Part shown: positions 1 through 60,889 of the stretch, piece after piece
Position numbering within the stretch: position 1 is the first letter of the stretch
Layout: the number at the start of each line of letters is the position of its first letter
From: Ruminococcus sp.
GTDB lineage: Bacteria > Bacillota > Clostridia > Oscillospirales > Ruminococcaceae
Reading direction: 5' to 3'
Length of the DNA stretch: 60,889 nucleotides
Assembly (NCBI GenBank): GCA_017519415.1
Contig: JAFWSI010000047.1
Coordinates: 1 to 60,889 of the forward strand
Program-made: the position numbers and the translations under genes
The notes under the pieces: model-generated
What the model saw: the letters and a program-made list of their open reading frames with translations, nothing else
Database searches by the model: none
What the model was told of the DNA's origin: nothing

Positions 1-118
<118 letters not shown>

Positions 119-125
119 CATATGT

Positions 126-201
126 TCCTCCTTAGCTCAGTCGGTAGAGCACTCGGCTGTTAACCGAGTTGTCGCCCGTTCGAGCCGGGCAGGGGGAGCC
201 A
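126..201 (+). tRNA. tRNA-Asn (GTT anticodon)
   Basis: A full cloverleaf can be drawn. The acceptor stem is TCCTCCT (126-132) with AGGGGGA (191-197), the D arm is GCTC/GAGC, the anticodon stem is CTCGG/CCGAG around loop CTGTTAA with anticodon GTT (159-161), and the T arm is GCCCG/CGGGC. CCA is encoded at 199-201. It follows the 5S gene by 8 bases and is probably co-transcribed with it. Confidence 0.95.
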
Positions 202-232
202 AAGGACTTCTGTATAACCGGAAGTCCTTTTT
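201..232 (+). terminator. Rho-independent terminator of the rRNA/tRNA operon
   Basis: A perfect 10-bp stem (201-210 with 221-230) with a 10-base loop runs into a T tract at 228-232. Its first base is the last A of the tRNA CCA end. Confidence 0.85.
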
Positions 233-254
233 AATATTTACCGGAGGTTAAGAT

Positions 255-1358
255 ATGAAAAGGTCAGGTGCAAAAAAGGTAATTACAATAATTCTGGCAG
301 TTTTTTTACTGCTTGGTATGATTGGATTTATATTTTTCAGGTACTTTACTGCGCCTGTCGGAAAATATCCCGGTAAAAAGCAGCAGGCAGGATATTCGGA
401 GCTTACGGAGCTTTTTTATGACGGGATATTCCATAATGAAAAAGATGATACATCTGAAAACAGTACCAATAATTCAGACAGTGTGAAGAAGCTCCCTGAT
501 AAGGCTATCCCTGCGGAAAAGCCTGATATTGATTCCCGTCAGCAGAAGGGAACCCTCAGTGTGACATGGCTGGGACACGCTTCCGAGCTTATCAGGATGG
601 GTGAGCAGAATATACTTATCGATCCTGTCCTTGTTAAAAAGGGCAAGGCTTTGCAGATAAAAGGCACTCCCGAAAGATTTTCCGATGTACCTGTTGATAT
701 TAAAAATATGCCGGAAATTGACGTTGTCTGCATTTCCCACGACCATTTCGATCACCTTGATTATGCAACAATCAGGGCTATAGACAGTAAGACAGGCGCG
801 TATATCGTTCCTCTCGGTGTTGATGTACTCCTTGAGGGCTGGGGAGTTGACAGGAGCAAAATACACGTCCTTAAATGGTGGGACAGCGTTGATATTAATG
901 GTATTACCTGTACCCTCACCCCCGCTATGCATTATTCGGGCAGATTCATGATGAAACGCAACGCAACGCTTTGGGGCGGTTTTTACCTGAATGACGGCGC
1001 ATACAGTGTTTATTTTACGGGCGATACGGGCTATTATGATGTTTTCACAAGAATATACGAAAGGCTCGGTGAGCCGGATATAATGTTTGCCGACTCGGGC
1101 GAGGACTCTCCTGCATGGTCCCATATGGCACCTGATGAGGTAGTCAGGGCGGCGCAGGATATGCACGCGAAGTATCTCGTGCCTGTTCACTGGGGAGCTT
1201 ATCTTTACGGCAATTTCCCATGGTACAAGCCTGCCGAGGATATTGCGGAGGAATCCGCAGCCGCAGGAGTTTACGCTGCTTTTCCGCCTATAGGCCATAC
1301 CTTTGATATTGGAAGTATAACGGAACAGAACACCCGCTGGTGGGAAGAATATAAATAA
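255..1358 (+). CDS. Membrane-anchored metallo-beta-lactamase-fold hydrolase (COG2220/UlaG-like)
   Basis: The protein has 367 residues, with one N-terminal membrane segment (about 9-29) and a catalytic domain from about residue 100. The metal-binding signature HDHFDH is intact. Later ligands are probably His in PAMHYSG, Asp in FTGDTGYYD and His in VPVHWGAY. The order and the WLGHAS and IDPV motifs match the L-ascorbate-6-P lactonase / NAPE-PLD-like branch of the beta-lactamase-fold hydrolases. The substrate cannot be told; homologues hydrolyse phosphodiesters or lactones. The start at 255 has a good GGAGG site at 243-247. It lies alone between two terminators, so it is probably monocistronic and on the cell surface facing outward. 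Confidence 0.85.
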   Translation: MKRSGAKKVITIILAVFLLLGMIGFIFFRYFTAPVGKYPGKKQQAGYSELTELFYDGIFHNEKDDTSENSTNNSDSVKKLPDKAIPAEKPDIDSRQQKGTLSVTWLGHASELIRMGEQNILIDPVLVKKGKALQIKGTPERFSDVPVDIKNMPEIDVVCISHDHFDHLDYATIRAIDSKTGAYIVPLGVDVLLEGWGVDRSKIHVLKWWDSVDINGITCTLTPAMHYSGRFMMKRNATLWGGFYLNDGAYSVYFTGDTGYYDVFTRIYERLGEPDIMFADSGEDSPAWSHMAPDEVVRAAQDMHAKYLVPVHWGAYLYGNFPWYKPAEDIAEESAAAGVYAAFPPIGHTFDIGSITEQNTRWWEEYK

Positions 1359-1360
1359 AA

Positions 1361-1390
1361 TAAAGCGCCTGCTTCAGCAGGCGCTTTTCG
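1361..1390 (+). terminator. Bidirectional Rho-independent terminator
   Basis: GCGCCTGC-TTCA-GCAGGCGC (1365-1384) is followed by TTTT and preceded by an A-rich stretch. It can serve the hydrolase gene on plus and the convergent zinc-ribbon gene on minus. Confidence 0.85.
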
Positions 1391-1393
1391 TAT

Positions 1394-1819
1394 TCACTCG
1401 AATTTACCGAGGCTTATCAGCTGTGCGGTAAATCTCTTGCATTTCGGGCAGAAGGTCACTGAGCCGCGGCTCTTTCTCAGCATGGAGGAGTGGCAGGAAG
1501 GACATTCGTGCCTGAATTCCACCGAGAGAGTATAGTCTTTGCTGTTCATGTATATTTCCTTTGCGATCTGTACGGAGAACTTACGGCAGTCCATGCACTG
1601 ATAAAGATCCGTATCGCAGTTGATATAGACCTTTTCACGTTCAAACTTCATCATATGCTGTAAGGTCTCTCCGTATCTGCCGTACAGAGCGGCGCTTCTG
1701 AGCTCTTCTTCCGCTTCCTCGGTACGCTTGTGATAGTCCTTGGTCATAAGTCTGCCGCCTGTGAAGAACTCTTCCTCATAGCCGCATTCGTCGCACTTGT
1801 ATCTGTATGATGTTCCCAT
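1394..1819 (-). CDS. Zinc-ribbon protein, function unknown
   Basis: About 141 residues with four Cys pairs: CDEC near the N terminus, CMDC in the middle, and CPSC and CPKC near the C terminus, as expected for two zinc knuckles or ribbons. Between them is a charged helical stretch. No enzyme motif is visible. I chose the ATG at 1819 over the GTG at 1825 because the GGGGG ribosome site is 8 bases from the ATG but only about 2 from the GTG. It is a single-gene unit with its own promoter (1849-1877) and a shared terminator. A DNA-, RNA- or metal-binding role is possible but not shown. Confidence 0.7.
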   Translation of the reverse strand: MGTSYRYKCDECGYEEEFFTGGRLMTKDYHKRTEEAEEELRSAALYGRYGETLQHMMKFEREKVYINCDTDLYQCMDCRKFSVQIAKEIYMNSKDYTLSVEFRHECPSCHSSMLRKSRGSVTFCPKCKRFTAQLISLGKFE

Positions 1820-1848
1820 AGTCACCGCCCCCTTTGGTGTTTTACTCT

Positions 1849-1877
1849 ATCTTATCACAGGTTGAAGAAAAAATCAA
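1849..1877 (-). promoter_or_regulatory. Sigma-A promoter of the zinc-ribbon gene
   Basis: On the minus strand TTGATT (1877-1872), a 17-base spacer and TAAGAT (1854-1849), about 30 bases upstream of the start codon. Confidence 0.6.
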
Positions 1878-1960
1878 GTATAAAATATTGACGGAGTGGA
1901 AAAACAGCGGTTTTTATGCGACTTCAGCCTTCATATCCCGACATTTTCCGTCATTCGGTG

Positions 1961-1989
1961 TTGACTTGGGGGAGTTTATGTGATATAAT
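1961..1989 (+). promoter_or_regulatory. Sigma-A promoter of the GNAT/carbamoyltransferase pair
   Basis: TTGACT (1961-1966), a 17-base spacer and TATAAT (1984-1989), a near-perfect consensus. The expected transcription start is about 1996, and a GGAGGAGGG ribosome site lies at 2000-2008, so the leader is very short. Confidence 0.8.
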
Positions 1990-2013
1990 TTGTTTTTCCG
2001 GAGGAGGGATAGA

Positions 2014-2505
2014 ATGGAGATAAGACCGGTAAACAAATACGACTGCTTCGCGGATATAAGCGCTGTTTACGAGCAGAGCTGGAAATATGCCTACAGGGGG
2101 ATCATACCGCAGGACTATCTTGACGGAATTCCCTCGGGCAGGTGGATAAACGGCATCAATAAAAACGGCAGGACCGATGTGATCGCTCTTGACGGAGACA
2201 GGATAGTCGGCGCAGCGGCCTTCTGTCCGTCACGCCTGGCAAAATACAGCGGCTGGGGCGAGATAGTATCACTGTATCTTCTGCCCGGATATATGGGCAG
2301 AGGCATTGGCAAGGCTCTTTTCGGATACTGTACGGCTCAGCTGGAGCAGTTCGGCTATGACCGCATATTCCTCTGGGTGCTTGAGGAAAACCGAAGGGCA
2401 AGACGCTTCTATGAAGGACAGGGCTTCATATGCACCGATGAGCTTATTGAAGATAACATCGGGGGCAGGGAGCTCCGTGAGATAATGTACATAAGGAGGA
2501 AATGA
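2014..2505 (+). CDS. GNAT-family N-acetyltransferase
   Basis: The 163-residue protein has the GNAT fold signature. A strand near residue 80 (IVSLYLLPGYMGRGIGKAL) carries the acetyl-CoA pyrophosphate loop (Q/R-x-x-G-x-G/A, here MGRGIGK), followed by the terminal RARRFYEGQGF motif. The start at 2014 is preferred over the TTG at 1990 because it follows a strong ribosome site and the TTG lies next to the -10 box. It is a member of a two-gene operon; its end overlaps the ribosome site of the carbamoyltransferase, which starts two bases after its stop. The acceptor is unknown, possibly an amino-acid-like metabolite given its partner. Confidence 0.85.
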   Translation: MEIRPVNKYDCFADISAVYEQSWKYAYRGIIPQDYLDGIPSGRWINGINKNGRTDVIALDGDRIVGAAAFCPSRLAKYSGWGEIVSLYLLPGYMGRGIGKALFGYCTAQLEQFGYDRIFLWVLEENRRARRFYEGQGFICTDELIEDNIGGRELREIMYIRRK

Positions 2506-2506
2506 T

Positions 2507-3334
2507 ATGGATATGCTAAGGCTTACCGATCTGACCGCTGAGCAGATACACGTTATTTTCGGTATAGCGGATGATATTGCAAAGGGAGCTCACAGGAGCT
2601 TTTTGAAGGGCAGGACCGTCGTCATGTTCTTTCCCGCTTCGAGTATACGGACACGTATTTCCTTTGAAAAGGGAATATATCTTATGGGCGGACAGTGCAT
2701 ACTCTTTCCGACAGAGGCCCTCGATAAAAAAGAGGATATACGCGACGTGTGCGGCTATCTTGACAACTGGGCGGACTGCGTCATTGTACGTCACAGGGAT
2801 ATTGGGCTCCTCGAAAAAATGGCGGAGCACCTTCATGCTCCCCTTATCAGTGCCATGACAGACATCAGTCACCCCTGCGAGATACTCACTGATATGTATT
2901 CCCTGTCTAAGATCAGGAAGGACTTCCGCAGGGACAGGTATTTGTTTGTGGGCAAATGCGGAAATATAGGCCTTACATGGAAGGAGGCCGCTCAGGTCAT
3001 GGGCTTTGAGCTGGAGCAGTGCTGCGGGAAAGGCTGCGAGCTGCCCGATACAAGGGTATACTATGACATTACAGAGGCGGTTGTCGGAAAGGATATTGTA
3101 TGCACGGACAGCCTGTCCTCGGACGTTCTTGATGATTTCGGGAACTGTCGGGTCACGCTCGAGGCAATGAAAAAAGCCAACAGGGGAGCTGTGCTGGATC
3201 CCTGCCCGCCCTTTTACCGCGGCGAGGAGGTCTCGGCAGATGTCATCGACTCGGGATACTTCGTCGGGTACGGCTTCAAAAAGGCACTTCTCGAGGTGCA
3301 GCAGGCAGTAATATATTACTGTATGGAACACTGA
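2507..3334 (+). CDS. Atypical aspartate/ornithine carbamoyltransferase-family protein
   Basis: A 275-residue protein that aligns by eye to the carbamoyltransferase family. The N-terminal carbamoyl-phosphate loop reads SIRTR, where classical enzymes have S-T-R-T-R, and the second motif reads HPCE where classical enzymes have HPxQ. A late DPCPPF motif occupies the place of the ornithine enzyme's HCLP region. It is shorter than usual (about 310-335). The two changed phosphate-site residues suggest an altered substrate or lost activity, but the fold appears complete. It is translationally coupled to the upstream acetyltransferase, which suggests a small amino-acid-modification module rather than arginine synthesis; no other arginine genes are near. 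Confidence 0.75.
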   Translation: MDMLRLTDLTAEQIHVIFGIADDIAKGAHRSFLKGRTVVMFFPASSIRTRISFEKGIYLMGGQCILFPTEALDKKEDIRDVCGYLDNWADCVIVRHRDIGLLEKMAEHLHAPLISAMTDISHPCEILTDMYSLSKIRKDFRRDRYLFVGKCGNIGLTWKEAAQVMGFELEQCCGKGCELPDTRVYYDITEAVVGKDIVCTDSLSSDVLDDFGNCRVTLEAMKKANRGAVLDPCPPFYRGEEVSADVIDSGYFVGYGFKKALLEVQQAVIYYCMEH

Positions 3335-3422
3335 AGACAGCACCAAAACGGAAATAGTGTGAACGAAATGTAAAGAAATAACAGCATTTCACGCTCGAAA
3401 AACGACATTTCGCGAAAAAATA

Positions 3423-3451
3423 TTGAAATTTGCTTAGGGATACGTTATGAT
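3423..3451 (+). promoter_or_regulatory. Candidate sigma-A promoter of a non-coding RNA
   Basis: TTGAAA (3423-3428), a 17-base spacer and TATGAT (3446-3451). No open reading frame follows; the predicted start near 3457 coincides with the 5' strand of a possible closing helix of the structured RNA. Confidence 0.55.
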
Positions 3452-3455
3452 AATT

Positions 3456-3690
3456 ACAGACTGTTCGGAATGTCAGTCAGAAAAGGAGCAATGTAGTTAT
3501 AAGTCCGTAAAACTATTTCTCAATAATTATCTTAATTTTAAAAAATCCAAAATCCTGATCAAAAAATCCCCTTCCTTATAGCTATGTTGCTTTTCCCTTT
3601 TCGCAAATATACGTGCAGGACGCCTTTCTCCTTGCGGCGTCCTCCGTTTCTGTCCCTGTAAAGCAGACTCCGTAAGAGAGTCTGTTTTTG
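3456..3690 (+). ncRNA. Candidate structured RNA, about 230 nt, possibly 6S-like
   Basis: This 415-bp gap between genes holds no protein gene but shows strong pairing. A 16-bp helix joins 3488-3503 to 3575-3590 with three G-U pairs that would be A-C mismatches on the other strand, so the plus strand is the RNA. A second hairpin is 3617-3624 with 3636-3643. The first bases ACAGACT (3456-3462) can pair with AGTCTGT (3679-3685), closing the whole element in competition with the terminator stem. Closing stem, large bubble with a side hairpin and long apical arm resemble 6S RNA in outline only; no sequence identity was recognised. Confidence 0.5.
3664..3690 (+). terminator. Rho-independent terminator of the candidate RNA
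   Basis: CAGACTC (3664-3670), a 7-base loop and GAGTCTG (3678-3684), followed by TTTTTG. Confidence 0.75.
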
Positions 3691-3749
3691 TTTTTATATC
3701 ATAAAAAACGGGAGTATGACTATTATGTCTGTACTCCCGTATTATTTTA

Positions 3750-6536
3750 TTATTCGCCTGAAGCGCGGGCTATGGATTCCACTCTGCCCAGCGTCCTTAC
3801 AGCAGGTATGGCTGCGGCGAGGGAAATGATGATGTTTACCGCAAGCGAAAGCACCACCACTCCCGGTATTATTATCAGGCTTTTCTGCGGTTCATCCGAG
3901 AGGACGGTGAGATATGCGATCACGCCGAGTATGGTACCCGTTACGGCTGCGGTAGCCGAGAACATGATGGTTTCGAGGATAATGCTCTTGCGGAGCTGTT
4001 TCCTCGTCATTCCCACGCTCCTGAGCATCATCAGCTCGCGGCTCCTGTTGAGTGCGCTGGTGTTGACTGAGTTTATCATTGAGAGTATGCCCACCAGCCA
4101 GATCGATATAAGGAAGGATATAACTATCTTTACTACAGCGGTCACAAGGGTACTGAGTCCCGTGCCCTCTGCGTAGTGGTTTTCCACGTCGAAGCAGACT
4201 GCGTTATCCTGAAATTCATTGATCAGTCTTTCTGCTTCATCATAATGCTGACGGTCACTGACCTTCAGCATTACGTCGTAGGTCATATAGTCTTCTGTGG
4301 ATTTTTCAATGGGTATTATGACCAATGCGTCGTCGAGTCCGCATGAGACCTTACCGATGATCCGGAAGGAGTCGCCTATGTAGTTGGTAATGGTACAGGC
4401 CTTTCCGAGCTCGGTGTAATCCTTTTCGTATTTTGCTACGGGCTCATTGGTCTTCTCGTCGTAATCTGTAAATTCGCCGTATATCGAGTTATTGTACAAT
4501 GCGCCGTCTTTCTGTCTGAATTCCTCATAGCTCATGCCCGTGATCTTGTCCAGCTCTGCTTTTTTATATCCCGTTTCGTCAATGGCAAGAACAGTTATAT
4601 GTATGTTCTTGAAATTATCCTTTTTGACGCGCATGAGGCTTTCGGCAACTGTTTTGTCCGAGCCGTCAAGGTCGTTGAGGGTGGCATCGTAGCAGCCCCG
4701 TACCATGTATTCCGAGAATACCTCCCGGTCTGCAAAGTATTTATCCGTCTCCGCAGTGGGCGAGCCGGGATCGCTGCTTATATAATCCATGATATAGAAG
4801 TCATAGTTATCGTCGCCGCCTGTGTTCTCTTTTATTTCCTTTGCGACATATGTGGCCATGAGAGCGGTGAAGGTGAACATAAGCACTCCCAGCGCCATGG
4901 TAATGGTGGATACTATGAAGCGGCTCTTTGCCGTTGCGATATTCTTTCTTGTATAGCGGCGCAGGAATTTCCTTGAGCTGAGGGACAGTCTTGACTTTTT
5001 CCTGCGGAGCTTCTTCTTTCTGCTCTTTGGCTTGCCGAAGTTCAGTGCTTCTGCTGGTGAGAGCTTTCTTGAAGCCCACATGGCCGATGTATAAGCGGAT
5101 ATGAATATGGCTATTATCACAAGGAATGCCGCCAGTGCCATGAAGGCAGGCTTTGCCGAGAATTCGACCATTGGTACGCCTCCCCTGCGGAGAGAATTGA
5201 AGGAGGAGCAGCACAGCAGCACGGCTGTAAGCATTCCAAGAGGTACCGCGGTCAGGCAGTAGAACACCGCCTCGGCAAGAACAAGGAACGCTACCTGTCC
5301 CTTTGAGGCGCCCATGATACGCAGGGCGGCAAAGTGGGTGCTTCTCTCCTGTACGGCCATTTCAAAGGTATTGTCGATGACGAAGCGGGATATGAACCAG
5401 CCTATCAGCAGTATGAGCAGGCAGGGAGTTACGATGCCGGCGAGGAACTTATATATCGCGTCGGCACTTTTCCACTCCAGTGCGAGGAGAAGATTATTAT
5501 CACGGTGCGGGAACTTCACGCTGTCAAAATAATCCCTGTCATAGTCGTAGCCCAGATCCGTGAAAAGTGCCTTGAGCGCTTCGTCGTAGTCTATATTGTC
5601 GGTGAGGCGTATCTTTGCTGATGTATCGGAATTGAACTCGACATCGGGGTTCTTCTCGATAAACGATGAAAGATCAATGTTGGATTCCTCCGTATTCAGC
5701 ATCATAAATATGTCGCTCTTATAAAGGATTTTAATGGACGACGTAAAGCCTGCAATTTTAAAGGTATAGCTAACGGGCTCGCCGTACTGTATGTCGGTAT
5801 AGGGCAGATCGTATTCGGATATGCCTTTTCTCATCTTCAGGTAGGCTTTGATTGAGCTGCCGTATGCCTTCTTCCTGACGTCCTTCGGGAGCTCCTCGTA
5901 TTCGGGATCGCCCTTGCAGTATTCCGTGCCGAATTCTTCCTTTAATTCGGCGCGGGCTTTCTTTACCATGTCGGAGCTCTCGTCCAGAACTCCCGTGACG
6001 GGACGTACTGAAACGGTAACGGTATCTCCCTCGGAGCAGCCCATAGTTTTCATTGCGTCGCTGACGTAAATGCCGTCCTTATTTTGGAAATGTCCCGGGA
6101 ATATGTCCCCTAACTCATCGAATTGGCCGAGAAGGTCCTTGTTTCCGTCAATTGTGTATGAGCTGAGGGCCGAGAACATCTTTTTGCTGTTCCCGCAGGT
6201 GACCTCAAAGAAATCACCGTTTGTATACCGTTCGGAGATAGGATAGAATACAGTGTCGTATCTGGTGTAGATATGATCGCTGACGACAGCGTGTCTGCTT
6301 ATTATATCCAGAGCCTTTTCCTTGTCTGCTGCGTTTTCCAGCCATGAGGTGATGTCGCTCTCCCACTTTCCGGCCTCGTACACGGTGTAGTTGTAGAGTG
6401 TGGTATAGAGGCTGCTGCCGTAGGTGCACATGGTGGTGAGTATGAACGCCGAGAGCATTATGCACATGAAGGTGAGACAGGTGCGGAGCTTCTGACGGCG
6501 GATATATTTCAGCGAAAGGGAAATGAGATGCTTCAT
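3750..6536 (-). CDS. FtsX-type ABC transporter permease, two-repeat
   Basis: About 928 residues with two FtsX halves. Each half has one membrane helix (about residues 20-43 and 520-545), a large extracytoplasmic domain, then three helices (about 345-480 and the last 110 residues). Between the halves is a very basic linker rich in Lys and Arg (about 485-515). This is the layout of macrolide or peptide exporters and of bacitracin-sensor-type permeases. The ATG at 6536 is 6 bases after AGGAGGT and is preferred over the GTG at 6542. It lies 12 bases downstream of its ATPase gene and behind a two-component system, the usual arrangement of antimicrobial-peptide sensing and resistance modules. The substrate is not known. 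Confidence 0.88.
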
Positions 6537-6548
6537 ACGCACACCTCC

Positions 6549-7223
6549 TTATCCGGAAATCACGCCGTCTGTTATGTGCAGGATACGGTCTGCCTGTGCG
6601 GCGATGCTTCCGTCGTGGGTAATAAGTATCAGAGTCTGGTCATACTTCTTTATGGAGCTTTTAAGTATGGATATTATCTCGCGGCTGTTCTTGCTGTCGA
6701 GATTTCCCGTGGGCTCGTCAGCAAGTATGAGCTGGGGCTTGTGTATGAGGGCGCGGGCAAAGGCCACGCGCTGCTGCTGGCCGCCGGAGAGCTCATGGGG
6801 AAAGTTGGTCCGTTTCTTGTCCAGACCCGTAAGCCTCAGGAGCTCCTCGAGGTAATCCATATCCGGCTTTGTATCGTCAAGATTTAGAGGGAGCACGATG
6901 TTCTCCTCCACGTTCAGCACCGGTATAAGGTTGTAGGACTGGAAGATGAAGCCGATATTCTTTCTGCGGTAGGCAGAGAGCTGGTTGTCGTTCATCTTTG
7001 TTATGTCGCTGCCGTTGAAGTAAATGCTGCCGCTTGTGGGGCGGTCGAGGGAGCCGAGACAGTTCAGGAGAGTGGTCTTGCCGCTGCCGCTCTCGCCCGT
7101 TACGGCAACGAATTCGCCGCTGCGCACCTCGAGGTCAACGTTGTTTATGGCAAAGAGGGCAGTCTCGCCCTCGCCGTACTGTCTGACGAGTTTTTCGGTT
7201 TTTATGATGATATTGTCGTTCAT
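6549..7223 (-). CDS. ABC transporter ATP-binding protein (LolD/MacB-type)
   Basis: A 224-residue ATPase with all motifs: Walker [10 protein letters not shown] near residue 42, Q-loop in FIFQSYN, signature LSGGQQQR near 143, Walker [13 protein letters not shown] and the switch His in LITHDGS. The short length and [16 protein letters not shown] match the MacB/LolD/BceA branch that partners with FtsX permeases. The gene directly precedes the permease gene, and its promoter region (7254-7285) carries a direct repeat suited to binding by the neighbouring OmpR-type regulator. Confidence 0.93.
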
Positions 7224-7253
7224 ATAAACGCCTCCGTTCCTTGGTTTAACTAC

Positions 7254-7285
7254 ATTGTAATACCCTAATCTTACAGTAACGTTAC
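7254..7285 (-). promoter_or_regulatory. Activator-type promoter and operator of the ABC operon
   Basis: On the minus strand the -10 box TACAAT is 7259-7254. The -35 position (7282-7277) has no consensus but is covered by direct repeats TTACA at 7271 and 7282 (11 bp apart on plus) and the palindrome GTAACGTTAC (7276-7285). OmpR-family regulators commonly bind repeats with 10-11 bp period over the -35 region, so the adjacent response regulator is the likely activator (inference). Confidence 0.45.
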
Positions 7286-7295
7286 AAAAATAAAA

Positions 7296-7322
7296 ATACC
7301 CGCAAAAAAATTCACGGGTATC
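7296..7322 (-). terminator. Rho-independent terminator of the two-component operon
   Basis: On the minus strand ATACCCG pairs with CGGGTAT around an A/T-rich loop, followed by a T-rich tail. It separates the kinase gene from the ABC operon, so the ABC genes need their own promoter. Confidence 0.7.
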
Positions 7323-7328
7323 TGAAAA

Positions 7329-8534
7329 CTATGATTTTATGAATACGAATTCGAAACGGGTGCCCTTTCCCGGCTCGGAGTAAGCAAGTATATCTCCGCC
7401 GTGAGCCCGCATTATCTTCTGGGCTATGGACATTCCCAGCCCCGAGCTGTACATGGTGGTATCCTTTGAGCCCGAGGAGAAGCGCTCGAAGAGCTTCGGT
7501 ATATCCTCCTGAGGAATGCCCTTGCCGTTGTCGGAGATGGCGATAGTGACCATTACGGGAGTTTCCGCGAGCTCCGCCCTTATCTCGGTGCATTCCGAAT
7601 GGTCGGCGGAGTTCTTTATCACATTCTCCACCGCCTCGCACAGCCATGCCTTGTCGCATACGAGCTTTATATCTTCCGGGAGAGAGGCGGTCACGTTTAT
7701 ATTCTTCCTGCGCAGCAGGGGAGCCATGCGCCTTATTGCAAGGCTGCACGCCTCTGCGGGGCTGCAAAGCTCCATATCGTATTCCACGGCGCCGGCGTTG
7801 AGCTTTGCCAGCTTTATCGCCTCCACCACAAGGCGCTCCATACCGTCGAGATTGAGCTGTATCTCGTCGGAGAGCTTTTCGCGGCGCTCCTCGGGGAGGT
7901 CCTCGATCTCGCTGAGTATGTCCGTATTCAGCCTTACCACCGCAAGGGAGGTCTTTATCTGGTGAGAGAGGTCGGTGAGAAAGCTGCGGAGATACTTCTG
8001 CTCGCCGCTGAGCCGTGAACTGAGGGAGTTCAGACGGCCTGCAAGGAGGTCTGCACTCTCGGAGATCCTGCGGAGGGTGCTGAGGTCCTCTCCGTACATA
8101 CTGACGGAGCGGCTGGGCTTGTCCGCAGCGGCTATACATTCTGCGCGGAGCTTTTCGAGGTCGCGGTACAGTGTCATGAGCTCCCTTACAGAGAGTGCGA
8201 GCCATATTGCCGACAGTGCTGTGAGTATTGAAAACAGGGGTATGAATACCGTTCTGCGCACAGCGGGAAAGTCGGGCATTATTTCGGGCGGCAGGCTGCG
8301 GTCTATACCGTAATCGCCGAAGCGCTCCTCGCCTGCGGCTATGGAGCTCTCCTCGGGGGGAGCGGTTATCCTTCCGCCGCCCGCAGCGGCCAGCTCGGCT
8401 CTTATCTGACGGGAGACTATTGCCTTTGCGCATTTGTCCGCAGTAAAAAAGGAAAGTCCCAGAGAAAGAGCCGTCATCAGAATAAATATCAGAAGCAGGC
8501 GCTTCGGAGCGCGGTTATTTATGAATCTGTCCAT
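7329..8534 (-). CDS. Sensor histidine kinase
   Basis: A 401-residue kinase with membrane helices at about 13-33 and 88-108 and an external loop of about 55 residues between them. The H box reads LSHQIKTSL with the phospho-His near residue 185. The N box is NVIKNSADHS, G1 is DNGKGIP, the F box is LFERF and G2 is GLGMSIAQ. It ends with a TAG stop, which shows TAG is a working terminator codon here. Its start overlaps the response regulator end by 16 bases. The small external loop is typical of kinases that sense through a partner transporter, consistent with the FtsX permease next door. Confidence 0.92.
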   Translation of the reverse strand: MDRFINNRAPKRLLLIFILMTALSLGLSFFTADKCAKAIVSRQIRAELAAAGGGRITAPPEESSIAAGEERFGDYGIDRSLPPEIMPDFPAVRRTVFIPLFSILTALSAIWLALSVRELMTLYRDLEKLRAECIAAADKPSRSVSMYGEDLSTLRRISESADLLAGRLNSLSSRLSGEQKYLRSFLTDLSHQIKTSLAVVRLNTDILSEIEDLPEERREKLSDEIQLNLDGMERLVVEAIKLAKLNAGAVEYDMELCSPAEACSLAIRRMAPLLRRKNINVTASLPEDIKLVCDKAWLCEAVENVIKNSADHSECTEIRAELAETPVMVTIAISDNGKGIPQEDIPKLFERFSSGSKDTTMYSSGLGMSIAQKIMRAHGGDILAYSEPGKGTRFEFVFIKS

Positions 8535-9118
8535 TTATATCCCATGCCTCGCTTGGTGACTATGCTGCCGCAGCCCTGTGAACGGTTGAGCTTTTCGCGG
8601 AGCCTGCTTATATTTACGGAAAGGGTGTTGTCGTTCACGAAGATACCCTTTGAGTCCCAGAGGTATTCCAGTATCTGCTCGCGGGTGAGGTACTGTCCGC
8701 GGTTGGCCATAAGATAGCTCAGTAGCTTCTGCTCCACGGCGGTGAGCTCTATATCCGGAGTCTCGGGGACTCTCCTGAGATTTGCCCGTATCCGCGAAAG
8801 GAGCTCCTTCAGGCGGAAGGGCTTGGTTATGTAATCGTCGCCGCCGCTGTCGAGCCCGCGGATTATATCCGCCTCGTCGTCGCAGGAGGTGAGGAATATG
8901 ACGGGAGTCTGCAATGTCCTGCGGAGCCTTTTGCACAGCTCTACGCCGCTGCCGTCGGGCAGCATTACGTCCAGTATGATAAGGTCGGCCCCGGGAGCTT
9001 CCTTCTCCGCAGCCGATATTGTGGACGCTGCGATGACAGTGTAGCCCTCGCTTTCAAGAGCCAGCTTTATGTTCCTGTTGAGTATCTCGTCGTCCTCCGT
9101 AAGCAGTATAGTGTTCAT
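8519..9118 (-). CDS. OmpR-family response regulator
   Basis: 199 residues: a receiver domain with the acidic pair EDDE near the N terminus, phospho-acceptor in LIILDVMLP (about residue 51) and the Lys in ITKPF (about 101), then a winged helix from about 125 ending GMGYKW. It is 25-30 residues shorter than typical family members because the linker between the domains is very short. It forms an operon with the kinase and probably controls the ABC transporter operon downstream. Confidence 0.92.
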   Translation of the reverse strand: MNTILLTEDDEILNRNIKLALESEGYTVIAASTISAAEKEAPGADLIILDVMLPDGSGVELCKRLRRTLQTPVIFLTSCDDEADIIRGLDSGGDDYITKPFRLKELLSRIRANLRRVPETPDIELTAVEQKLLSYLMANRGQYLTREQILEYLWDSKGIFVNDNTLSVNISRLREKLNRSQGCGSIVTKRGMGYKWTDS

Positions 9119-9142
9119 ATTTCACCTCATACTTTTTTCTTT

Positions 9143-9171
9143 ATTGTAGCACAAAAAGCACCGTTTGACAA
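9143..9171 (-). promoter_or_regulatory. Sigma-A promoter of the two-component operon
   Basis: On the minus strand TTGTCA (9171-9166), a 17-base spacer and TACAAT (9148-9143), 25 bases before the regulator start codon. Confidence 0.7.
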
Positions 9172-9187
9172 CAGATTTCCGCGGGCA

Positions 9188-9275
9188 GGCACCTTTAATT
9201 TGTGCGACTTATATAAATATGAGGCGCAATACTTGTTGATATGGTAAAGCTTGAAGACCAAAGGTGCTGTTTTTA
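9188..9275 (+). repeat. Inverted repeat followed by a T run, upstream of the matrix operon
   Basis: GCACCTTT (9189-9196) pairs with AAAGGTGC (9260-9267), followed by TGTTTTT. Inside, TTGTGC (9200-9205) can pair with GCGCAA (9224-9229) with one G-U. The shape resembles a small folded RNA ending in a terminator, but no promoter is visible in front of it, and it ends exactly at the -35 box of the matrix operon. Confidence 0.35.
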
Positions 9276-9304
9276 TTGATTTTTTATATGGAAAATGATA
9301 TAAT
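9276..9304 (+). promoter_or_regulatory. Sigma-A promoter of the first SipW matrix operon
   Basis: TTGATT (9276-9281), a 17-base spacer and TATAAT (9299-9304). The transcription start is expected near 9311, about 50 bases before the first start codon. Confidence 0.78.
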
Positions 9305-9362
9305 ATGATTGGATAATAATATGTACCAAAGGATATGGTACAGTTGGAAAGGAGAGCTACAA

Positions 9363-10082
9363 ATGACAGGAAAAAAACGGATATTATTCATTGTTTCCTC
9401 AGGCGTCCTGCTGCTTACAGCAGCCATGTCGGCCATGCTCTCTTCCTCCGACGAGACCACCAACAGTTTCCTCTCGGGAAACTTTGATATAGCAGTTGAG
9501 GAGCCCGCATGGACGGGGTCCCATTACAATATAGTGCCGAATCAGGAGCTGGACAAGGACCCCCGCATAGTGAACAAGGGTGAGATAGATGCCTTTGTCT
9601 TTGCGGAGGTGACCGTTCCCTATTCCGAGGAGGCCATAACCGAGGAGACCGAGGGCGGCGGAGCTTCAAGGAAGTCCATTCCAGCCGTGAAGTTCATATG
9701 CAGAGGAAAGGATCCCTCATATGACAGCAGCGATACCACCGCTCAGATAGTAAACGACGGCTGGCTTCAGGTGGGAAGTCCCGTTACCGATGCGGAAAAC
9801 GAGACCTGCACCTATGTGTTTGCCTATGTGGGCAGCGGCAATGAAATGGAGGTACTGCCTCCCTATGAAAACAATGTGACGCCGCCGCTTTTCGACGCAG
9901 TAAAGTTCTGCAACGCCCGCGAGGACAGAGCGGAGACAGCACAGGCTGCCGAGGGAAGAACGATGGATATAAGAGTTAACGGTTACGGCATACAGACGGA
10001 GTACCTCAGGACCGAACAGGGCACCGAGACAGATCCCGGGACTGTATGGGCAGCGCTTCAGAGCGGCAGGAGCGGAAGCTGA
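9363..10082 (+). CDS. SipW-dependent TasA/CalY-like secreted protein 1
   Basis: The N terminus KKRILFIVSSGVLLLTAAMSAMLSS is a SipW-type signal region, followed by an acidic, Ser/Thr-rich mature protein of about 215 residues. The mature part has the TasA-like pattern in which a PRIVNKGEIDAFVFAEVTVP segment carries the conserved N-x-G and beta strands. The ATG at 9363 has AAGGAG 7 bases upstream; the TTG at 9309 lies at the expected transcription start and is unlikely. It is the first gene of the operon and overlaps the signal peptidase gene by one base (TGATG). It probably forms or nucleates extracellular fibres. Confidence 0.75.
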   Translation: MTGKKRILFIVSSGVLLLTAAMSAMLSSSDETTNSFLSGNFDIAVEEPAWTGSHYNIVPNQELDKDPRIVNKGEIDAFVFAEVTVPYSEEAITEETEGGGASRKSIPAVKFICRGKDPSYDSSDTTAQIVNDGWLQVGSPVTDAENETCTYVFAYVGSGNEMEVLPPYENNVTPPLFDAVKFCNAREDRAETAQAAEGRTMDIRVNGYGIQTEYLRTEQGTETDPGTVWAALQSGRSGS

Positions 10083-10591
10083 TGGAGGAAAAGAAGCTAC
10101 CGGCAGCCGTAAGGATAATAAGGGCAGTCTATGACGGCTTTGCAACGCTTATCATAGCCGCAGCGGCAGTTACGGCCGTGCTGTGGATAGCGGGCATAAG
10201 GCCTTATGTGGTGGTATCGGGCTCCATGGAGCCTGCGATACACGTAGGCAGCGTGTGCGTGATAAATCAGCACTCGCCCTACGACAGCATTGAAAAGGGC
10301 GATATTATCGCCTTCAGGGCAGGCAGCGGAGTCCTTGTGACTCACCGTGCCGCCGGTATAACCGAAGAGGGGATAGTCACAAAGGGCGACGCAAACAACG
10401 CCGAGGACTTATCTCCGGTAACAAAGGAAAATTACATAGGCAGGACGATCTTTTCCGTCCCTAAGCTGGGATATGCGGTAAGATCCGTCCGCACTAAGGG
10501 CGGTCTGATCTCCGCGGCGGCGGGATTGGCGGCTTTTGTGCTGATAGGCCTTGCATTACCCGATAAGAAGCGGGAAAAGAAAAAACATTGA
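10082..10591 (+). CDS. sipW: Signal peptidase I, SipW (ER-type)
   Basis: 169 residues with an N-terminal membrane helix (about 17-40), catalytic Ser in SGSMEPAI, and a His in VTHRAAG where prokaryotic-type enzymes have Lys. That Ser-His pair marks the archaeal/ER/SipW class. C-terminal second helix and basic tail. Conserved GDANNAEDLSPV follows. It sits between two predicted substrates (9363 and 10608), and this operon context supports the role of processing TasA-like proteins. The start at 10082 overlaps the upstream stop codon, so translation is likely coupled. Confidence 0.9.
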   Translation: MEEKKLPAAVRIIRAVYDGFATLIIAAAAVTAVLWIAGIRPYVVVSGSMEPAIHVGSVCVINQHSPYDSIEKGDIIAFRAGSGVLVTHRAAGITEEGIVTKGDANNAEDLSPVTKENYIGRTIFSVPKLGYAVRSVRTKGGLISAAAGLAAFVLIGLALPDKKREKKKH

Positions 10592-10607
10592 AAGGAAGGA
10601 TAGGCAT

Positions 10608-11303
10608 ATGGATAAGAAAAGACTCATAGCCGCAGCAGCCGCAGGCGTACTGCTGCTGGCTTGCGGATTGTCCGTTGCCTATTTCACGGACTATGACAGC
10701 AGGGACAACGTTTTCACCGTGGGCAAGGTAGGACTGGAGCTTAACGAGGAACATTACACCGACAGGCAGACAGCCCGCCCCGCCGAGAAGCTTCCAAAGG
10801 ATCCGACGGTAAAGAACACGGGAATAAACGATGAATATGTTTTCCTTGAGGTGAGCGTACCGAAAAGGGAGCTGACTCTGCTGGGAGATAACGGAACGCC
10901 TGTTGGCGCAAAGGCTCTCACGGAGGCCTTTGATTTCTTTGCGGAGGAAAGTCCTCAGACAGTCAGCGGCAGCAGCTTTATATACAACGGAGCAGCGGCA
11001 GGAGCGGAGGGCTGGGTGTTCCTTGAAAGGAACGACAGTGCCGGAGAGGTCACCTACGTTTTCGGCTACAGCCGGAAGCTGTCGGCAGGCGAGGAGACAG
11101 TGAGCCTTTTCGATAAATTCGCACTGAAAAGATTTATCGAGGAGGAGCTTACCGGAGGTTCGAGACTTTCCGTTCCCGTAAGGGCTTACGGCATTCAGGC
11201 CGACAGCCTTGACGGCGCGGAGGGAGTGCCTGCGGACGGCAGCGATCCGTCCGTGGAAGCGCTGAGGAGCATATTCGGAATATGCAGCAATAAGAAGGAA
11301 TGA
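10608..11303 (+). CDS. SipW-dependent TasA/CalY-like secreted protein 2
   Basis: 231 residues from the ATG at 10608, which has GAAAGGAAGG about 8 bases upstream. The signal region MDKKRLIAAAAAGVLLLACG ends at SVAYFTDYDS, close to the SipW pattern (hydrophobic stretch, then A-Y/F-F-T-D). The mature part repeats the theme of protein 1, with PTVKNTGINDEYVFLEVSVP matching its PRIVNKGEIDAFVFAEVTVP and a C-terminal VRAYGIQ matching VNGYGIQ. The two are therefore paralogues. It presumably co-assembles with protein 1. Confidence 0.75.
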   Translation: MDKKRLIAAAAAGVLLLACGLSVAYFTDYDSRDNVFTVGKVGLELNEEHYTDRQTARPAEKLPKDPTVKNTGINDEYVFLEVSVPKRELTLLGDNGTPVGAKALTEAFDFFAEESPQTVSGSSFIYNGAAAGAEGWVFLERNDSAGEVTYVFGYSRKLSAGEETVSLFDKFALKRFIEEELTGGSRLSVPVRAYGIQADSLDGAEGVPADGSDPSVEALRSIFGICSNKKE

Positions 11304-11316
11304 GCGGAGGCAGGAT

Positions 11317-11984
11317 ATGAAAAGGAAAAGGTCATAACAGGCTCGGCCGTGCTTCTTGCTGTGCTCGGACTTGCCGGAGCGGTAATGGCATATTTCGGCG
11401 CAACAGATGATACCGAGAATACGGTGGAGATCGCCCGGGACAAGATAGCGGTTTCAGAGAATTTCCCGACCCCCTCGGATCTTCGGGCGCAGAGCAAAAA
11501 CTTCTACACCAAGGAGGTCGGCGTGGAGAATACGGGAAACGTGGACTGCTATGTGAGAGTCTATGTGGATTTCCCCGATTCCGGGACAGCCTCAAGGTCG
11601 TATTTCTCTATTGACGGCACCGATTATTACAGCGCTGTCAGGGATATATCCATGACAGGGGACAATCCCACTGTCAGCGGAGACAGGGTGATACACACCC
11701 AGAGCTTCGCAAACAGACTGAGAGAGCTTGACAGCGACTGGGTATTCGTGCCCGACAACGACGCAAGGGAAAAGCTCAGGGGCTATTTCTACTACAAGAA
11801 GCCCGTAAAGCCCGGCGAGACCACACCCGAGCTCTTTAAGAGCGTGATGATAGATACTGGCGAAGCCCCCGAGACCGTTGACCTGACGGTGTATGCGGAA
11901 TCGGTGGACAGCATGAAGATAACAAACGGAGAAAAAACCGCCTATGACGGCTACGAGGCGGCATGGAACAGCTTTCTCGGCTGA
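11317..11984 (+). pseudogene. SipW-dependent secreted protein 3, frameshifted in its signal peptide
   Basis: The natural start is the ATG at 11317, 6 bases after GGCAGG. It reads only six codons (MKRKRS) before TAA. The frame one base back continues with VITGSAVLLAVLGLAGAV and then MAYFGATDD, a perfect SipW-type signal, and stays open to 11984. One missing base near 11326-11333 therefore separates the start from the rest. The only in-frame alternative start (GTG 11349) lacks a ribosome site and would remove the charged N terminus. The mature part (about 190 residues) carries VENTGNVDCYVRVYV, a TasA/CalY-like strand pattern. It may be a true mutation, a sequencing error, or less likely a recoded start. 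Confidence 0.7.
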
Positions 11985-12020
11985 TAATCAGGAGAAATAA
12001 TTCGGAAAGGAGCTGATAGT

Positions 12021-15000
12021 GTGAGAACATCGAAGGACAACGGCCTTTTAAGACTCATGGCATTTTTACTTTGTTTAGCCCTGACATTCGGCAACGGCAG
12101 TCTGATGGACTCTGTCAGCGCCTTTGCGGAGGCTCTCGAAAACGAGAGCGAGAAGTATTCCGCCTCCATTGTATGGCGTAAGGAGGATAACTCGGGCAAC
12201 GCCGAAAATCCCCTTGTGATAAACGAGGAGGAGAGCAGGCGCGAGTATATCTATATGGGCGTCAATATAAAGAATACCAGCAGCACTCCCGTTATGCCCG
12301 GCGAGCTGAAGCTCTATCTTTCGGGCCTCGGAGAGCTGAAAAGAGGCGGCACCCTCAATATCGTCAGCGATGATCCCGTCTTTGCCGAGAACTGGGAGCT
12401 TGCAGGCTACAACGCCGATGCCGATGAGTATACACTCATAAACAAGAAGCCGATAAGCAAGCAGGTCCTCACGACCCTTCACTGGGAAGTTAATTCCCGC
12501 GACGCAGTGGGTCTGGAGGATAACGGCGGCGATGAGCTTGAAAGCTTCAAGCGTACGGTTACGGCATCCTACGAGGTGACCCGCTACAAGAGAGATGCTG
12601 AGGGTCAGCTTCTGGACGAATACGGCAATATAATAGACGATGACGGTCTGCTCAGGGACAGCAGCGGAACAGCCTATGCCGCTGTTATCAACGGTGTGAC
12701 CTATACCATAGAGCCCACAGACGGGAATGATCCTGCCTACGGCTATCTTGTGGACGCCAACGGGCTTTACCTCGGTACCGACGGAGAAGCTCTCGCAAGG
12801 ATAACCGTTGACAGGAGCACAGGCTATCAGCTTGATGATAACGGCTACCTTATAAACAAGAACGGCAATTACATAGATAAGAACGGCAATGCCAGCAGCG
12901 TGGGCGTTGCGGGTACTCCCCAGACGGCTTATGCGGTGACCGACGCCGACGGTATAGTTTATTCGGGCGGAAAGCCGGTAACGGGTACTCCTCAGGAGGG
13001 AGAGGCGCAGTCCGCAGAGCCTGTGACGGTATTCACCGGCGACAGAACGGATACCAATTCCCTTGAATTCGAGTATACCTCAAAGCGCGACAATGTGGAT
13101 ATAGACGTTAAGGGCCGTGAGGTTAATGCCATAGAGGCGGAGGATCTCAACGACAAATACTCATGGTACAGCTTCGACATTACGGTTACTCAGGAAAAGA
13201 ACGCAAGAGGCGTGCATGACTCGGATCTTTTCATAGAGCTGGAGCTCCCGGAGAATGTTGACGTATCCGAGATCTCGGTCCTCGACAAGAACGGCAATCC
13301 CGTTACCGTAGTCACGGAGACCGTAAACGGTCAGGAGCGCATCGGCTTCTACGACTTCAAGAACAGAAAAGGCGACATAAACAGCTACAGGACAAATTAC
13401 CGCGTCGGCATACTCAAGACCGAGATAACCGGCAGCGCCGAGGACAATATCCTTAAATTCACAGGCATAAACAGAGTCCTGTACAACGACGAGAACAAGT
13501 CTGAGTACAAGAGCACCACGGCGAGAACGGACTATGAGAACGAGAATTCCGAGATAGGAACTCCCATTTCCGTTCCCGATTACGGCAATCAGTTCTACGA
13601 TCCCGCGAATATATCCTTCAGCAAATCAAACGGAAAATACGAGAACGGCGATCACACGGATCCCGGAAATAACGCTTCAAAGAAGCTCCTTTCGGGAAAT
13701 CTGTTCACCGGTCAGACCATAACCTTCAAACTGACGCCTTCGGTAATGAAGTCGAGCAGACAGGCGGCTCCTCTGAGCGCTCTTGTCAATGCGAGATTTA
13801 CCGCAAGACGCGTGACCGAGATAGCTCACCCCGGAGAGGCAGCGGAGATACCGGCCGATACTCTCTATGATCTTGTGGTGGGCGACGATACCGTAGGCAT
13901 AACCTATGCCGACGGCAAGGGTGAGCCCAGACTGCTGGACGGCAGCGAATATACCATAGTGAACGTGGTTATACCTGCGGGTATATGCCACACGAGCGAC
14001 GCTGAGGACGGCGTCAGCTACCACGAGGGCGACGGCTATGAGTATGAGCTCTTCGTCAGCAGCGACGGCGGCAGGAATTATACTTCCGCTGGCACAGGCT
14101 TCACATCCAAGACGGAGGCTAAGACTCTCAGCGTAAACGCCGACGCATTCTATGTGGTCATAAAGGACCTTGACAAGATAGTCGACGGAAAGATATTCAC
14201 CACAGCAGTCAGATTCAAGCTTAGCAATGATAATGCCGAGAACGATCTGCTCCTCAGGAGCGATGAGACCTTTGACGAGGCGGCTGCAAGAGTAGTCAAC
14301 TACGGCTTCATGCAGATGATATACGAGAAGGACGGAGAATACTACGATCTGGCAGCAGGCACCGGCGAGTTCCACAACAGCGTCAACGGCGACTCCGTCA
14401 TCGAGGACAGAGTCAACGAGAGCAACCGCGAGCTTGAGGAGGGAGCTTACCTCCGCAGGAGCTATTCAAACGTTTTCCTGCGCACCGCAGTTACGTTCCT
14501 GTCGTCGAATACCGAGTTCAGGATGCCTCTCACGAGAGGAAGACACTGGGACGCCGGCAGTACGGGCAGCCTTGACAGGTGGTACGGAAAGGTTACCACA
14601 AAGGGCACCATAACCTCAGATAATCCCGGTCCTCTCAGAAAGTTCACCATCAGGGCTGATATACCGCAGTATCTGGAGCTGAGGGATCCTTCGCTGTCGT
14701 CGCTGAGAGACAGTCTGGTGTTCTCGGGTACGGACCTTTTCACAAAAGAGGTTTTTGACAGCAGCATACTCACAAGCGAAAACACGACATTTGAGCTCAT
14801 AACAAATCCAGACGGCTCAAGGACTGTAAAGATAGACTTTGACTTCTCCGAAAATCCGCTGCTTGCCAGCGCCGAGACCTCAGTAGCCTTCAGCTATGAC
14901 GTATACGTTGAGGACGAAAACCCGGCGCTTGACAGGACAAAGCCCTTCAGGGTGACTTCCTATACCAGACTTGACGACGACGGAAGAAAGGTCGTGCTTG

Positions 15001-18000
15001 CTTCGGGCAACAACAGGGGCAGTATATACGACAGCCATACTGTAAAGTCTTCGGCTTCGTCGGAGATAAGGACGTCGGATATAGCTCTTGAAACAGAGCT
15101 CACCAAGAGAGTAAGAACAGACCTGACAAACGGTCTCTATCTGCGCAATGCCGATGTAAGAGGCAGCACGGATACCGAGGCTTCGGAGTATACCTACAGA
15201 CTCGGAGTCAAGCTGCACCACAGCGATAACAGCTCCGTAAAGGAAATGGTGATCTTTGACAAGCTGGAGCGCTACAGGAAGGACGGAAACGATGATTCCG
15301 GCTATAATACAAGATGGCAGGGCGAGCTTCGCAGGATAGACATAACCGAGGCCTATGAGGCTCTTGGCAGGCCGTCCGATGTAATGCTCTATTATACCAC
15401 AGACGAGAATGCCTACTTTACGGCAAGGTCGGAGGGCGATATTGACTACGCAGCGGATATGGTCGCAAACCTTACGGCTGCAAACGGCTGGAAGCCTATG
15501 ACCAGCTCAGACAATAAGGTATGGACCGTTCCCTCCTCCGAGACGGGAGATGTCCGCGCCTTTGCGGCAGTGCTCCTGACCTCCTCGGATAACGAGGTTC
15601 CCATGGAGGCGGACGGTGACAACGGATATAAGTTCAATACACATATCGACGCAGTAATGAAGGCGCCGAAGGTAACCGATGACAAAGTCAACACAATGGC
15701 GGTCAATGCCTACGATGCCCTCGTCACAGTCCATGTCAACAGCGAAAACAACGATAACGAATCAGGTTATTTTGAGAGCAACCCGACCTATGTCACCATG
15801 CTCAACACCCTCAGGATAAAGAAGGTGGACTATAACCGCAGATATAAGGGCCTTCTGGGCGCTGAATTCGAGGTGCTGACGGATAGGAACTCTTCATTCA
15901 CCTCCGTTCAGGATTACAGAGCCCATGCCAATACCTATGCTCCGTCGGAGCTTGAGCTTGTGGAGTATACTGTATTCGATGAGAGCACATATCTCTACGG
16001 CAAAAAGACCTTGAGAGACCTTGAGGTTGACCCCCAGGGAATACTGACTCTCAGCCTTGCCCCCGATTTCTACTTTTTACGCGAGACCAAGACTCCGGTG
16101 GGCTATGAGGGCGATCTGGAGATATACTATCTCATACACTTTGATTATAACGGCACAGCGACCCTGCTGGATACCTTCCTCGACGCGGACGGCGACGGCG
16201 TTCTCGAAAAATGCGAGAGCGGAGCGGAGCTTGCCAGCGGAGAGGACGGCGTACACGGACTTATCAGCGTTTTTAACAAGGCAAACGCGGTAGGTACGGC
16301 TGAATTTACCAAGACCGACAGCGATACCGGAAATGCTCTTGAGGGAGCGGAATTCAGACTGCTGTGCTATGACGACAATGACGAGCCACAGCCTGTCGGT
16401 GTTGAATACGACAGCACAGAGAAGTGCTATATCTATTCCGAAAGCGGCAACGCAAGGATAGTTTCCCGCAGCGACGGAAAGATAATAATAAAGAACATAC
16501 CCACGGGCTCCTATGCTCTTGAGGAGCTGAGCGCTCCCACGGGCTATACGATAAATAATCAGGCCACGGAATTTCAGGTGAGACTGGCTAATATCAGAAG
16601 GGACGGCACTATCGATCTGACCGCGACAGGTCAGCTGGCTAACGTTTCACAGATAGGCAATGCTCAGATACGTTCCGAGCTGCGACTTGTAAAGCATGAC
16701 GAAAACGAGAGCGACGCGGAAAAGAACCTTGCGGGAGCAAGATATGCGCTTTACAGACTGAGAGCGCGTACAGAGGAGGACGCCGAGACCGATGACGAGG
16801 AATTCCTCGCAGCTGCAAAGTCAGAGATATACGGCTGGAATGGCAGAAGCGAGCTCAGCTACTGGGAAAAGACAGCTGCCTCGATGGTCACCGATGTATC
16901 GGGCTCGGGCAGCCTCGGAGGCATACTCTTCGGAACCTACTTCCTCTATGAGGAGCTGGCTCCCACAGGCTACAAGATCAACAACAACAGAAACAACTAT
17001 ATAAGCAGCGACGCTGCCATAAGCGAGGGTATCATAACCGTTGATCCCGCTTCCGCTTCGGCACACGCCAACGCTGCGGACAGAACCTTCTCGGTAACGC
17101 ACAACGATGTGCGCAAGAAGGGCAAGGCACAGGTGCAGAAGCTCAGCGCTGCGGATGAGAGTCCGCTGGCGGGAGCGAGATTTGCTCTGCTCAGGAAGCT
17201 GGGCAATACCCAGAACCCGCCGCCCGATCTGCTGAATTACGATCCCGGCGCCGACAACAGCGGTTTTGATACCGTTATATATCACAGCGGCTCCTACGAC
17301 TTCGAGACGGACAGCGACGGCTGGACAAGGGTGATCGACAATCTCGACTGGGGTACCTATTACTTCAAGGAGATAAGCGCTCCTGCGGGATATGAGCTGA
17401 GCACTGAAACCAGGGAATTCACAATAAGCGCAAAGACGGCAAGCGTTACCAACCGCATATTCATGAACGACGATCAGAAGCGCGGCAGCGTTATGCTGGA
17501 AAAATTTGAAAAGGATCACCATGAGACAAAGCTTGCGGGAGCAAAGTTCAGACTCATGGAGAAGCTGAGCGACGGAAGCAGCAGGAGCTGCAATGTGATA
17601 AGGCTCAGCGACGGTATCTACCGTATAGCAGAGGACGGCGAGAGCGGCAGCACCACAGAGCTGGTGACCGATGCACAGGGACTTATCAATGTCAGCGGCC
17701 TTGAGTGGAGCCTGTACGAGTTCGTCGAGACAGTTCCTCCTGCGGGCTATGCTACGGCTGTTGTGGAGAGCTTTTCCGTTGACAGGGAGAGCTGCGGCAG
17801 CGTTATCTACCGTATGTGCGAGGAGCCGAGAGCAGAGGCGACAATACTCCTTGACAAGTATCTCTCGGGCACAGAGGACTACTCCGCCGCATTCGGTGCT
17901 CCCACATTCATTTTCAGGATAACCGAGATAAACAATATCACTGATCGCATACCTGTTCAGGACGGTATGGTATACACCAAATATATGAGCTTCGCCGACG

Positions 18001-19913
18001 GAGACACAGAGGGTCATGCCTCCGTATCCGTTGCGCAGAGCTGCTACATGATAGAGGAGATAGGCGTATCAAGGTATGTATTCGAGAAGCTTGAAACAGT
18101 TGCGGCGGATACGAATATCAGTGATTATTCGCCTGCTTCGGGCGTATCCCAGACAGCTTCCGCAGTGGCATACTGCGATCTCAGCGGTACTGCGGATCCT
18201 CAGTACAGAGCAGCCTTTACCAACGGCATAAGGCGGTTCGACAAGCTGAGCCATGTGGCTGTGGCACAGAACCGTTTCCCTGCGGCGAATGAGTATTTAA
18301 CAGGTATGAGAGCATCTTACGACAGCTATGTACCTGTATACAACAGAGCGGGCAGCAGGTACAGGATACCGCTCGAGGACATCACCGTAAGCCGTATCAA
18401 TAACAAGGACGAGGTGACCGAGCTGACAACCGCAGAAAAGGCGGCGCTGACATACAGCGGAGCATCAGGCTACAGCGTATCCCTCGTGGAGGAGGACGGC
18501 ACATATTACCTTGAGGTACCAAATACAAGGAATTACGGCCTTACAAGCAGAAGAGTGACCGTTTCAGACGGTACCCACGATACACAGCTGCTTATCCGCT
18601 ATGAGGGAGCAAAGTCCGACGTTAAGAAGTACGTCACACTTATGCAGGATACCGATAATCTCTCCTATTTCGGCGATGATATGGATCCTGCTGCCGATGT
18701 GGTGTTCACAAAGAATGCCGATGACGGCACAATAAGCAGCGATATGTCGGATCCCGACAAGCAGCTCAGGACAGTGGATGCGGGCTACAGGCTCAAGTGT
18801 TGGCAGTACGAGGACGAGGACGGACATCTCACCGATCTTACCTTCAATTCTGAGGAGGAGATACAGGATTTCATCTTCAGCTCCGAGAACGACGGCGTTA
18901 CCACATTTACCTTTGTGGCACAGCTTGAATACAGTCCGAGGACCTCGGCAAAGTTCCTTGTGGGAAGCAATAACGGATTTGACAACAAGTCAAAGAACCA
19001 GAACGGCGCAGATATAAAGAGCAGGATCAACTGGCTCTGCGCAAGAGACGATGACGCAACATATACGTCAAGTCTTGGGCTTGAGCAGAATGGTGTAAGA
19101 AACGGCTATCCTATGGACTGGCGTCTGGCTTCGATCCAGCACTGCACCGAGAGCGACTATCAGAGAGACCTTGCAAACGGCCTTGTTTACAGAGAAGTAT
19201 ATCTGTCGCCTGCTGAAGGCGCTGCAGACTACGATCCCGAGTATCCTACTCCGGTAAAGGGCTATACGGTACTTGATCCCGCAACGGATATGTATACGCT
19301 GTATATCTTTACGGAAGGAAAAGATTCAAAGATACTGATGCCTTCAAACTGTTTCAACCTGTTCCTGAAGGTAAGAAAGATCAGGGATCTTTCGGGACTT
19401 GAATACTGGGATACCTCACAGGTGACCAATATGAAGCAAATGTTCAAGGATATGGCATTGTATTCAAATACTACGGCATCTGCTCCTATAGATATGACTC
19501 CCATACAGAACTGGGATACTTCCAGCGTTACAGATATGGAAGGAATGTTCTATAACTCTAATAGCCAAAGAGTTTACTATACAGGGTTTGATCTGAGCAA
19601 CTGGGATCTTTCAAATGTAAAGAAAATGAATGATATGTTCAGAGGCAGTTACAATACACATTTGTCAGAGATCATGTTCGGCGGAGAGCTTACCAATGTT
19701 CAGACCATGCAGAACATATTTAGTGGTGTTCAAGGGCAGGTCGATGCAGCTGCTCTCATAAGCACATGGAAGCTTAAGGGTTCAAGACTGCTGACTCAGG
19801 GCAATACCGCCAGAAGCACAGGCAAAACGGATATTGCAGGTACTTATACTACCGCAGACGGCGTTACTGTAACGATAAACAGCAGCGGTCAGATGAGTTT
19901 CAGTAATTATTAA
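12021..19913 (+). CDS. Giant SpaA-domain and BspA-like (DUF285) secreted adhesin
   Basis: 2630 residues from a GTG start with AAGGAG 8 bases upstream. A signal peptide covers about residues 1-37. Residues about 110-310 hold a tandem stretch of YLxDxNGxY-like turns. A long all-beta region follows. From about 1260 to 1930 there are five SpaA/Cna-B-type domains, each with an early Lys strand and the G-A-x-F core, most ending in a Y-x-L/F-x-E-x-x-A/P-P-x-G-Y motif, as in isopeptide-stabilised pilins. Residues about 2450-2580 contain repeats of the BspA/DUF285 type (WDTSQVTNMKQMF, WDTSSVTDMEGMF, WDLSNVKKMNDMF). There is no LPxTG-like signal or C-terminal membrane helix, so wall attachment must be indirect. 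It is the last gene of the matrix operon and probably works with the TasA-like fibres in adhesion. Confidence 0.85.
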   Translation: MRTSKDNGLLRLMAFLLCLALTFGNGSLMDSVSAFAEALENESEKYSASIVWRKEDNSGNAENPLVINEEESRREYIYMGVNIKNTSSTPVMPGELKLYLSGLGELKRGGTLNIVSDDPVFAENWELAGYNADADEYTLINKKPISKQVLTTLHWEVNSRDAVGLEDNGGDELESFKRTVTASYEVTRYKRDAEGQLLDEYGNIIDDDGLLRDSSGTAYAAVINGVTYTIEPTDGNDPAYGYLVDANGLYLGTDGEALARITVDRSTGYQLDDNGYLINKNGNYIDKNGNASSVGVAGTPQTAYAVTDADGIVYSGGKPVTGTPQEGEAQSAEPVTVFTGDRTDTNSLEFEYTSKRDNVDIDVKGREVNAIEAEDLNDKYSWYSFDITVTQEKNARGVHDSDLFIELELPENVDVSEISVLDKNGNPVTVVTETVNGQERIGFYDFKNRKGDINSYRTNYRVGILKTEITGSAEDNILKFTGINRVLYNDENKSEYKSTTARTDYENENSEIGTPISVPDYGNQFYDPANISFSKSNGKYENGDHTDPGNNASKKLLSGNLFTGQTITFKLTPSVMKSSRQAAPLSALVNARFTARRVTEIAHPGEAAEIPADTLYDLVVGDDTVGITYADGKGEPRLLDGSEYTIVNVVIPAGICHTSDAEDGVSYHEGDGYEYELFVSSDGGRNYTSAGTGFTSKTEAKTLSVNADAFYVVIKDLDKIVDGKIFTTAVRFKLSNDNAENDLLLRSDETFDEAAARVVNYGFMQMIYEKDGEYYDLAAGTGEFHNSVNGDSVIEDRVNESNRELEEGAYLRRSYSNVFLRTAVTFLSSNTEFRMPLTRGRHWDAGSTGSLDRWYGKVTTKGTITSDNPGPLRKFTIRADIPQYLELRDPSLSSLRDSLVFSGTDLFTKEVFDSSILTSENTTFELITNPDGSRTVKIDFDFSENPLLASAETSVAFSYDVYVEDENPALDRTKPFRVTSYTRLDDDGRKVVLASGNNRGSIYDSHTVKSSASSEIRTSDIALETELTKRVRTDLTNGLYLRNADVRGSTDTEASEYTYRLGVKLHHSDNSSVKEMVIFDKLERYRKDGNDDSGYNTRWQGELRRIDITEAYEALGRPSDVMLYYTTDENAYFTARSEGDIDYAADMVANLTAANGWKPMTSSDNKVWTVPSSETGDVRAFAAVLLTSSDNEVPMEADGDNGYKFNTHIDAVMKAPKVTDDKVNTMAVNAYDALVTVHVNSENNDNESGYFESNPTYVTMLNTLRIKKVDYNRRYKGLLGAEFEVLTDRNSSFTSVQDYRAHANTYAPSELELVEYTVFDESTYLYGKKTLRDLEVDPQGILTLSLAPDFYFLRETKTPVGYEGDLEIYYLIHFDYNGTATLLDTFLDADGDGVLEKCESGAELASGEDGVHGLISVFNKANAVGTAEFTKTDSDTGNALEGAEFRLLCYDDNDEPQPVGVEYDSTEKCYIYSESGNARIVSRSDGKIIIKNIPTGSYALEELSAPTGYTINNQATEFQVRLANIRRDGTIDLTATGQLANVSQIGNAQIRSELRLVKHDENESDAEKNLAGARYALYRLRARTEEDAETDDEEFLAAAKSEIYGWNGRSELSYWEKTAASMVTDVSGSGSLGGILFGTYFLYEELAPTGYKINNNRNNYISSDAAISEGIITVDPASASAHANAADRTFSVTHNDVRKKGKAQVQKLSAADESPLAGARFALLRKLGNTQNPPPDLLNYDPGADNSGFDTVIYHSGSYDFETDSDGWTRVIDNLDWGTYYFKEISAPAGYELSTETREFTISAKTASVTNRIFMNDDQKRGSVMLEKFEKDHHETKLAGAKFRLMEKLSDGSSRSCNVIRLSDGIYRIAEDGESGSTTELVTDAQGLINVSGLEWSLYEFVETVPPAGYATAVVESFSVDRESCGSVIYRMCEEPRAEATILLDKYLSGTEDYSAAFGAPTFIFRITEINNITDRIPVQDGMVYTKYMSFADGDTEGHASVSVAQSCYMIEEIGVSRYVFEKLETVAADTNISDYSPASGVSQTASAVAYCDLSGTADPQYRAAFTNGIRRFDKLSHVAVAQNRFPAANEYLTGMRASYDSYVPVYNRAGSRYRIPLEDITVSRINNKDEVTELTTAEKAALTYSGASGYSVSLVEEDGTYYLEVPNTRNYGLTSRRVTVSDGTHDTQLLIRYEGAKSDVKKYVTLMQDTDNLSYFGDDMDPAADVVFTKNADDGTISSDMSDPDKQLRTVDAGYRLKCWQYEDEDGHLTDLTFNSEEEIQDFIFSSENDGVTTFTFVAQLEYSPRTSAKFLVGSNNGFDNKSKNQNGADIKSRINWLCARDDDATYTSSLGLEQNGVRNGYPMDWRLASIQHCTESDYQRDLANGLVYREVYLSPAEGAADYDPEYPTPVKGYTVLDPATDMYTLYIFTEGKDSKILMPSNCFNLFLKVRKIRDLSGLEYWDTSQVTNMKQMFKDMALYSNTTASAPIDMTPIQNWDTSSVTDMEGMFYNSNSQRVYYTGFDLSNWDLSNVKKMNDMFRGSYNTHLSEIMFGGELTNVQTMQNIFSGVQGQVDAAALISTWKLKGSRLLTQGNTARSTGKTDIAGTYTTADGVTVTINSSGQMSFSNY

Positions 19914-19920
19914 TTATCTT

Positions 19921-19951
19921 ATGCCTCCCGGTTCGCCGGGGGGCATATTTT
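19921..19951 (+). terminator. Rho-independent terminator of the matrix operon
   Basis: ATGCCTCCCGG-TTCG-CCGGGGGGCAT followed by ATTTTCTG, starting 7 bases after the adhesin stop codon. Confidence 0.8.
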
Positions 19952-19963
19952 CTGTCTGAGTGC

Positions 19964-20006
19964 AAAAAAGCGCTGCACCGCGGATATACCGCAGTGCAGC
20001 GCTCAT
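19964..20006 (-). terminator. Rho-independent terminator of the U32-like gene
   Basis: On the minus strand AGCGCTGCAC-TGCGG pairs with CCGCGGTGCAGCGCT, with a T6 tail at 19971-19966. Confidence 0.8.
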
Positions 20007-20025
20007 TCGTATGTACAATCAGTTA

Positions 20026-21492
20026 TTATGCGTCAAAGTAGATAGAACCGTCTTCAAGGCTCTGGAGAACACTTGCGCAGAGCTCCTTCCACTGTGCGAC
20101 CTCAGCCTCATCGTAGGAGATGACCTTCTTAGCCCAGTTGCTGCAGTGTGCGCAGGCATTGGGAGCGGTCTGACCCTCTTCGAGGATGTCATTTACACAG
20201 AGTGAATTTGCACAGTTGTTGTTATTGATGAAGTGCTCAAGGAAGCCGTCAAGCTTCTTGTTGTCAACGTAGAGCTTAGGCAGGTGCATTGTTCTGCCGT
20301 ACTTCATCATAGCCTCGGGCTTGAGCTTCTCCATCCATCTCATGATAGGAGCTCCGGGAGGAGGTCCTACAGGAGGCTCGCCGTTAGGACCCTTTATTGC
20401 CCACGGAGGAGGTCCGCCTGCGCCCATGGGAGGAGCACCTGCACCTGCTGCCCACGGAGGAGGTCCGCCTGCGCCCATGGGAGGAACGCCTGCACCTGCT
20501 GCCCACGGAGGAGGTCCGCCGGCACCCATGGGAGGAACACCTGCACCCCCGGGAGCTGCAAGAGGGTCCTTCTGATCGGGACGTGTGGCTATGGTCTTGG
20601 CCTGGGGCCAATTTACTATATCGAGAAGATTTCCATCATAGGACTCTTCCATGTATGCCTTTATTACCCTGTGGAGGAAATCGGTAGTCCTTGTCCTGTC
20701 GATGAGCTTTACAGAGAAGCTGCTGTTGCCTGTTTCCTCTGCAAGCTCCCTGTAATAGTGTATATCCTCGGGACGTATGAATTCTGCTGTGAGTATGGCT
20801 GCGGGGTCTGTGACCTTCTTGTACGCGCAGTTCACAAGGGAATAGTCCATGGAGAACCTGTCGGGATCGGAATGACCTACGAAGCAGCCGTGGGCAAGGC
20901 GGAAGGGACATTCCCTGAGACAAAGGTTATTGGCTATGACGCGGAGATGAAGGCCTGTATCCCTGTACTGCGTGAGGAGCTGCCTGAGCAGATCGAATCG
21001 TCTGTTGAAGCTGTGATCGAGAGTTATCTCGTCAACTCCCCAGTTGCGCCAGTATTCAATATGCTGTATGGTGGTGGGATAGGCGTAAAGTCCGAGAGTA
21101 ACGGATACGTCACTGAATTCCCGCTTCACGTATTTGATGAGTATGGGTGAATTTATGGTGAAAGCTCTGATACCCATATCGTACATCTGATGTATGAAGC
21201 TGCGGATATGCTTTCCCATTACGGGATCTATCTCGTTCTGATCCATGGAGAGGGGGTTTATGAGGTAGTTGAAGACTATGCCGCGTCTGTTGCATTCCTT
21301 TATGTAGTCCGCAAACTGATCTACGGTGAAATCGGGGATTATGGAGGCAGTACGTCCGCCCGGGAGCCCGTCATGCTTCAGCTTTCCGAAAAAGCCGGTG
21401 ATCGCGTGCTTTTTATCATATTCATCAATGAAATCAAAGAGCTTGTAGTCAAAATTACAGCCGAGGTCAAAAGAAATGGAATCCTGATTCAT
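20026..21492 (-). CDS. U32-like (collagenase/UbiU-related) protein with Pro/Gly repeat insert
   Basis: 488 residues. The N-terminal 300 form a TIM-barrel-like region of the peptidase U32 type, including the strand motif IANNLCLRECPF followed by AHGCFVGH; these closely spaced Cys residues recall the iron-sulfur ligands of UbiU/UbiV and TrhP. Residues about 308-375 are three 17-residue repeats (GAGVPPMGAGGPPPWAA) and a Pro-rich tail. The C terminus adds a Cys cluster (CANSLC and CAHC). The insert is unusual for the family. The gene stands alone with a perfect promoter (21627-21655), a 128-base leader and a strong terminator. Whether it is a protease, an RNA or quinone hydroxylation factor or something else cannot be decided. 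Confidence 0.6.
   Translation of the reverse strand: MNQDSISFDLGCNFDYKLFDFIDEYDKKHAITGFFGKLKHDGLPGGRTASIIPDFTVDQFADYIKECNRRGIVFNYLINPLSMDQNEIDPVMGKHIRSFIHQMYDMGIRAFTINSPILIKYVKREFSDVSVTLGLYAYPTTIQHIEYWRNWGVDEITLDHSFNRRFDLLRQLLTQYRDTGLHLRVIANNLCLRECPFRLAHGCFVGHSDPDRFSMDYSLVNCAYKKVTDPAAILTAEFIRPEDIHYYRELAEETGNSSFSVKLIDRTRTTDFLHRVIKAYMEESYDGNLLDIVNWPQAKTIATRPDQKDPLAAPGGAGVPPMGAGGPPPWAAGAGVPPMGAGGPPPWAAGAGAPPMGAGGPPPWAIKGPNGEPPVGPPPGAPIMRWMEKLKPEAMMKYGRTMHLPKLYVDNKKLDGFLEHFINNNNCANSLCVNDILEEGQTAPNACAHCSNWAKKVISYDEAEVAQWKELCASVLQSLEDGSIYFDA
20395..20551 (-). repeat. Three 51-bp tandem repeats inside the U32-like gene
   Basis: Each unit codes for 17 residues of the form GAGVPPMGAGGPPPWAA. The copies are almost identical at DNA level, suggesting recent expansion by slippage or unequal crossing-over. 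Confidence 0.85.
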
Positions 21493-21626
21493 GTGTTATA
21501 CATCTCCCTTTAAAAATATTATAAGGACGATACACGATATGATTGCTGCGGATATTCGGCGATCTGAGGACAGTCCGTTTATGAGGTCGGTATTTCGTGT
21601 CTGCAAGAATTGGTCCTACATATAGA

Positions 21627-21655
21627 ATTATAACATTTTTGCTGCCCACTGTCAA
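21627..21655 (-). promoter_or_regulatory. Consensus sigma-A promoter of the U32-like gene
   Basis: On the minus strand TTGACA (21655-21650), a 17-base spacer and TATAAT (21632-21627), both hexamers perfect. The start is expected near 21620, leaving a 128-base untranslated leader before 21492. Confidence 0.85.
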
Positions 21656-21728
21656 TGAGCGGCAGCAATTTTATATATCACACAGGGCATGGGAACAAAA
21701 AAGGCATATATTTCATGAGTCAAGACTA

Positions 21729-21757
21729 TTGACACGGAGGAATAAGTGTGATATAAT
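21729..21757 (+). promoter_or_regulatory. Consensus sigma-A promoter of the polymerase/YolD operon
   Basis: TTGACA (21729-21734), a 17-base spacer and TATAAT (21752-21757). Such a perfect promoter needs strong repression, which the adjoining LexA box supplies. Confidence 0.88.
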
Positions 21758-21763
21758 GGTATA

Positions 21764-21775
21764 GAACAAATGTTC
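21764..21775 (+). promoter_or_regulatory. LexA (SOS) box
   Basis: GAACAAATGTTC matches the Gram-positive LexA consensus GAAC-N4-GTTC exactly. It lies at the predicted transcription start, where bound LexA would block RNA polymerase. This makes the Y-family polymerase operon a member of the DNA-damage response. Confidence 0.88.
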
Positions 21776-21791
21776 CGCAAGGAGGCGCGGC

Positions 21792-23294
21792 ATGGAAAAA
21801 ACTTATATAGCTATAGATCTCAAGTCCTTTTATGCTTCCGTGGAATGCGTGGAAAGAGGACTTGACCCGCTGGACGCAAATCTTGTGGTAGCCGATAAAA
21901 GCCGCACAGACAAGACCATATGCCTTGCCGTGTCGCCTTCGCTGAAGTCATACGGCATTCCGGGAAGACCGCGGCTGTTTGAGGTAGTGGCAAAGGCTGA
22001 GGAGATAAACGCTGCCCGCAGGATGAAAGCGCCGCGGCGGAAATTCCGCGGAAGCTCATGCAGCGCAAGGGAGCTTGCAGCGGATCCCTCCCTGGAGCTC
22101 TCATATATCACGGCAGTGCCGAGAATGGCTTGCTACATCGAGTACAGCACACATATATATCAGATATACCTGAAGTACTTTGCTCCGGAGGATATACATG
22201 TATATTCCATAGACGAGGTGTTTATCGACGCGACGGCATATCTTGACACCTATAAAATGACCGCCTATGAGCTGACGATGGCGGTGGTAAGAGACGTACT
22301 GAGCGAAACGCGCATAACCGCTACGGCCGGGATAGGTACTAATCTCTATCTTTGCAAGATAGCTATGGATATAGTCGCAAAGCATATGCCGGCCGACAAG
22401 GACGGAGTGCGCATAGCAGAGCTGGACGAGATGTCCTACAGACGCCTTATGTGGGCGCACCGCCCCATTACGGACTTCTGGCGGGTGGGCAGAGGCTATG
22501 CGGAGAGACTGGAACACTGCGGGATATTCACTATGGGGGATATAGCACGTATGTCTGCTTCGGAGACGGGGGAAAGGACACTGTACAGAATGTTCGGCGT
22601 CAATGCGGAGCTCCTCATCGATCACGCATGGGGCTGGGAATCCTGTACTATTGCGGATATAAAGGCATACCGTCCCGAGACGAACAGTATAAGCTCGGGG
22701 CAGGTGTTGCAGGAGGCTACTCCGTGGGAAACAGCTCGGCTGATAACGTGGGAAATGGCGGATTCGCTTGCCCTCGACCTTGCGGGCAGAGGACTGGTCA
22801 CGGATCAGCTGACGCTTACCGTGGGCTACGACGTGGAAAATCTCCGCAGAGAGGATATAATGCGAAGCTATGAGGGTAGGGTGGTGCCTGACCGATACGG
22901 CAGGCCTGTGCCCGTACACTCCCACGGAACGGCAAATCTTGCCGCTCCCGTGTCCTCATCAAGGCTCATAACTGAGGCGGCTGCGGAGCTCTTTGACCGT
23001 ATTACCGACGGGCTGCTGCTGGTACGCAGACTGACTATATGCGCCAACAGGGTAGTGCTTGCGTCATCGGTGCGCAGGGAGTACCGTCAGCTTGACTTCT
23101 TCACGGATCCTGAAGAGGAAGAGCGCCGTATAAATGCCGAGGAGGCAGAGCTCAGGCGCGAAAATGATCTACAGCAGGCTATGCTCAGAATGAAGGAGCG
23201 CTACGGCAAGAACGCGGTGCTCCGCGGGACCAATTTCTGCGACGGAGCTACCGCACGTTCACGCAATCAGCAGATAGGCGGTCACAGAGCCTGA
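21792..23294 (+). CDS. Y-family DNA polymerase (DinB/UmuC type)
   Basis: 500 residues. The catalytic carboxylates are present in AIDLKSFYASVE (N terminus) and VYSIDEVFID (about residue 140). The helix-hairpin-helix region ITDFWRVGRGYAERLEHCGI is at about 225 and the little-finger domain follows. It is an error-prone translesion polymerase that copies damaged DNA. The length and the following YolD gene are typical of the UvrX/YqjW-like branch of Firmicutes rather than of classical DinB. It has an AAGGAGG ribosome site 6 bases before the ATG, and a LexA box at the promoter. Confidence 0.92.
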   Translation: MEKTYIAIDLKSFYASVECVERGLDPLDANLVVADKSRTDKTICLAVSPSLKSYGIPGRPRLFEVVAKAEEINAARRMKAPRRKFRGSSCSARELAADPSLELSYITAVPRMACYIEYSTHIYQIYLKYFAPEDIHVYSIDEVFIDATAYLDTYKMTAYELTMAVVRDVLSETRITATAGIGTNLYLCKIAMDIVAKHMPADKDGVRIAELDEMSYRRLMWAHRPITDFWRVGRGYAERLEHCGIFTMGDIARMSASETGERTLYRMFGVNAELLIDHAWGWESCTIADIKAYRPETNSISSGQVLQEATPWETARLITWEMADSLALDLAGRGLVTDQLTLTVGYDVENLRREDIMRSYEGRVVPDRYGRPVPVHSHGTANLAAPVSSSRLITEAAAELFDRITDGLLLVRRLTICANRVVLASSVRREYRQLDFFTDPEEEERRINAEEAELRRENDLQQAMLRMKERYGKNAVLRGTNFCDGATARSRNQQIGGHRA

Positions 23295-23334
23295 GCAGCT
23301 GCCAAATCTATCAAGCTTGAAAGGAGACTTCGCC

Positions 23335-23736
23335 ATGTCGGAGCAGTATAATGATATTATCCATATGCCGCATCATGTATCAGTCAGCCGTCCGCAGATG
23401 CCGCGTCGTCATCGTGCGGCGCAGTTTGCACCTTTTGCCGCACTTACGGGCTATGAGGACGCTCTGGACGAATCCGGGCGCCGCACTGACAGCAAAGCTG
23501 AGCTTTGCGATGACGACGCGGCAGAGCTTAACGAAAAAATAAGGCTCCTCGGCGCACGTATCGCCGCAGAGCCCTATTGCGAGGTCACATATTTTGTTCC
23601 CGACAAGCGCAAAAGCGGCGGGAGGTACGTTACCGTAACGGGGAATGTGCGCTTTATCGAGGAGGCCTCGCGGCAGCTGATATTCTGCGGCGGACTGCGC
23701 ATACCCCTTGACGATATAATGAAAATATCCCTGTAA
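23335..23736 (+). CDS. YolD-like family protein
   Basis: 133 residues from the ATG at 23335, which follows AAGGAGA by 8 bases; the TTG at 23317 overlaps that ribosome site and is less likely. Typical YolD features are the N-terminal PRRHRAAQFAPFAALTGYED segment and a compact beta-barrel C terminus ending in a short strand that may bind a partner. YolD proteins regularly sit beside UmuC/UvrX-type polymerases and are thought to act like UmuD as accessory or regulatory subunits. It lies 40 bases downstream of the polymerase and shares its SOS promoter. Confidence 0.85.
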   Translation: MSEQYNDIIHMPHHVSVSRPQMPRRHRAAQFAPFAALTGYEDALDESGRRTDSKAELCDDDAAELNEKIRLLGARIAAEPYCEVTYFVPDKRKSGGRYVTVTGNVRFIEEASRQLIFCGGLRIPLDDIMKISL

Positions 23737-23831
23737 AGAGCAACAGCCCTATCTCTGCCCAATGAGATAAGACTGTCTGATCTGCCCTCTTACAAATGAA
23801 AGGATAGCAAAAAAAGGAATTGGTTACAATA

Positions 23832-23866
23832 TTCACAAAGACCGCCTATAGTCTTTGAGAAGGTTT
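23832..23866 (+). terminator. Possible terminator of the polymerase/YolD operon
   Basis: CAAAGAC (23835-23841) pairs with GTCTTTG across an 8-base loop; a TTTTTT run follows 6 bases after the stem. The gap between stem and T run makes it a weak terminator, so read-through into the next element is possible. Confidence 0.4.
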
Positions 23867-23869
23867 TTT

Positions 23870-24436
23870 ACGATCTCTGCGTGATACTGTTTATGCCCGC
23901 GGTTCCGAGCTACCCCATCAGAACCATCGGGAACAGCAAACCCTTATGCAGGCCGGAATTGTGCAGAGTTCCGTACCTGCGGGTCTGTTGACATAAAAGA
24001 AACCGTTCATCGTGAACGGATATGCCGCAGCTGCGGCGGTATATATCCGCATTAAGCGCTGCGGAGGCGCCCCTGTTATAAAGGGGAGAGTATTTTCGGT
24101 GTGCTGTAACACGGAGCTTTCGCTCATATCAGTGCAGCTGAAACAGATGTGAGCCTGTTCCCGGACGATAGTTCCGACAGCGGGCCCATCGGCATCAACG
24201 GTGGTAAGCCGATGTAAAGGGCGGGGCTGCGGGAGAGGGGCCGCGCTGACCGCTGCCCGCTGAAGGCACTTTTCGTTCGTATTCAGAGGCGTATCGGAGC
24301 CGCCATACGGCAGGTCAGTCCAGCCGCAGCACTTGACGTTCCGGCAAGCCTTTGACAGCAATGATGTGAGCGTTTGCGCAGTTTTGCTGCTGCTCCTGAA
24401 TATCCCATAGCAATCAGGTATTGCTATATTTTCATT
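23870..24436 (+). ncRNA. Candidate large structured non-coding RNA
   Basis: The 851 bp between the YolD and anti-sigma genes hold no convincing protein gene but many hairpins. A 12-bp arm runs 23948-23960 with 23967-23980, with one U-G. Others are CCGTTCA/TGAACGG (24003-24019), an arm near 24018-24048, GCTCATAT/ATGTGAGC (24122-24129 with 24147-24154, one U-G), CATCGGC/GCCGATG (24187-24214) and CGTAT/ATACG near 24290. The G-U pairs exist only on the plus strand; on minus they would be A-C mismatches. The 3' end is a perfect 8-bp hairpin (24407-24427) with a modest T-rich tail. Size and fold density recall large bacterial RNAs such as OLE, GOLLD or ROOL, but no known family was recognised. No promoter was found; it may be read through from the SOS operon. 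Confidence 0.5.
24407..24436 (+). terminator. 3' hairpin of the candidate large RNA
   Basis: ATAGCAAT-CAGGT-ATTGCTAT followed by ATTTTCATT. The stem is perfect but AT-rich and the T tract is interrupted, so it is a weak terminator at best. Confidence 0.45.
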
Positions 24437-24536
24437 ATAAATAAAATATGAATTGATAACAACCTATAAAAGAAATATTTGGTGGACAAAACGAGGAAAA
24501 AACGCCCGTTTTCAACGCTATATGTAGGATTTTTAC

Positions 24537-24586
24537 CAAAAAACAGCCCATACTGCCAAAAACAAAGGCGTAATATGGGCTGTTTT
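24537..24586 (-). terminator. Rho-independent terminator of the sigma/anti-sigma operon
   Basis: On the minus strand AACAGCCCATA (24584-24574) pairs with TATGGGCTGTT (24552-24542) and a T-rich run follows. Confidence 0.75.
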
Positions 24587-24587
24587 A

Positions 24588-26120
24588 TCATTTTGTAAGC
24601 TCGCGTATGATCGTGTCTGCGGCTTCGGTGCCGATGTAGTGTATGTACTTTGTGCCGCTGACTTCAAAGTTGATATAACCGTATCTGGTGAATGCCAGGT
24701 ATCCGTTGGTATAGTAGTGTCCCGGACCCGTTATATCCGGCAGCGTAAGGGTCATATATGCCTTGAAGCCCGAGATGTCCAGCTCGGGTACGGGCTGCCC
24801 GTTGTCAGCGGCGTTCCTCACATCGGTGAGATACGAGCCTGAACCGAAAAGCTCAGATGTCTTTCTGTAGGGGTTCAGGAGCTCCAGCAGCCGTCCTTTG
24901 TCTACGTAATAGCTGCCCTCGCCGATAACGTTCAGATCCCCGACCTCCATTATGCCGTCAAAGTCCATGGAATCCAGGGCCGAGCCCAGATCCGGCGAGC
25001 TGAAATCGGGATTTATGCCGATACAGTAGGTATCTCCGTAATCAAAGCTGGCAATACATATAAGATCGGGATCAAGGTCGCCGTATCTGTAAACGTCGAG
25101 CGTCCATCTTTTTCCTCCTGCCTCCATAACGTCGAAGTACAGCCATGTCAGCGGTTCACGGGGTGATGAGGTGGTATGGGTGATATTGTAGCGTATGCCG
25201 TTTGTTATGAAGTAGTCGGGACGGGTGGTCACGCTTGCGGGCGAGGTGGCGGTAACAGTGTACTGCACCGTTGTTACCGTTGAGGTGGTAGTCGTTAGGA
25301 AGATATATCCTGTATGGGTCGAGGCGTCCGCAGTATCCGGCTTTGTGGTAGTGGTAAAGACAGGATGTGTCATAGTAGTCCACCGGACGGACGTAGTGGT
25401 ATGCCATGTAGTACGCGGATAGGTCATCGTATTGCGTATGGTAGTTGTGGTGAAAATTGTGGTCGTCCTCGGATAAGCCGTTGTGGTACGGCGCGTCGTA
25501 TGCCACTGATTGGTGGTCGATGTATATGTGGTATACAAATAGTACGCGGTGGTGGAGGTATAGGTCGTGTACATATAATATGCAGTGGTCGTCCTCGTTG
25601 AGGTCGTCCTCGGATAACCGGTGGTAGTCCTTGTATAGGGAGCAGTAGTCCCCGTTGTTCTGCGGGAAGTGGTTATCTCCTTTGAGGAATCGGTGGTACG
25701 CACTGCGCTGCCTGACTTCCCGCCGGCGGTGGTAGTGATTTTGCCTGTATTTGCAGATGCCGCAGCCTTGGTTTCTGTTGCCGCGCTGTCGTCATGTGTG
25801 GTGGCTGTGTCCGTAGTCCTTGTTGTGGAAGTCTCCGCAGAAGCTGTGACGTTCCCGGAAGCAGTTCCGGTCACTGCTTCTGCCGTCGTCACCGCCGTGG
25901 TGTCTGCCTCCGTTACGCTGTATCTGCTGTCGTCGTGGATAGGGGAGATCTGCTTCAACAAGTCGGAGCGCCATATCCCGAAGCCCACCAGCAGCATTAC
26001 ACAGCAGCTGAGGGCGGCTGCGGTACTTTTTATAAATAATGCTTTTTTGCGTTTCTTTTCTTCTAAGTATTCATCTCTGCGCTGAAAAACACTGCTTGCG
26101 ATCTCTTTATAGTCTTTCAT
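24588..26120 (-). CDS. Membrane anti-sigma-factor-like protein with Thr-rich stalk
   Basis: About 510 residues in four parts: a charged cytosolic segment (1-26, MKDYKEIASSVFQRRDEYL), one membrane helix (about 30-48), a Thr-rich stalk of about 250 residues with YPRTTT- and YTSTT-like units, and a globular extracytoplasmic domain of about 200. The layout is that of RsgI-type anti-sigma factors of cellulolytic clostridia, which sense polysaccharide outside and hold a sigma factor inside, but no carbohydrate-binding family was recognised here. The ATG at 26120 has AAAAGGAGGG 8 bases upstream and overlaps the sigma gene by 14 bases, as expected for a sigma/anti-sigma pair. Confidence 0.65.
   Translation of the reverse strand: MKDYKEIASSVFQRRDEYLEEKKRKKALFIKSTAAALSCCVMLLVGFGIWRSDLLKQISPIHDDSRYSVTEADTTAVTTAEAVTGTASGNVTASAETSTTRTTDTATTHDDSAATETKAAASANTGKITTTAGGKSGSAVRTTDSSKEITTSRRTTGTTAPYTRTTTGYPRTTSTRTTTAYYMYTTYTSTTAYYLYTTYTSTTNQWHTTRRTTTAYPRTTTIFTTTTIRNTMTYPRTTWHTTTSVRWTTMTHPVFTTTTKPDTADASTHTGYIFLTTTTSTVTTVQYTVTATSPASVTTRPDYFITNGIRYNITHTTSSPREPLTWLYFDVMEAGGKRWTLDVYRYGDLDPDLICIASFDYGDTYCIGINPDFSSPDLGSALDSMDFDGIMEVGDLNVIGEGSYYVDKGRLLELLNPYRKTSELFGSGSYLTDVRNAADNGQPVPELDISGFKAYMTLTLPDITGPGHYYTNGYLAFTRYGYINFEVSGTKYIHYIGTEAADTIIRELTK
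25190..25830 (-). repeat. Thr-codon-rich low-complexity stretch
   Basis: The part of the anti-sigma-like gene that codes for the Thr-rich stalk is built of short repeated units (ACN-ACN with TAT or CGT codons). It is probably prone to length change. Confidence 0.7.
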
Positions 26121-26661
26121 ACTCAAAGCCCTCCTTTTCAAGCTTTGATCTCAAAGCCAGCTTGGCTCTGTAAAGGAGGTTCTCGATCTGACGCCTGCTC
26201 TTTTTCATTACAAGCGCAGCCTCTGAGTTGCTCAGCTCCTCAAAGAAGGTGAGATAAAGCACCTCTCTGTAATCGGGACTGAGAGCCTCCATTGCCCTAT
26301 GAAGTGAGATCTTTTGTTCTTCCCTGAGATAATCGCGCTCGATATTCTTTGTATCCGAAATATCGTAGCGATCCTCAACGGGAGTGTCTGACAGACGGGA
26401 ACGCTTCCTCAGCTCGTCCACAGCGGAATTATGCGCTATGGTGTAGAGCCATGTCTTGAAGGAGCTCTTTCCCGAGAATTTTGGTTTTTTAGCGGCGAGC
26501 CTGAAGAAGGTATCCTCCATAAGCTCCTCGGCAAGACTGAGATTGCCTGTAAAGCCGTTCAGATAGAGGATCAGACCGTCTTTATAGTCACGGATCAATT
26601 CTATCAATCCGTTATCATCACCGTCAAGGTAACGGCGGTAGCTACTTGCACCGTTATCCAT
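26107..26661 (-). CDS. ECF RNA polymerase sigma factor
   Basis: 184 residues from the ATG at 26661, which has AAGGAGG 7 bases upstream; any longer form would run into the intergenic region. Sigma region 2 is seen in LAEELMEDTFFRLAAKKPKF and SSFKTWLYTIAHNSAVDELRKR, and region 4 in ALSPDYREVLYLTFFEELSNSEAA followed by a helix-turn-helix (VMKKSRRQIENLLYRAKLAL). This is a typical two-domain group IV factor. It is coupled to the membrane anti-sigma gene and lies 88 bases downstream of sortase B, so the surface genes at 26.7-30.1 kb may be its targets (inference). Confidence 0.9.
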   Translation of the reverse strand: MDNGASSYRRYLDGDDNGLIELIRDYKDGLILYLNGFTGNLSLAEELMEDTFFRLAAKKPKFSGKSSFKTWLYTIAHNSAVDELRKRSRLSDTPVEDRYDISDTKNIERDYLREEQKISLHRAMEALSPDYREVLYLTFFEELSNSEAALVMKKSRRQIENLLYRAKLALRSKLEKEGFEYERL

Positions 26662-26749
26662 GAGATCCTCCTTTCGTAAAGATGATCCTCTTTCAAATCT
26701 TAGACGTAACGGAGGGCGATTTCTCTCACCTCTCCGCGGAAAAATTTTT

Positions 26750-27523
26750 TTATCCGATATATCCTGCAAGCACTCCTCTTGCCCCTTCGTATTCAAAGGT
26801 GCAGGTGGAGAGGAGTATGAGCCTCTTGTCAGTGAGCTCCTCGGGAGTTGTGACAAGGCTGTAGGATGCGCTGTTGAGCAGCAGCTCCGCGTACTCGAGG
26901 CGCTCCCTGTCGGTAATGAATACCGTATGGTATACGGGAGATACCTCGGGAACGGTCATATAGGCGAAGAACCTTATCTCCTCGGCGCCGCTGTCAGTAA
27001 TGAGCAGCCCGCCGGGGTGAGCCTCCATGAAGGCTCTGTCCTTGTAGCTCTCCACCTCTGCGAACATCTTCATGCCCACGGTATTGTGGGAATAGACAAT
27101 GGAATTGTAGCCCGAGAAGTCTCCGCTGCAGCGATAGTCGAGGAAGGGGACTCCCACAACATTCTCGCTGCCGTCAAGTCCGTGGTCGAGGTAGAAGGTA
27201 TTGTCGCCGCACTGCACTATGGGGTGATCCAGCCGGGTATCCGGGACGTATATCCAGCCCACGGTATCCGGGCACATTTCCTTGCAGGCGCTGTTCAGGG
27301 GAGCTTCGTCCTTTTTGCCGTCGGGGGTGCTGCCTTTTTCAGCGGCGGCCTCCGAGGCCTTTTCCATATCGGGACGGAGCTCAGAAAAAAGCTTCTCCCT
27401 TGCTTCAAGAGCCTCACTGAGCCGTTTTTGCGGCAGGACGCTTTCCTGCCTGTAACGGTAAAGCGAATAAGCTCCTGTGCAGAGAAGAAGCAGAATAGTC
27501 AGAGATATTATAAGCTTTTTCAT
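26750..27523 (-). CDS. srtB: Class B sortase
   Basis: 257 residues with an N-terminal membrane helix (about 4-22) and the sortase B catalytic triad: His in YSHNT, Cys in LLSTC and Arg in EGARG, followed by a hydrophobic C-terminal strand. WIYVPDTRLDHPIVQ is the typical start of the fold. The start overlaps the stop of the PPYTG protein (ATGA), which makes that protein its probable substrate. It would join the substrate to the cell wall, or act as a dedicated pilin-type transpeptidase. Confidence 0.92.
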   Translation of the reverse strand: MKKLIISLTILLLLCTGAYSLYRYRQESVLPQKRLSEALEAREKLFSELRPDMEKASEAAAEKGSTPDGKKDEAPLNSACKEMCPDTVGWIYVPDTRLDHPIVQCGDNTFYLDHGLDGSENVVGVPFLDYRCSGDFSGYNSIVYSHNTVGMKMFAEVESYKDRAFMEAHPGGLLITDSGAEEIRFFAYMTVPEVSPVYHTVFITDRERLEYAELLLNSASYSLVTTPEELTDKRLILLSTCTFEYEGARGVLAGYIG

Positions 27524-28278
27524 GTTGTTTCTTTTTTATCCTTACGCCGCTTTTTTATAAGCAGCACCAGCATTATTCCCGTAAGAGCGGCCGCACCGCA
27601 GGTACACCACAGCCAGAAGCTGCTGCTGAGAGCCATGAGGCCTGTATAGGGCGGCTCGAACTCCTCGTCAACGGCTGCGTAGAATATCCATTTGAAGATA
27701 ATCTCGCCCTCCACATGGCGATCGCCGTCCTTGTCACGTACTATGGTTATTCCCTTATCGGTCACGAGCTTTTCGCCCTCGTCGATATAGAGCATATCCT
27801 CCTCGAGTCCCGACCAGACAACGCTGCACGTAAGGGTATGGCTGTCGCCGGGCTTGTAGTAGCCCAGGTCCTTGACCTCCTGAGTGAGGTCGATATTGCC
27901 CTTTCCGTTGACGTTACCGGTGAAAAACTGCTCACCGTCAAGGCTCATTGTGCAGTCCACCTCGTCCTCAAGGTCGATCTCGCCGTTTTTGGAGACAGGC
28001 TCCACATAGAAATAGATGTGATAGGCCTTGTCCTCGCGGAGATTCATGAGCTGGACGTCCTTGGTATAGGTCTCGCCGTATACCATGTCCTCAACGTGGA
28101 AGAAGTACTCTCCCGTACTGCTGCTGACGCTGTTTCCGTCGGAATCCATTGCCGACAGCGCTTCGGGAAGTCCCTTTACAGCGCCCTCGGGGAGCTGCAC
28201 GGCAGCCGCAGTCCGTGAAAGCGGAAAAAAAAGGAGGGAAGCGCTGCACAGAGCAGCAATAAATGCTTTGACTCTCAT
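27520..28278 (-). CDS. Sortase-anchored surface protein with PPYTG signal
   Basis: 252 residues. A signal peptide (about 1-26) ends near TAAAVQ. An all-beta external domain of about 170 residues follows. The C terminus is a complete sorting signal: EPPYTG, a hydrophobic helix and the basic tail KKRRKDKK. PPYTG departs from LPxTG and fits a dedicated sortase, here the class B enzyme that follows with a four-base overlap. The external domain, with GEYFFHVEDMVYGETYTKDVQ, looks like a TasA-type or collagen-adhesin strand pattern. It probably anchors the SipW-dependent matrix protein encoded upstream. Confidence 0.75.
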   Translation of the reverse strand: MRVKAFIAALCSASLLFFPLSRTAAAVQLPEGAVKGLPEALSAMDSDGNSVSSSTGEYFFHVEDMVYGETYTKDVQLMNLREDKAYHIYFYVEPVSKNGEIDLEDEVDCTMSLDGEQFFTGNVNGKGNIDLTQEVKDLGYYKPGDSHTLTCSVVWSGLEEDMLYIDEGEKLVTDKGITIVRDKDGDRHVEGEIIFKWIFYAAVDEEFEPPYTGLMALSSSFWLWCTCGAAALTGIMLVLLIKKRRKDKKETT

Positions 28279-28325
28279 GCGCTTTCCTCCTTTGAATTTA
28301 TGACTTATGCTTTAAAATGATCTTA

Positions 28326-29447
28326 TTATGTTGCAGACCACTGGATAACAGATATTTCTTTTCCGTTGTTTGTTGCAGATGCGTTTGCACCGAGTGCGGA
28401 TGCGGAATCAACGCCCTCGTTCTGGCTATTGTCAAGAGATACCTGAACGCTGTTGAGCTTGACTGTCAGGTCAAACTTCATATCCTGATAAGCGCCTGCC
28501 TGAACGGAATCGTCAAGAGCAACGCTGTCTACCAGCTGAGCAGTAGTTGCGCCGGGCTCAACGTCGTTGGTATAGTAGAAGCCCTTATCTGCAAGGTACT
28601 GCCACTTGTCGGCAGCTGTTCCGTCGCCGATATTGTCGAGATTTACATTGATAACAATATCCTTTGTGGTATCGGCTGCACCTGTGGGGTGATATGTAAC
28701 TGTTGCAACATTATCGGAAGCAACCTTGCTGTAATCCCAAGTGAGCTGGCTGTCGTCTGCGGGAACTACCTTATCCTCGTAATTCCTGAGCTTTATATCA
28801 GCAATCTCAGCAGCTGTAGGTGTAGCGCCGCTGCCGCGGATAACATCAACAGAAGCACCGCCGTCAGCATTGTCTATGGTATCAAGTCCGTAATACTTCG
28901 TACCGTCGAAATAGTATCCCGAATAATCATATGTAGGAGTTGCGCCTGCCGTGATCTCTCTTCTGAACAGGTAGAGACCGGTATTTGCAGCTGCGGGAGT
29001 AAAGTCCGTACCTACATCGCCTGTTGTGGTAACGCCTGCGGGAGCATATGCAAGATAGCCGCCTGCCTGTAAGGACGTTACTTCAGCAGCAGTAAGCTCG
29101 TCGTAAGTAGCTACGTCAGCTGCTGCGAAATCAGCAACAGCAACGCCGTCGCCCTCTACTGTGAGAGTAAGCGCACCCTCAAGCTCAAGATTTACCAGAG
29201 CGGAGATATTTCCGGTATTTACAGCGGAAACATCCTTGTTTATGGTCTGTCCCGGGAGCCACTGCTCCGGGGGAGCGAAATCTTCGGAGATTGATACGCC
29301 GTAATCCGAAGAAGCGGTCAGTCGGTTGGTTACCTCATCGGTGGAAGTGAACCAAGCAAAAGTGCTGCCTGCTGCAATAACGGCCGCGATGCTTATCGCT
29401 CCGATGAGAACCTTTTTGTCTCTCTTGTTTTCCTTATTGTTTTTCAT
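28326..29447 (-). CDS. BsaA/TasA-like SipW-dependent matrix protein
   Basis: 373 residues from the ATG at 29447, with GAGGTG about 6 bases upstream; the longer open frame upstream overlaps the SipW stop region. The signal KRDKKVLIGAISIAAVIAAG followed by STFAWFTSTDEVTNRL is the classic SipW-dependent pattern. The mature protein, with VSISEDFAPPEQWLPGQTIN and KDVSAVNTGNISALVNLEL, matches the BsaA branch of clostridial biofilm proteins. It contains an Ala/Thr-rich middle section. It is encoded 28 bases after its signal peptidase and upstream of a sortase substrate, suggesting fibres tethered to the wall. Confidence 0.82.
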   Translation of the reverse strand: MKNNKENKRDKKVLIGAISIAAVIAAGSTFAWFTSTDEVTNRLTASSDYGVSISEDFAPPEQWLPGQTINKDVSAVNTGNISALVNLELEGALTLTVEGDGVAVADFAAADVATYDELTAAEVTSLQAGGYLAYAPAGVTTTGDVGTDFTPAAANTGLYLFRREITAGATPTYDYSGYYFDGTKYYGLDTIDNADGGASVDVIRGSGATPTAAEIADIKLRNYEDKVVPADDSQLTWDYSKVASDNVATVTYHPTGAADTTKDIVINVNLDNIGDGTAADKWQYLADKGFYYTNDVEPGATTAQLVDSVALDDSVQAGAYQDMKFDLTVKLNSVQVSLDNSQNEGVDSASALGANASATNNGKEISVIQWSAT

Positions 29448-29475
29448 AAATGGCACCTCACTTAATTTTTCATAT

Positions 29476-30111
29476 TCACTCCGTTTTGTCTTCCGATACG
29501 GAATCCGATGAAGCGGTACCCCCGCCGGCCTTATCGTCTGATCCTCCGTCATCTTTCGGAGCAAGATAAATATTGAGCAGTTTGAAGAATATCCATAAGA
29601 GAACTATGAGCGGCAGTACAATATACCATCTCAGCTGCACGAAGCGCACGATATATCCCAGCTTGGGGATACAGAACCTGACGCTTCCGATGACCCTTTT
29701 CTGGTCTATCAGCATAGCGTCCTCGGACGCGTTCGCGTCGCCCTTCGTTCTGAAGCAGGTAACGCCGGTACCCTCGTAATTCTCGAGCTTTTCCGTAACG
29801 CGGTGAGTAAGGAACGCGTTTGAATTGCTTGAGGGATTGAAGGTGATGACATCGCCCACATTGATCTCAGAGGCATTTTGCAGCTTGACGAAAACCATAT
29901 CGCCTGTTTTATAGGTAGGGCTCATTGATGGAGTAAGGACTGTGTAGTACCTGTATCCGAAAAATGACTTGTTCGGACTTTTGCTGGTAGCAAAAAGCAC
30001 AGCCGCAAATATTACTCCGACCGCAAAAAGGTATATAAAGATCTTCCGAATAACTCTGAACGCCTTATATCCCGAGCTTTTCTGCGACAGGTTTTTTGAA
30101 TTATCGCTCAT
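29476..30111 (-). CDS. sipW: Signal peptidase I, SipW type (second copy)
   Basis: 211 residues from the ATG at 30111 (AAGGAG 7 bases upstream). A membrane helix lies at about 25-45, the catalytic Ser is in TPSMSPTY, and His replaces Lys in FLTHRVTEK, which marks the SipW class. A second helix (about 160-180) precedes an acidic Gly/Ser/Asp tail of about 30 residues. It differs strongly from the copy at 10082, so each matrix operon appears to carry its own processing enzyme. First gene of its operon. Confidence 0.9.
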   Translation of the reverse strand: MSDNSKNLSQKSSGYKAFRVIRKIFIYLFAVGVIFAAVLFATSKSPNKSFFGYRYYTVLTPSMSPTYKTGDMVFVKLQNASEINVGDVITFNPSSNSNAFLTHRVTEKLENYEGTGVTCFRTKGDANASEDAMLIDQKRVIGSVRFCIPKLGYIVRFVQLRWYIVLPLIVLLWIFFKLLNIYLAPKDDGGSDDKAGGGTASSDSVSEDKTE

Positions 30112-30147
30112 GGCGGTCTCCTTACAGATACGTATTTGTTTAATCAT

Positions 30148-30176
30148 ATAATACCATATAATCTTTTGATAGTCAA
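30148..30176 (-). promoter_or_regulatory. Sigma-A promoter of the second SipW operon
   Basis: On the minus strand TTGACT (30176-30171), a 17-base spacer and TATTAT (30153-30148), about 30 bases before the start codon. Confidence 0.78.
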
Positions 30177-30189
30177 GAGATTTTCGCAA

Positions 30190-30373
30190 ATTTGCGGTTA
30201 TTTGATGATTAGAAATATTTTGTCTTAATTTGTATAATTTAACGAATAAAAGCGGAGAATTAACGAAAAAGCCTGTTTACAGGGGCTGACAGTTTGTGGA
30301 ACAAATGCCGGCACAGCTCTGGTGCCAAAAATTGCTGAGTTTTTCATAAATAGATCAGTTTTTGCTCTCTTTA
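30190..30373. other. Intergenic stretch between the divergent SipW and CotH promoters
   Basis: AT-rich non-coding sequence with a weak hairpin GGCAC/GTGCC near 30310-30326. No gene or clear operator was recognised. Confidence 0.5.
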
Positions 30374-30402
30374 TTGATTTTATTTGTCTAAAACGTTATA
30401 AT
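30374..30402 (+). promoter_or_regulatory. Sigma-A promoter of the CotH/dockerin gene
   Basis: TTGATT (30374-30379), a 17-base spacer and TATAAT (30397-30402). It leaves a leader of about 188 bases. Confidence 0.7.
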
Positions 30403-30445
30403 ATAAATAAGTAGAGGAGCACGATTATTACATCGGCAACTCAGA

Positions 30446-30499
30446 TTTAATACTTTTTAAAGCTTACTTTAAGACTATTTTAAGAAAAAAATATATAAT
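30446..30499 (+). promoter_or_regulatory. Phased TTTAA repeats and second -10 box before the CotH gene
   Basis: TTTAA occurs at 30446, 30456, 30468 and 30479, spaced 10, 12 and 11 bp, then TATAAT at 30494-30499 with no -35 consensus. Helically phased repeats over a missing -35 box are typical of activator-dependent promoters, but the region is AT-rich and this could be chance. Confidence 0.35.
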
Positions 30500-30596
30500 C
30501 AAATACAGAAACAAAATCGGCGGGATGATTTTGAGAGAACGAAAACAACATTATCAACGGCCGTGCACAGCGCGGTATCAAATGGAGGGATATGCT

Positions 30597-33500
30597 ATGT
30601 TTAAAAGAACAGCAACCAGAACATGCGCAGGCATCATGAGCCTTGCTATGCTGCTGGGTACAGCGGGACTGTTCCCTGCTTCCAAGGCGGCAGCTGCATC
30701 AGGCGTAACTATCAATGAGGTCTGCCCCAAGAACACGACCTATCAGGCGCCGGACGGCAATTATTACGACTGGATCGAGCTTTACAACGGCTCGGGAAGC
30801 TCTGTCGACATCAGCGGCTGGGGCATAACGGACAAGGAGGATACTCCCTATCGCTTCACTATACCTTCGGGCACAGTGATAGAGGCAGGCGGAAGAAAGA
30901 TAATCTTCCTCGACGGAACGGCAGGAGAGACAAACAGTGCGATCGCTCCCTTCGGCCTTTCGACCAGCGGCGAAACAGTTACTCTTACAGACGCTTCGGG
31001 CAATATAGCTTCACAGGTGACCTTTGACGATATGGCAAAGGATACCTCCTACGGACAGTATCCGGACGGAAGCGGCGAATACTACACCTTAAAGACAACA
31101 CCCAATGCTGCGAATTCTGCTCCCGAGGGCTCAAACGCAGTAAGGACTCCCGTTTTCTCGGCAGAGAGCGGCTTCTATGACAACGGTTTCTCTCTCAGCA
31201 TAGATGTACCTCAGGGTACCACAGTTTACTATACTCTCGACGGAAGCGACCCCACATCTGCTTCTGAGAGATACACAGGTCCTATAAGCGTACAGGATAT
31301 GACCAATACTCCCAACAAGCTCAGTGCAAGAACTGACATTACGGCTTATACCGATATTCTTGCTCCCGATGAGGGCGTTCTCAAGGCAGCTGTAGTACGT
31401 GCTGCTGCTGTAGACTCTCAGGGCAGAACGAGCGAGGTTATAACAAAGACATATTTCATTGGTTCCGCCAATGTATCAAAATATAAGAACATGAAGGTCA
31501 TCTCACTGGTGACAGATCCTGACAATCTGTTCGATTATGACAAGGGTATCTATTGTCTCGGCAAGGTATACGACCAGGGCGGCGGAGGCATGACCTTCCC
31601 CGGCATGGGCGACTGGGGCCAGCAGGGTCAGAACGGCCAGCAGGGCTTTGACATGAGTCAGTGGGGCCAGCAGGGTCAGGACGGCCAGCAGGGCTTTGAC
31701 ATGAGCCAGTGGGGCCAGCAGGGTCAGAACGGCCAGCAGGGCGTTGACATGAGTCAGTGGGGCCAGCAGGGTCAGAACGGCCAGCAGGGCGTTGACATGA
31801 GTCAGTGGGGCCAGCAGGGTCAGAACGGCCAGCAGGGTCAGAACGGCCAGCAGGGCTTTGACATGAGTCAGTGGGGCCAGCAGGGCCAGAACGGCCAGCA
31901 GGGCTTTGATATGAGCCAGTGGGGTCAGCAGGGCCAGTGGGGCGGAGACATCCAGCTCGGCGGCGCAGGCGGTCCCGCAGTAACAGCCGATGAAGATACT
32001 ATCGGTGCAGCAGCAGGCGGTTTCGGCCAGCAGGGCGGCGCTCAGCAGTGGGGCGGCTTCGGCCAGCAGGGCGGCGACGGTGCAGCAGCAGGCGGTGCCC
32101 AGCAGTGGGGCGGCTTCGGACAGCAGGGCGGCGACGGTGCAGCAGCAGGCGGTGCTCAGCAGTGGGGCGGCTTCGGACAGCAGGACGGCGGTGCAGGCGG
32201 CTTCATGGGCGGCGGCGGAGGCGGCTTCAACATGGGCGACTTCGCATTCATGTCACAGGCTAACTACAACCAGAAGGGCGCAGAATGGGAGCGTCCCGCA
32301 AATATCGAGATATTCGAGAACGGCCAGAGTGTTGTTTCGCAGAATGTCGGCATAAGGACCAAGGGTGCTGCTTCAAGAGCATGGGCTCAGAAGAGCTTCA
32401 ACGTTTTTGCACGTATGGATTACGGCAAGAGCGAGGTAGAGTACGATCTCTTTGAAGGAAAGGCTACCAAGGCAAAGAACAACAAGACCATAAAGAAGTT
32501 TGACGGCTTTACCATCAGGAACGGCGGCAACGACAATATGGCAGGCTTCTTCCGTGATTCCGTGAACCAGGCTCTCGTATCCGACAGAAATATGGCAACG
32601 CAGGCTACAAGCGAGTGCATACTCTTCATCGACGGCGAGTTCTGGGGCATCTATCAGCTCACGGAGAAGTACAATACAGACTACTTCGATTCTCACTACG
32701 GCGTAAAGAAGAATGACGTTGCTTTTATAAAGAACAACTCTCTTGAGGACGGCAACAATCAGGATCTTACAGATTGGAACAACCTTCTCAGCGAGATCTC
32801 AAGAGGCGATATGTCAAGCGACGCTGCATACCAGCAGGTATGCCAGAAACTGGACATCCAGAGCTATATTGATTACTTTGCAGCGGAGATGTACTGGGGC
32901 AACCACGACTGGCCCGGCAACAATACTGCCGTATGGCGTGCAAACACTGTAGATCCCGAGAATCCCTATGCAGACGGCAAGTGGCGTATGGTACTGTTTG
33001 ATACGGAGTACAGCGCAAGCCTCGCAGACAAGATCAACGAAGTAGGTCCTACCTATAATACCTTCACCGCAGTAGGCGGAGGCGGCGGAATGGGCATGGG
33101 CTTCGGAATGGGCGGCGCTTCACTGGGCGGCACATTCTCCGCACTCATGAAGAATGCCGACTTCAGAAGACAGTTCGAGATCACATTCATGGATCTTGCA
33201 AACTACAATTTCGATCCCAACAAGACCTCGCAGGTCATCAGCTACTATAAGAACTACAAGCAGCAGATACTCGATACCTACAAGCGTTTCCCGTCTTCAA
33301 AGAACATCCACAACGAGCAGACCTTTGAAGAGGATTATCAGCTCCTTGATACGTTCTACAAGTCAAGATTCAGCAACATCACAAGCATGATGAAGAATTA
33401 TATGTCCCTTACAGGCAGCCTCGCAACAGTTAATGTAAGCAATGACGGCAGCAAGGGCACATTACAGCTCAATACTATAAAGTTCGACGATTCCATGAGC

Positions 33501-34013
33501 ACATGGAGCGGTAAATACTACACGGATTATCCCGTTACAGCAAAGGCAATGGCCAAGGAAGGCTATTCCTTCGATCACTGGGAGGTAACAGGCGCTACAG
33601 TAAGCGATACCACCTCAGATGAGATAACCGTTCCCGTAAGCGAGGGCGTTACCATCAAGGCTGTATACAAGGCAGGCGGAGCACCTCCCGCAACAACTAC
33701 AAAGGCTACCACAACCACAACAAAGCCCGTGACAACGACTACGACTACAGTTCAGCAGGGCGGTCTGAAGGTAACCAAGTACGGCGATGCAAACTGCGAT
33801 ACAACAGTCGATCTTTCCGACGCAGTTCTCATCATGCAGAACTTTGCGAACCCCAACAAGTATGGTCTCAAGGGAAGCGATGCACACCATATCACAGAGC
33901 AGGGCTATGCAAATGCAGACTGCGCAGGTCACAACGACGGCGTAACCACAGGCGACGCACTTGCGATACAGAAGTATATGCTCGGCGTTATTCAGCAGCT
34001 CCCCGAGAAATAA
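30597..34013 (+). CDS. Secreted CotH protein with lamin-tail domain, Gln-rich repeats and dockerin
   Basis: 1138 residues from the ATG at 30597 (GGAGGG 7 bases upstream). In order there is a signal peptide (about 1-34), a lamin-tail domain (about 37-160), a chitobiase-like beta segment (about 190-300), a low-complexity Gln/Gly region (about 340-550) with 16-residue units QQGQNGQQGFDMSQWG, and a CotH kinase-like domain (about 560-930) with IRTKG and GEFWGIYQLTEKY. Then come a bacterial-repeat beta domain, a Thr linker and a C-terminal dockerin with two Ca-binding loops (GDANCDTTVDLSDAV and ADCAGHNDGVTTGDA). The dockerin means it is mounted on a cohesin scaffold, as CotH proteins are in ruminococcal cellulosomes. 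Confidence 0.9.
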   Translation: MFKRTATRTCAGIMSLAMLLGTAGLFPASKAAAASGVTINEVCPKNTTYQAPDGNYYDWIELYNGSGSSVDISGWGITDKEDTPYRFTIPSGTVIEAGGRKIIFLDGTAGETNSAIAPFGLSTSGETVTLTDASGNIASQVTFDDMAKDTSYGQYPDGSGEYYTLKTTPNAANSAPEGSNAVRTPVFSAESGFYDNGFSLSIDVPQGTTVYYTLDGSDPTSASERYTGPISVQDMTNTPNKLSARTDITAYTDILAPDEGVLKAAVVRAAAVDSQGRTSEVITKTYFIGSANVSKYKNMKVISLVTDPDNLFDYDKGIYCLGKVYDQGGGGMTFPGMGDWGQQGQNGQQGFDMSQWGQQGQDGQQGFDMSQWGQQGQNGQQGVDMSQWGQQGQNGQQGVDMSQWGQQGQNGQQGQNGQQGFDMSQWGQQGQNGQQGFDMSQWGQQGQWGGDIQLGGAGGPAVTADEDTIGAAAGGFGQQGGAQQWGGFGQQGGDGAAAGGAQQWGGFGQQGGDGAAAGGAQQWGGFGQQDGGAGGFMGGGGGGFNMGDFAFMSQANYNQKGAEWERPANIEIFENGQSVVSQNVGIRTKGAASRAWAQKSFNVFARMDYGKSEVEYDLFEGKATKAKNNKTIKKFDGFTIRNGGNDNMAGFFRDSVNQALVSDRNMATQATSECILFIDGEFWGIYQLTEKYNTDYFDSHYGVKKNDVAFIKNNSLEDGNNQDLTDWNNLLSEISRGDMSSDAAYQQVCQKLDIQSYIDYFAAEMYWGNHDWPGNNTAVWRANTVDPENPYADGKWRMVLFDTEYSASLADKINEVGPTYNTFTAVGGGGGMGMGFGMGGASLGGTFSALMKNADFRRQFEITFMDLANYNFDPNKTSQVISYYKNYKQQILDTYKRFPSSKNIHNEQTFEEDYQLLDTFYKSRFSNITSMMKNYMSLTGSLATVNVSNDGSKGTLQLNTIKFDDSMSTWSGKYYTDYPVTAKAMAKEGYSFDHWEVTGATVSDTTSDEITVPVSEGVTIKAVYKAGGAPPATTTKATTTTTKPVTTTTTTVQQGGLKVTKYGDANCDTTVDLSDAVLIMQNFANPNKYGLKGSDAHHITEQGYANADCAGHNDGVTTGDALAIQKYMLGVIQQLPEK
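31619..31939 (+). repeat. 48-bp tandem repeats coding for QQGQNGQQGFDMSQWG
   Basis: About six near-identical units, with Asn/Asp and Phe/Val changes and one partial extra unit, all in frame in the CotH gene. A second set of about 57 bp (AAAGGAQQWGGFGQQGGDG) follows at about 32010-32200. Both probably vary in copy number. Confidence 0.88.
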
Positions 34014-34095
34014 AAAAAGTCCTGCACGGGGCAGGAATAACAAAAGTCTTTATTGAGCCATAAGGCTTCCGATAAAGTACAACCACCTTCAGAAG

Positions 34096-34128
34096 CAGCG
34101 AAGAGGAAAACCTCTTCGCTGTTTTTTA
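34096..34128 (+). terminator. Rho-independent terminator of the CotH gene
   Basis: CAGCGAAGAGG-AAAA-CCTCTTCGCTG (34096-34121) followed by TTTTTT. An 11-bp perfect stem. Confidence 0.85.
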
Positions 34129-34752
34129 TGTTCTGACTTCCGTATAGTAGTATACTGCAAGCTGGGTGCGGTCGCGGAGCTCCAGCTTGTCAAGGAGGGA
34201 GCTTATGTAATTGCGGACGGTGCCTTCGCTGAGGAAGAGCTTTCCCGAGATCTCCTTGTTGCTGAGTCCCTTTGCTACGAGCTCCATTATCTCGCGCTCC
34301 TTGTCGCTTATGCCGTGAGCTGCGAAATCAAAGCTCTCTCTCGGCTTTATGAGCTCGGGGAGCTTTGTTATTATCTTGTCGCCGAAGACGGTCTGACCGC
34401 CCATGACCGCTTCGAGAGCGGGCACTATACCGTCGAAGTCCTGCTTGAGGATATAGCCCTTGGCGCCCATATTCAGAGCCTTTATGATATATTCGTCATC
34501 GGAGAAGGTGGTGAGGTAGAGGATACGGGCGTCTGGATGCTTTCCGAGTATAATCTCGCCCGCTTCAATGCCCGTCATGCCCTCCATGCGTATATCCATG
34601 AGTACAGCGTCGGGACTGAGCTGATCGTAAAGGGCAACGGCCTCCCTGCCGCTTGCTCCCATGGCGGAAACGGTGACCTTTCCGGTGTTTTCAAGTATTG
34701 TTTTCAGTGACAGAGCGACGAGCTTGTCATCATCTATAACGATTATATTCAT
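34126..34752 (-). CDS. NarL/LuxR-family response regulator (orphan)
   Basis: 208 residues: receiver domain with IDDD, phospho-Asp in VLMDIRM (about 54) and Lys in YILKQDF (about 105), then a LuxR-type helix-turn-helix (ISDKEREIMELVAKGLSNKE, then EGTVRNYIS). This is the DesR/LiaR-like type. No histidine kinase gene is next to it. It is divergent from an ABC-2 exporter operon, and tandem TGAC-N4-GNCA-like sites lie between the two genes; one of them overlaps this gene's own -35 box, suggesting autoregulation and control of the exporter. Confidence 0.9.
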   Translation of the reverse strand: MNIIVIDDDKLVALSLKTILENTGKVTVSAMGASGREAVALYDQLSPDAVLMDIRMEGMTGIEAGEIILGKHPDARILYLTTFSDDEYIIKALNMGAKGYILKQDFDGIVPALEAVMGGQTVFGDKIITKLPELIKPRESFDFAAHGISDKEREIMELVAKGLSNKEISGKLFLSEGTVRNYISSLLDKLELRDRTQLAVYYYTEVRT

Positions 34753-34846
34753 AAATACCTCCCGTAGAGATCAACATTCGGCTTTGCGCCCCCTGAACAG
34801 AGTTCAGGGCAATAACCGCCTGACGGAGGTTATTGAATACACATTA

Positions 34847-34875
34847 ATTATATCACGGCAATATGACATTTGCAA
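34847..34875 (-). promoter_or_regulatory. Promoter of the orphan response regulator
   Basis: On the minus strand TTGCAA (34875-34870), a 17-base spacer and TATAAT (34852-34847). The -35 box overlaps the leftmost operator site. Confidence 0.55.
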
Positions 34876-34950
34876 GTGCATCTGTATGACAAATGTCATA
34901 TGAAATACTGACGGAGGACACTACCGCAGAGGCAAAATATGCGTTATAAT
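34861..34950 (+). promoter_or_regulatory. Tandem NarL-type operators and promoter of the ABC-2 exporter
   Basis: Three sites with TGAC half-sites start at 34864 (TGAC-ATTT-GCAA), 34887 (TGAC-AAAT-GTCA, part of palindrome TATGACAAATGTCATA) and 34909 (TGAC-GGAG-GACA), 23 and 22 bp apart. A perfect 12-bp inverted repeat joins 34861-34872 and 34890-34901. The -10 box TATAAT is 34945-34950, and there is no -35 consensus, as expected for an activated promoter. The same arrangement recurs at 38315-38378. Confidence 0.65.
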
Positions 34951-34984
34951 GATTACAGTGAACAGCATAAGGGAGGAATTCATT

Positions 34985-35935
34985 ATGAGCAATACAGTTG
35001 TAAAGATAAAGGATCTTGTAAAACGCTACGGCGATCTCATCGCTCTCGACCATTTCAGTCTTGAGATAGAACAGGGTGAGATATTCGGACTTCTCGGTCC
35101 CAACGGCTCGGGAAAGACCACCACCATAAACTGCCTGCTTTCACTCCTTTCCTTCGACAAGGGCGACATAGAGATATTCGGGAAGAAGATGACTCCCGTA
35201 AGCTATGACATAAAAAAGGAGATAGGCATAATCATGCAGAATGTGGCGGTATTCGAGGAGCTTACCGTTTACGAGAACATCGACTACTTCTGCGGTCTGT
35301 ACATAACCGACAAGGCAAAGCGGAGAGCCTGCGTTGAGGAGGCTATAAAGTTCGTAGGCCTTGAGGATTTCCGCAGATTCTATCCGAAGAAGCTCTCGGG
35401 AGGACTTCTCCGCAGACTCAATATCGCCTGCGGAATCGCTCACAAGCCGAAGCTCATTATCCTCGACGAGCCCACTGTTGCCGTCGATCCTCAGAGCCGC
35501 AACCGTATCCTCGAGGGCATACAGCAGCTCAACAGGGACGGCGCTACCGTCATCTACACCTCCCACTACATGGAAGAGGTGGAGCAGATATGCACCCGTA
35601 TCGCTATAATGGACAAGGGCAGAAAGGTCGCAGAGGGCACCAAGGACGAGCTGAAGCGTATGATAAAGAATACCGAGACCATAACCATAGAGATACTGGA
35701 GCTCCCCGAAAAGGTATATGGTGAGATATCGTCTCTGCCTCATGTTTACGATACTTCTCACAGCGACGGCAAGCTGTCGGTATACTGTTCGGGCGGCAAG
35801 CACAACCTCACAAGAGTGCTTGACGTATTGCAGAAGAACGAGCTTGGCTTCGGAAGAGTCTATACCGAGCTTCCCACTCTCAACGACGTGTTCCTTGAGA
35901 TAACGGGCACCGCACTCAGAGACAAGGAGGATTGA
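34985..35935 (+). CDS. ABC exporter ATP-binding protein (ABC-2 type)
   Basis: 316 residues from the ATG at 34985, which has AGGGAGG 7 bases upstream. Walker A is GPNGSGKTT, the signature is LSGGLLRRL, Walker B is LIILDEPTVAVDPQSR and the switch His is in TSHYMEE. A C-terminal domain of about 90 residues is typical of drug, lipid or bacteriocin-immunity exporters. It is the first gene of a three-gene exporter operon controlled by the operator cluster upstream. Confidence 0.93.
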   Translation: MSNTVVKIKDLVKRYGDLIALDHFSLEIEQGEIFGLLGPNGSGKTTTINCLLSLLSFDKGDIEIFGKKMTPVSYDIKKEIGIIMQNVAVFEELTVYENIDYFCGLYITDKAKRRACVEEAIKFVGLEDFRRFYPKKLSGGLLRRLNIACGIAHKPKLIILDEPTVAVDPQSRNRILEGIQQLNRDGATVIYTSHYMEEVEQICTRIAIMDKGRKVAEGTKDELKRMIKNTETITIEILELPEKVYGEISSLPHVYDTSHSDGKLSVYCSGGKHNLTRVLDVLQKNELGFGRVYTELPTLNDVFLEITGTALRDKED

Positions 35936-35937
35936 CC

Positions 35938-37071
35938 ATGTTCCTTCACATTCTTAAATATGAGCTGAAAAACGGTCTGCGCAATAAGGACCTTATCATA
36001 TGGCTCATACTTTTCCCCATAGTTCTGGGTACCTTCTTCAAGATAGCCTTCGGGAGCGTTTACGAAAAGACCGAGAAATTCAGCACCATACCCGTTGCCG
36101 TTGTGGAGACTGCGGAAAATCAGGCGTTCAGACAGGTGCTTGAAAGCATAGAGAGCGCAGATGAGCCTTTCCTCAGTGCAAGCTTCGTGAATAAGGAAAA
36201 GGCGGAAAAAATGCTGGACGACGGCGACGTGGAGGGTATCATCTTCTCGGGCGATAAGCTCAGCCTCACCGTAAAGGAAAAGGGCATACAGGAGACCATG
36301 CTCAGCGCCTTTGTGAAGCAGTATTCCGTCCGCGAGAAGATAGCAACGGACGCTTTGACTGCGGCTCCGGAAAAGGCACAGGAGGTAATAGCGGCCCTTA
36401 CGGGAGAGACAGTCTCCTCATGCAGGGAGATACCCCTTACTCAGGGCAATCCCGATATATATATCCAGTACTTCTATAACCTCATCGCTATGGTGGCGCT
36501 GTTCGGCTGCATGACGGGTATGCACATAACAATAACCAATCAGGCCGATCTTTCCGCTCTCGGAGCAAGGAACAACTGCTCGCCCGCACACAAATCGCTG
36601 AGCGTGCTTGCAGGCTTTGCGGGAAGCTGCGTGCTTCAGACAATATGCATGGTAATCTGTGTCACCTTCCTTGCATTCGTTCTCAGGGTGGACTTCGGAG
36701 ACAGACTGCCCCTTGTGTATCCTGCGGCCATACTTGGCGGCATACTGGGAGTAGCCTTCGGCTTCTTCGTGGGCTCTCTGGCAAGAGTGGGAGAAAAGGC
36801 AAAGACAGCCATACTTATGACCACCACCATGCTGCTGTGCTTCTTCAGCGGCCTTATGATAGGCAATATGAAGGCGTTCGTCGCAGAAAAGGTGCCATGG
36901 CTCAATGAGATCAACCCTGCGGCCCTGACATCGGACTGCTTCTACTGTCTGAACCTTTACGAGGATTACGACCGCTTCATATCAAAGCTCATCACTATGG
37001 CTGTGATAACAGTGATATTCATTTTTCTCGGCTTCATCACCTCAAGGAGGAAGAAATATGCAAGTATTTAA
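35938..37071 (+). CDS. ABC-2 type permease 1
   Basis: 377 residues from the ATG at 35938 (AAGGAGG 8 bases upstream), starting two bases after the ATPase stop. It has one N-terminal membrane helix (about 18-37), an external domain of about 150 residues, then five helices (about 180-370), the ABC-2/YhgE-like layout. It pairs with the next permease, so the transporter is probably a heterodimer. The cargo is unknown. Confidence 0.85.
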   Translation: MFLHILKYELKNGLRNKDLIIWLILFPIVLGTFFKIAFGSVYEKTEKFSTIPVAVVETAENQAFRQVLESIESADEPFLSASFVNKEKAEKMLDDGDVEGIIFSGDKLSLTVKEKGIQETMLSAFVKQYSVREKIATDALTAAPEKAQEVIAALTGETVSSCREIPLTQGNPDIYIQYFYNLIAMVALFGCMTGMHITITNQADLSALGARNNCSPAHKSLSVLAGFAGSCVLQTICMVICVTFLAFVLRVDFGDRLPLVYPAAILGGILGVAFGFFVGSLARVGEKAKTAILMTTTMLLCFFSGLMIGNMKAFVAEKVPWLNEINPAALTSDCFYCLNLYEDYDRFISKLITMAVITVIFIFLGFITSRRKKYASI

Positions 37072-38242
37072 GGCCATGACCAGGGTAATGAGAAAAAGGC
37101 TGCTCTCTGCCATGATATATATTATCGTATTTTTAGTCATATCTGTATTCATTGCCAATGTTTCCAACAAGGATAACAAATTCGAGCTGACAAAGCTGAG
37201 GATATGCGTTTTCGACGAGGACGATACTCCCGAGAGCCGCGCTCTCACGGAGTTTATCGGTAAGTCCAACGACCTTGTGGAGCTGGAAAACGACAGGGAT
37301 ACCATGATCGACGCTCTCTATTATATGCAGGTCAATTACGTACTCACTATCAACAAGGGCTACGCCGAGAAGATAGCGGCAGGGGATACGGCCGACCTCT
37401 TCGGCAGCTATCACATAGACGAGAGCTATTCCGTGGTATATATGGGACAGTTCCTCGACGAATATACCACATCGGTAAAGGCTTATCTCGCTATGGGAAG
37501 GACTATGGACGAGGCCGTCGCTGCTACAGAGGAGTCCCTCTCTCAGGAGACACAGGTGGATATGCTGAGGGTGGACAAGGCGGGAAATTCACATTTCAGC
37601 GTTGATTTCTCCATGTATTTCCAGTATATGCCCTATGTACTCGTATCGGCGGTGATGATCGTCATATGTCAGGTGCTTGTAACCATGAGCAGGAAGGACA
37701 TACGCTTCCGCACCAACTGCTCATGCCTCAGGGACTCGGAGTATACCTTCCAGCTCTTCTTCGGAAGCGGTCTGTTCGTGCTCGGAGTATGGCTGCTGCT
37801 CATGATAGTGGGAGCTGTAATCAACGAGGAGATGTACAGCGGCAGGGCGTGGCTGGCAGTATTCAACAGCCTTATATTCTCGGTCGTGGTGGCAGCCATA
37901 GCAGTGTTCGTTTCAAGCTTCGAGCCCAAGGACAACGTGCTGAACCTTATCACGCAGATACTCGGCCTTGGCATGAGCTTCCTCTGCGGAGTGTTCATAC
38001 CCACGTCAATGCTCAGCGGCAGCGTTCTTTCCGCGGCAAGGTTCATGCCTGCCTACTGGTACATCAAGGCTAACAATATGATAGCTGATATACAACCCTA
38101 CAGCTTTGAGGGAGTCATGAAGTGCTACGGAGTACAGCTTCTGTTCGTGGCGGCGCTGGTGCTCCTTACGCTGCTGGTGCGCAGGGTGAAGTACAGCGGT
38201 GCGGCCATAGGTACCTCCGTGAAGAAAGCGGCGGTCAGCTGA
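37058..38242 (+). CDS. ABC-2 type permease 2
   Basis: 394 residues, same layout as permease 1 with one helix (about 14-34), a long external domain (about 35-185) and six C-terminal helices. The ATG at 37058 overlaps the previous gene by 14 bases and has AAGGAGG 8 bases upstream. It completes the exporter. A strong terminator follows. Confidence 0.85.
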   Translation: MQVFKAMTRVMRKRLLSAMIYIIVFLVISVFIANVSNKDNKFELTKLRICVFDEDDTPESRALTEFIGKSNDLVELENDRDTMIDALYYMQVNYVLTINKGYAEKIAAGDTADLFGSYHIDESYSVVYMGQFLDEYTTSVKAYLAMGRTMDEAVAATEESLSQETQVDMLRVDKAGNSHFSVDFSMYFQYMPYVLVSAVMIVICQVLVTMSRKDIRFRTNCSCLRDSEYTFQLFFGSGLFVLGVWLLLMIVGAVINEEMYSGRAWLAVFNSLIFSVVVAAIAVFVSSFEPKDNVLNLITQILGLGMSFLCGVFIPTSMLSGSVLSAARFMPAYWYIKANNMIADIQPYSFEGVMKCYGVQLLFVAALVLLTLLVRRVKYSGAAIGTSVKKAAVS

Positions 38243-38259
38243 CAATAACCGTATAATAA

Positions 38260-38287
38260 AGCCTCTGTTTCTGACAGAGGCTTTTTT
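38260..38287 (+). terminator. Rho-independent terminator of the ABC-2 operon
   Basis: GCCTCTG-TTTCTGA-CAGAGGC followed by TTTTTT. Confidence 0.88.
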
Positions 38288-38314
38288 GCGCAGTGATTTT
38301 TGCCATTTTTTCAA

Positions 38315-38378
38315 TGACATATGTAATTTCGAAAGTGACGGAAGACATCTTAAAAGGTTCGCGGGAACGTGATAGAAT
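38315..38378 (+). promoter_or_regulatory. Operators and promoter of the Ig-like protein gene
   Basis: TGAC-ATAT-GTAA (38315-38326) and TGAC-GGAA-GACA (38336-38347), 21 bp apart, followed by -10 box TAGAAT (38373-38378) 37 bp from the second site. The second site and the spacing to the -10 box (36 bp there) match the exporter promoter at 34909-34950, so the same regulator probably controls both. Confidence 0.55.
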
Positions 38379-38475
38379 AAGACCATACCAAACGGGAAAA
38401 CGTTCAGGCGCCGGGCGTTTTTATAAAAACAATATCAGCAATTATAATTTATTTAAAAACGGAGGTAGTATTATT

Positions 38476-39771
38476 ATGAAAGCAATATCCAAAAAAATCG
38501 TAAGCTTATTCTCATGTGCAGTTCTTCTCTGCGGAGCGGGAGCTGTTCCCACCAATGCTGAAAGTCAGTCCGGAGTAAATACAACATATGCTGCTGTTGT
38601 AAGGAGAACAGTGGAAATTGCGCTCAACGGCTATGATTTTGAGCTTCCCATCGGCGGAAGTGTCAGCATTAAGGTCACAACAGGAAATATTTCATCTAAC
38701 AACACAACACTGAGCTATCAGTGGTACAAAAACGGCTCGGCTATCAGCGGAGCTACCTCGTCAAGCTATAATGCAACGTCGGAAGGCGAGTATTACTGCA
38801 AGATAAAGGCAACGAAAAAAATACAGTTAACAGGAAGAAGACCCTATACCAATTCCACGACATATGACACAAAGACAGCTACCGTGGTAAAAAAGCTGAC
38901 TATAACTTCTCAGCCTCAGGATACAGCTGTTATCAAACCGTATTTTTCACGTCAGTTCAGCATAGGTGTAACAGGCGGCACAGCTCCTTATACCTATGAC
39001 TGGACGCTGGACGGTACAGTTCTGCCTTTGGCTCATAACAAGAAGACTATCAATGTTACCACTCCCGGAAAGTACCAGTGCACAGTTACGGACAGCAAGG
39101 GCAAGACGGTAAAGAGCAGAGTTGCTGCTCTTACTGAGAATTTCCTCAGGATAACCAGTCAGTCCGGTGACGGAAATATCTATTCTCAGGGCGGTTCCTA
39201 TTATCTTTACGTAAATGCGGCAGGCGGTCTGGCTCCTTACAGATATGAATGGACTCTTGACGGCTATATCCTGCCAAACAACACAAACTACCTCTATGCA
39301 ACAGAGTTCGGAAAGTATTGCTGTACTGTATATGACGGCTACAACGATAAGGTAACGAGCAGTACGATGACCGTACATAATCAGGTCCTCAGGTTCAAGC
39401 AGCAGCCTGTTTCCGTGGCTTCAAAAGAATACGACCGTACAGCTACTCTCTCGGTATATGTAATTGGAGGAACAGGAAGATATGGTTATGAGTGGCAGAA
39501 ATATGTCAACGGCGAGTGGGTGAGCGCAAATTGCTACAAGCCGGAAATAAATGTCAGCAGAAGCGACGCGCATGCTTATTCATGGCGTGATAACGAAATA
39601 CACGGCGGACGTTCGGATCTGCATTATCTGATACACTACTACACTGACTACCGCTGTGTAGTAAAGACCTATGACTACTACGGAAATCTTGTTACTCAGA
39701 TCACAAGCAATACCGCAAGAGTCAATGATAATGTCAAGGATTATATCACAGACGTTGAATTCTATTGGTGA
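38476..39771 (+). CDS. Secreted protein with four Ig-like domains
   Basis: 431 residues. A signal peptide (about 1-30) ends near TNAES. Four tandem Ig-like units follow, each with a central Trp (YQWYKNG, YDWTLDG, YEWTLDG, YEWQKY) and a late Y-x-C core (YYCKIKA, YQCTVTD, YCCTVYD, YRCVVKT). There is no wall anchor, so it is released or binds another surface component. The ATG at 38476 has GGAGGT 9 bases upstream. It has its own promoter with operators like those of the exporter upstream, which suggests a shared role, perhaps envelope protection or export (inference). Confidence 0.8.
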   Translation: MKAISKKIVSLFSCAVLLCGAGAVPTNAESQSGVNTTYAAVVRRTVEIALNGYDFELPIGGSVSIKVTTGNISSNNTTLSYQWYKNGSAISGATSSSYNATSEGEYYCKIKATKKIQLTGRRPYTNSTTYDTKTATVVKKLTITSQPQDTAVIKPYFSRQFSIGVTGGTAPYTYDWTLDGTVLPLAHNKKTINVTTPGKYQCTVTDSKGKTVKSRVAALTENFLRITSQSGDGNIYSQGGSYYLYVNAAGGLAPYRYEWTLDGYILPNNTNYLYATEFGKYCCTVYDGYNDKVTSSTMTVHNQVLRFKQQPVSVASKEYDRTATLSVYVIGGTGRYGYEWQKYVNGEWVSANCYKPEINVSRSDAHAYSWRDNEIHGGRSDLHYLIHYYTDYRCVVKTYDYYGNLVTQITSNTARVNDNVKDYITDVEFYW

Positions 39772-39777
39772 TATAAA

Positions 39778-39808
39778 AGAAAAGGAACTGCGATCGCAGT
39801 TCCTTTTT
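39778..39808. terminator. Bidirectional Rho-independent terminator
   Basis: AAAGGAACTGCGATCGCAGTTCCTTT is a perfect palindrome with T/A runs on both sides. It ends the Ig-like gene on plus and the biosynthetic operon on minus. Confidence 0.85.
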
Positions 39809-39810
39809 TG

Positions 39811-40515
39811 CTATCTGTCGCTGAGCTCCAGTTTCGCCTTGATTATACCGCAGACCTCCTCCATGTGCTGCCGATAGTAGAAATGCCCGCCGGTAAAGGG
39901 ATACAGCCTGCATTTTCCCCTTGTGAACCTGCCCCAGCCGCTCATGTCAACGCCTTTGAGCAGAGGGTCCTCAGTGCCGAAAAGGACGCTTATATCGCAG
40001 CCGAAGTTCAGTTCCGCAGGAGTTATACCGTAACGCTCGGTCATGCGCACATCGGTGCAGAGCAGTCCGTTCAGCAGCTTTATGAGCTCCTCGTTCACGG
40101 CGGGCAGGGGAGCAGACAGGGAGCCGCCGCCGAAAAAGGAAATTATCTCCCCGTCTGAAGCCGTATCCGCGTTCTCAAAGCAGTGCATTTTCACGTCCGG
40201 GGGATTTTTCCCCGACAGGAAGATATGCCTGGGAGCTGCAAGACCCTTTTCCTTTGCCTGACGGACGAGCTCCGCCGCAAGGGCAGTGCCCATGCTGTGT
40301 CCGAATATGGCGTAGTCGCCTCCGAGAAGTCCGGAATGCTTTTCTATGAGATCGGAGGCACAGGAGGGTACTGTGTCGAGGAGAGGCTCGGAAAGCCTTG
40401 TGAGGCGTCCCGAGAGCTCCATGGGGACCACCGTTAGCTCCTTCGGAAGGAACTGCCTGAATGCGCAGTAGCTCTTTGCGGAGCCCCCTGCGTGAGAGAG
40501 AAAGAAAAGTATCAT
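39811..40515 (-). CDS. Type II thioesterase (GrsT-like)
   Basis: 234 residues from the ATG at 40515. The alpha/beta-hydrolase nucleophile motif is GHSMG, the acid is probably Asp in LFGTEDP, and the catalytic His is in FTGGHFYY near the C terminus. The opening FFLSHAGGSAKSYCAF is diagnostic of the proofreading thioesterases that free blocked carrier proteins in peptide and polyketide synthases. It is the last gene of the operon, right behind a carrier protein. Confidence 0.88.
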   Translation of the reverse strand: MILFFLSHAGGSAKSYCAFRQFLPKELTVVPMELSGRLTRLSEPLLDTVPSCASDLIEKHSGLLGGDYAIFGHSMGTALAAELVRQAKEKGLAAPRHIFLSGKNPPDVKMHCFENADTASDGEIISFFGGGSLSAPLPAVNEELIKLLNGLLCTDVRMTERYGITPAELNFGCDISVLFGTEDPLLKGVDMSGWGRFTRGKCRLYPFTGGHFYYRQHMEEVCGIIKAKLELSDR

Positions 40516-40516
40516 A

Positions 40517-40768
40517 TCAGTCCTCCAAAGGCGTGCCTTTTTCGTTGAGCAGGTCGAATATCTCGCCCACTCTGCTGACCGAGGCCACAAGGGAAAGAGG
40601 TATGCCGAGCCTGTATGTATCCGTTATTTCGGAGCCGAGACCGAAAAGTCCAAGCGAATCAAGGAAAAGGTCGTCGTATACGTCGGTATCTCTCGTGATT
40701 TCCGCGGCGTCAACGCCCGCGTAGTCCGAGACAAGCTGTATGAAGCTGCCGAGGTCGAGTCCGTTCAT
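40517..40768 (-). CDS. Acyl carrier protein 2
   Basis: 83 residues with the phosphopantetheine Ser in FLDSLGL near residue 38, and helices typical of the family. It overlaps the ligase gene by four bases (ATGA), which points to it being loaded by that ligase. Its D-S-L surround differs from carrier protein 1. Confidence 0.85.
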   Translation of the reverse strand: MNGLDLGSFIQLVSDYAGVDAAEITRDTDVYDDLFLDSLGLFGLGSEITDTYRLGIPLSLVASVSRVGEIFDLLNEKGTPLED

Positions 40769-42333
40769 TGCTTATATTCCTTCTTTCTCAGGTATTTGAA
40801 TTGTATCTTGCCTATGTCCTTGGGTATGTCCTCAACGAGGACGACCCTGTCGGGTATCTTGTATGCGGAGAGCCTGCCGTCAAAGTATCTTGCCAGCTCG
40901 CCCCTCGTAACTTTTCCCCCGTCCTTTGGCTGTATATACGCCACTGTCTGCTGCCCTATGACGGGATGGGGCTCGTCAGTGACAGCTGCTGCCGCTATCT
41001 TCGGGTGAGTGAGGAGACAGGCCTCCACCTCCTCGGCGTGGACAAGGTTTCCGCCCCGCTTGATTATGCGCTTGCTCCTGCCGGCGAAGCGGACTATACC
41101 GTCTGGGAGCCTGTATACAAGGTCCCCTGTGCAGAACCAGCGACGTCCCTGACTGTCGGTGCGTATCTTTTCCGCGGAGAGCTCCGGGTTGCCGAAATAC
41201 TCCGTGATAACTCCGTCTGTGTATACGCAGAGCTCACCTGTTTCGCCAACGGGGACTTCCCTGTGCTGTTCGTCGATAACGCGGAAGTCGGTAAAGCTGA
41301 GCCTGCGGAAGTCGCTGGGGTCGGTGCCTGCGTCCCTGTCCGAATCCCACACCACCATGGTGCAGGTCTCCGAGGAGCCGATAACGTTTATGACCCGTAT
41401 GCCGAGCTTCTCCGTGAACACGTCGGCTATCTCCTTCGGGAGCACCTCTCCCGCAAAGTAGCAGATACGGACGCTTGAGAGGTCGTATCCGTCAAAGCCG
41501 GGTGTTGACAGCAGCACCTTTGCAAGAGTTGAGGTGAGCTGTATGACGGTTATCCTGTACTTCTGCACTGCTTCAAGGAAGGTGACGGGCTCGAACTGCG
41601 GCTGATACATCACCGTGCCGCCCTTCAGCGTCATCTGCTGTCCCATGCCGAAGCCTCCCTGATGATAGAGAGTCATGCCCAGCATCATAACGTCTCCGGA
41701 GCGGAAGCCGAGGTAGTCGCCCATATCTCTCTGCGCGGCGAAAAAGCCCCACGAGGGCACGGAAAGTATCTTGGGAGTTCCCGTGCTGCCCGAGGTGCAG
41801 GCGAGAGACATGGTGTGCAGCCTGTCGGGACGGTATATGCTGCATTCGCTGCTGCCGTATTCCGCTGTGAAGTCTTCTGCGGATATGCAGAGGCTGTCGC
41901 CGGGGATAAGGCTCCTCTCAGCAAAGCATACGATCTTTTTTACTGCCGTTCGCGGTGAAATAGAAGAGCTGACGGCGCCGATTATATCATTGTTTCTGTA
42001 GCGGCCGGAAACGAACATGAGCTTTACGGCAGCGGCGGGTATGAGCCCAGAGAGCTCCAGCGAGCCGCTCTGCGGGTCCATGGGTACGGGCTGAGCACCT
42101 ATCCTGACCGCCGACCAGAAAACCACATACCATTCTATGCTGTTGGGCATACATATGCCCACCTTGTCGTCAACGCCGATACCCAGTTTTTTCATGGCGG
42201 AGCCGAAGACCGCCGTCCTCTCCATGAAGCCTCCGTAGGTCAGTGTATCCCCGTCGATCACGAGGAGCGCCTTTCCGGGAGCTTCCTCTGCGTATCTGCT
42301 GTAATATCCGAAAAAATCCTCTGACATAATCAT
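40765..42333 (-). CDS. AMP-dependent acyl ligase (adenylating enzyme)
   Basis: About 522 residues. Core motifs are present: A3 TSGSTGTPK, A5 GSSETC, A7 FCTGDL, A8 RIIKRGGNLV and the A10 Lys in IGKIQFKYL. It would activate a carboxylic acid and load it on CoA or a carrier protein. Its direct coupling to carrier protein 2 suggests starter-unit loading. Start codons GTG 42336, ATG 42333 and ATG 42327 are all possible; I chose 42333, which overlaps the previous stop. Confidence 0.88.
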   Translation of the reverse strand: MIMSEDFFGYYSRYAEEAPGKALLVIDGDTLTYGGFMERTAVFGSAMKKLGIGVDDKVGICMPNSIEWYVVFWSAVRIGAQPVPMDPQSGSLELSGLIPAAAVKLMFVSGRYRNNDIIGAVSSSISPRTAVKKIVCFAERSLIPGDSLCISAEDFTAEYGSSECSIYRPDRLHTMSLACTSGSTGTPKILSVPSWGFFAAQRDMGDYLGFRSGDVMMLGMTLYHQGGFGMGQQMTLKGGTVMYQPQFEPVTFLEAVQKYRITVIQLTSTLAKVLLSTPGFDGYDLSSVRICYFAGEVLPKEIADVFTEKLGIRVINVIGSSETCTMVVWDSDRDAGTDPSDFRRLSFTDFRVIDEQHREVPVGETGELCVYTDGVITEYFGNPELSAEKIRTDSQGRRWFCTGDLVYRLPDGIVRFAGRSKRIIKRGGNLVHAEEVEACLLTHPKIAAAAVTDEPHPVIGQQTVAYIQPKDGGKVTRGELARYFDGRLSAYKIPDRVVLVEDIPKDIGKIQFKYLRKKEYKQ

Positions 42334-43448
42334 CACCCATTCAGCCTTTCCGCAATGAAGTCCGCCGCGATGTGTTTTATCCAGTGATACTGCTCTCCCA
42401 CGGGCATTGAGTGCATTATGGTCTCCTCGGAGACATAGGCGGGCTTATCCTCTATTCGTATGCACTCCTTATGCCCCGTCGCCTTGTCAATGAGACGCTG
42501 CGAGGCCTCGGGGGACATCCAGTTGTCGTCATCGCTGTAAACCATGAGGAAATCCGCATTATGTGTACCCTCCTCGAGGACCTTCATGCCCTCAAGATAG
42601 TCTTCGCCGTACTGGTACGAGCTCCATTTTCCCCGCTTCATCCACAGGGGTATGGAGTCCTGATCGGCAAAGTTCATAAGCAGAGGGAAAAGGCTTACAC
42701 AGGCTCTGATCCCCGGGTTCTTCACCGTAGCGCGGAAGGCGTAGCCGCCTCCCATGCACAGTCCGAAGTTCGCCAGTCTGTCACCGTTAAGCTCGGGACG
42801 GCTCTCAATGAAGCGGTATATGCCCTCAAAGGCTGCCTCCAGCTGTCTGCCGCCGCACTTGATATTGTTGTATATCAGCGCTCCTCCCGCTCCCGGCATA
42901 TCGGGAGCTATGACGGCTATGCCCCTTTCTGTGAGAGGAGCCGCAAGCATTTCGAGCTCCTCCTTGCAGCTGCCTATACCCGAATAGGTTATCGCTGCGG
43001 GGAAGCTCTCCGTGTTTCCGCCGCCGGGGTAGTGTATATAGGCAGGGAGCTTTCCGTACTCCGTATCTATCTCGGTATACTCCGACCTTTTCCCGCGGAG
43101 CTCCGTGAAGCGGCGGTAGCTTTCGGCAAGGCCGCCGTATATCTCCGTTTTGTGTTCAGGGTCCTCGATGTTTATCATAAAGCGGGCATAGTGACACTGT
43201 ACCGCCATTCTTGCATACTCCGCAGCGGAGACTTTATTTCCCGCCTTTTCGGCTTTGTCGCGCAGGCCGCTGTATCTTTCAAGCTTCTTCTGCCATTCTC
43301 CCAGCCACAGCTCCTGTATCTGTCTGCCGCTCCTTACATTTATCCCGTCAAGCTTTCTGAGTATATACTCGAGGTCGAAGGGATCGGCGCCGTAGAGCAG
43401 TGAGCGCGTGGTCACGGGATTGAGAAGTTCTCTTATCGCCCATTTCAT
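42333..43448 (-). CDS. Alpha/beta hydrolase with Cys nucleophile (dienelactone hydrolase/FrsA/Ayg1-like)
   Basis: 371 residues. The N-terminal helical part (about 1-115) precedes a hydrolase core with the nucleophile-elbow motif G-L-C-M-G-G, which has Cys in place of Ser, as in dienelactone hydrolase. The acid is probably in MVYSDDDNW and the His in the C-terminal EQYHWIKHI. The helical N terminus plus core resembles Ayg1-type polyketide hydrolases and FrsA. In this operon it may cleave or cyclise the product. Gap of 27 bases to the tautomerase gene. Confidence 0.72.
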   Translation of the reverse strand: MKWAIRELLNPVTTRSLLYGADPFDLEYILRKLDGINVRSGRQIQELWLGEWQKKLERYSGLRDKAEKAGNKVSAAEYARMAVQCHYARFMINIEDPEHKTEIYGGLAESYRRFTELRGKRSEYTEIDTEYGKLPAYIHYPGGGNTESFPAAITYSGIGSCKEELEMLAAPLTERGIAVIAPDMPGAGGALIYNNIKCGGRQLEAAFEGIYRFIESRPELNGDRLANFGLCMGGGYAFRATVKNPGIRACVSLFPLLMNFADQDSIPLWMKRGKWSSYQYGEDYLEGMKVLEEGTHNADFLMVYSDDDNWMSPEASQRLIDKATGHKECIRIEDKPAYVSEETIMHSMPVGEQYHWIKHIAADFIAERLNG

Positions 43449-43475
43449 ACATATATCTTCCTTTCGCAGCTCATT

Positions 43476-43826
43476 TCAGCCCGTATAGTGCCATGCGCTC
43501 TGTCTGTCCATTTCCGTGAACTGCATATATATCCGCCGCGGATCGGCGTTGGTATGCTTCCGTATGAGGCGCAGCATATTCTCGGATATGAGCTGTGATA
43601 CCCCCGTACTGCCGCAGCTGTGAGGCGGTATGTAACGGAACTCTGCAAAGAAGACCGTATCCTCGGAGGAGTCCATATACATGGTGCACTCGTCGAGGGT
43701 GAGCATGACCGCAGGCAGCGGCTTCCCGAGAATATGTGAGAGCTCTCCGGCCGCCTCGTCGAGAAAGGCGTTCCTTGCGGAGACAGAGCTGAACCTGTAA
43801 TTTGTCTTCATCTGTGCGATCGGCAT
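43476..43826 (-). CDS. MIF-like tautomerase
   Basis: 116 residues beginning M-P, so Pro would be N-terminal after Met removal, as needed for catalysis in the MIF/phenylpyruvate tautomerase family. The match runs over the whole length: LSHILGKPLPAVML in place of LAQATGKPPQYIAV of MIF, MYMDSSEDTVFFAEF, and RRIYMQFTEMDRQSAW in place of DRVYINYYDMNAANVGW. It probably moves a keto-enol bond in the pathway intermediate. Such a protein inside a ketosynthase operon is unusual. Confidence 0.75.
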   Translation of the reverse strand: MPIAQMKTNYRFSSVSARNAFLDEAAGELSHILGKPLPAVMLTLDECTMYMDSSEDTVFFAEFRYIPPHSCGSTGVSQLISENMLRLIRKHTNADPRRIYMQFTEMDRQSAWHYTG

Positions 43827-43846
43827 ATCATCGTCCTCCTTTCATG

Positions 43847-45058
43847 TTACGGCTTGTATTTTCTGAATATTAGGGTGGCATTGTGACCGCCGAAGCCGAA
43901 GGAATTGGAAAGCGCCGTATCGACTCTGTGCTCCTGTGCCCTGTTGGGGACGTAGTTCAGATCCAGCTCGGGATCGGGTAGACCGTAGTGTATGGTAGGA
44001 GGGACTGTGCCTGTCTCTATGGCCTTTATGCAGGCGATAGCCTCAAGAGCTCCGCCTGCACCGAGGGTATGGCCTATGGAGGCTTTCACTGACGAAACGG
44101 GGATCTCATAGGCGTGCTGTCCGAATACCTCCTTTATGGCCTTTGTCTCGTAAAGGTCGTTGAGAAAGGTGGAGGTTCCGTGAGCGTTGATGTAGTCCAC
44201 CTGACAGGGGGAGATACCCGCGTCCTCCAGGGCGAGACTCATGGACAGCGCCATGCCCTCTCCGTCTGTTTTCGGAGCTGTCATGCTGAATGCCTCGCTG
44301 CACATGGAGGCTCCCGCCAGCTCACAGTATATCCTTGCGCCTCTTGCTCTTGCGGAGCTCTCGGATTCCAGCACTAAGGTGCCGCCGCCCTCGCCCATTA
44401 TGAAGCCCTCGCGGTCTTTCGTGAAGGGACGGGCGGCTCTCTGCGGATCGGGATCCGAGGACATTGCAAGGAGCTGATCGAAGCCGCTTATGACCAGATG
44501 AGTCACCGTATTTGAGATACCTCCCGCCACGATCATATCGCACATTCCCGAGGCTATGAACTGCTTTCCGAGAGCAATGGCGTATGCCGAGGAAGCGCAG
44601 GCTGTGCTGACGTTGAAGGCGGGTCCCGTAAAGCCGTATTTTATGGAGATAAGAGCAGGGAGCTCGCTGGGCATTTTCTTGAGAGTGATGTTCAGGGGCT
44701 TTTCGAGCTCGGCGTCCTCATAGGAATTGTCGATCACTCCGAATATCACACCTGCTCTGCTCCCGTCGTATCCCGCTTCCTTGATCCCGCAGTCCGCAAG
44801 GGCTTCCCCCGCGGAGGCGAGCCCCATTCGCGTGGTGACCGTCGCTGCGTTCAGCTGACGCTTTTTCCAGTATTTTGCGGCTTCCTTTTCAAATTCTCCG
44901 TCCACCTCTGCCGCTACCGTCGTATCATGTCCGTCAAGGGGTATCCTTGTGATAGTTCTCATGCCGCATCTGCCCGAGATAAGTCCGTCCCAGTAATCCG
45001 AGGCTGTGCAGCCCACGGAGGTAACGGCTCCGAGACCTGTTATAACGACTTTTTCCAT
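43847..45058 (-). CDS. Beta-ketoacyl synthase (FabF-like)
   Basis: 403 residues with the full catalytic triad: Cys in STACASSAY, His in NAHGTSTFLND and His in ASIGHTLGAGGA, and the closing SFGFGGHNATL. The only condensing enzyme in the operon. The ATG at 45058 has AGAGG 8 bases upstream and is preferred over 45064. It probably condenses an activated acyl starter with an extender unit delivered by the acyltransferase, acting once or repeatedly. Confidence 0.92.
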   Translation of the reverse strand: MEKVVITGLGAVTSVGCTASDYWDGLISGRCGMRTITRIPLDGHDTTVAAEVDGEFEKEAAKYWKKRQLNAATVTTRMGLASAGEALADCGIKEAGYDGSRAGVIFGVIDNSYEDAELEKPLNITLKKMPSELPALISIKYGFTGPAFNVSTACASSAYAIALGKQFIASGMCDMIVAGGISNTVTHLVISGFDQLLAMSSDPDPQRAARPFTKDREGFIMGEGGGTLVLESESSARARGARIYCELAGASMCSEAFSMTAPKTDGEGMALSMSLALEDAGISPCQVDYINAHGTSTFLNDLYETKAIKEVFGQHAYEIPVSSVKASIGHTLGAGGALEAIACIKAIETGTVPPTIHYGLPDPELDLNYVPNRAQEHRVDTALSNSFGFGGHNATLIFRKYKP

Positions 45059-45080
45059 ATACATTACCTCTGATACAGTT

Positions 45081-46202
45081 TTAATTCAATATCCTGTCCC
45101 ATATCTCCCTGTCCGGACGTTTGTATGAGGAGAAGCCCGTTCTGCCATACAGCTCGTCAAGAGCCGCAAACAGACGATCTGTCCCGCAGTATCCGCAGTA
45201 CCGTGCAGGGGCTTCGGCAAGGCCGAGAACGTCCTGCACAGCATCAAGCAGGGTGGGAATATCTTTGTTATATCCTTTTGCTGCGTTGACTGTTTCGTTG
45301 AGTATCAGTGCTGTCATGTAAAGGGGAGCTTTGCTGAGATCGGCGGTTCCTGCGTCCTCACGCTCCGCCATAAAGGAAAGAAAGCTCCCTGTGCCTTCGG
45401 GGCAGCCCTCTGCCAGCCATTTCCTTATCCTTTCCGTACCGTAGCCGAGCAGAGCCCTGTTCCTTTCCGCAATGAAGCTGCCGGAGCTTCCCGACATAAG
45501 TCCGGGGCCGATGCTGTCCAGCATCTCAAAGGGCGCCGCTGCGGGGAAAAGCTCCCTCAGGGAATAATCGAGCTCCCTGACGGAGGCTCCGAGAAGCTCA
45601 CGGAGATATATGGCGTGAGAGACCGTGCAGGCGATCATCTGGTTGAGATACATATGGTATCCCTCCGTGAAGATGACAGGCCTTTTGCCTGCTGCTCTTA
45701 TGATATATTCGGCTCTTTCCGTGTATTCCCGCGGGTTTTCGGGCAGCAGGTTCAGCTCCGTGAAGTCCGTCAGCCTTACGGGAAAGAAGAAATGCATCCC
45801 GAAGCAGCGCTCTCTGTGGGGGATACCCTCAAAAACCGAGGAAATATCAAGAGAGGAGGTGTTGGTAAGCAGCAGACAGTCATCGGATACGGCCTGTGCC
45901 GCTCTTGCAAAGAACTCCTTTTTTGCTTCCATATCCTCGCATATGCTCTCGATTACCGCGTCGCAGTCTTTCAGCTTTGAAATATCGTCCGTGAAAAGGA
46001 AAGAGCCTTTCTTGAATTCGTACTGCTCCACGGTGAGCATTTTCCGTTTAAGTCTCTTCCCGAGGGAGCGCATGACGCCGTCGGTCTTTTCCTCCGCTCC
46101 CGAACGCGTTATGATAGTGAATTCAGCGTCGGGCAGCTTCCCGAAGAGCAGGGAGAATATTTCCTTTCCCATTTTTCCGAAGCCCGCTATGCCTATTTTC
46201 AT
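45081..46202 (-). CDS. 3-hydroxyacyl-CoA dehydrogenase-like protein
   Basis: 373 residues. The N-terminal Rossmann motif is GFGKMG; then come NTSSLDISS and the catalytic His in GMHFFFPV (family GMHFFNPxP). The C-terminal helical domain contains LNQMIACTVSHAIYL. It is of the FadB/beta-oxidation type, not the short-chain reductase normally used by polyketide synthases. In a biosynthetic direction it would reduce a 3-oxo to a 3-hydroxy group. Start overlaps the crotonase stop by four bases. Confidence 0.85.
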   Translation of the reverse strand: MKIGIAGFGKMGKEIFSLLFGKLPDAEFTIITRSGAEEKTDGVMRSLGKRLKRKMLTVEQYEFKKGSFLFTDDISKLKDCDAVIESICEDMEAKKEFFARAAQAVSDDCLLLTNTSSLDISSVFEGIPHRERCFGMHFFFPVRLTDFTELNLLPENPREYTERAEYIIRAAGKRPVIFTEGYHMYLNQMIACTVSHAIYLRELLGASVRELDYSLRELFPAAAPFEMLDSIGPGLMSGSSGSFIAERNRALLGYGTERIRKWLAEGCPEGTGSFLSFMAEREDAGTADLSKAPLYMTALILNETVNAAKGYNKDIPTLLDAVQDVLGLAEAPARYCGYCGTDRLFAALDELYGRTGFSSYKRPDREIWDRILN

Positions 46203-46903
46203 ATCCGCTCACCCCTTTCGTCGGGGTATGAGCCGATATAGCTCCTGTAACGGCATGGGACGAATTTTTCCGTATTCTCCGAGATATGTCCTATTAATGC
46301 CAGCGCTTCCTGAAATCCCTGCTTTTTCGGGACCAGTATATCCGCCCAGCCTATGGCGAGAGCTCTTTCCGCTGTTATGAGATCTCCGGACATAACCAGC
46401 TCATAGGCGTTCTGTATGCCGCATAGCTCTGCGGTACGCGCTATCCCGCCGAGAGCCGGAAGCATACCGAAGGCGGATTCGGGCTGACCAATGCGGGCGT
46501 TCTCCTCGGCTATCCTGTAATGGCTGTTGGCGGCTATCTCGCAGCCCGAGCCTATACAGAAGCCTGTGACCACACTGACGACGGGGAAGGGGAGCTCCCT
46601 GAGAAAGGTAAAGAAATGCTTCTGCCTGATATGTCCTTCCGGCAGGCTGCTGCCGTCGGTGAACTCCGCGGCGGTGCGCTCTGCAAGAGCTTCCACATCT
46701 GCTCCCACGCTGAAATGTCTGCCGGCGCCCCTTATTATGAGTCCCTTGTAAGCACGTTCTGCGGCAAGTTTTTCCACCCTTTCCATTACCGCTTCGTACT
46801 CGCGGAAGAAGTCCGCCGTCATAAGGTTGTTACGGGGCATATCCATTGAGAGTATGAGTATGCCTTCTCTTTCTTCAAGTATCATGCCTTTGTTATCGCC
46901 CAT
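46199..46903 (-). CDS. Enoyl-CoA hydratase/isomerase family protein (crotonase 2)
   Basis: 234 residues from the ATG at 46903 with GGAGGT 7 bases upstream. It has the oxyanion-hole region GRHFSVGADV, GFCIGSGCEIAAN and the second Glu region IGQPESAFGM, so both active-site acids seem present. It probably hydrates or dehydrates the acyl intermediate. It overlaps the degenerate crotonase gene by 11 bases. Confidence 0.88.
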   Translation of the reverse strand: MGDNKGMILEEREGILILSMDMPRNNLMTADFFREYEAVMERVEKLAAERAYKGLIIRGAGRHFSVGADVEALAERTAAEFTDGSSLPEGHIRQKHFFTFLRELPFPVVSVVTGFCIGSGCEIAANSHYRIAEENARIGQPESAFGMLPALGGIARTAELCGIQNAYELVMSGDLITAERALAIGWADILVPKKQGFQEALALIGHISENTEKFVPCRYRSYIGSYPDERGERI

Positions 46904-47336
46904 GGCTGCCACCTCCGTCCGCAGGAGCCATAAGGCGGTAAAAAGCCCTTGATTCGAGGTCCAGCACCTTCTTCGCGGGAGCTGTCCTCGCTGCGGCAAA
47001 GCAGGCGGTGATCTCCCTTATCTGCGCCACGGACTTGCCGTCGAACAGTCTTTCCGCGTAGTCCTCCGCTTCTGAGGAGCTTATGCGTATATCCGCCGCC
47101 GCACTGAGCTCCTTATCGGTATCGTCTCCGCAGACCGCCGCCGTCATGAACGGAGCCTCCGCAAGAAACCGCCGTACTGCCGACTTTTCCTCTTCGCTTC
47201 TGCCGAGGACTGCTCCGCAGTCGGGATAAATTATCAGGAGGCAGACATCGCTCCGAAGCTCCTCTGCGGAGAGGAGCTGATAAAGTGAGCTCAGTCCGCG
47301 TATCTCCGCGGCGAGTCCTTTTTTATAAACGTTCAT
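46893..47336 (-). CDS. Degenerate, shortened crotonase-like protein
   Basis: 147 residues. The first half matches the crotonase core with the catalytic part altered: PFMTAAVCGDDTDKELSAAA replaces PLITAAAINGGCFGGGLEIAL of crotonase 1, so the Gly-rich oxyanion loop is absent. The second half LFDGKSVAQIREITACFAAA matches LMEGKSISQIRAVTETAALA. About 90 residues between them are missing. It looks like a crotonase pseudoenzyme, perhaps a structural partner of the two active ones. It is intact as a gene, with 11-14 base overlaps on both sides. Confidence 0.65.
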   Translation of the reverse strand: MNVYKKGLAAEIRGLSSLYQLLSAEELRSDVCLLIIYPDCGAVLGRSEEEKSAVRRFLAEAPFMTAAVCGDDTDKELSAAADIRISSSEAEDYAERLFDGKSVAQIREITACFAAARTAPAKKVLDLESRAFYRLMAPADGGGSHGR

Positions 47337-47733
47337 CGTCGTTCCTCCCGATAAAATCTCTTATCCTGTCGGGTATATCGCAGATGATACGCTCCCTGTC
47401 AACGTATGCGAGTTTGCCTGCGACCCTGCATGAAAGGAGCTCCGCAGTTTCGTTTATCATATCGTGCCTGTAGCTGACTATGCCGCCGGAGCAGCTCAGC
47501 TCCGTTTCTATCCTTACCCTGTCGAACATTTTAAGCTCGCGGATATATCTCTGACGGCTCTCAAGTATCACGGGGAACAGCCCTTCTTCCTCAAGTGTGT
47601 CCGTAAGACCGTTGGAGCCGAGGAAATCCCACAGCGCCGTCTCGGAATACTGAAGATAGACGGAATTGTTCACATGGCCGAAGGAGTCCAGCTCATAGCC
47701 CCGTACAGTGAGTCTGTAGATGTGTTTTTTCAT
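47323..47733 (-). CDS. Hotdog-fold thioesterase (4HBT type)
   Basis: 136 residues with the signature YELDSFGHVNNSVYLQYSE, including the conserved Asp and the HVNN motif. It would release an acyl group from CoA or a carrier protein. It overlaps the crotonase 1 stop by four bases and the next gene by 14. Two thioesterases in one operon suggest separate release and proofreading roles. Confidence 0.88.
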   Translation of the reverse strand: MKKHIYRLTVRGYELDSFGHVNNSVYLQYSETALWDFLGSNGLTDTLEEEGLFPVILESRQRYIRELKMFDRVRIETELSCSGGIVSYRHDMINETAELLSCRVAGKLAYVDRERIICDIPDRIRDFIGRNDDERL

Positions 47734-48461
47734 AGCTTCCGTGCCTCCGCCAGTACCGCCTCGAATTTCCCCTTTGAGGGATCGGCGGCTCCGTCCATGG
47801 CAAGGGCTGCTGTTTCCGTTACGGCCCGTATCTGGGAAATGCTCTTTCCCTCCATGAGCTCCCTTACGAAGGCTACAGTTTCGCCGAAAGCGTCCCTGTC
47901 CCTGCTGACTCTGGTCACAAGCCCCATTTCAAGAGCCTTTTCCGCGCCCAGTATCTCTCCGCCCAGTATCATGGAGAGCGCCTTTTCCCGTCCTATCAGC
48001 CTGCACAGGCGTTCCGTCCCGCCCATGCCGGGGACAACTCCGTGTGTCACCTCGGGAAGTCCGAGAAAGGCGGAGGGCGAAGCTATCCTGAACTGACAGC
48101 TGAGGGCAATTTCAAGTCCGCCGCCGAAGCAGCCTCCGTTTATGGCGGCAGCGGTTATAAGCGGCAGCCTTTCTATTATGCGCAGAAGCTCCCTTGCTTC
48201 TTCAAGCTTCGCGGAGAGCTCCGCGGCGTCCGTCCCTCCGAAAAGGGAAACGTCGGCTCCGTGGGAGAAATGCCGTCCTTTTCCCGTAATGATAAGAGCC
48301 CCTGCCTGCGGATATTTGTCCGGAAGGGTCAGGAGCTCCCTGCGGTCTGCGAATCCGGGCTCGGCAAGCAGGTTTTTTGGACCGTTGTCTATGGTGAGCA
48401 CCGCAATGTTTCCCTCCACGCGGAGCTCTGATATATTCGTTCCTTGCATAGCGGTTCTCAC
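47730..48461 (-). CDS. Enoyl-CoA hydratase/isomerase family protein (crotonase 1)
   Basis: 243 residues with GRHFSHGADVSLF, the Gly-rich oxyanion loop GGCFGGGLEIAL and GLPEVTHGVVPGMGG, so both Glu regions are present. The GTG start at 48461 overlaps the carrier protein stop by four bases; an ATG at 48449 is possible. Its C terminus resembles the degenerate crotonase in the same operon, indicating a shared origin. It likely acts on acyl groups on carrier protein 1. Confidence 0.88.
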   Translation of the reverse strand: MRTAMQGTNISELRVEGNIAVLTIDNGPKNLLAEPGFADRRELLTLPDKYPQAGALIITGKGRHFSHGADVSLFGGTDAAELSAKLEEARELLRIIERLPLITAAAINGGCFGGGLEIALSCQFRIASPSAFLGLPEVTHGVVPGMGGTERLCRLIGREKALSMILGGEILGAEKALEMGLVTRVSRDRDAFGETVAFVRELMEGKSISQIRAVTETAALAMDGAADPSKGKFEAVLAEARKL

Positions 48462-48760
48462 TGATCTGTTATGTCGTTGCCGTACTGATATATCCTGCAG
48501 AACATATCCACAACGTCCTTCATGGTGTTCATGGGGGTCCTGAGCATATATTTTCCTATGCTCTGGAGCTTAACGTCAAGACCGTATTTTTCCGCAGTCA
48601 TCTCGATAAGCTCCACGAACATCAGTGAATCGCTGCCAAGGTCGTTCTGGGGATCGGTCTCCATGGTTATGCTGCTTCTGTCCGTTTCACACTCCTCGGC
48701 ATAGTAGTCGAATATCATGTCCCTGATCTCTTGTCTGATCTCTTCTGTGATCTCTTTCAT
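48458..48760 (-). CDS. Acyl carrier protein 1
   Basis: 100 residues from the ATG at 48760, which has GGAGGT 7 bases upstream. The phosphopantetheine Ser is in LGSDSLMFVELI near residue 45. It carries a longer N terminus than carrier protein 2 and lies between the acyltransferase and crotonase genes. Confidence 0.88.
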   Translation of the reverse strand: MKEITEEIRQEIRDMIFDYYAEECETDRSSITMETDPQNDLGSDSLMFVELIEMTAEKYGLDVKLQSIGKYMLRTPMNTMKDVVDMFCRIYQYGNDITDQ

Positions 48761-48801
48761 TTGTGGCACCTCCGTAGAAAATTATATAGTAAATTTAATG
48801 T

Positions 48802-49692
48802 TCAGACGTCTTCAAGAGTGTAGATCCTGCAATTCCTGCTTACCCGCGAGAACCTGCTGACAGCGCTGTCGGCGCTCACGTCGAAGAACTCGGTGACGCC
48901 GAGCTCCTCCAGCTTTTTCATGGCAAGATCCCAGCGTATGGGGGTATATACGTTCAGCTGATTTTCCTTCATTATCCGGTTTCCCTCTGTCATGATCCCT
49001 CTGTCGAAGACGGAGAGGACGGGGTATGCGGGGGCGCTGTATTCCGCAGCGGTGCAGAAGGCGATGTATTCCTTTGAATACTCCTTCATCACGGGGTGGT
49101 GGTAGGCCAGACCTGTGCCTAAGCTGAAGGCCTTCAGGGCGCCCTCCCTGCGGCACAGTTCAAGAGCCTTTTCCACCGCTTCCGCCTGTCCGCATATCAT
49201 TGTGTGGAAGCTTGAATTGCCGCTGCCTATGACCAGCTCTTCCTCCGTGAACCTTTCCCGCAGCAATCCGCTGAGCTCGCTGTGTGAGAAGCCGATGACC
49301 GCTCCCATATCAAGCCCTGCGCCCTTTTCCTCGATGCAGCGCATTGTGGCGCGGTTCATCATTATAATATCCTGTGCGCATTCATGGCTGACCGCTCCGA
49401 AGCAGCCGCTTATGCTGACTATCCCGGAGCTGTAGCCTGCGCCAATATCGGGGATTATCCCTTTGCCCGTGTAGTATTCAAAGACCACCCTGTCGCATAT
49501 GAGAGAGATGATCCATTCCGCCACCTTTCTGTCAAAGGGAGCGTTCTTTTCCGGCTCTGTGTGCAGTCCGAGCCTGCCGAAGGCCTCGCTGCGGTAATGC
49601 ATGAATCTGTCCGTGAGCTCGGGCGGGAGCTTGACTGTCAGTTTTTCCGGCTTTGAGCCGATACCGTTGAAAAGAAAGGCTTTGCGGTACAT
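48802..49692 (-). CDS. Acyltransferase (FabD/trans-AT-like)
   Basis: 296 residues from the ATG at 49692, with AAGGAGT 7 bases upstream; the longer frame to 49764 has no ribosome site. The nucleophile motif is GYSSG rather than the usual GHSxG. A Gly-rich QAEAVEKALELC strand follows, and a His in YHHPVMKE is a candidate for the second catalytic residue. The shape is that of malonyl-CoA:carrier protein transacylases. It is the first gene of the operon. The Tyr in place of His in the nucleophile motif may affect donor choice. Confidence 0.75.
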   Translation of the reverse strand: MYRKAFLFNGIGSKPEKLTVKLPPELTDRFMHYRSEAFGRLGLHTEPEKNAPFDRKVAEWIISLICDRVVFEYYTGKGIIPDIGAGYSSGIVSISGCFGAVSHECAQDIIMMNRATMRCIEEKGAGLDMGAVIGFSHSELSGLLRERFTEEELVIGSGNSSFHTMICGQAEAVEKALELCRREGALKAFSLGTGLAYHHPVMKEYSKEYIAFCTAAEYSAPAYPVLSVFDRGIMTEGNRIMKENQLNVYTPIRWDLAMKKLEELGVTEFFDVSADSAVSRFSRVSRNCRIYTLEDV

Positions 49693-49712
49693 TGTAGGTA
49701 CTCCTTCCGCAT

Positions 49713-49729
49713 ATCCGAAACGTTTGGAT
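49713..49729. promoter_or_regulatory. Candidate operator of the biosynthetic operon
   Basis: ATCCGAAACGTTTGGAT has an AAACGTTT palindrome flanked by ATCC and GGAT. It lies 20 bases before the first start codon of the operon. No good -35/-10 pair was found, so the promoter is not placed. Confidence 0.35.
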
Positions 49730-49789
49730 ACTGAGACATGATGATGTGACAAAAGCTGATACATCGGCGGTGATACCCGTTAAACTGAC

Positions 49790-49822
49790 AAAAAGCCTTT
49801 CCCCGGGGGAAAGGCTTTTTTG
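49790..49822 (-). terminator. Rho-independent terminator of the ECF-S-like gene
   Basis: On the minus strand AAGCCTTTCC pairs with GGAAAGGCTT around a C/G-rich loop, followed by a T run. Confidence 0.85.
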
Positions 49823-49823
49823 A

Positions 49824-51014
49824 TCAGTCTTTAAGATTTTCAGGCGTCTTTATAAGCTTTGCCTTGAAAAGGGCTGTGCAGATAAGAGTAGTGAATATCG
49901 TTGAGATGACCATCTCAAACAGTGCGTTTATACCGACTGATGTTATGAGGAACAGTAAGATGCTTTTTCCGGCTCTGAGCTTATCTATGTAATTGAATTT
50001 TTTGTAGATTTTAAGAGTGTATCTGCCGTCGCTGAGACCTCTGAGGTCAGCAGTGGACGTCTTGAACTTATATGTATTTCCGTTGATGCTGCTGCCGCCG
50101 AAGGTAGCGCCCTTGAGCTTCTTCGAGCTGAGGGTGAACTTGACTGCCTCGGAGCCTGCCGCAGAGGGGAGAGTTTCCTGAGTATCCCCGACGGTGAGGA
50201 CAAGATCGCTGCCGAACACGGCAGACTTTCCGTCAGCCGAGAATGCAACGTCCTTTCCGCCGTTATCCTTGATCTCGGAGATAACGCCGTTTGAAACGGT
50301 TATCGTATATTTGTTGTCGAGGCCTGTTGCCGTGTGGTTGAACAGGAGCACCAGTGCCGACATAAAGAATATCGTATTGAGTATTGCAGCCGAGAAGCCC
50401 GAAACGGCGCAGGACTGCTGTATCTTTGAAAGGTTCTTCCTGTTTATGAACCAGAATGCCAGACCGAAGCCCACAGCAAAGACAGCTATGAGAACGAGGG
50501 CGAGGGGGAGTCCCGAGGTCATGAATTTGTACATACCTGCGGACATCTTGTATTTTCCGTCCTTATCGTAGCATACGAGAAGCATAACGGAAAGGAAAAG
50601 TCCGATGAGGACGGCGCCTGCCACGGAGCTTGTTATTGCCGAGAGAACCTTTTTTGACTTTATCTTTGAAAGTCCGAGGAAAATAAGTCCGACGAGAAGT
50701 CCGTCGAAAGCACGTGAAACAACGCGCTGAATAAATGTAAGAACGGGGCTGATCTCAAGGGTCATTGCACCCATTCCGCTGAGCACGCCTATGCCGAAGC
50801 ACTGCAAAAAGCTGAATATGCCGAATACTATGCCCATTATGAGTCCTCCTACGGGACCGAGGGCGATAGCCGCGATAGCGATGGGGATGATGTTCAGGGT
50901 TATGGACAGGGGTCCGATGGGTATAGAGCCTATCGGCGTAAGGGAGAAGAGCGCCACGACGGCGGTCAGAAGACCCAGAAGCACCAGACTGCGGATGTTG
51001 AACTTTGCTTTCAT
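49824..51014 (-). CDS. ECF-transporter S-component-like membrane protein with inserted domain
   Basis: 396 residues. The first half (about 1-215) has five or six membrane helices and resembles the S components of ECF vitamin transporters (TPIGSIPIGPLSITLNIIPI is typical of the first loop). Residues about 225-350 form a soluble, Gly/Ser/Asp-rich beta domain, then a last membrane helix and a short tail close the protein. S components are normally about 180-200 residues, so this insert is unusual. The substrate is unknown. It lies upstream of the biosynthetic operon on the same strand but has its own terminator. The ATG follows AAGGAGG. Confidence 0.65.
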   Translation of the reverse strand: MKAKFNIRSLVLLGLLTAVVALFSLTPIGSIPIGPLSITLNIIPIAIAAIALGPVGGLIMGIVFGIFSFLQCFGIGVLSGMGAMTLEISPVLTFIQRVVSRAFDGLLVGLIFLGLSKIKSKKVLSAITSSVAGAVLIGLFLSVMLLVCYDKDGKYKMSAGMYKFMTSGLPLALVLIAVFAVGFGLAFWFINRKNLSKIQQSCAVSGFSAAILNTIFFMSALVLLFNHTATGLDNKYTITVSNGVISEIKDNGGKDVAFSADGKSAVFGSDLVLTVGDTQETLPSAAGSEAVKFTLSSKKLKGATFGGSSINGNTYKFKTSTADLRGLSDGRYTLKIYKKFNYIDKLRAGKSILLFLITSVGINALFEMVISTIFTTLICTALFKAKLIKTPENLKD

Positions 51015-51407
51015 ATTAAATTCCTCCTTGTTACTACTCCCCTTGCGGGGATATAATACAATAATACTATAATATCACGTTTTTTTGAGCTTGTAAATAG
51101 GTCGAATGTCAGAAAAATGACTAACAACAAAGCTGCCAATCATATAAAACCGACAAAAAAGCCGCTTGGAATTAAATAATTATATGACTACATATACATA
51201 ACGAATAGCACCAAAACAAAACCGGCTTTATTGCTTTATATTGTTAAAAGCGGCGGGCATATGTCAACCTGCGGCTTTGCTTATGGTTGACCTGTTCGGA
51301 CCCGGATTTGTGGAAGTTTGTGTTGAACAATCGGAAATCATGGGTTTTAAACAACAAAATGCACAATTTATTGCATAAATTTGTCTTAATTTAGGCATTG
51401 TAAAATA
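51015..51407. other. Non-coding region upstream of the giant adhesin gene
   Basis: Contains a weak minus-strand promoter for the ECF-S-like gene (TTACAA-16-TATTAT, about 51066-51097) and a GTCAACC/GGTTGAC inverted repeat (51263-51269 with 51285-51291). Nothing else recognised. Confidence 0.5.
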
Positions 51408-51436
51408 TTGCAATTTAGATACCTCTATGTTATAAT
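51408..51436 (+). promoter_or_regulatory. Sigma-A promoter of the giant adhesin
   Basis: TTGCAA (51408-51413), a 17-base spacer and TATAAT (51431-51436). A short hairpin CTCCGC/GCGGAG (51463-51480) follows in the leader, which is about 97 bases long. Confidence 0.6.
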
Positions 51437-51539
51437 TATAGTATAATACTGTAATAATATCACTCCGCGTACAGGCGGAGGATCAGATTACGGGGGAATT
51501 GTGCAAAAAAGCAAAAGAAACTGAAAGGATGGGATTACC

Positions 51540-54500
51540 ATGAAGAGATCATTGAGGAAACGTCTGATCAGCGGCGTAACCTCAGGTATTCTTGCGGCAA
51601 CATATCTGCTGCCGTCAGATCTTTCTCTCGGTACACGCTTGGGAGCTGCTGCTGACGAGCTGCCGAGCCCGAAGTACGGTAAGGCTTACACTGTGGAGAA
51701 TATCCTCAGCGATTATTCTTACTTCATTCGGGAAGACGCAAACATCATGAACCATACGGTAGGCGCTCTGGCTATAGGAGGCACAGCCAGACTGACGACC
51801 TTCGGCGAGGCTGCTGTGGCACCGTCGTATTTCAGACGGCTTGAGCGCGTGATGGACTTCAACCCCGGAGGCTTTATACAGGATCCGGAGCTGAAGAAGC
51901 AGTTTGCCGACAAGTCGGTGGGGTATTACAACCAGATCAACGAGGACTGGAGTGTGATACCGCCTCACCTTTACAACGACTCAGGCGCCAAGCTCAAGAA
52001 GATCGACGGAGACTTCATCGATTTCGATACCGCTTTCAACGAGATCTCGAACTGGTCCTCTGCAAAGAAGACAGCGGCGGGCGCGTATAAGTTCACGGTT
52101 GACGACATCAAGGAAGTGACGATAGTAGAGCAGCCGAGAAAGATACTTACTATCGATTTCGACAGTATGCCCTCGGATATTATAATCCCGAGAGAGGTCT
52201 ATGACGCTCTCGATATAATCATGCTGGACGGAGATGTGCTCGATATAGCCACGGGCGGCTACACCATCACCGTTGACGGCACCGAGCCTGTTTATTTCAG
52301 ATTTGCAGGCGACGGCAACAGAGGCAGCGACGAGCCCGCGGACGCTCCCATATACAAGGGCATCCAGTTCGTGGATACCGCAAAGCCCACCACTACCTTC
52401 GAGGATCTGGAGAGAGAGGGCGTTCAGGATGACATACAGACTAACCTCACCGTCGGAATGAACCTCATCTGGAACTTTCCGGATTCCACATCGGTAAATT
52501 ACAGATTCTGCTCGGGTCACGTGGTAGCTCCAAATGCCGTATACAGCATAGACGACGGCAACTTCGAGGGCAACGTTATCGCAAAGAGCATAGATCACGC
52601 AAATGCGGAGGCGCATTTCTATTCATACAGATCCTACACAAGAGCTGTTCCTCAGTACTCTCTTGATCTTTTCAAGTACGACGGCGAGAAGAAGGATCTT
52701 GCGGGAGCCGCACTGGGACTTTTCCCCGTTAACGGCGACGAGGTCGGAACCACTCCCGAGTACAGGATCAAGTCTGACGGACTCGGTGCAAACAATATGG
52801 GCTTTGCCCCCGGAAGATATGTCCTGAAGGAAATATCCGCACCCAACGGATACAAGCTTGACAGCAGGGAATATTACATCGAGATCGTTGAGCAGGGGAA
52901 CTACTACATGTACGTCCCTGAGATCACGGCAGGCCACATCGATTACAGCGGCGGAGCTGCCGTAAGGATATACGACAGCGCAAAGTTCGACAATGTCATC
53001 GAGGAGACCTCCCTCTCCGCTCTGGCTGTCGCAGACAATACATACGATGCTCAGGGCGACAAGCTCACCTTTGACATCGACAGCACAGGCAAGCCCGTAA
53101 AGGCTTACAAGAACGGCAATCCCCTTTCCGATGACGAGTTCGCCGGCGATCTTGTCATCAAGGAAGTTACCGAACCCGGCTACGCTCTTGTCTATGACGG
53201 CAATGAGTACTATCGGAACAAGAACGGCGAGTACAGAGTGGGCTCTGACGTTGTTACCATCAAGGTGGAGGACGGTGTTCTCACCGAGGTGTACAGAAAC
53301 GGTAACAAGGAGAACACGGGCAGCTATTCCGTAAAGAAGGTGGGCAAGGCCTACACCGTTGTTCACGACGGAGCTGTTGTTACTCCCGAGAACGGCTGCT
53401 ACAATATCGGCGACGAGAGCTACAGTATTGACGTGGATCCCGCGACAGGCGATATAAAGAGCATCACAAAGCTCGGCAAAGAGCTCAGTCCCGACGACTT
53501 CGAGTTCAGGAGCGCAGGTGTGAGCGGATACAGCCTTTACAGGAAGTCCGCAAACCCCATGATGAGCTCTCCTCTCACAAGGATAGACGACAACACATAC
53601 GTTTACGAAGGAAAGAACATCCATGTTGAGTATACTCAGTCATGGATGAGCAGGACAGTTGATTCCGTGAAGTATGAGGACGAGGAAGCCTCTGCCGACT
53701 TTGCGGCGAAGACATCCACAGTCGCTTCAAACTATGTTGTGGCATATAAGGGCGAGGCAGCCAATGCTATCATCAACATCAGCAAAGCTCTTTCCACAAG
53801 ATTTGAGTTCGTAAACGAAAAGTCCTTTACCGTAAACAAGATAAACGGTTCGGGCGAGCCTCTTGAGGGTGCTGACATCGCTCTTGTAAGCGAGGCTTAT
53901 TCCTATGACGGAACAGATCTCACACTTTCAAGCTCCATGCCTGCTGACGGAATTGCGGCAAAGAGCATAGAGGGCTGGAAGTGGAGCAGCGATACCACAA
54001 AGGCTGATTTCACAGGAGACCAGATCGCAAATCTTGCAGTAGGCTTCGACGGCACCGTAAGCAACGTTTACAGGATAATCGAGACCGCTGCTCCCGCGGG
54101 ATACGATATAGCCGCAAAGGACATCGTTATCGTAAAGGTAAGACAGGGCTTCGGCACTGCTTACTATCAGAGGACGGTAGGCCACGGCAAGGCACTCACA
54201 GATCTCCCGGTAAATATAAATTCTTCAAGCAATCCCATGATGGGCGGCACGATGTATTCCATCGGCAGCGTAAAGGACAGTTCGGAGCTTGGCGAGTGGG
54301 CTAAGATCGATACGGATTCCGTATCGGGAAGGACCTTCAATGTTACCAACAGGAAGAAGTCCTTCCGCCTCAGCGTGCTCAAGGTAGACGAGAGCGGCAA
54401 TGCTCTTGACGGAGCAGAGTTCGAGCTCTACAGGGACGGCGAGTCCGAGCCCTATACAGGTGAGGCGATAAAGCCTACAAGCAGCGGAGCGTTCGCTGTT

Positions 54501-55670
54501 GAGGAAGCTCTTGAGCCCGGTACCTATTATATAGTAGAGACTAAGGTGCCGGAGAACTGCGAAGAGGATATGAAGGATGTAAAGCAGTACTTCACTGTAA
54601 ATACAGACCTTACGGTATCCCTCGGCAAGCCCAGTCTCATACACGCAAAGGTAGACGAGGCAAGCGCAGGCAGCCAGTACTATGCTGTCGACGCAAGCGG
54701 TGCAAGAATGGACACCAGCACTTCCGACGGTTCCGTAGGCTATGAGAAGGTCGTTAAGGTCATCTCTTACGTTACCTCCGAGCCTCAGATGTTCTTCTAT
54801 GACGGAAGCGTATGCAACCTTGAAGGCAACGTCAACGCAGGCGCATATTCCGACGAAAACTGCAATGCTGTATACGATGAGGCTTCAAAGACCTTCACCG
54901 TTACCTTCAGCGAGCCCGTTACCCTTTCAAAATTCGAGATAGCAAAGTACAACGGCGATATAAATGTTTCAAAGATCGATTTTGAGACCGAGAAGGACAG
55001 GAGCGCTTCCGAGGAAAAGACAGCTATAACCTTCGAGGCCAGCGGCGATCAGAACATACTCAGATTTGAAAACAAGAGAAAGCCCGTACAGAATGACGTT
55101 ACATTCATCAAGGTGAATGACGATACTGTATTCGGCGGCGATGAGGGAGATTTCTCGAATGTAAAGAACGCAGGCAATAAGGTGACAGGCGCAGAGATGC
55201 TCCTCACACTTGTTTCCGCAGACTTTGCAGGGGAGGATCTCAGCAAGGTAACATCAAACCTGGACGGCGCTTCCGCTGAAGAGGGCAGGCCTGAGATCAC
55301 AGCTTCCTCCATAAAGTGGATCACAGCAGACAAGGACATCACCTTCAGCGGACTTCCCGACGGAAAGTACAGACTGTCGGAGACATCTGCACCCGAAGGC
55401 TGCCAGCCTATAGCAGACACTACCATTACAATAAAGAACGGCGTTCTTACATCGAGCAATGCAAAGCGCGTTCTCGTTAAGGACAAGACCGAGACCGAAG
55501 CAGCGGCTGTAACGGCTGTTGACGAGGTATACTATGCAGGTATCCGCAAGACAAAGAAGCTCAGCGACACAGAGGATATATTCGTTGCAGGCGCTCTTCT
55601 AAGACTTACGGGTAAGGCGAAGGACGGCGCGGCTGTTGATATGACAGGCGTTGCCGCAAAGGACATATAG
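51540..55670 (+). CDS. Giant adhesin, N-terminal part up to an in-frame TAG
   Basis: 1376 residues before the TAG at 55668-55670. A signal peptide (about 1-37) precedes a choice-of-anchor A domain (about 42-365; features NLIWNFPDSTSVNYRF and GHVVAPNAVY). SpaA/Cna-B-like domains follow at about 370-475 and onward, each with an early Lys and an E-x-x-A-P-x-G-Y motif; the domain near 850-915 and the one at about 940-1030 are clear. The TAG falls inside one such domain, between its first strand and its E-x-x-A-P-L-G strand, so the gene is really one reading frame with the next entry. Start: ATG at 51540 with AAGGATGGG upstream. Confidence 0.82.
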   Translation: MKRSLRKRLISGVTSGILAATYLLPSDLSLGTRLGAAADELPSPKYGKAYTVENILSDYSYFIREDANIMNHTVGALAIGGTARLTTFGEAAVAPSYFRRLERVMDFNPGGFIQDPELKKQFADKSVGYYNQINEDWSVIPPHLYNDSGAKLKKIDGDFIDFDTAFNEISNWSSAKKTAAGAYKFTVDDIKEVTIVEQPRKILTIDFDSMPSDIIIPREVYDALDIIMLDGDVLDIATGGYTITVDGTEPVYFRFAGDGNRGSDEPADAPIYKGIQFVDTAKPTTTFEDLEREGVQDDIQTNLTVGMNLIWNFPDSTSVNYRFCSGHVVAPNAVYSIDDGNFEGNVIAKSIDHANAEAHFYSYRSYTRAVPQYSLDLFKYDGEKKDLAGAALGLFPVNGDEVGTTPEYRIKSDGLGANNMGFAPGRYVLKEISAPNGYKLDSREYYIEIVEQGNYYMYVPEITAGHIDYSGGAAVRIYDSAKFDNVIEETSLSALAVADNTYDAQGDKLTFDIDSTGKPVKAYKNGNPLSDDEFAGDLVIKEVTEPGYALVYDGNEYYRNKNGEYRVGSDVVTIKVEDGVLTEVYRNGNKENTGSYSVKKVGKAYTVVHDGAVVTPENGCYNIGDESYSIDVDPATGDIKSITKLGKELSPDDFEFRSAGVSGYSLYRKSANPMMSSPLTRIDDNTYVYEGKNIHVEYTQSWMSRTVDSVKYEDEEASADFAAKTSTVASNYVVAYKGEAANAIINISKALSTRFEFVNEKSFTVNKINGSGEPLEGADIALVSEAYSYDGTDLTLSSSMPADGIAAKSIEGWKWSSDTTKADFTGDQIANLAVGFDGTVSNVYRIIETAAPAGYDIAAKDIVIVKVRQGFGTAYYQRTVGHGKALTDLPVNINSSSNPMMGGTMYSIGSVKDSSELGEWAKIDTDSVSGRTFNVTNRKKSFRLSVLKVDESGNALDGAEFELYRDGESEPYTGEAIKPTSSGAFAVEEALEPGTYYIVETKVPENCEEDMKDVKQYFTVNTDLTVSLGKPSLIHAKVDEASAGSQYYAVDASGARMDTSTSDGSVGYEKVVKVISYVTSEPQMFFYDGSVCNLEGNVNAGAYSDENCNAVYDEASKTFTVTFSEPVTLSKFEIAKYNGDINVSKIDFETEKDRSASEEKTAITFEASGDQNILRFENKRKPVQNDVTFIKVNDDTVFGGDEGDFSNVKNAGNKVTGAEMLLTLVSADFAGEDLSKVTSNLDGASAEEGRPEITASSIKWITADKDITFSGLPDGKYRLSETSAPEGCQPIADTTITIKNGVLTSSNAKRVLVKDKTETEAAAVTAVDEVYYAGIRKTKKLSDTEDIFVAGALLRLTGKAKDGAAVDMTGVAAKDI
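55668..55670 (+). other. In-frame amber codon inside a SpaA-like domain
   Basis: TAG follows GAC ATA and precedes TAC TAC. A single C-to-T change in CAG (Gln) would create it. TAG is used as a normal stop by the histidine kinase gene in this window. Confidence 0.85.
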
Positions 55671-58600
55671 TACTACAAGTCAAACGGAAACGGCTACAAT
55701 CCCGGTTCCGCAGATGCTGACCTTGCAGCATACAAGCTCACATCAAACAGCATTAAGAACGAGGCTTCCGACAAGAAGGCTTCCTTCGATTTCCGCACAA
55801 CAGGAAACACAGTGGTATTCGCGGGCCTTCCCGAGGGTACATACACCATAGAAGAGCTTGAAGCTCCTCTCGGACTTCTTAAGGCAGAGCCGAAGGAATT
55901 TGTTATAGCAAGAGGCTCTGACGGAAAGCTTGCTATGACGAGCGGCAGAGACAGCGGTTCCTCAAAGCCTGATACCGTAACTCTCAACGACAATGAGCAG
56001 ACAGTAAAGATCAGCAAGGCTGATCTCGGCGGCATCATCGTAGAGGGTGCCGAGTTCGAGCTCAGGAGAGCAGACGGAAAGAGCCTCGAGAACGTTTCCG
56101 TAACAGCGGAGAATGACAAGGCGCTTTCAAGGATAAAGACAAGCGTAAAGGCTGACGATGACAAGGAAGACAACAACGACAAGACTGTTGAGATCACTCT
56201 CAACGGCGAGCAGAGCTTCACTGTCACAGGCGGCACATTCGTACACGTAAGCGTTAACGGCGAAGCAGCCGGCAGCGCACAGAACGGATACACATATTCG
56301 GGCAAGGTTTCCGACAAGCTCGTGATAACGGGACTTTCGGACGGCACCTATACCATCGCCCTTGACGACGGCACAGAGTACGTTGTACGCTGCGACAAGG
56401 CGAACAAGGAGATCACCGAGGTGAACGTGCTGTGCAGACCTCTGAGCTCCGACAGCAAGAAGGATCTTGCTGACAATACAGCTATAATCTCCAAGGACGG
56501 CAAGACCATTTCCTTCACAGGCGGTACTGCTGACCTTGCAGGTCTTGAGAACGGAAATTACATTCTCAGGGAGACAGCTTCACCCAACGGCTATACAAAG
56601 GTCGAGTCCGAGTTCAGATTCAGCATTGCCGACGGCAAGGTAACTCTCACGGGCTCCTCCACAACAGGCGCAAAGATCAAGGACGGAGACAACATCGTTA
56701 TCACAGACTCCGTTTCGGAGATAGAGATAGCAAAGACCTTCGGCTCTGATTCAAAGCTGAAGCCCGAGGGCTCTGACAAGGGAGCAAAGCTCAGGCTCAC
56801 ATTCAAGAGCGCTTCCGACAAGGCAGAGACTGAGATCGACAACGCCGATACACTCAAGGTGGGCGAGTCGGCTGAGTGGGATACAAACGACAGCAATCCC
56901 AGGACCTTCAAGGGTCTCATGGACGGCGTCTATGAGCTGGAGGAGACAGAGGCTCCCAAGAATTACGAGCCTGCTGCAAAGAAGACCTTCACCATAAAGG
57001 ACGGCGTTATCGCAGAGCAGGACGCTTCGGGCGCCGTAACGGGCACAAAGACCAGAGAGACCATTGCAAACAAGAAGAAGGATACCATAACTCTTGACAA
57101 GAAGGCGCTCGGCGGAACAGAGATCCCCGAGGAGGCAGGAAAGGCACAGTTCACACTGGTACCTGCCGAAGGCTCTTCACTTGAAGGACTTATAGTAAAC
57201 GACGGCGATACTCTCACAGCTTCCGACAAGGAAGTCAAGTTCCCCGGCAACAGCGCTTCCTTTACAGGACTTAAGAACGGCACATATACTCTTATCGAGG
57301 AGGCAGCTCCCAACGGCTACTCCGTAGTAAGCAAATTCACATTCACGGTAAGCGGCGGCAAGGTCACAAAGGTCGACGCAGTAACTACGGGGAAGACCTA
57401 TCTTGCCGACGACGGAAAGACTATCGTAGTCGAGGACGCTCCCATTGTCGTTATCGACAAGAAGGCACTCGGCGGCGAGGAGATACCCGCTTCCGCAGGC
57501 AAGGCTGAGTTCACGCTCACAGCTCTTGACGGAGACGGAACACTCGAGGGCGTAAGGATAAACGAAGGCGAAGCTCTCGGTGATACAAAGTCAGCCAAAT
57601 TCACAGGCAACAGCACAAAGCTTGAATATCTCAGGGACGGTAAGTATTCGCTCAAGGAGGACACAGCTCCCGCAGGCTTCTCCACCGTTTCCGAATTCAC
57701 ATTCACAGTAGCAAACGGCCTCGTTTCCGATGTTAGCGCCGTAACAGACGGTGTGACCTCGGTAAGCAAGGACGGCAGGGTGATAAAGGTCGAGGACGCT
57801 CCAATCATAAAGATCGACAAGAAGGCTCTCGGCGGCGATGAGCTTCCCGAGGAAGCAGGCACGGCACAGTTCGAGCTCAGAGTAAAGAGCGGAACGGATA
57901 CTCTTGAGGGAGTAAGGATAAACGGCGGCGAAGCACTGGGCGAGGGCGTCAAGAGCGTCAGCTTCCCGGGCAACAGCGCAGATTTTGAATATCTTCCCAA
58001 CGGTACCTATGTACTGACAGAGACAGCCGCTCCCGACGGATATACGGTAGTTACCGACTTTACCTTCGACATTGAGAACGGCGTTGTAAAGAACGTAAAG
58101 GTAACTACGGACGGCGACGCAGAGGTCTCCGGGGACGGAAAGACCCTTACGGTATTTGACAGAAAGTCCGTAATAACCATCGACAAGGGAACTCTCGGCG
58201 GCGAAGCGCTTGACGAGAGCAACAAGGCTGAGTTCGTACTCACAGCTGAGGACGAGGGCAGCAGCCTTGACGGAGTGGTTATCGGCGAGGGCGCAACAGC
58301 AATAACTCTCACGGCAGATGATGCGTCAGTGAAGTTTGACGGCAACAGTGCCAAGTTCACAGGCCTTAAGGACGGCAGGTACTCGCTTGAGGAGACGGCT
58401 GCTCCCGACGGCTATACAACAGTAACCAAGTTCACCTTCGACGTTGAGAACGGCGTAGTAAAGAACGTAAACGTAAAGACAGACGGCGACGCAGAGATAG
58501 CTGACGACGGAAAGACACTTATCGTAAAGGATTCCAAGTCTGTTATCACTATCGACAAGAAGACGGTAGGTGGCGAGCCTCTGGACGAGAGCAACAAGGC

Positions 58601-60889
58601 TAAGTTCAGACTTACAGCAGAGGACAGCGGCAAGAATCTGGGCGGCGTGACAGTCGGCGAGGGTTCATCGGCAAAGACTCTCAAGGATACCGAGAAGTCA
58701 GTGGTATTCGACGGCAACAGCGCCAAGCTCACAGGCCTTAAGGACGGCAGGTACTCACTTGAGGAGACTGCTGCTCCCGACGGATATACAACAGTAACCA
58801 AGTTCACCTTCGACGTTGAGAACGGCGTAGTAAAGAACGTAAACGTAAAGACAGACGGCGACGCAGAGATCGCTGACGACGGAAAGACACTTATCGTAAA
58901 GGATTCCAAGTCTGTTATCACTATCGACAAGAAGACGGTAGGCGGCGAGCCTCTGGACGAGAGCAACAAGGCTAAGTTCAGACTTACAGCAGAGGACAGC
59001 GGCAAGAATCTGGGCGGCGTGACAGTCGGCGAGGGAGAGAGCGCAAAGACTCTCAAGGACACCGAGAAGTCAGTGGTATTTGACGGCAACACAGCCAAGA
59101 TTACAGGTCTTAAGGACGGTAAGTACTCACTTGAGGAGACAGTTGCTCCCGACGGATATACAATAGTAACCAAGTTCACATTTGAGGTGGACAACGGTGT
59201 TGTAAAGAGCGTAAAGACAGCCACAGACGGCGACGCAGAGATAGCCGACGACGGAAAGACCCTTATCGTAAAGGACGCTCAGTCCGACATCACCATCAAC
59301 AAGAGCACACTTGGCGGCGAGCCTCTCGATGAGGAGAACAGAGCCGAGTTCGTACTCACAGCCGAGGACAAGGGCGCAGACCTTGCGGATGTTATCGTAC
59401 ACGAAAATAACGCTGCAAGGAAGCTCACAGCAGGTGAGACATCCGTTAAGTTCAGCGGCAATACAGCACAGCTCACAGGTCTTAAGGACGGTAATTACTC
59501 ACTTGAGGAGACAGCTGCTCCCGACGGCTATACAACAGTAACAAAGTTCACCTTTGACGTTGAGAACGGTATCGTAAAGAATGTGAATGTAACAACAGAC
59601 GGCGAGGCTGAAAAGTCATCGGACGGAAAGACAATAACCGTATTCGATACAAAGTCCGTTATCAATATCGACAAGGGCACTCTCGGCGGCGAACCTCTGG
59701 ACGAAAGCAACAAGGCTAAGTTCGTTCTCACGGCTGAGGACGAGGGCGCAACCCTTGACGGAGTAATACTCGGCGAGGGTTCATCGGCAGTCAAGCTCAC
59801 AGCCGAGGACGTATCCGTGGCATTCGACGGAAACAAGGCACACTTCACAGGCCTTAAGGACGGTAAGTACTCACTTGAGGAGACAGCTGCTCCCGACGGC
59901 TATACAACAGTAACCAAGTTCACCTTCGACGTTGAGAATGGCATCGTGACCGGTGTCACAGCCGAGACAGACGGCGATTACGAGCTTGCAGAGGACGGAA
60001 AGACCCTTATCGTAAAGGACGCAAGATCGGTTATCCTTATCGATAAGAAGGCTCTCGGCGGCAAGGAGATCCCCGAGGATGCAGGCAAGGCTGAGTTCAC
60101 ACTCACAGCAGAGGACGCAGAGCTTACGCTTGAGGGCGTAAGTATCAACGGCGGCGACGCAGTGGGTGCGGGCGAGAAGTCGGTCAAGTTCCCGGGCAAC
60201 AGCGCAGAGTTCGTCGGACTCAGGGACGGTGTATACTCACTTACCGAGGACACAGCTCCCATGGGCTACTCGGTAGTATCAAAGTTCACATTCACAGTTG
60301 AGAACGGCACAGTCACGAAGGTTGATGCTGTTACAAACGGCAGGACATCAGTAGCAGAGGACGGCAGGACGATCGTTATCGAGGACGCTCCCGAGGAGCT
60401 CTCCATAAGCAAGAAGGACGTTACCGGCGAGAATGAGATCAAGGGCGCTACACTTGAGATAACAAACTCCGACATTGACTGGACATCTGTTATCACTGCA
60501 AACGAGAGCGACAAGGATTTTGTAAAGGTCTACAGCAGCGACGACACCGTTATCGGTATCCAGTGGGTATCAGGAGATACGGCAAAGATCGTAAAGGCTC
60601 TCAAGGACGGCAAGTACACTCTGAAGGAGACAGGCGATCAGTTCGAGTCAGGCGGAAAGGTATACGACATCATAAGCTCGGAGCTCGGTTTCGTTATCTC
60701 GGGCGGAAAGATAGTAAGCGCAGAAGGCGACGATCTTAAGGACGCTGCCGACAGCAGCTCTGACAAGGGCTATTATGTAGTTGACAAGGAGAACGGCGAG
60801 ATCGACGTATGCGATGTTGAGACAACGACTGCAACGTCCACATCGACGACAACTCCAACAACAACGACTACGACTTCAACCACAACTAC
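55671..60889 (+). CDS. Giant adhesin, continuation after the TAG; right end beyond window
   Basis: The same frame stays open from 55671 to the window end, about 1740 codons. It starts YYKSNGNGYNPGS and completes the domain cut by the TAG. Several SpaA-like domains precede nine tandem copies of about 122 residues (57085-60390). Each copy has an early IDK strand, a Y-S-L-x-E-x-x-A-P-x-G-Y motif (in most copies LEET) and a closing strand such as TIVVEDA or LIVKDA. A Thr-rich linker begins at about 60820, so a dockerin or sorting signal could follow outside. No frame decay is visible after the TAG. Confidence 0.75.
57085..60390 (+). repeat. Nine tandem SpaA-like repeats of about 366 bp
   Basis: Unit boundaries at about 57085, 57448, 57805, 58168, 58541, 58913, 59282, 59656 and 60029. 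The fifth and sixth units are nearly identical over their 372 bp and differ only at scattered bases, so they arose by a recent duplication. Confidence 0.85.

Follow-up and report, generated by a model that had tools for sequence, protein, structure and literature searches.

In fadBA, genes for a crotonase, a 3-hydroxyacyl dehydrogenase and a thiolase-superfamily enzyme follow one another. Aryl polyene type II clusters have a discrete KS, ACPs, an AMP-ligase and a thioesterase, together with SDR ketoreductases, hotdog dehydratases and paired KS/KS-like subunits. HMG-synthase beta-branching cassettes, of which haliangicin is described as an example, contain paired crotonases, a free ACP and a KS. 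According to the sections of PMC4768178 on HliK/FkbK, a 3-hydroxyacyl-CoA-dehydrogenase-type enzyme also takes part in polyketide biosynthesis, where it is proposed to act on an ACP-bound unit on the way to methoxymalonyl-ACP. As stated in passages of PMC12144888 and PMC11839114, strict anaerobes have yielded few known natural products. The celluxanthene (cex) / flavoaffinin (faf) cluster of Clostridium thermocellum is described there as relying on CexF, an iterative type I PKS, along with two KASIII enzymes and a PPTase, and as having an AMP-ligase, a free ACP, an alpha/beta hydrolase and a malonate-based chain, in cellulolytic, pigment-associated anaerobes.

The DNA analysed here, called the window, is the 60,889-nucleotide contig JAFWSI010000047.1 of a Ruminococcus sp. 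Between 39811 and 49692 it carries thirteen genes, all on the minus strand and mostly overlapping, flanked by an inverted repeat and a terminator-like hairpin. In the direction of transcription these features are:

Inverted repeat, 49790..49821, minus strand: just past the upstream ECF gene
AT, 48802..49692, minus strand: FabD/MdcH-like acyltransferase, probable malonyl transacylase (fabD 80.7 bits, below cut-off)
ACP1, 48458..48769, minus strand: acyl carrier protein (PP-binding 23.3 bits, over cut-off)
ECHa, 47730..48461, minus strand: enoyl-CoA hydratase-type crotonase, probable dehydratase (ECH_1 118.6 bits)
HD, 47323..47733, minus strand: YbgC/4HBT_2 hotdog thioesterase (4HBT_2 65.5 bits)
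ORF5, 46893..47336, minus strand: short crotonase-fold pseudo-subunit, probable ECHb scaffold partner (from model and fusions)
ECHb, 46199..46903, minus strand: second enoyl-CoA hydratase-type crotonase (ECH_1 102 bits)
DH, 45081..46202, minus strand: FadB/PaaH-type 3-hydroxyacyl dehydrogenase, probable ketoreductase (3HCDH_N 107 bits)
KS, 43847..45064, minus strand: single FabF-type ketosynthase without chain-length-factor partner (PRK07314 415.8 bits, cut-off 387)
MIF, 43476..43826, minus strand: macrophage-migration-inhibitory-factor-like tautomerase (Pfam MIF, PF01187, 22.5 bits, cut-off 22)
ABH, 42333..43448, minus strand: Cys-nucleophile alpha/beta hydrolase, kin to DHPON hydrolase, PET hydrolases, AntI and Ayg1
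LIG, 40765..42336, minus strand: AMP-forming acyl/aryl acid ligase (AMP-binding 191 bits)
ACP2, 40517..40768, minus strand: second acyl carrier protein, with a 4-base overlap with LIG (PP-binding 30.2 bits)
TE, 39811..40515, minus strand: type II thioesterase (Thioesterase PF00975 85.8 bits)
Intrinsic-terminator-like hairpin, 39780..39807, minus strand: 12-pair stem and T-rich tail, immediately past TE

Adjacent genes are separated by at most 32 bases or overlap by 4-14, in line with the overlapping or nearly touching genes of the initial annotation. The AT gene starts at ATG 49692, after GGAAGGAG, in agreement with the end coordinate given there. The ECHb start was corrected to 46903, so that ORF5 and ECHb overlap by 11 bases when starts are re-read from the sequence, and the first codon of TE is ATG 40515, one base past ACP2. 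The terminator scan returned 15 such sites against 11.6 expected, and the main support for the hairpin is its position. The inverted repeat was found by reading the sequence and is absent from the scan list; its place at the end of the upstream ECF gene suggests that this gene is transcribed separately.

A single scan covering 84,980 species genomes yielded 66 loci. The exact 13-gene order is kept in 43 of them, a further 14 are collinear up to the contig end that truncates them, and 9 deviate. The conserved synteny proposed earlier as a check was thus found, and the genes are not scattered among relatives. Carriers include R. flavefaciens ATCC 19208 (L133, all 13 genes), FD-1 and 007c, and one further genome with all 13 genes is presumably R. 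albus 7; in the genus of the latter, ABH occurs in 4 of 29 genomes. Separate mini-clusters containing AT-ORF5-ECHb-KS, without DH and ACPs, are present in L041, L042 and L044, and in L043 with ABH added at the contig end; these four genes can therefore travel together. A swap of the same four as a unit in L090 was considered and rejected, as the entire front half of that locus, AT-KS, differs from the back half. Core catalytic residues are kept in twelve of the thirteen proteins, all but ORF5. These data support the view that the operon is real, conserved and biosynthetic, combining reductive enzymes of CoA type with two carrier proteins. Its conservation extends across rumen fibre digesters, among them the records that bear the names R. 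flavefaciens FD-1 and ATCC 19208. No published description of the 13-gene set was found in the papers searched, in line with the initial annotation, and the operon is apparently uncharacterised.

The operon shares its separate KS, ACP and acyl-loading proteins, with catalytic residues intact, with iterative discrete (type II-like) PKSs. It differs from the aryl polyene clusters in its FadB-type DH, crotonases and single KS, and from fadBA in that the gene next to DH encodes a FabF-type KS and not a thiolase, with AT and ACPs that would take the place of CoA. Neither an SDR ketoreductase nor a hotdog dehydratase is present among the thirteen proteins, as had been noted before; the hotdog protein matches thioesterase families. 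For HMG-synthase, likewise reported missing, PF01154 matched nothing in the operon or in its own genome, which is 75% complete (the same search matched in 7 of 14 control genomes). This absence sets the operon apart from the beta-branching cassettes, as do several carriers without a further KS to act on. With cex it shares an AMP-ligase, a free ACP, an alpha/beta hydrolase, a predicted malonate-based chain and cellulolytic, pigment-associated anaerobic hosts. In contrast to cex, the Ruminococcus operon has a separate AT, a FabF-type KS, a FadB-type DH, crotonases and MIF. No KASIII-type gene is found among the thirteen proteins, no PPTase gene lies in the operon (one ACPS-family gene occurs elsewhere in the genome), and a CexF-like type I PKS is lacking, as judged from the own genome, G010, G021 and G059, which hold only two stand-alone KS each. 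HliK/FkbK makes an extender unit, whereas the operon DH is longer, stands beside crotonases and has by eye a FadB-like C-terminal part.

The KS retains the Cys-His-His set of decarboxylating enzymes, while thiolases have Cys-His-Cys. Cys156 is present in 61 of 63 aligned rows (2 gaps), His295 in 62 of 63 (1 gap) and His332 in all 63. In the PDB it is closest to FabF (320 bits, compared with 246 for the actinorhodin KS), it is 39% identical to the other KS of its own genome, and a chain-length-factor partner is absent from the operon, which holds one KS only. The second stand-alone KS in G010, G021 and G059 is FAS-like. Since the operon KS is the sole one besides it in these genomes, we infer iterative action; the iterative pathway suggested earlier is supported to this extent, from the KS census. 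G009 has a third KS, which belongs to a mini-cluster, and the carriers G008, G734 and G240 hold other KS.

ORF5, ECHb and DH may be read together as a FadB alpha-subunit in pieces. In one of the 66 loci, L134, ECHb and DH are fused in FadB domain order (ECH_1 6-210, then 3HCDH_N 236-383), and in the window their genes overlap, crotonase before 3-hydroxyacyl dehydrogenase. The DH residues Ser116, His137, Glu149 and Asn187 occur in 62/62 rows at an aligned spacing of 21/12/38, the spacing of the tetrad in human 3-hydroxyacyl-CoA dehydrogenase. The AF2 model of DH is confident (pLDDT 93.3). Its PDB profile matches span only about residues 1-247; the C-terminal third gave no sequence match in the Pfam or PDB search, and by eye only it resembles the second FadB helical domain. 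Both intact crotonases keep their catalytic pair: Glu117 and Glu137 of ECHa in 59/60 rows (the remaining row is a gap), and Glu135 and Glu155 of ECHb (247-aa frame) in 58/59, the exception fitting a broken L082 piece.

ORF5 has no Pfam or NCBIfam match, and its crotonase fold is based on the AF2 model (pLDDT 88.1) and structure matches, as a profile search of the PDB found nothing. The 50 Foldseek matches listed are crotonase-type structures (best E 2.3e-4, only 6 with E ≤0.001). By profile, there was no usable match to ECHb and a weak C-terminal match to ECHa (probability 16%). While searches and catalytic residues bear out the other families in the initial annotation, its label of a degenerate crotonase does not hold for ORF5, which is fused to ECHb in L121, L122 and L143. 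ORF5 is conserved and not a decaying gene; from model and fusions, it is probably a non-catalytic partner of ECHb, with a putative scaffold role.

Among the loading proteins, AT is weak against curated models (Pfam 19.7 bits and the fabD score above, both under cut-off). Its Ser112 and His222 (320-aa ORF numbering) are found in 56/56 rows and Arg138 in 46/56; this putative malonyl-binding Arg is absent from 10. The carrier serines are invariant (ACP1 Ser48, 58/58; ACP2 Ser38, 60/60). LIG, the best-conserved operon protein (228 of 523 positions at ≥97% over 64 rows), scores best with fatty-acyl ligase models, all below their cut-offs, and its top PDB match is a salicylate-AMP ligase. It probably charges ACP2.

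The remaining proteins are also well preserved: HD Asp16 is found in 59/59 rows, TE Ser99, Asp208 and His236 (259-aa ORF numbering) in 60/60, and MIF has its N-terminal catalytic proline (Pro2, after Met1) with Lys35 and Tyr100 in 64/64. Cys231 and Asp308 of ABH are present in 66/66. Among the closest relatives of ABH with solved structures, DHPON hydrolase (2jbw, E 2e-12) and a PET hydrolase (1.2e-6) precede AntI (Photorhabdus anthraquinone; 8.7e-6) and Ayg1 (fungal pigment; 3.5e-5). In the alignment the nucleophile is Cys in ABH, as in 8xho and PA2218, and Ser in AntI and DHPON hydrolase, so the chemistry of ABH may differ; the operon, moreover, has no anthraquinone or melanin machinery. Distant ABH homologues beyond the family are weak partial matches in 7 of 391 class genomes besides its own. 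Two of those loci, L178 and L179, were set aside, having a Ser-type motif and no PKS context in the ORFs listed.

We consider it rather likely that the thirteen genes specify a small polyketide-type synthase that works iteratively and consists of separate proteins, in which a split FadB and a decarboxylating KS work on ACPs. LIG would activate a carboxylic acid and load it on ACP2 as the starter, AT would transfer malonyl to ACP1, and the single KS would condense the two. The FadB-type DH would then reduce the beta-keto group and the crotonases dehydrate, with ORF5 keeping ECHb in place. As the KS takes the position of the FadA thiolase in fadBA, the whole would amount to a reverse beta-oxidation complex whose direction is set by decarboxylative condensation. 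MIF and ABH may tautomerise and then cyclise, shorten or release the chain, and HD and TE may clear finished or stalled chains. Since none of the thirteen genes encodes an enoyl reductase, an unsaturated product is expected, although the house FAS could contribute its own enoyl reductase in trans. A split FadB on carrier proteins would widen the known routes of polyketide reduction and dehydration.

An operon that degrades a carboxylic acid by beta-oxidation-type steps, with KS in place of thiolase, would account for the ligase, the crotonases, the FadB-type DH and the parallel between fadBA and the order ORF5-ECHb-DH-KS; it is nevertheless extremely unlikely, as synthesis is indicated by the Cys-His-His KS, AT, two ACPs and the lack of an acyl-CoA dehydrogenase among the thirteen proteins. 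We also give a low probability to a cassette that modifies membrane lipids or house fatty acids, either by making lipid acyl chains of an unusual unsaturated kind or by serving another synthase in trans. The FabF-like KS with its 39% identity, the fatty-acyl character of LIG and the other KS in G008, G734 and G240 would suit it, but G010, G021 and G059 offer no further KS to serve, a standard beta-branching cassette is contradicted by the missing HMGS, and the AT, two ACPs, ligase, MIF and AntI-like hydrolase exceed the needs of fatty-acid modification. An essential role in the membrane would also fit poorly with the patchy presence of the operon, whose DH occurs in 52 of 125 genus genomes. 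Another candidate product, a small aromatic or pyrone made with DH acting once or twice and ABH cleaving or cyclising the chain, is suggested by MIF, the hotdog thioesterase and the ABH matches to DHPON hydrolase and the polyketide-shortening AntI and Ayg1, but PET hydrolases match too. It seems quite unlikely given the Cys nucleophile, the two intact hydratase-type crotonases, which suggest repeated dehydration, and family searches that found no dedicated aromatase or cyclase among the thirteen proteins.

Tentatively, the product might be a yellow, arylpolyene-like pigment associated with cellulose, with discrete enzymes doing what an iterative type I synthase does for celluxanthenes, though on balance we doubt it. 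In this reading the starter would be an aryl acid provided by LIG, and MIF would act on an arylpyruvate head group by enolising it; phenylpyruvate is a substrate of MIF-type tautomerases. The ligase, ACP, alpha/beta hydrolase and KS parallel cex, and R. flavefaciens ATCC 19208, presumably the same type strain as DSM 25089, has all 13 genes. A yellow pigment is described for R. flavefaciens, particularly on cellulose in the relevant part of one review, and the sections of PMC12144888 on DSM 25089 report neither a cex-like cluster nor celluxanthenes. Against this, the cex gene list in the celluxanthene paper, as far as given, shows no MIF, and LIG scores best with fatty-acyl models despite its salicylate-AMP ligase match. 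The probable R. albus 7 holds all 13 genes, while a passage of one review leaves R. albus, by implication, without the yellow colour; in another paper, isolates of both species are reported as yellow on cellulose. R. albus is therefore unusable as a natural negative. In the R. albus 7 transcriptome paper (PMC4300822), a term look-up in the text for a hint of expression did not return polyketide, pigment or acyl carrier. GH48 occurs in 112 of the 125 genus genomes, against 52 for the operon DH; its co-occurrence with pigment was rejected as a test, since a near-universal gene does not discriminate. That ACP-adapted reverse beta-oxidation, with split FadB, pseudo-subunit scaffold and decarboxylating KS, makes the yellow pigment of rumen R. 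flavefaciens independently of the celluxanthene pathway found in other cellulose degraders we regard as unlikely. The operon nevertheless provides one concrete locus for testing the question of that pigment.

Thirteen genes occupy positions 39811-49692 on the minus strand of the window, which is one contig (G000:C51) of a 2.48-Mb genome that is 75% complete. In the order of transcription they encode an acyltransferase (AT), a carrier protein (ACP1), a crotonase (ECHa), a hotdog thioesterase (HD), a short crotonase-fold pseudo-subunit (ORF5), a second crotonase (ECHb), a FadB-type dehydrogenase (DH), a FabF-type ketosynthase (KS), a tautomerase (MIF), an alpha/beta hydrolase (ABH), an AMP-forming ligase (LIG), a second carrier (ACP2) and a type II thioesterase (TE). 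Adjacent genes overlap by 4-14 bases or are separated by gaps of at most 32 bases, the ORF5-ECHb and ACP2-TE junctions having been taken from the sequence itself with better start codons chosen. The gene names in the initial annotation are backed by Pfam and NCBIfam matches, the weak points being AT, which scores 19.7 bits (Pfam) and 80.7 bits (fabD), each under its cut-off, and MIF, which lies barely above its Pfam cut-off. A terminator-like hairpin with a 12-pair stem is found 3' of TE. Since an inverted repeat sits between the AT start (ATG at 49692) and the ECF-transporter gene upstream, the latter is probably a separate transcription unit, judging from the sequence. The neighbouring features of the window are as follows.

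12021-19913: open reading frame of 2630 aa
34949-38242: genes for an ABC-2 permease and an ABC ATPase whose C-terminus is DrrA-like, running convergently to the operon
38293-39771: gene, likewise convergent, for a protein that appears to be secreted and has Ig/PKD-like domains
49824-51014: the upstream ECF-transporter gene, encoding a substrate-binding component
51540-55670: open reading frame of 1376 aa, resembling by eye a repeat-bearing surface adhesin

One ABH-alignment scan across 84,980 species genomes returned 66 loci, each in a record titled Ruminococcus, Oscillospiraceae, Bacillota or Clostridiales; the scan used two short peptide patterns and is thus biased toward close relatives. 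The exact 13-gene order is kept in 43 of these loci, and another 14 are truncated by a contig end but otherwise collinear, with L102 and L132 scored as collinear although KS spans two overlapping frames in both. The nine deviating loci comprise three ORF5-ECHb fusions (L121, L122, L143), one ECHb-DH fusion (L134), two in which ABH precedes KS (L137, L139), a mini-cluster (L103), one in which HD was not found (L142) and one without ORF5 and with a garbled ECHb (L082). The same order was seen in 36 main-cluster loci from another search, which are not independent of the 66 because many contigs are identical. Cultured carriers among the 66 loci include the R. flavefaciens isolates YAD2003, ND2009, Y1, YL228, MA2007, SAb67, FD-1, 007c and ATCC 19208 and the R. 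albus isolates KH2T6 and AR67. Within the genus, a DH match occurs in 52 of 125 genomes (28 of the 68 of good quality) and a strong AT match (E <=1e-70, our own threshold) in 46 of 125, four of which hold a second AT copy. ABH was detected in 10 of 297 sampled family genomes, our own included (5 of 126 genera). Among the 345 sampled order genomes it was absent from all except our own, and at class level 8 of 391 matched, our own at full strength and the other seven weakly. In 24 of the 66 loci the operon is preceded by an ECF-related gene, and in 18-22 it is followed by relatives of the ABC ATPase and permease genes, a possible exporter. Other loci also encode, ahead of the operon, large proteins that by eye look similar to the 1376-aa product. 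In the titles and abstract openings of the Ruminococcus gene-cluster and polyketide literature, mostly outside subscription journals, no description of the operon was found, nor, at the same level and in the same literature, one of its enzyme combination.

The residues that we take, from their families, to be catalytic were scored in alignments of the 66 loci and the window, with one row per locus, L103 excluded and no row for a missing or undetected gene. Conservation is complete for AT Ser112 and His222 (56/56 rows; 320-aa ORF), ACP1 Ser48 (58/58), ACP2 Ser38 (60/60), HD Asp16 (59/59), DH Ser116, His137, Glu149 and Asn187 (62/62), MIF Pro2, Lys35 and Tyr100 (64/64), ABH Cys231 and Asp308 (66/66), and TE Ser99, Asp208 and His236 (60/60; 259-aa ORF). 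In KS, Cys156 is kept in 61 of 63 rows (2 gaps), His295 in 62 (1 gap) and His332 in all 63. Both glutamates are kept in 59 of 60 rows of ECHa (Glu117/137; 1 gap) and in 58 of 59 rows of ECHb (Glu135/155 in the 247-aa frame), where the odd row fits the broken L082 piece. AT Arg138 is found in 46 of 56 rows, and LIG Lys510 in 61 of 64 with 3 gaps. LIG clearly exceeds all other operon proteins in conservation, with 228 of 523 positions at >=97%.

The presence of two carriers, a ligase gene overlapping ACP2, an acyltransferase and a ketosynthase with a Cys-His-His triad leads us to argue for a role of the operon in synthesis rather than degradation. G010, G021 and G059 each have just two ketosynthases, the operon KS and a stand-alone, FAS-like one, so that several carriers of the operon have no modular polyketide synthase for it to serve. 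G009 has these two kinds and a mini-cluster one, and three, four and six ketosynthase matches were found in G734, G240 and G008, respectively. A ketosynthase domain of G734 (C5, ~981992-982687) lies within a 14,029-aa open frame, apparently a giant synthase. Because no enoyl reductase was found among the 13 operon proteins, the chain is expected to be unsaturated. Ranked by match, the solved relatives of ABH begin with DHPON hydrolase, followed by a PET hydrolase and AntI, with Ayg1 lower. DHPON hydrolase and AntI have a serine at the nucleophile position, in contrast to the cysteine of ABH. This cysteine is not unique, since it is shared by 8xho and PA2218 among the other listed structure matches. 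ABH may act as much by transfer or cyclisation as by hydrolysis. The best family models for LIG are fatty-acyl ligases, under cut-off, and its best PDB match is a salicylate-AMP ligase.

ORF5, detected in 55 of 65 loci (L103 set aside), has no family match in Pfam or NCBIfam, and its homologues keep a C-terminal motif. Its AlphaFold model (pLDDT 88.1, pTM 0.80) gave 50 listed Foldseek matches, all of crotonase type, named enoyl-CoA hydratases/isomerases or crotonase-superfamily members; among the latter we count Nmar_1308, methylmalonyl-CoA decarboxylase, ThnE and LiuC. The best E value is 2.3e-4, with 6 of the 50 listed matches at E <=0.001, TM to query of ~0.4-0.55, rmsd mostly 6-8 Å and identity of ~10-14%; ORF5 is ~100 residues shorter than these matches. 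Its profile matches ECHa weakly, at the C-terminus, and gives no usable match to ECHb. In a profile search DH (model pLDDT 93.3) is matched best by 3-hydroxybutyryl-CoA dehydrogenases, with FadB alpha subunits ranking after them, over ~residues 1-247, and the spacing of its catalytic tetrad, 21/12/38, is presumably that of the human enzyme. ORF5 and ECHb form a single open frame of 390-401 aa in the three ORF5-ECHb fusion loci, and in L134 (6564-8393) ECHb and DH are joined in the domain order of FadB (ECH_1 6-210, 3HCDH_N 236-383). We infer that ORF5, ECHb and DH would form one complex, with KS standing where the thiolase would be.

PMC8865330 and PMC9653558 describe R. flavefaciens as yellow, one review particularly on cellulose, and the operon product could be this pigment, a reading we hold to be rather unlikely. 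Its boldest form, in which a carrier-protein reverse beta-oxidation machine makes the pigment independently of the celluxanthene pathway, is more doubtful still. The operon is complete in ATCC 19208 (L133), which we take to be the same strain as DSM 25089. PMC12144888 attributes the pigment of Clostridium thermocellum to its celluxanthene (cex) cluster and reports DSM 25089 as having neither a cex-like cluster nor celluxanthenes, which makes the operon a natural pigment candidate. Against the pigment reading, the DH match is absent from 40 of the 68 good-quality genus genomes. In addition, all 13 genes are present in G734 (replicons of 3,685,408, 420,706, 352,646, 15,907 and 7,420 bases), presumably R. 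albus 7, and R. albus is not yellow, by implication, in one review. This last objection is softened by the isolation paper PMC11055587, which reports yellow isolates of both species.

The operon of L090 appears to be a mosaic. Its front half, from AT to KS, is closer to FD-1 (L096) than to ATCC 19208 (identities of 64 vs 59% for AT, 89 vs 76% for ECHa, 82 vs 60% for HD, 67 vs 40% for ORF5, 85 vs 62% for ECHb, 73 vs 61% for DH and 81 vs 67% for KS), whereas its back half, from MIF to TE, is closer to ATCC 19208 than to FD-1 (87 vs 83% for MIF, 86 vs 77% for ABH, 91 vs 86% for LIG, 89 vs 79% for ACP2 and 75 vs 73% for TE). On these identities L090 looks as if it had recombined at a single point, between KS and MIF, and because the breakpoint appears there, the chain-building and end-processing halves may be exchangeable. 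Besides the main cluster, four genomes (G009, G105, G075 and G015) carry a second AT-ORF5-ECHb-KS set as a mini-cluster (L041, L042, L043 and L044, respectively). In L043 the set is followed by ABH at a contig end, so that further genes may be missing there. Three of the four second sets have recombinase, integrase or MobA/MobL genes no more than a few kilobases away, and the KS proteins of these sets form one clade (100/97) nested in the group of L105, FD-1 and L090.
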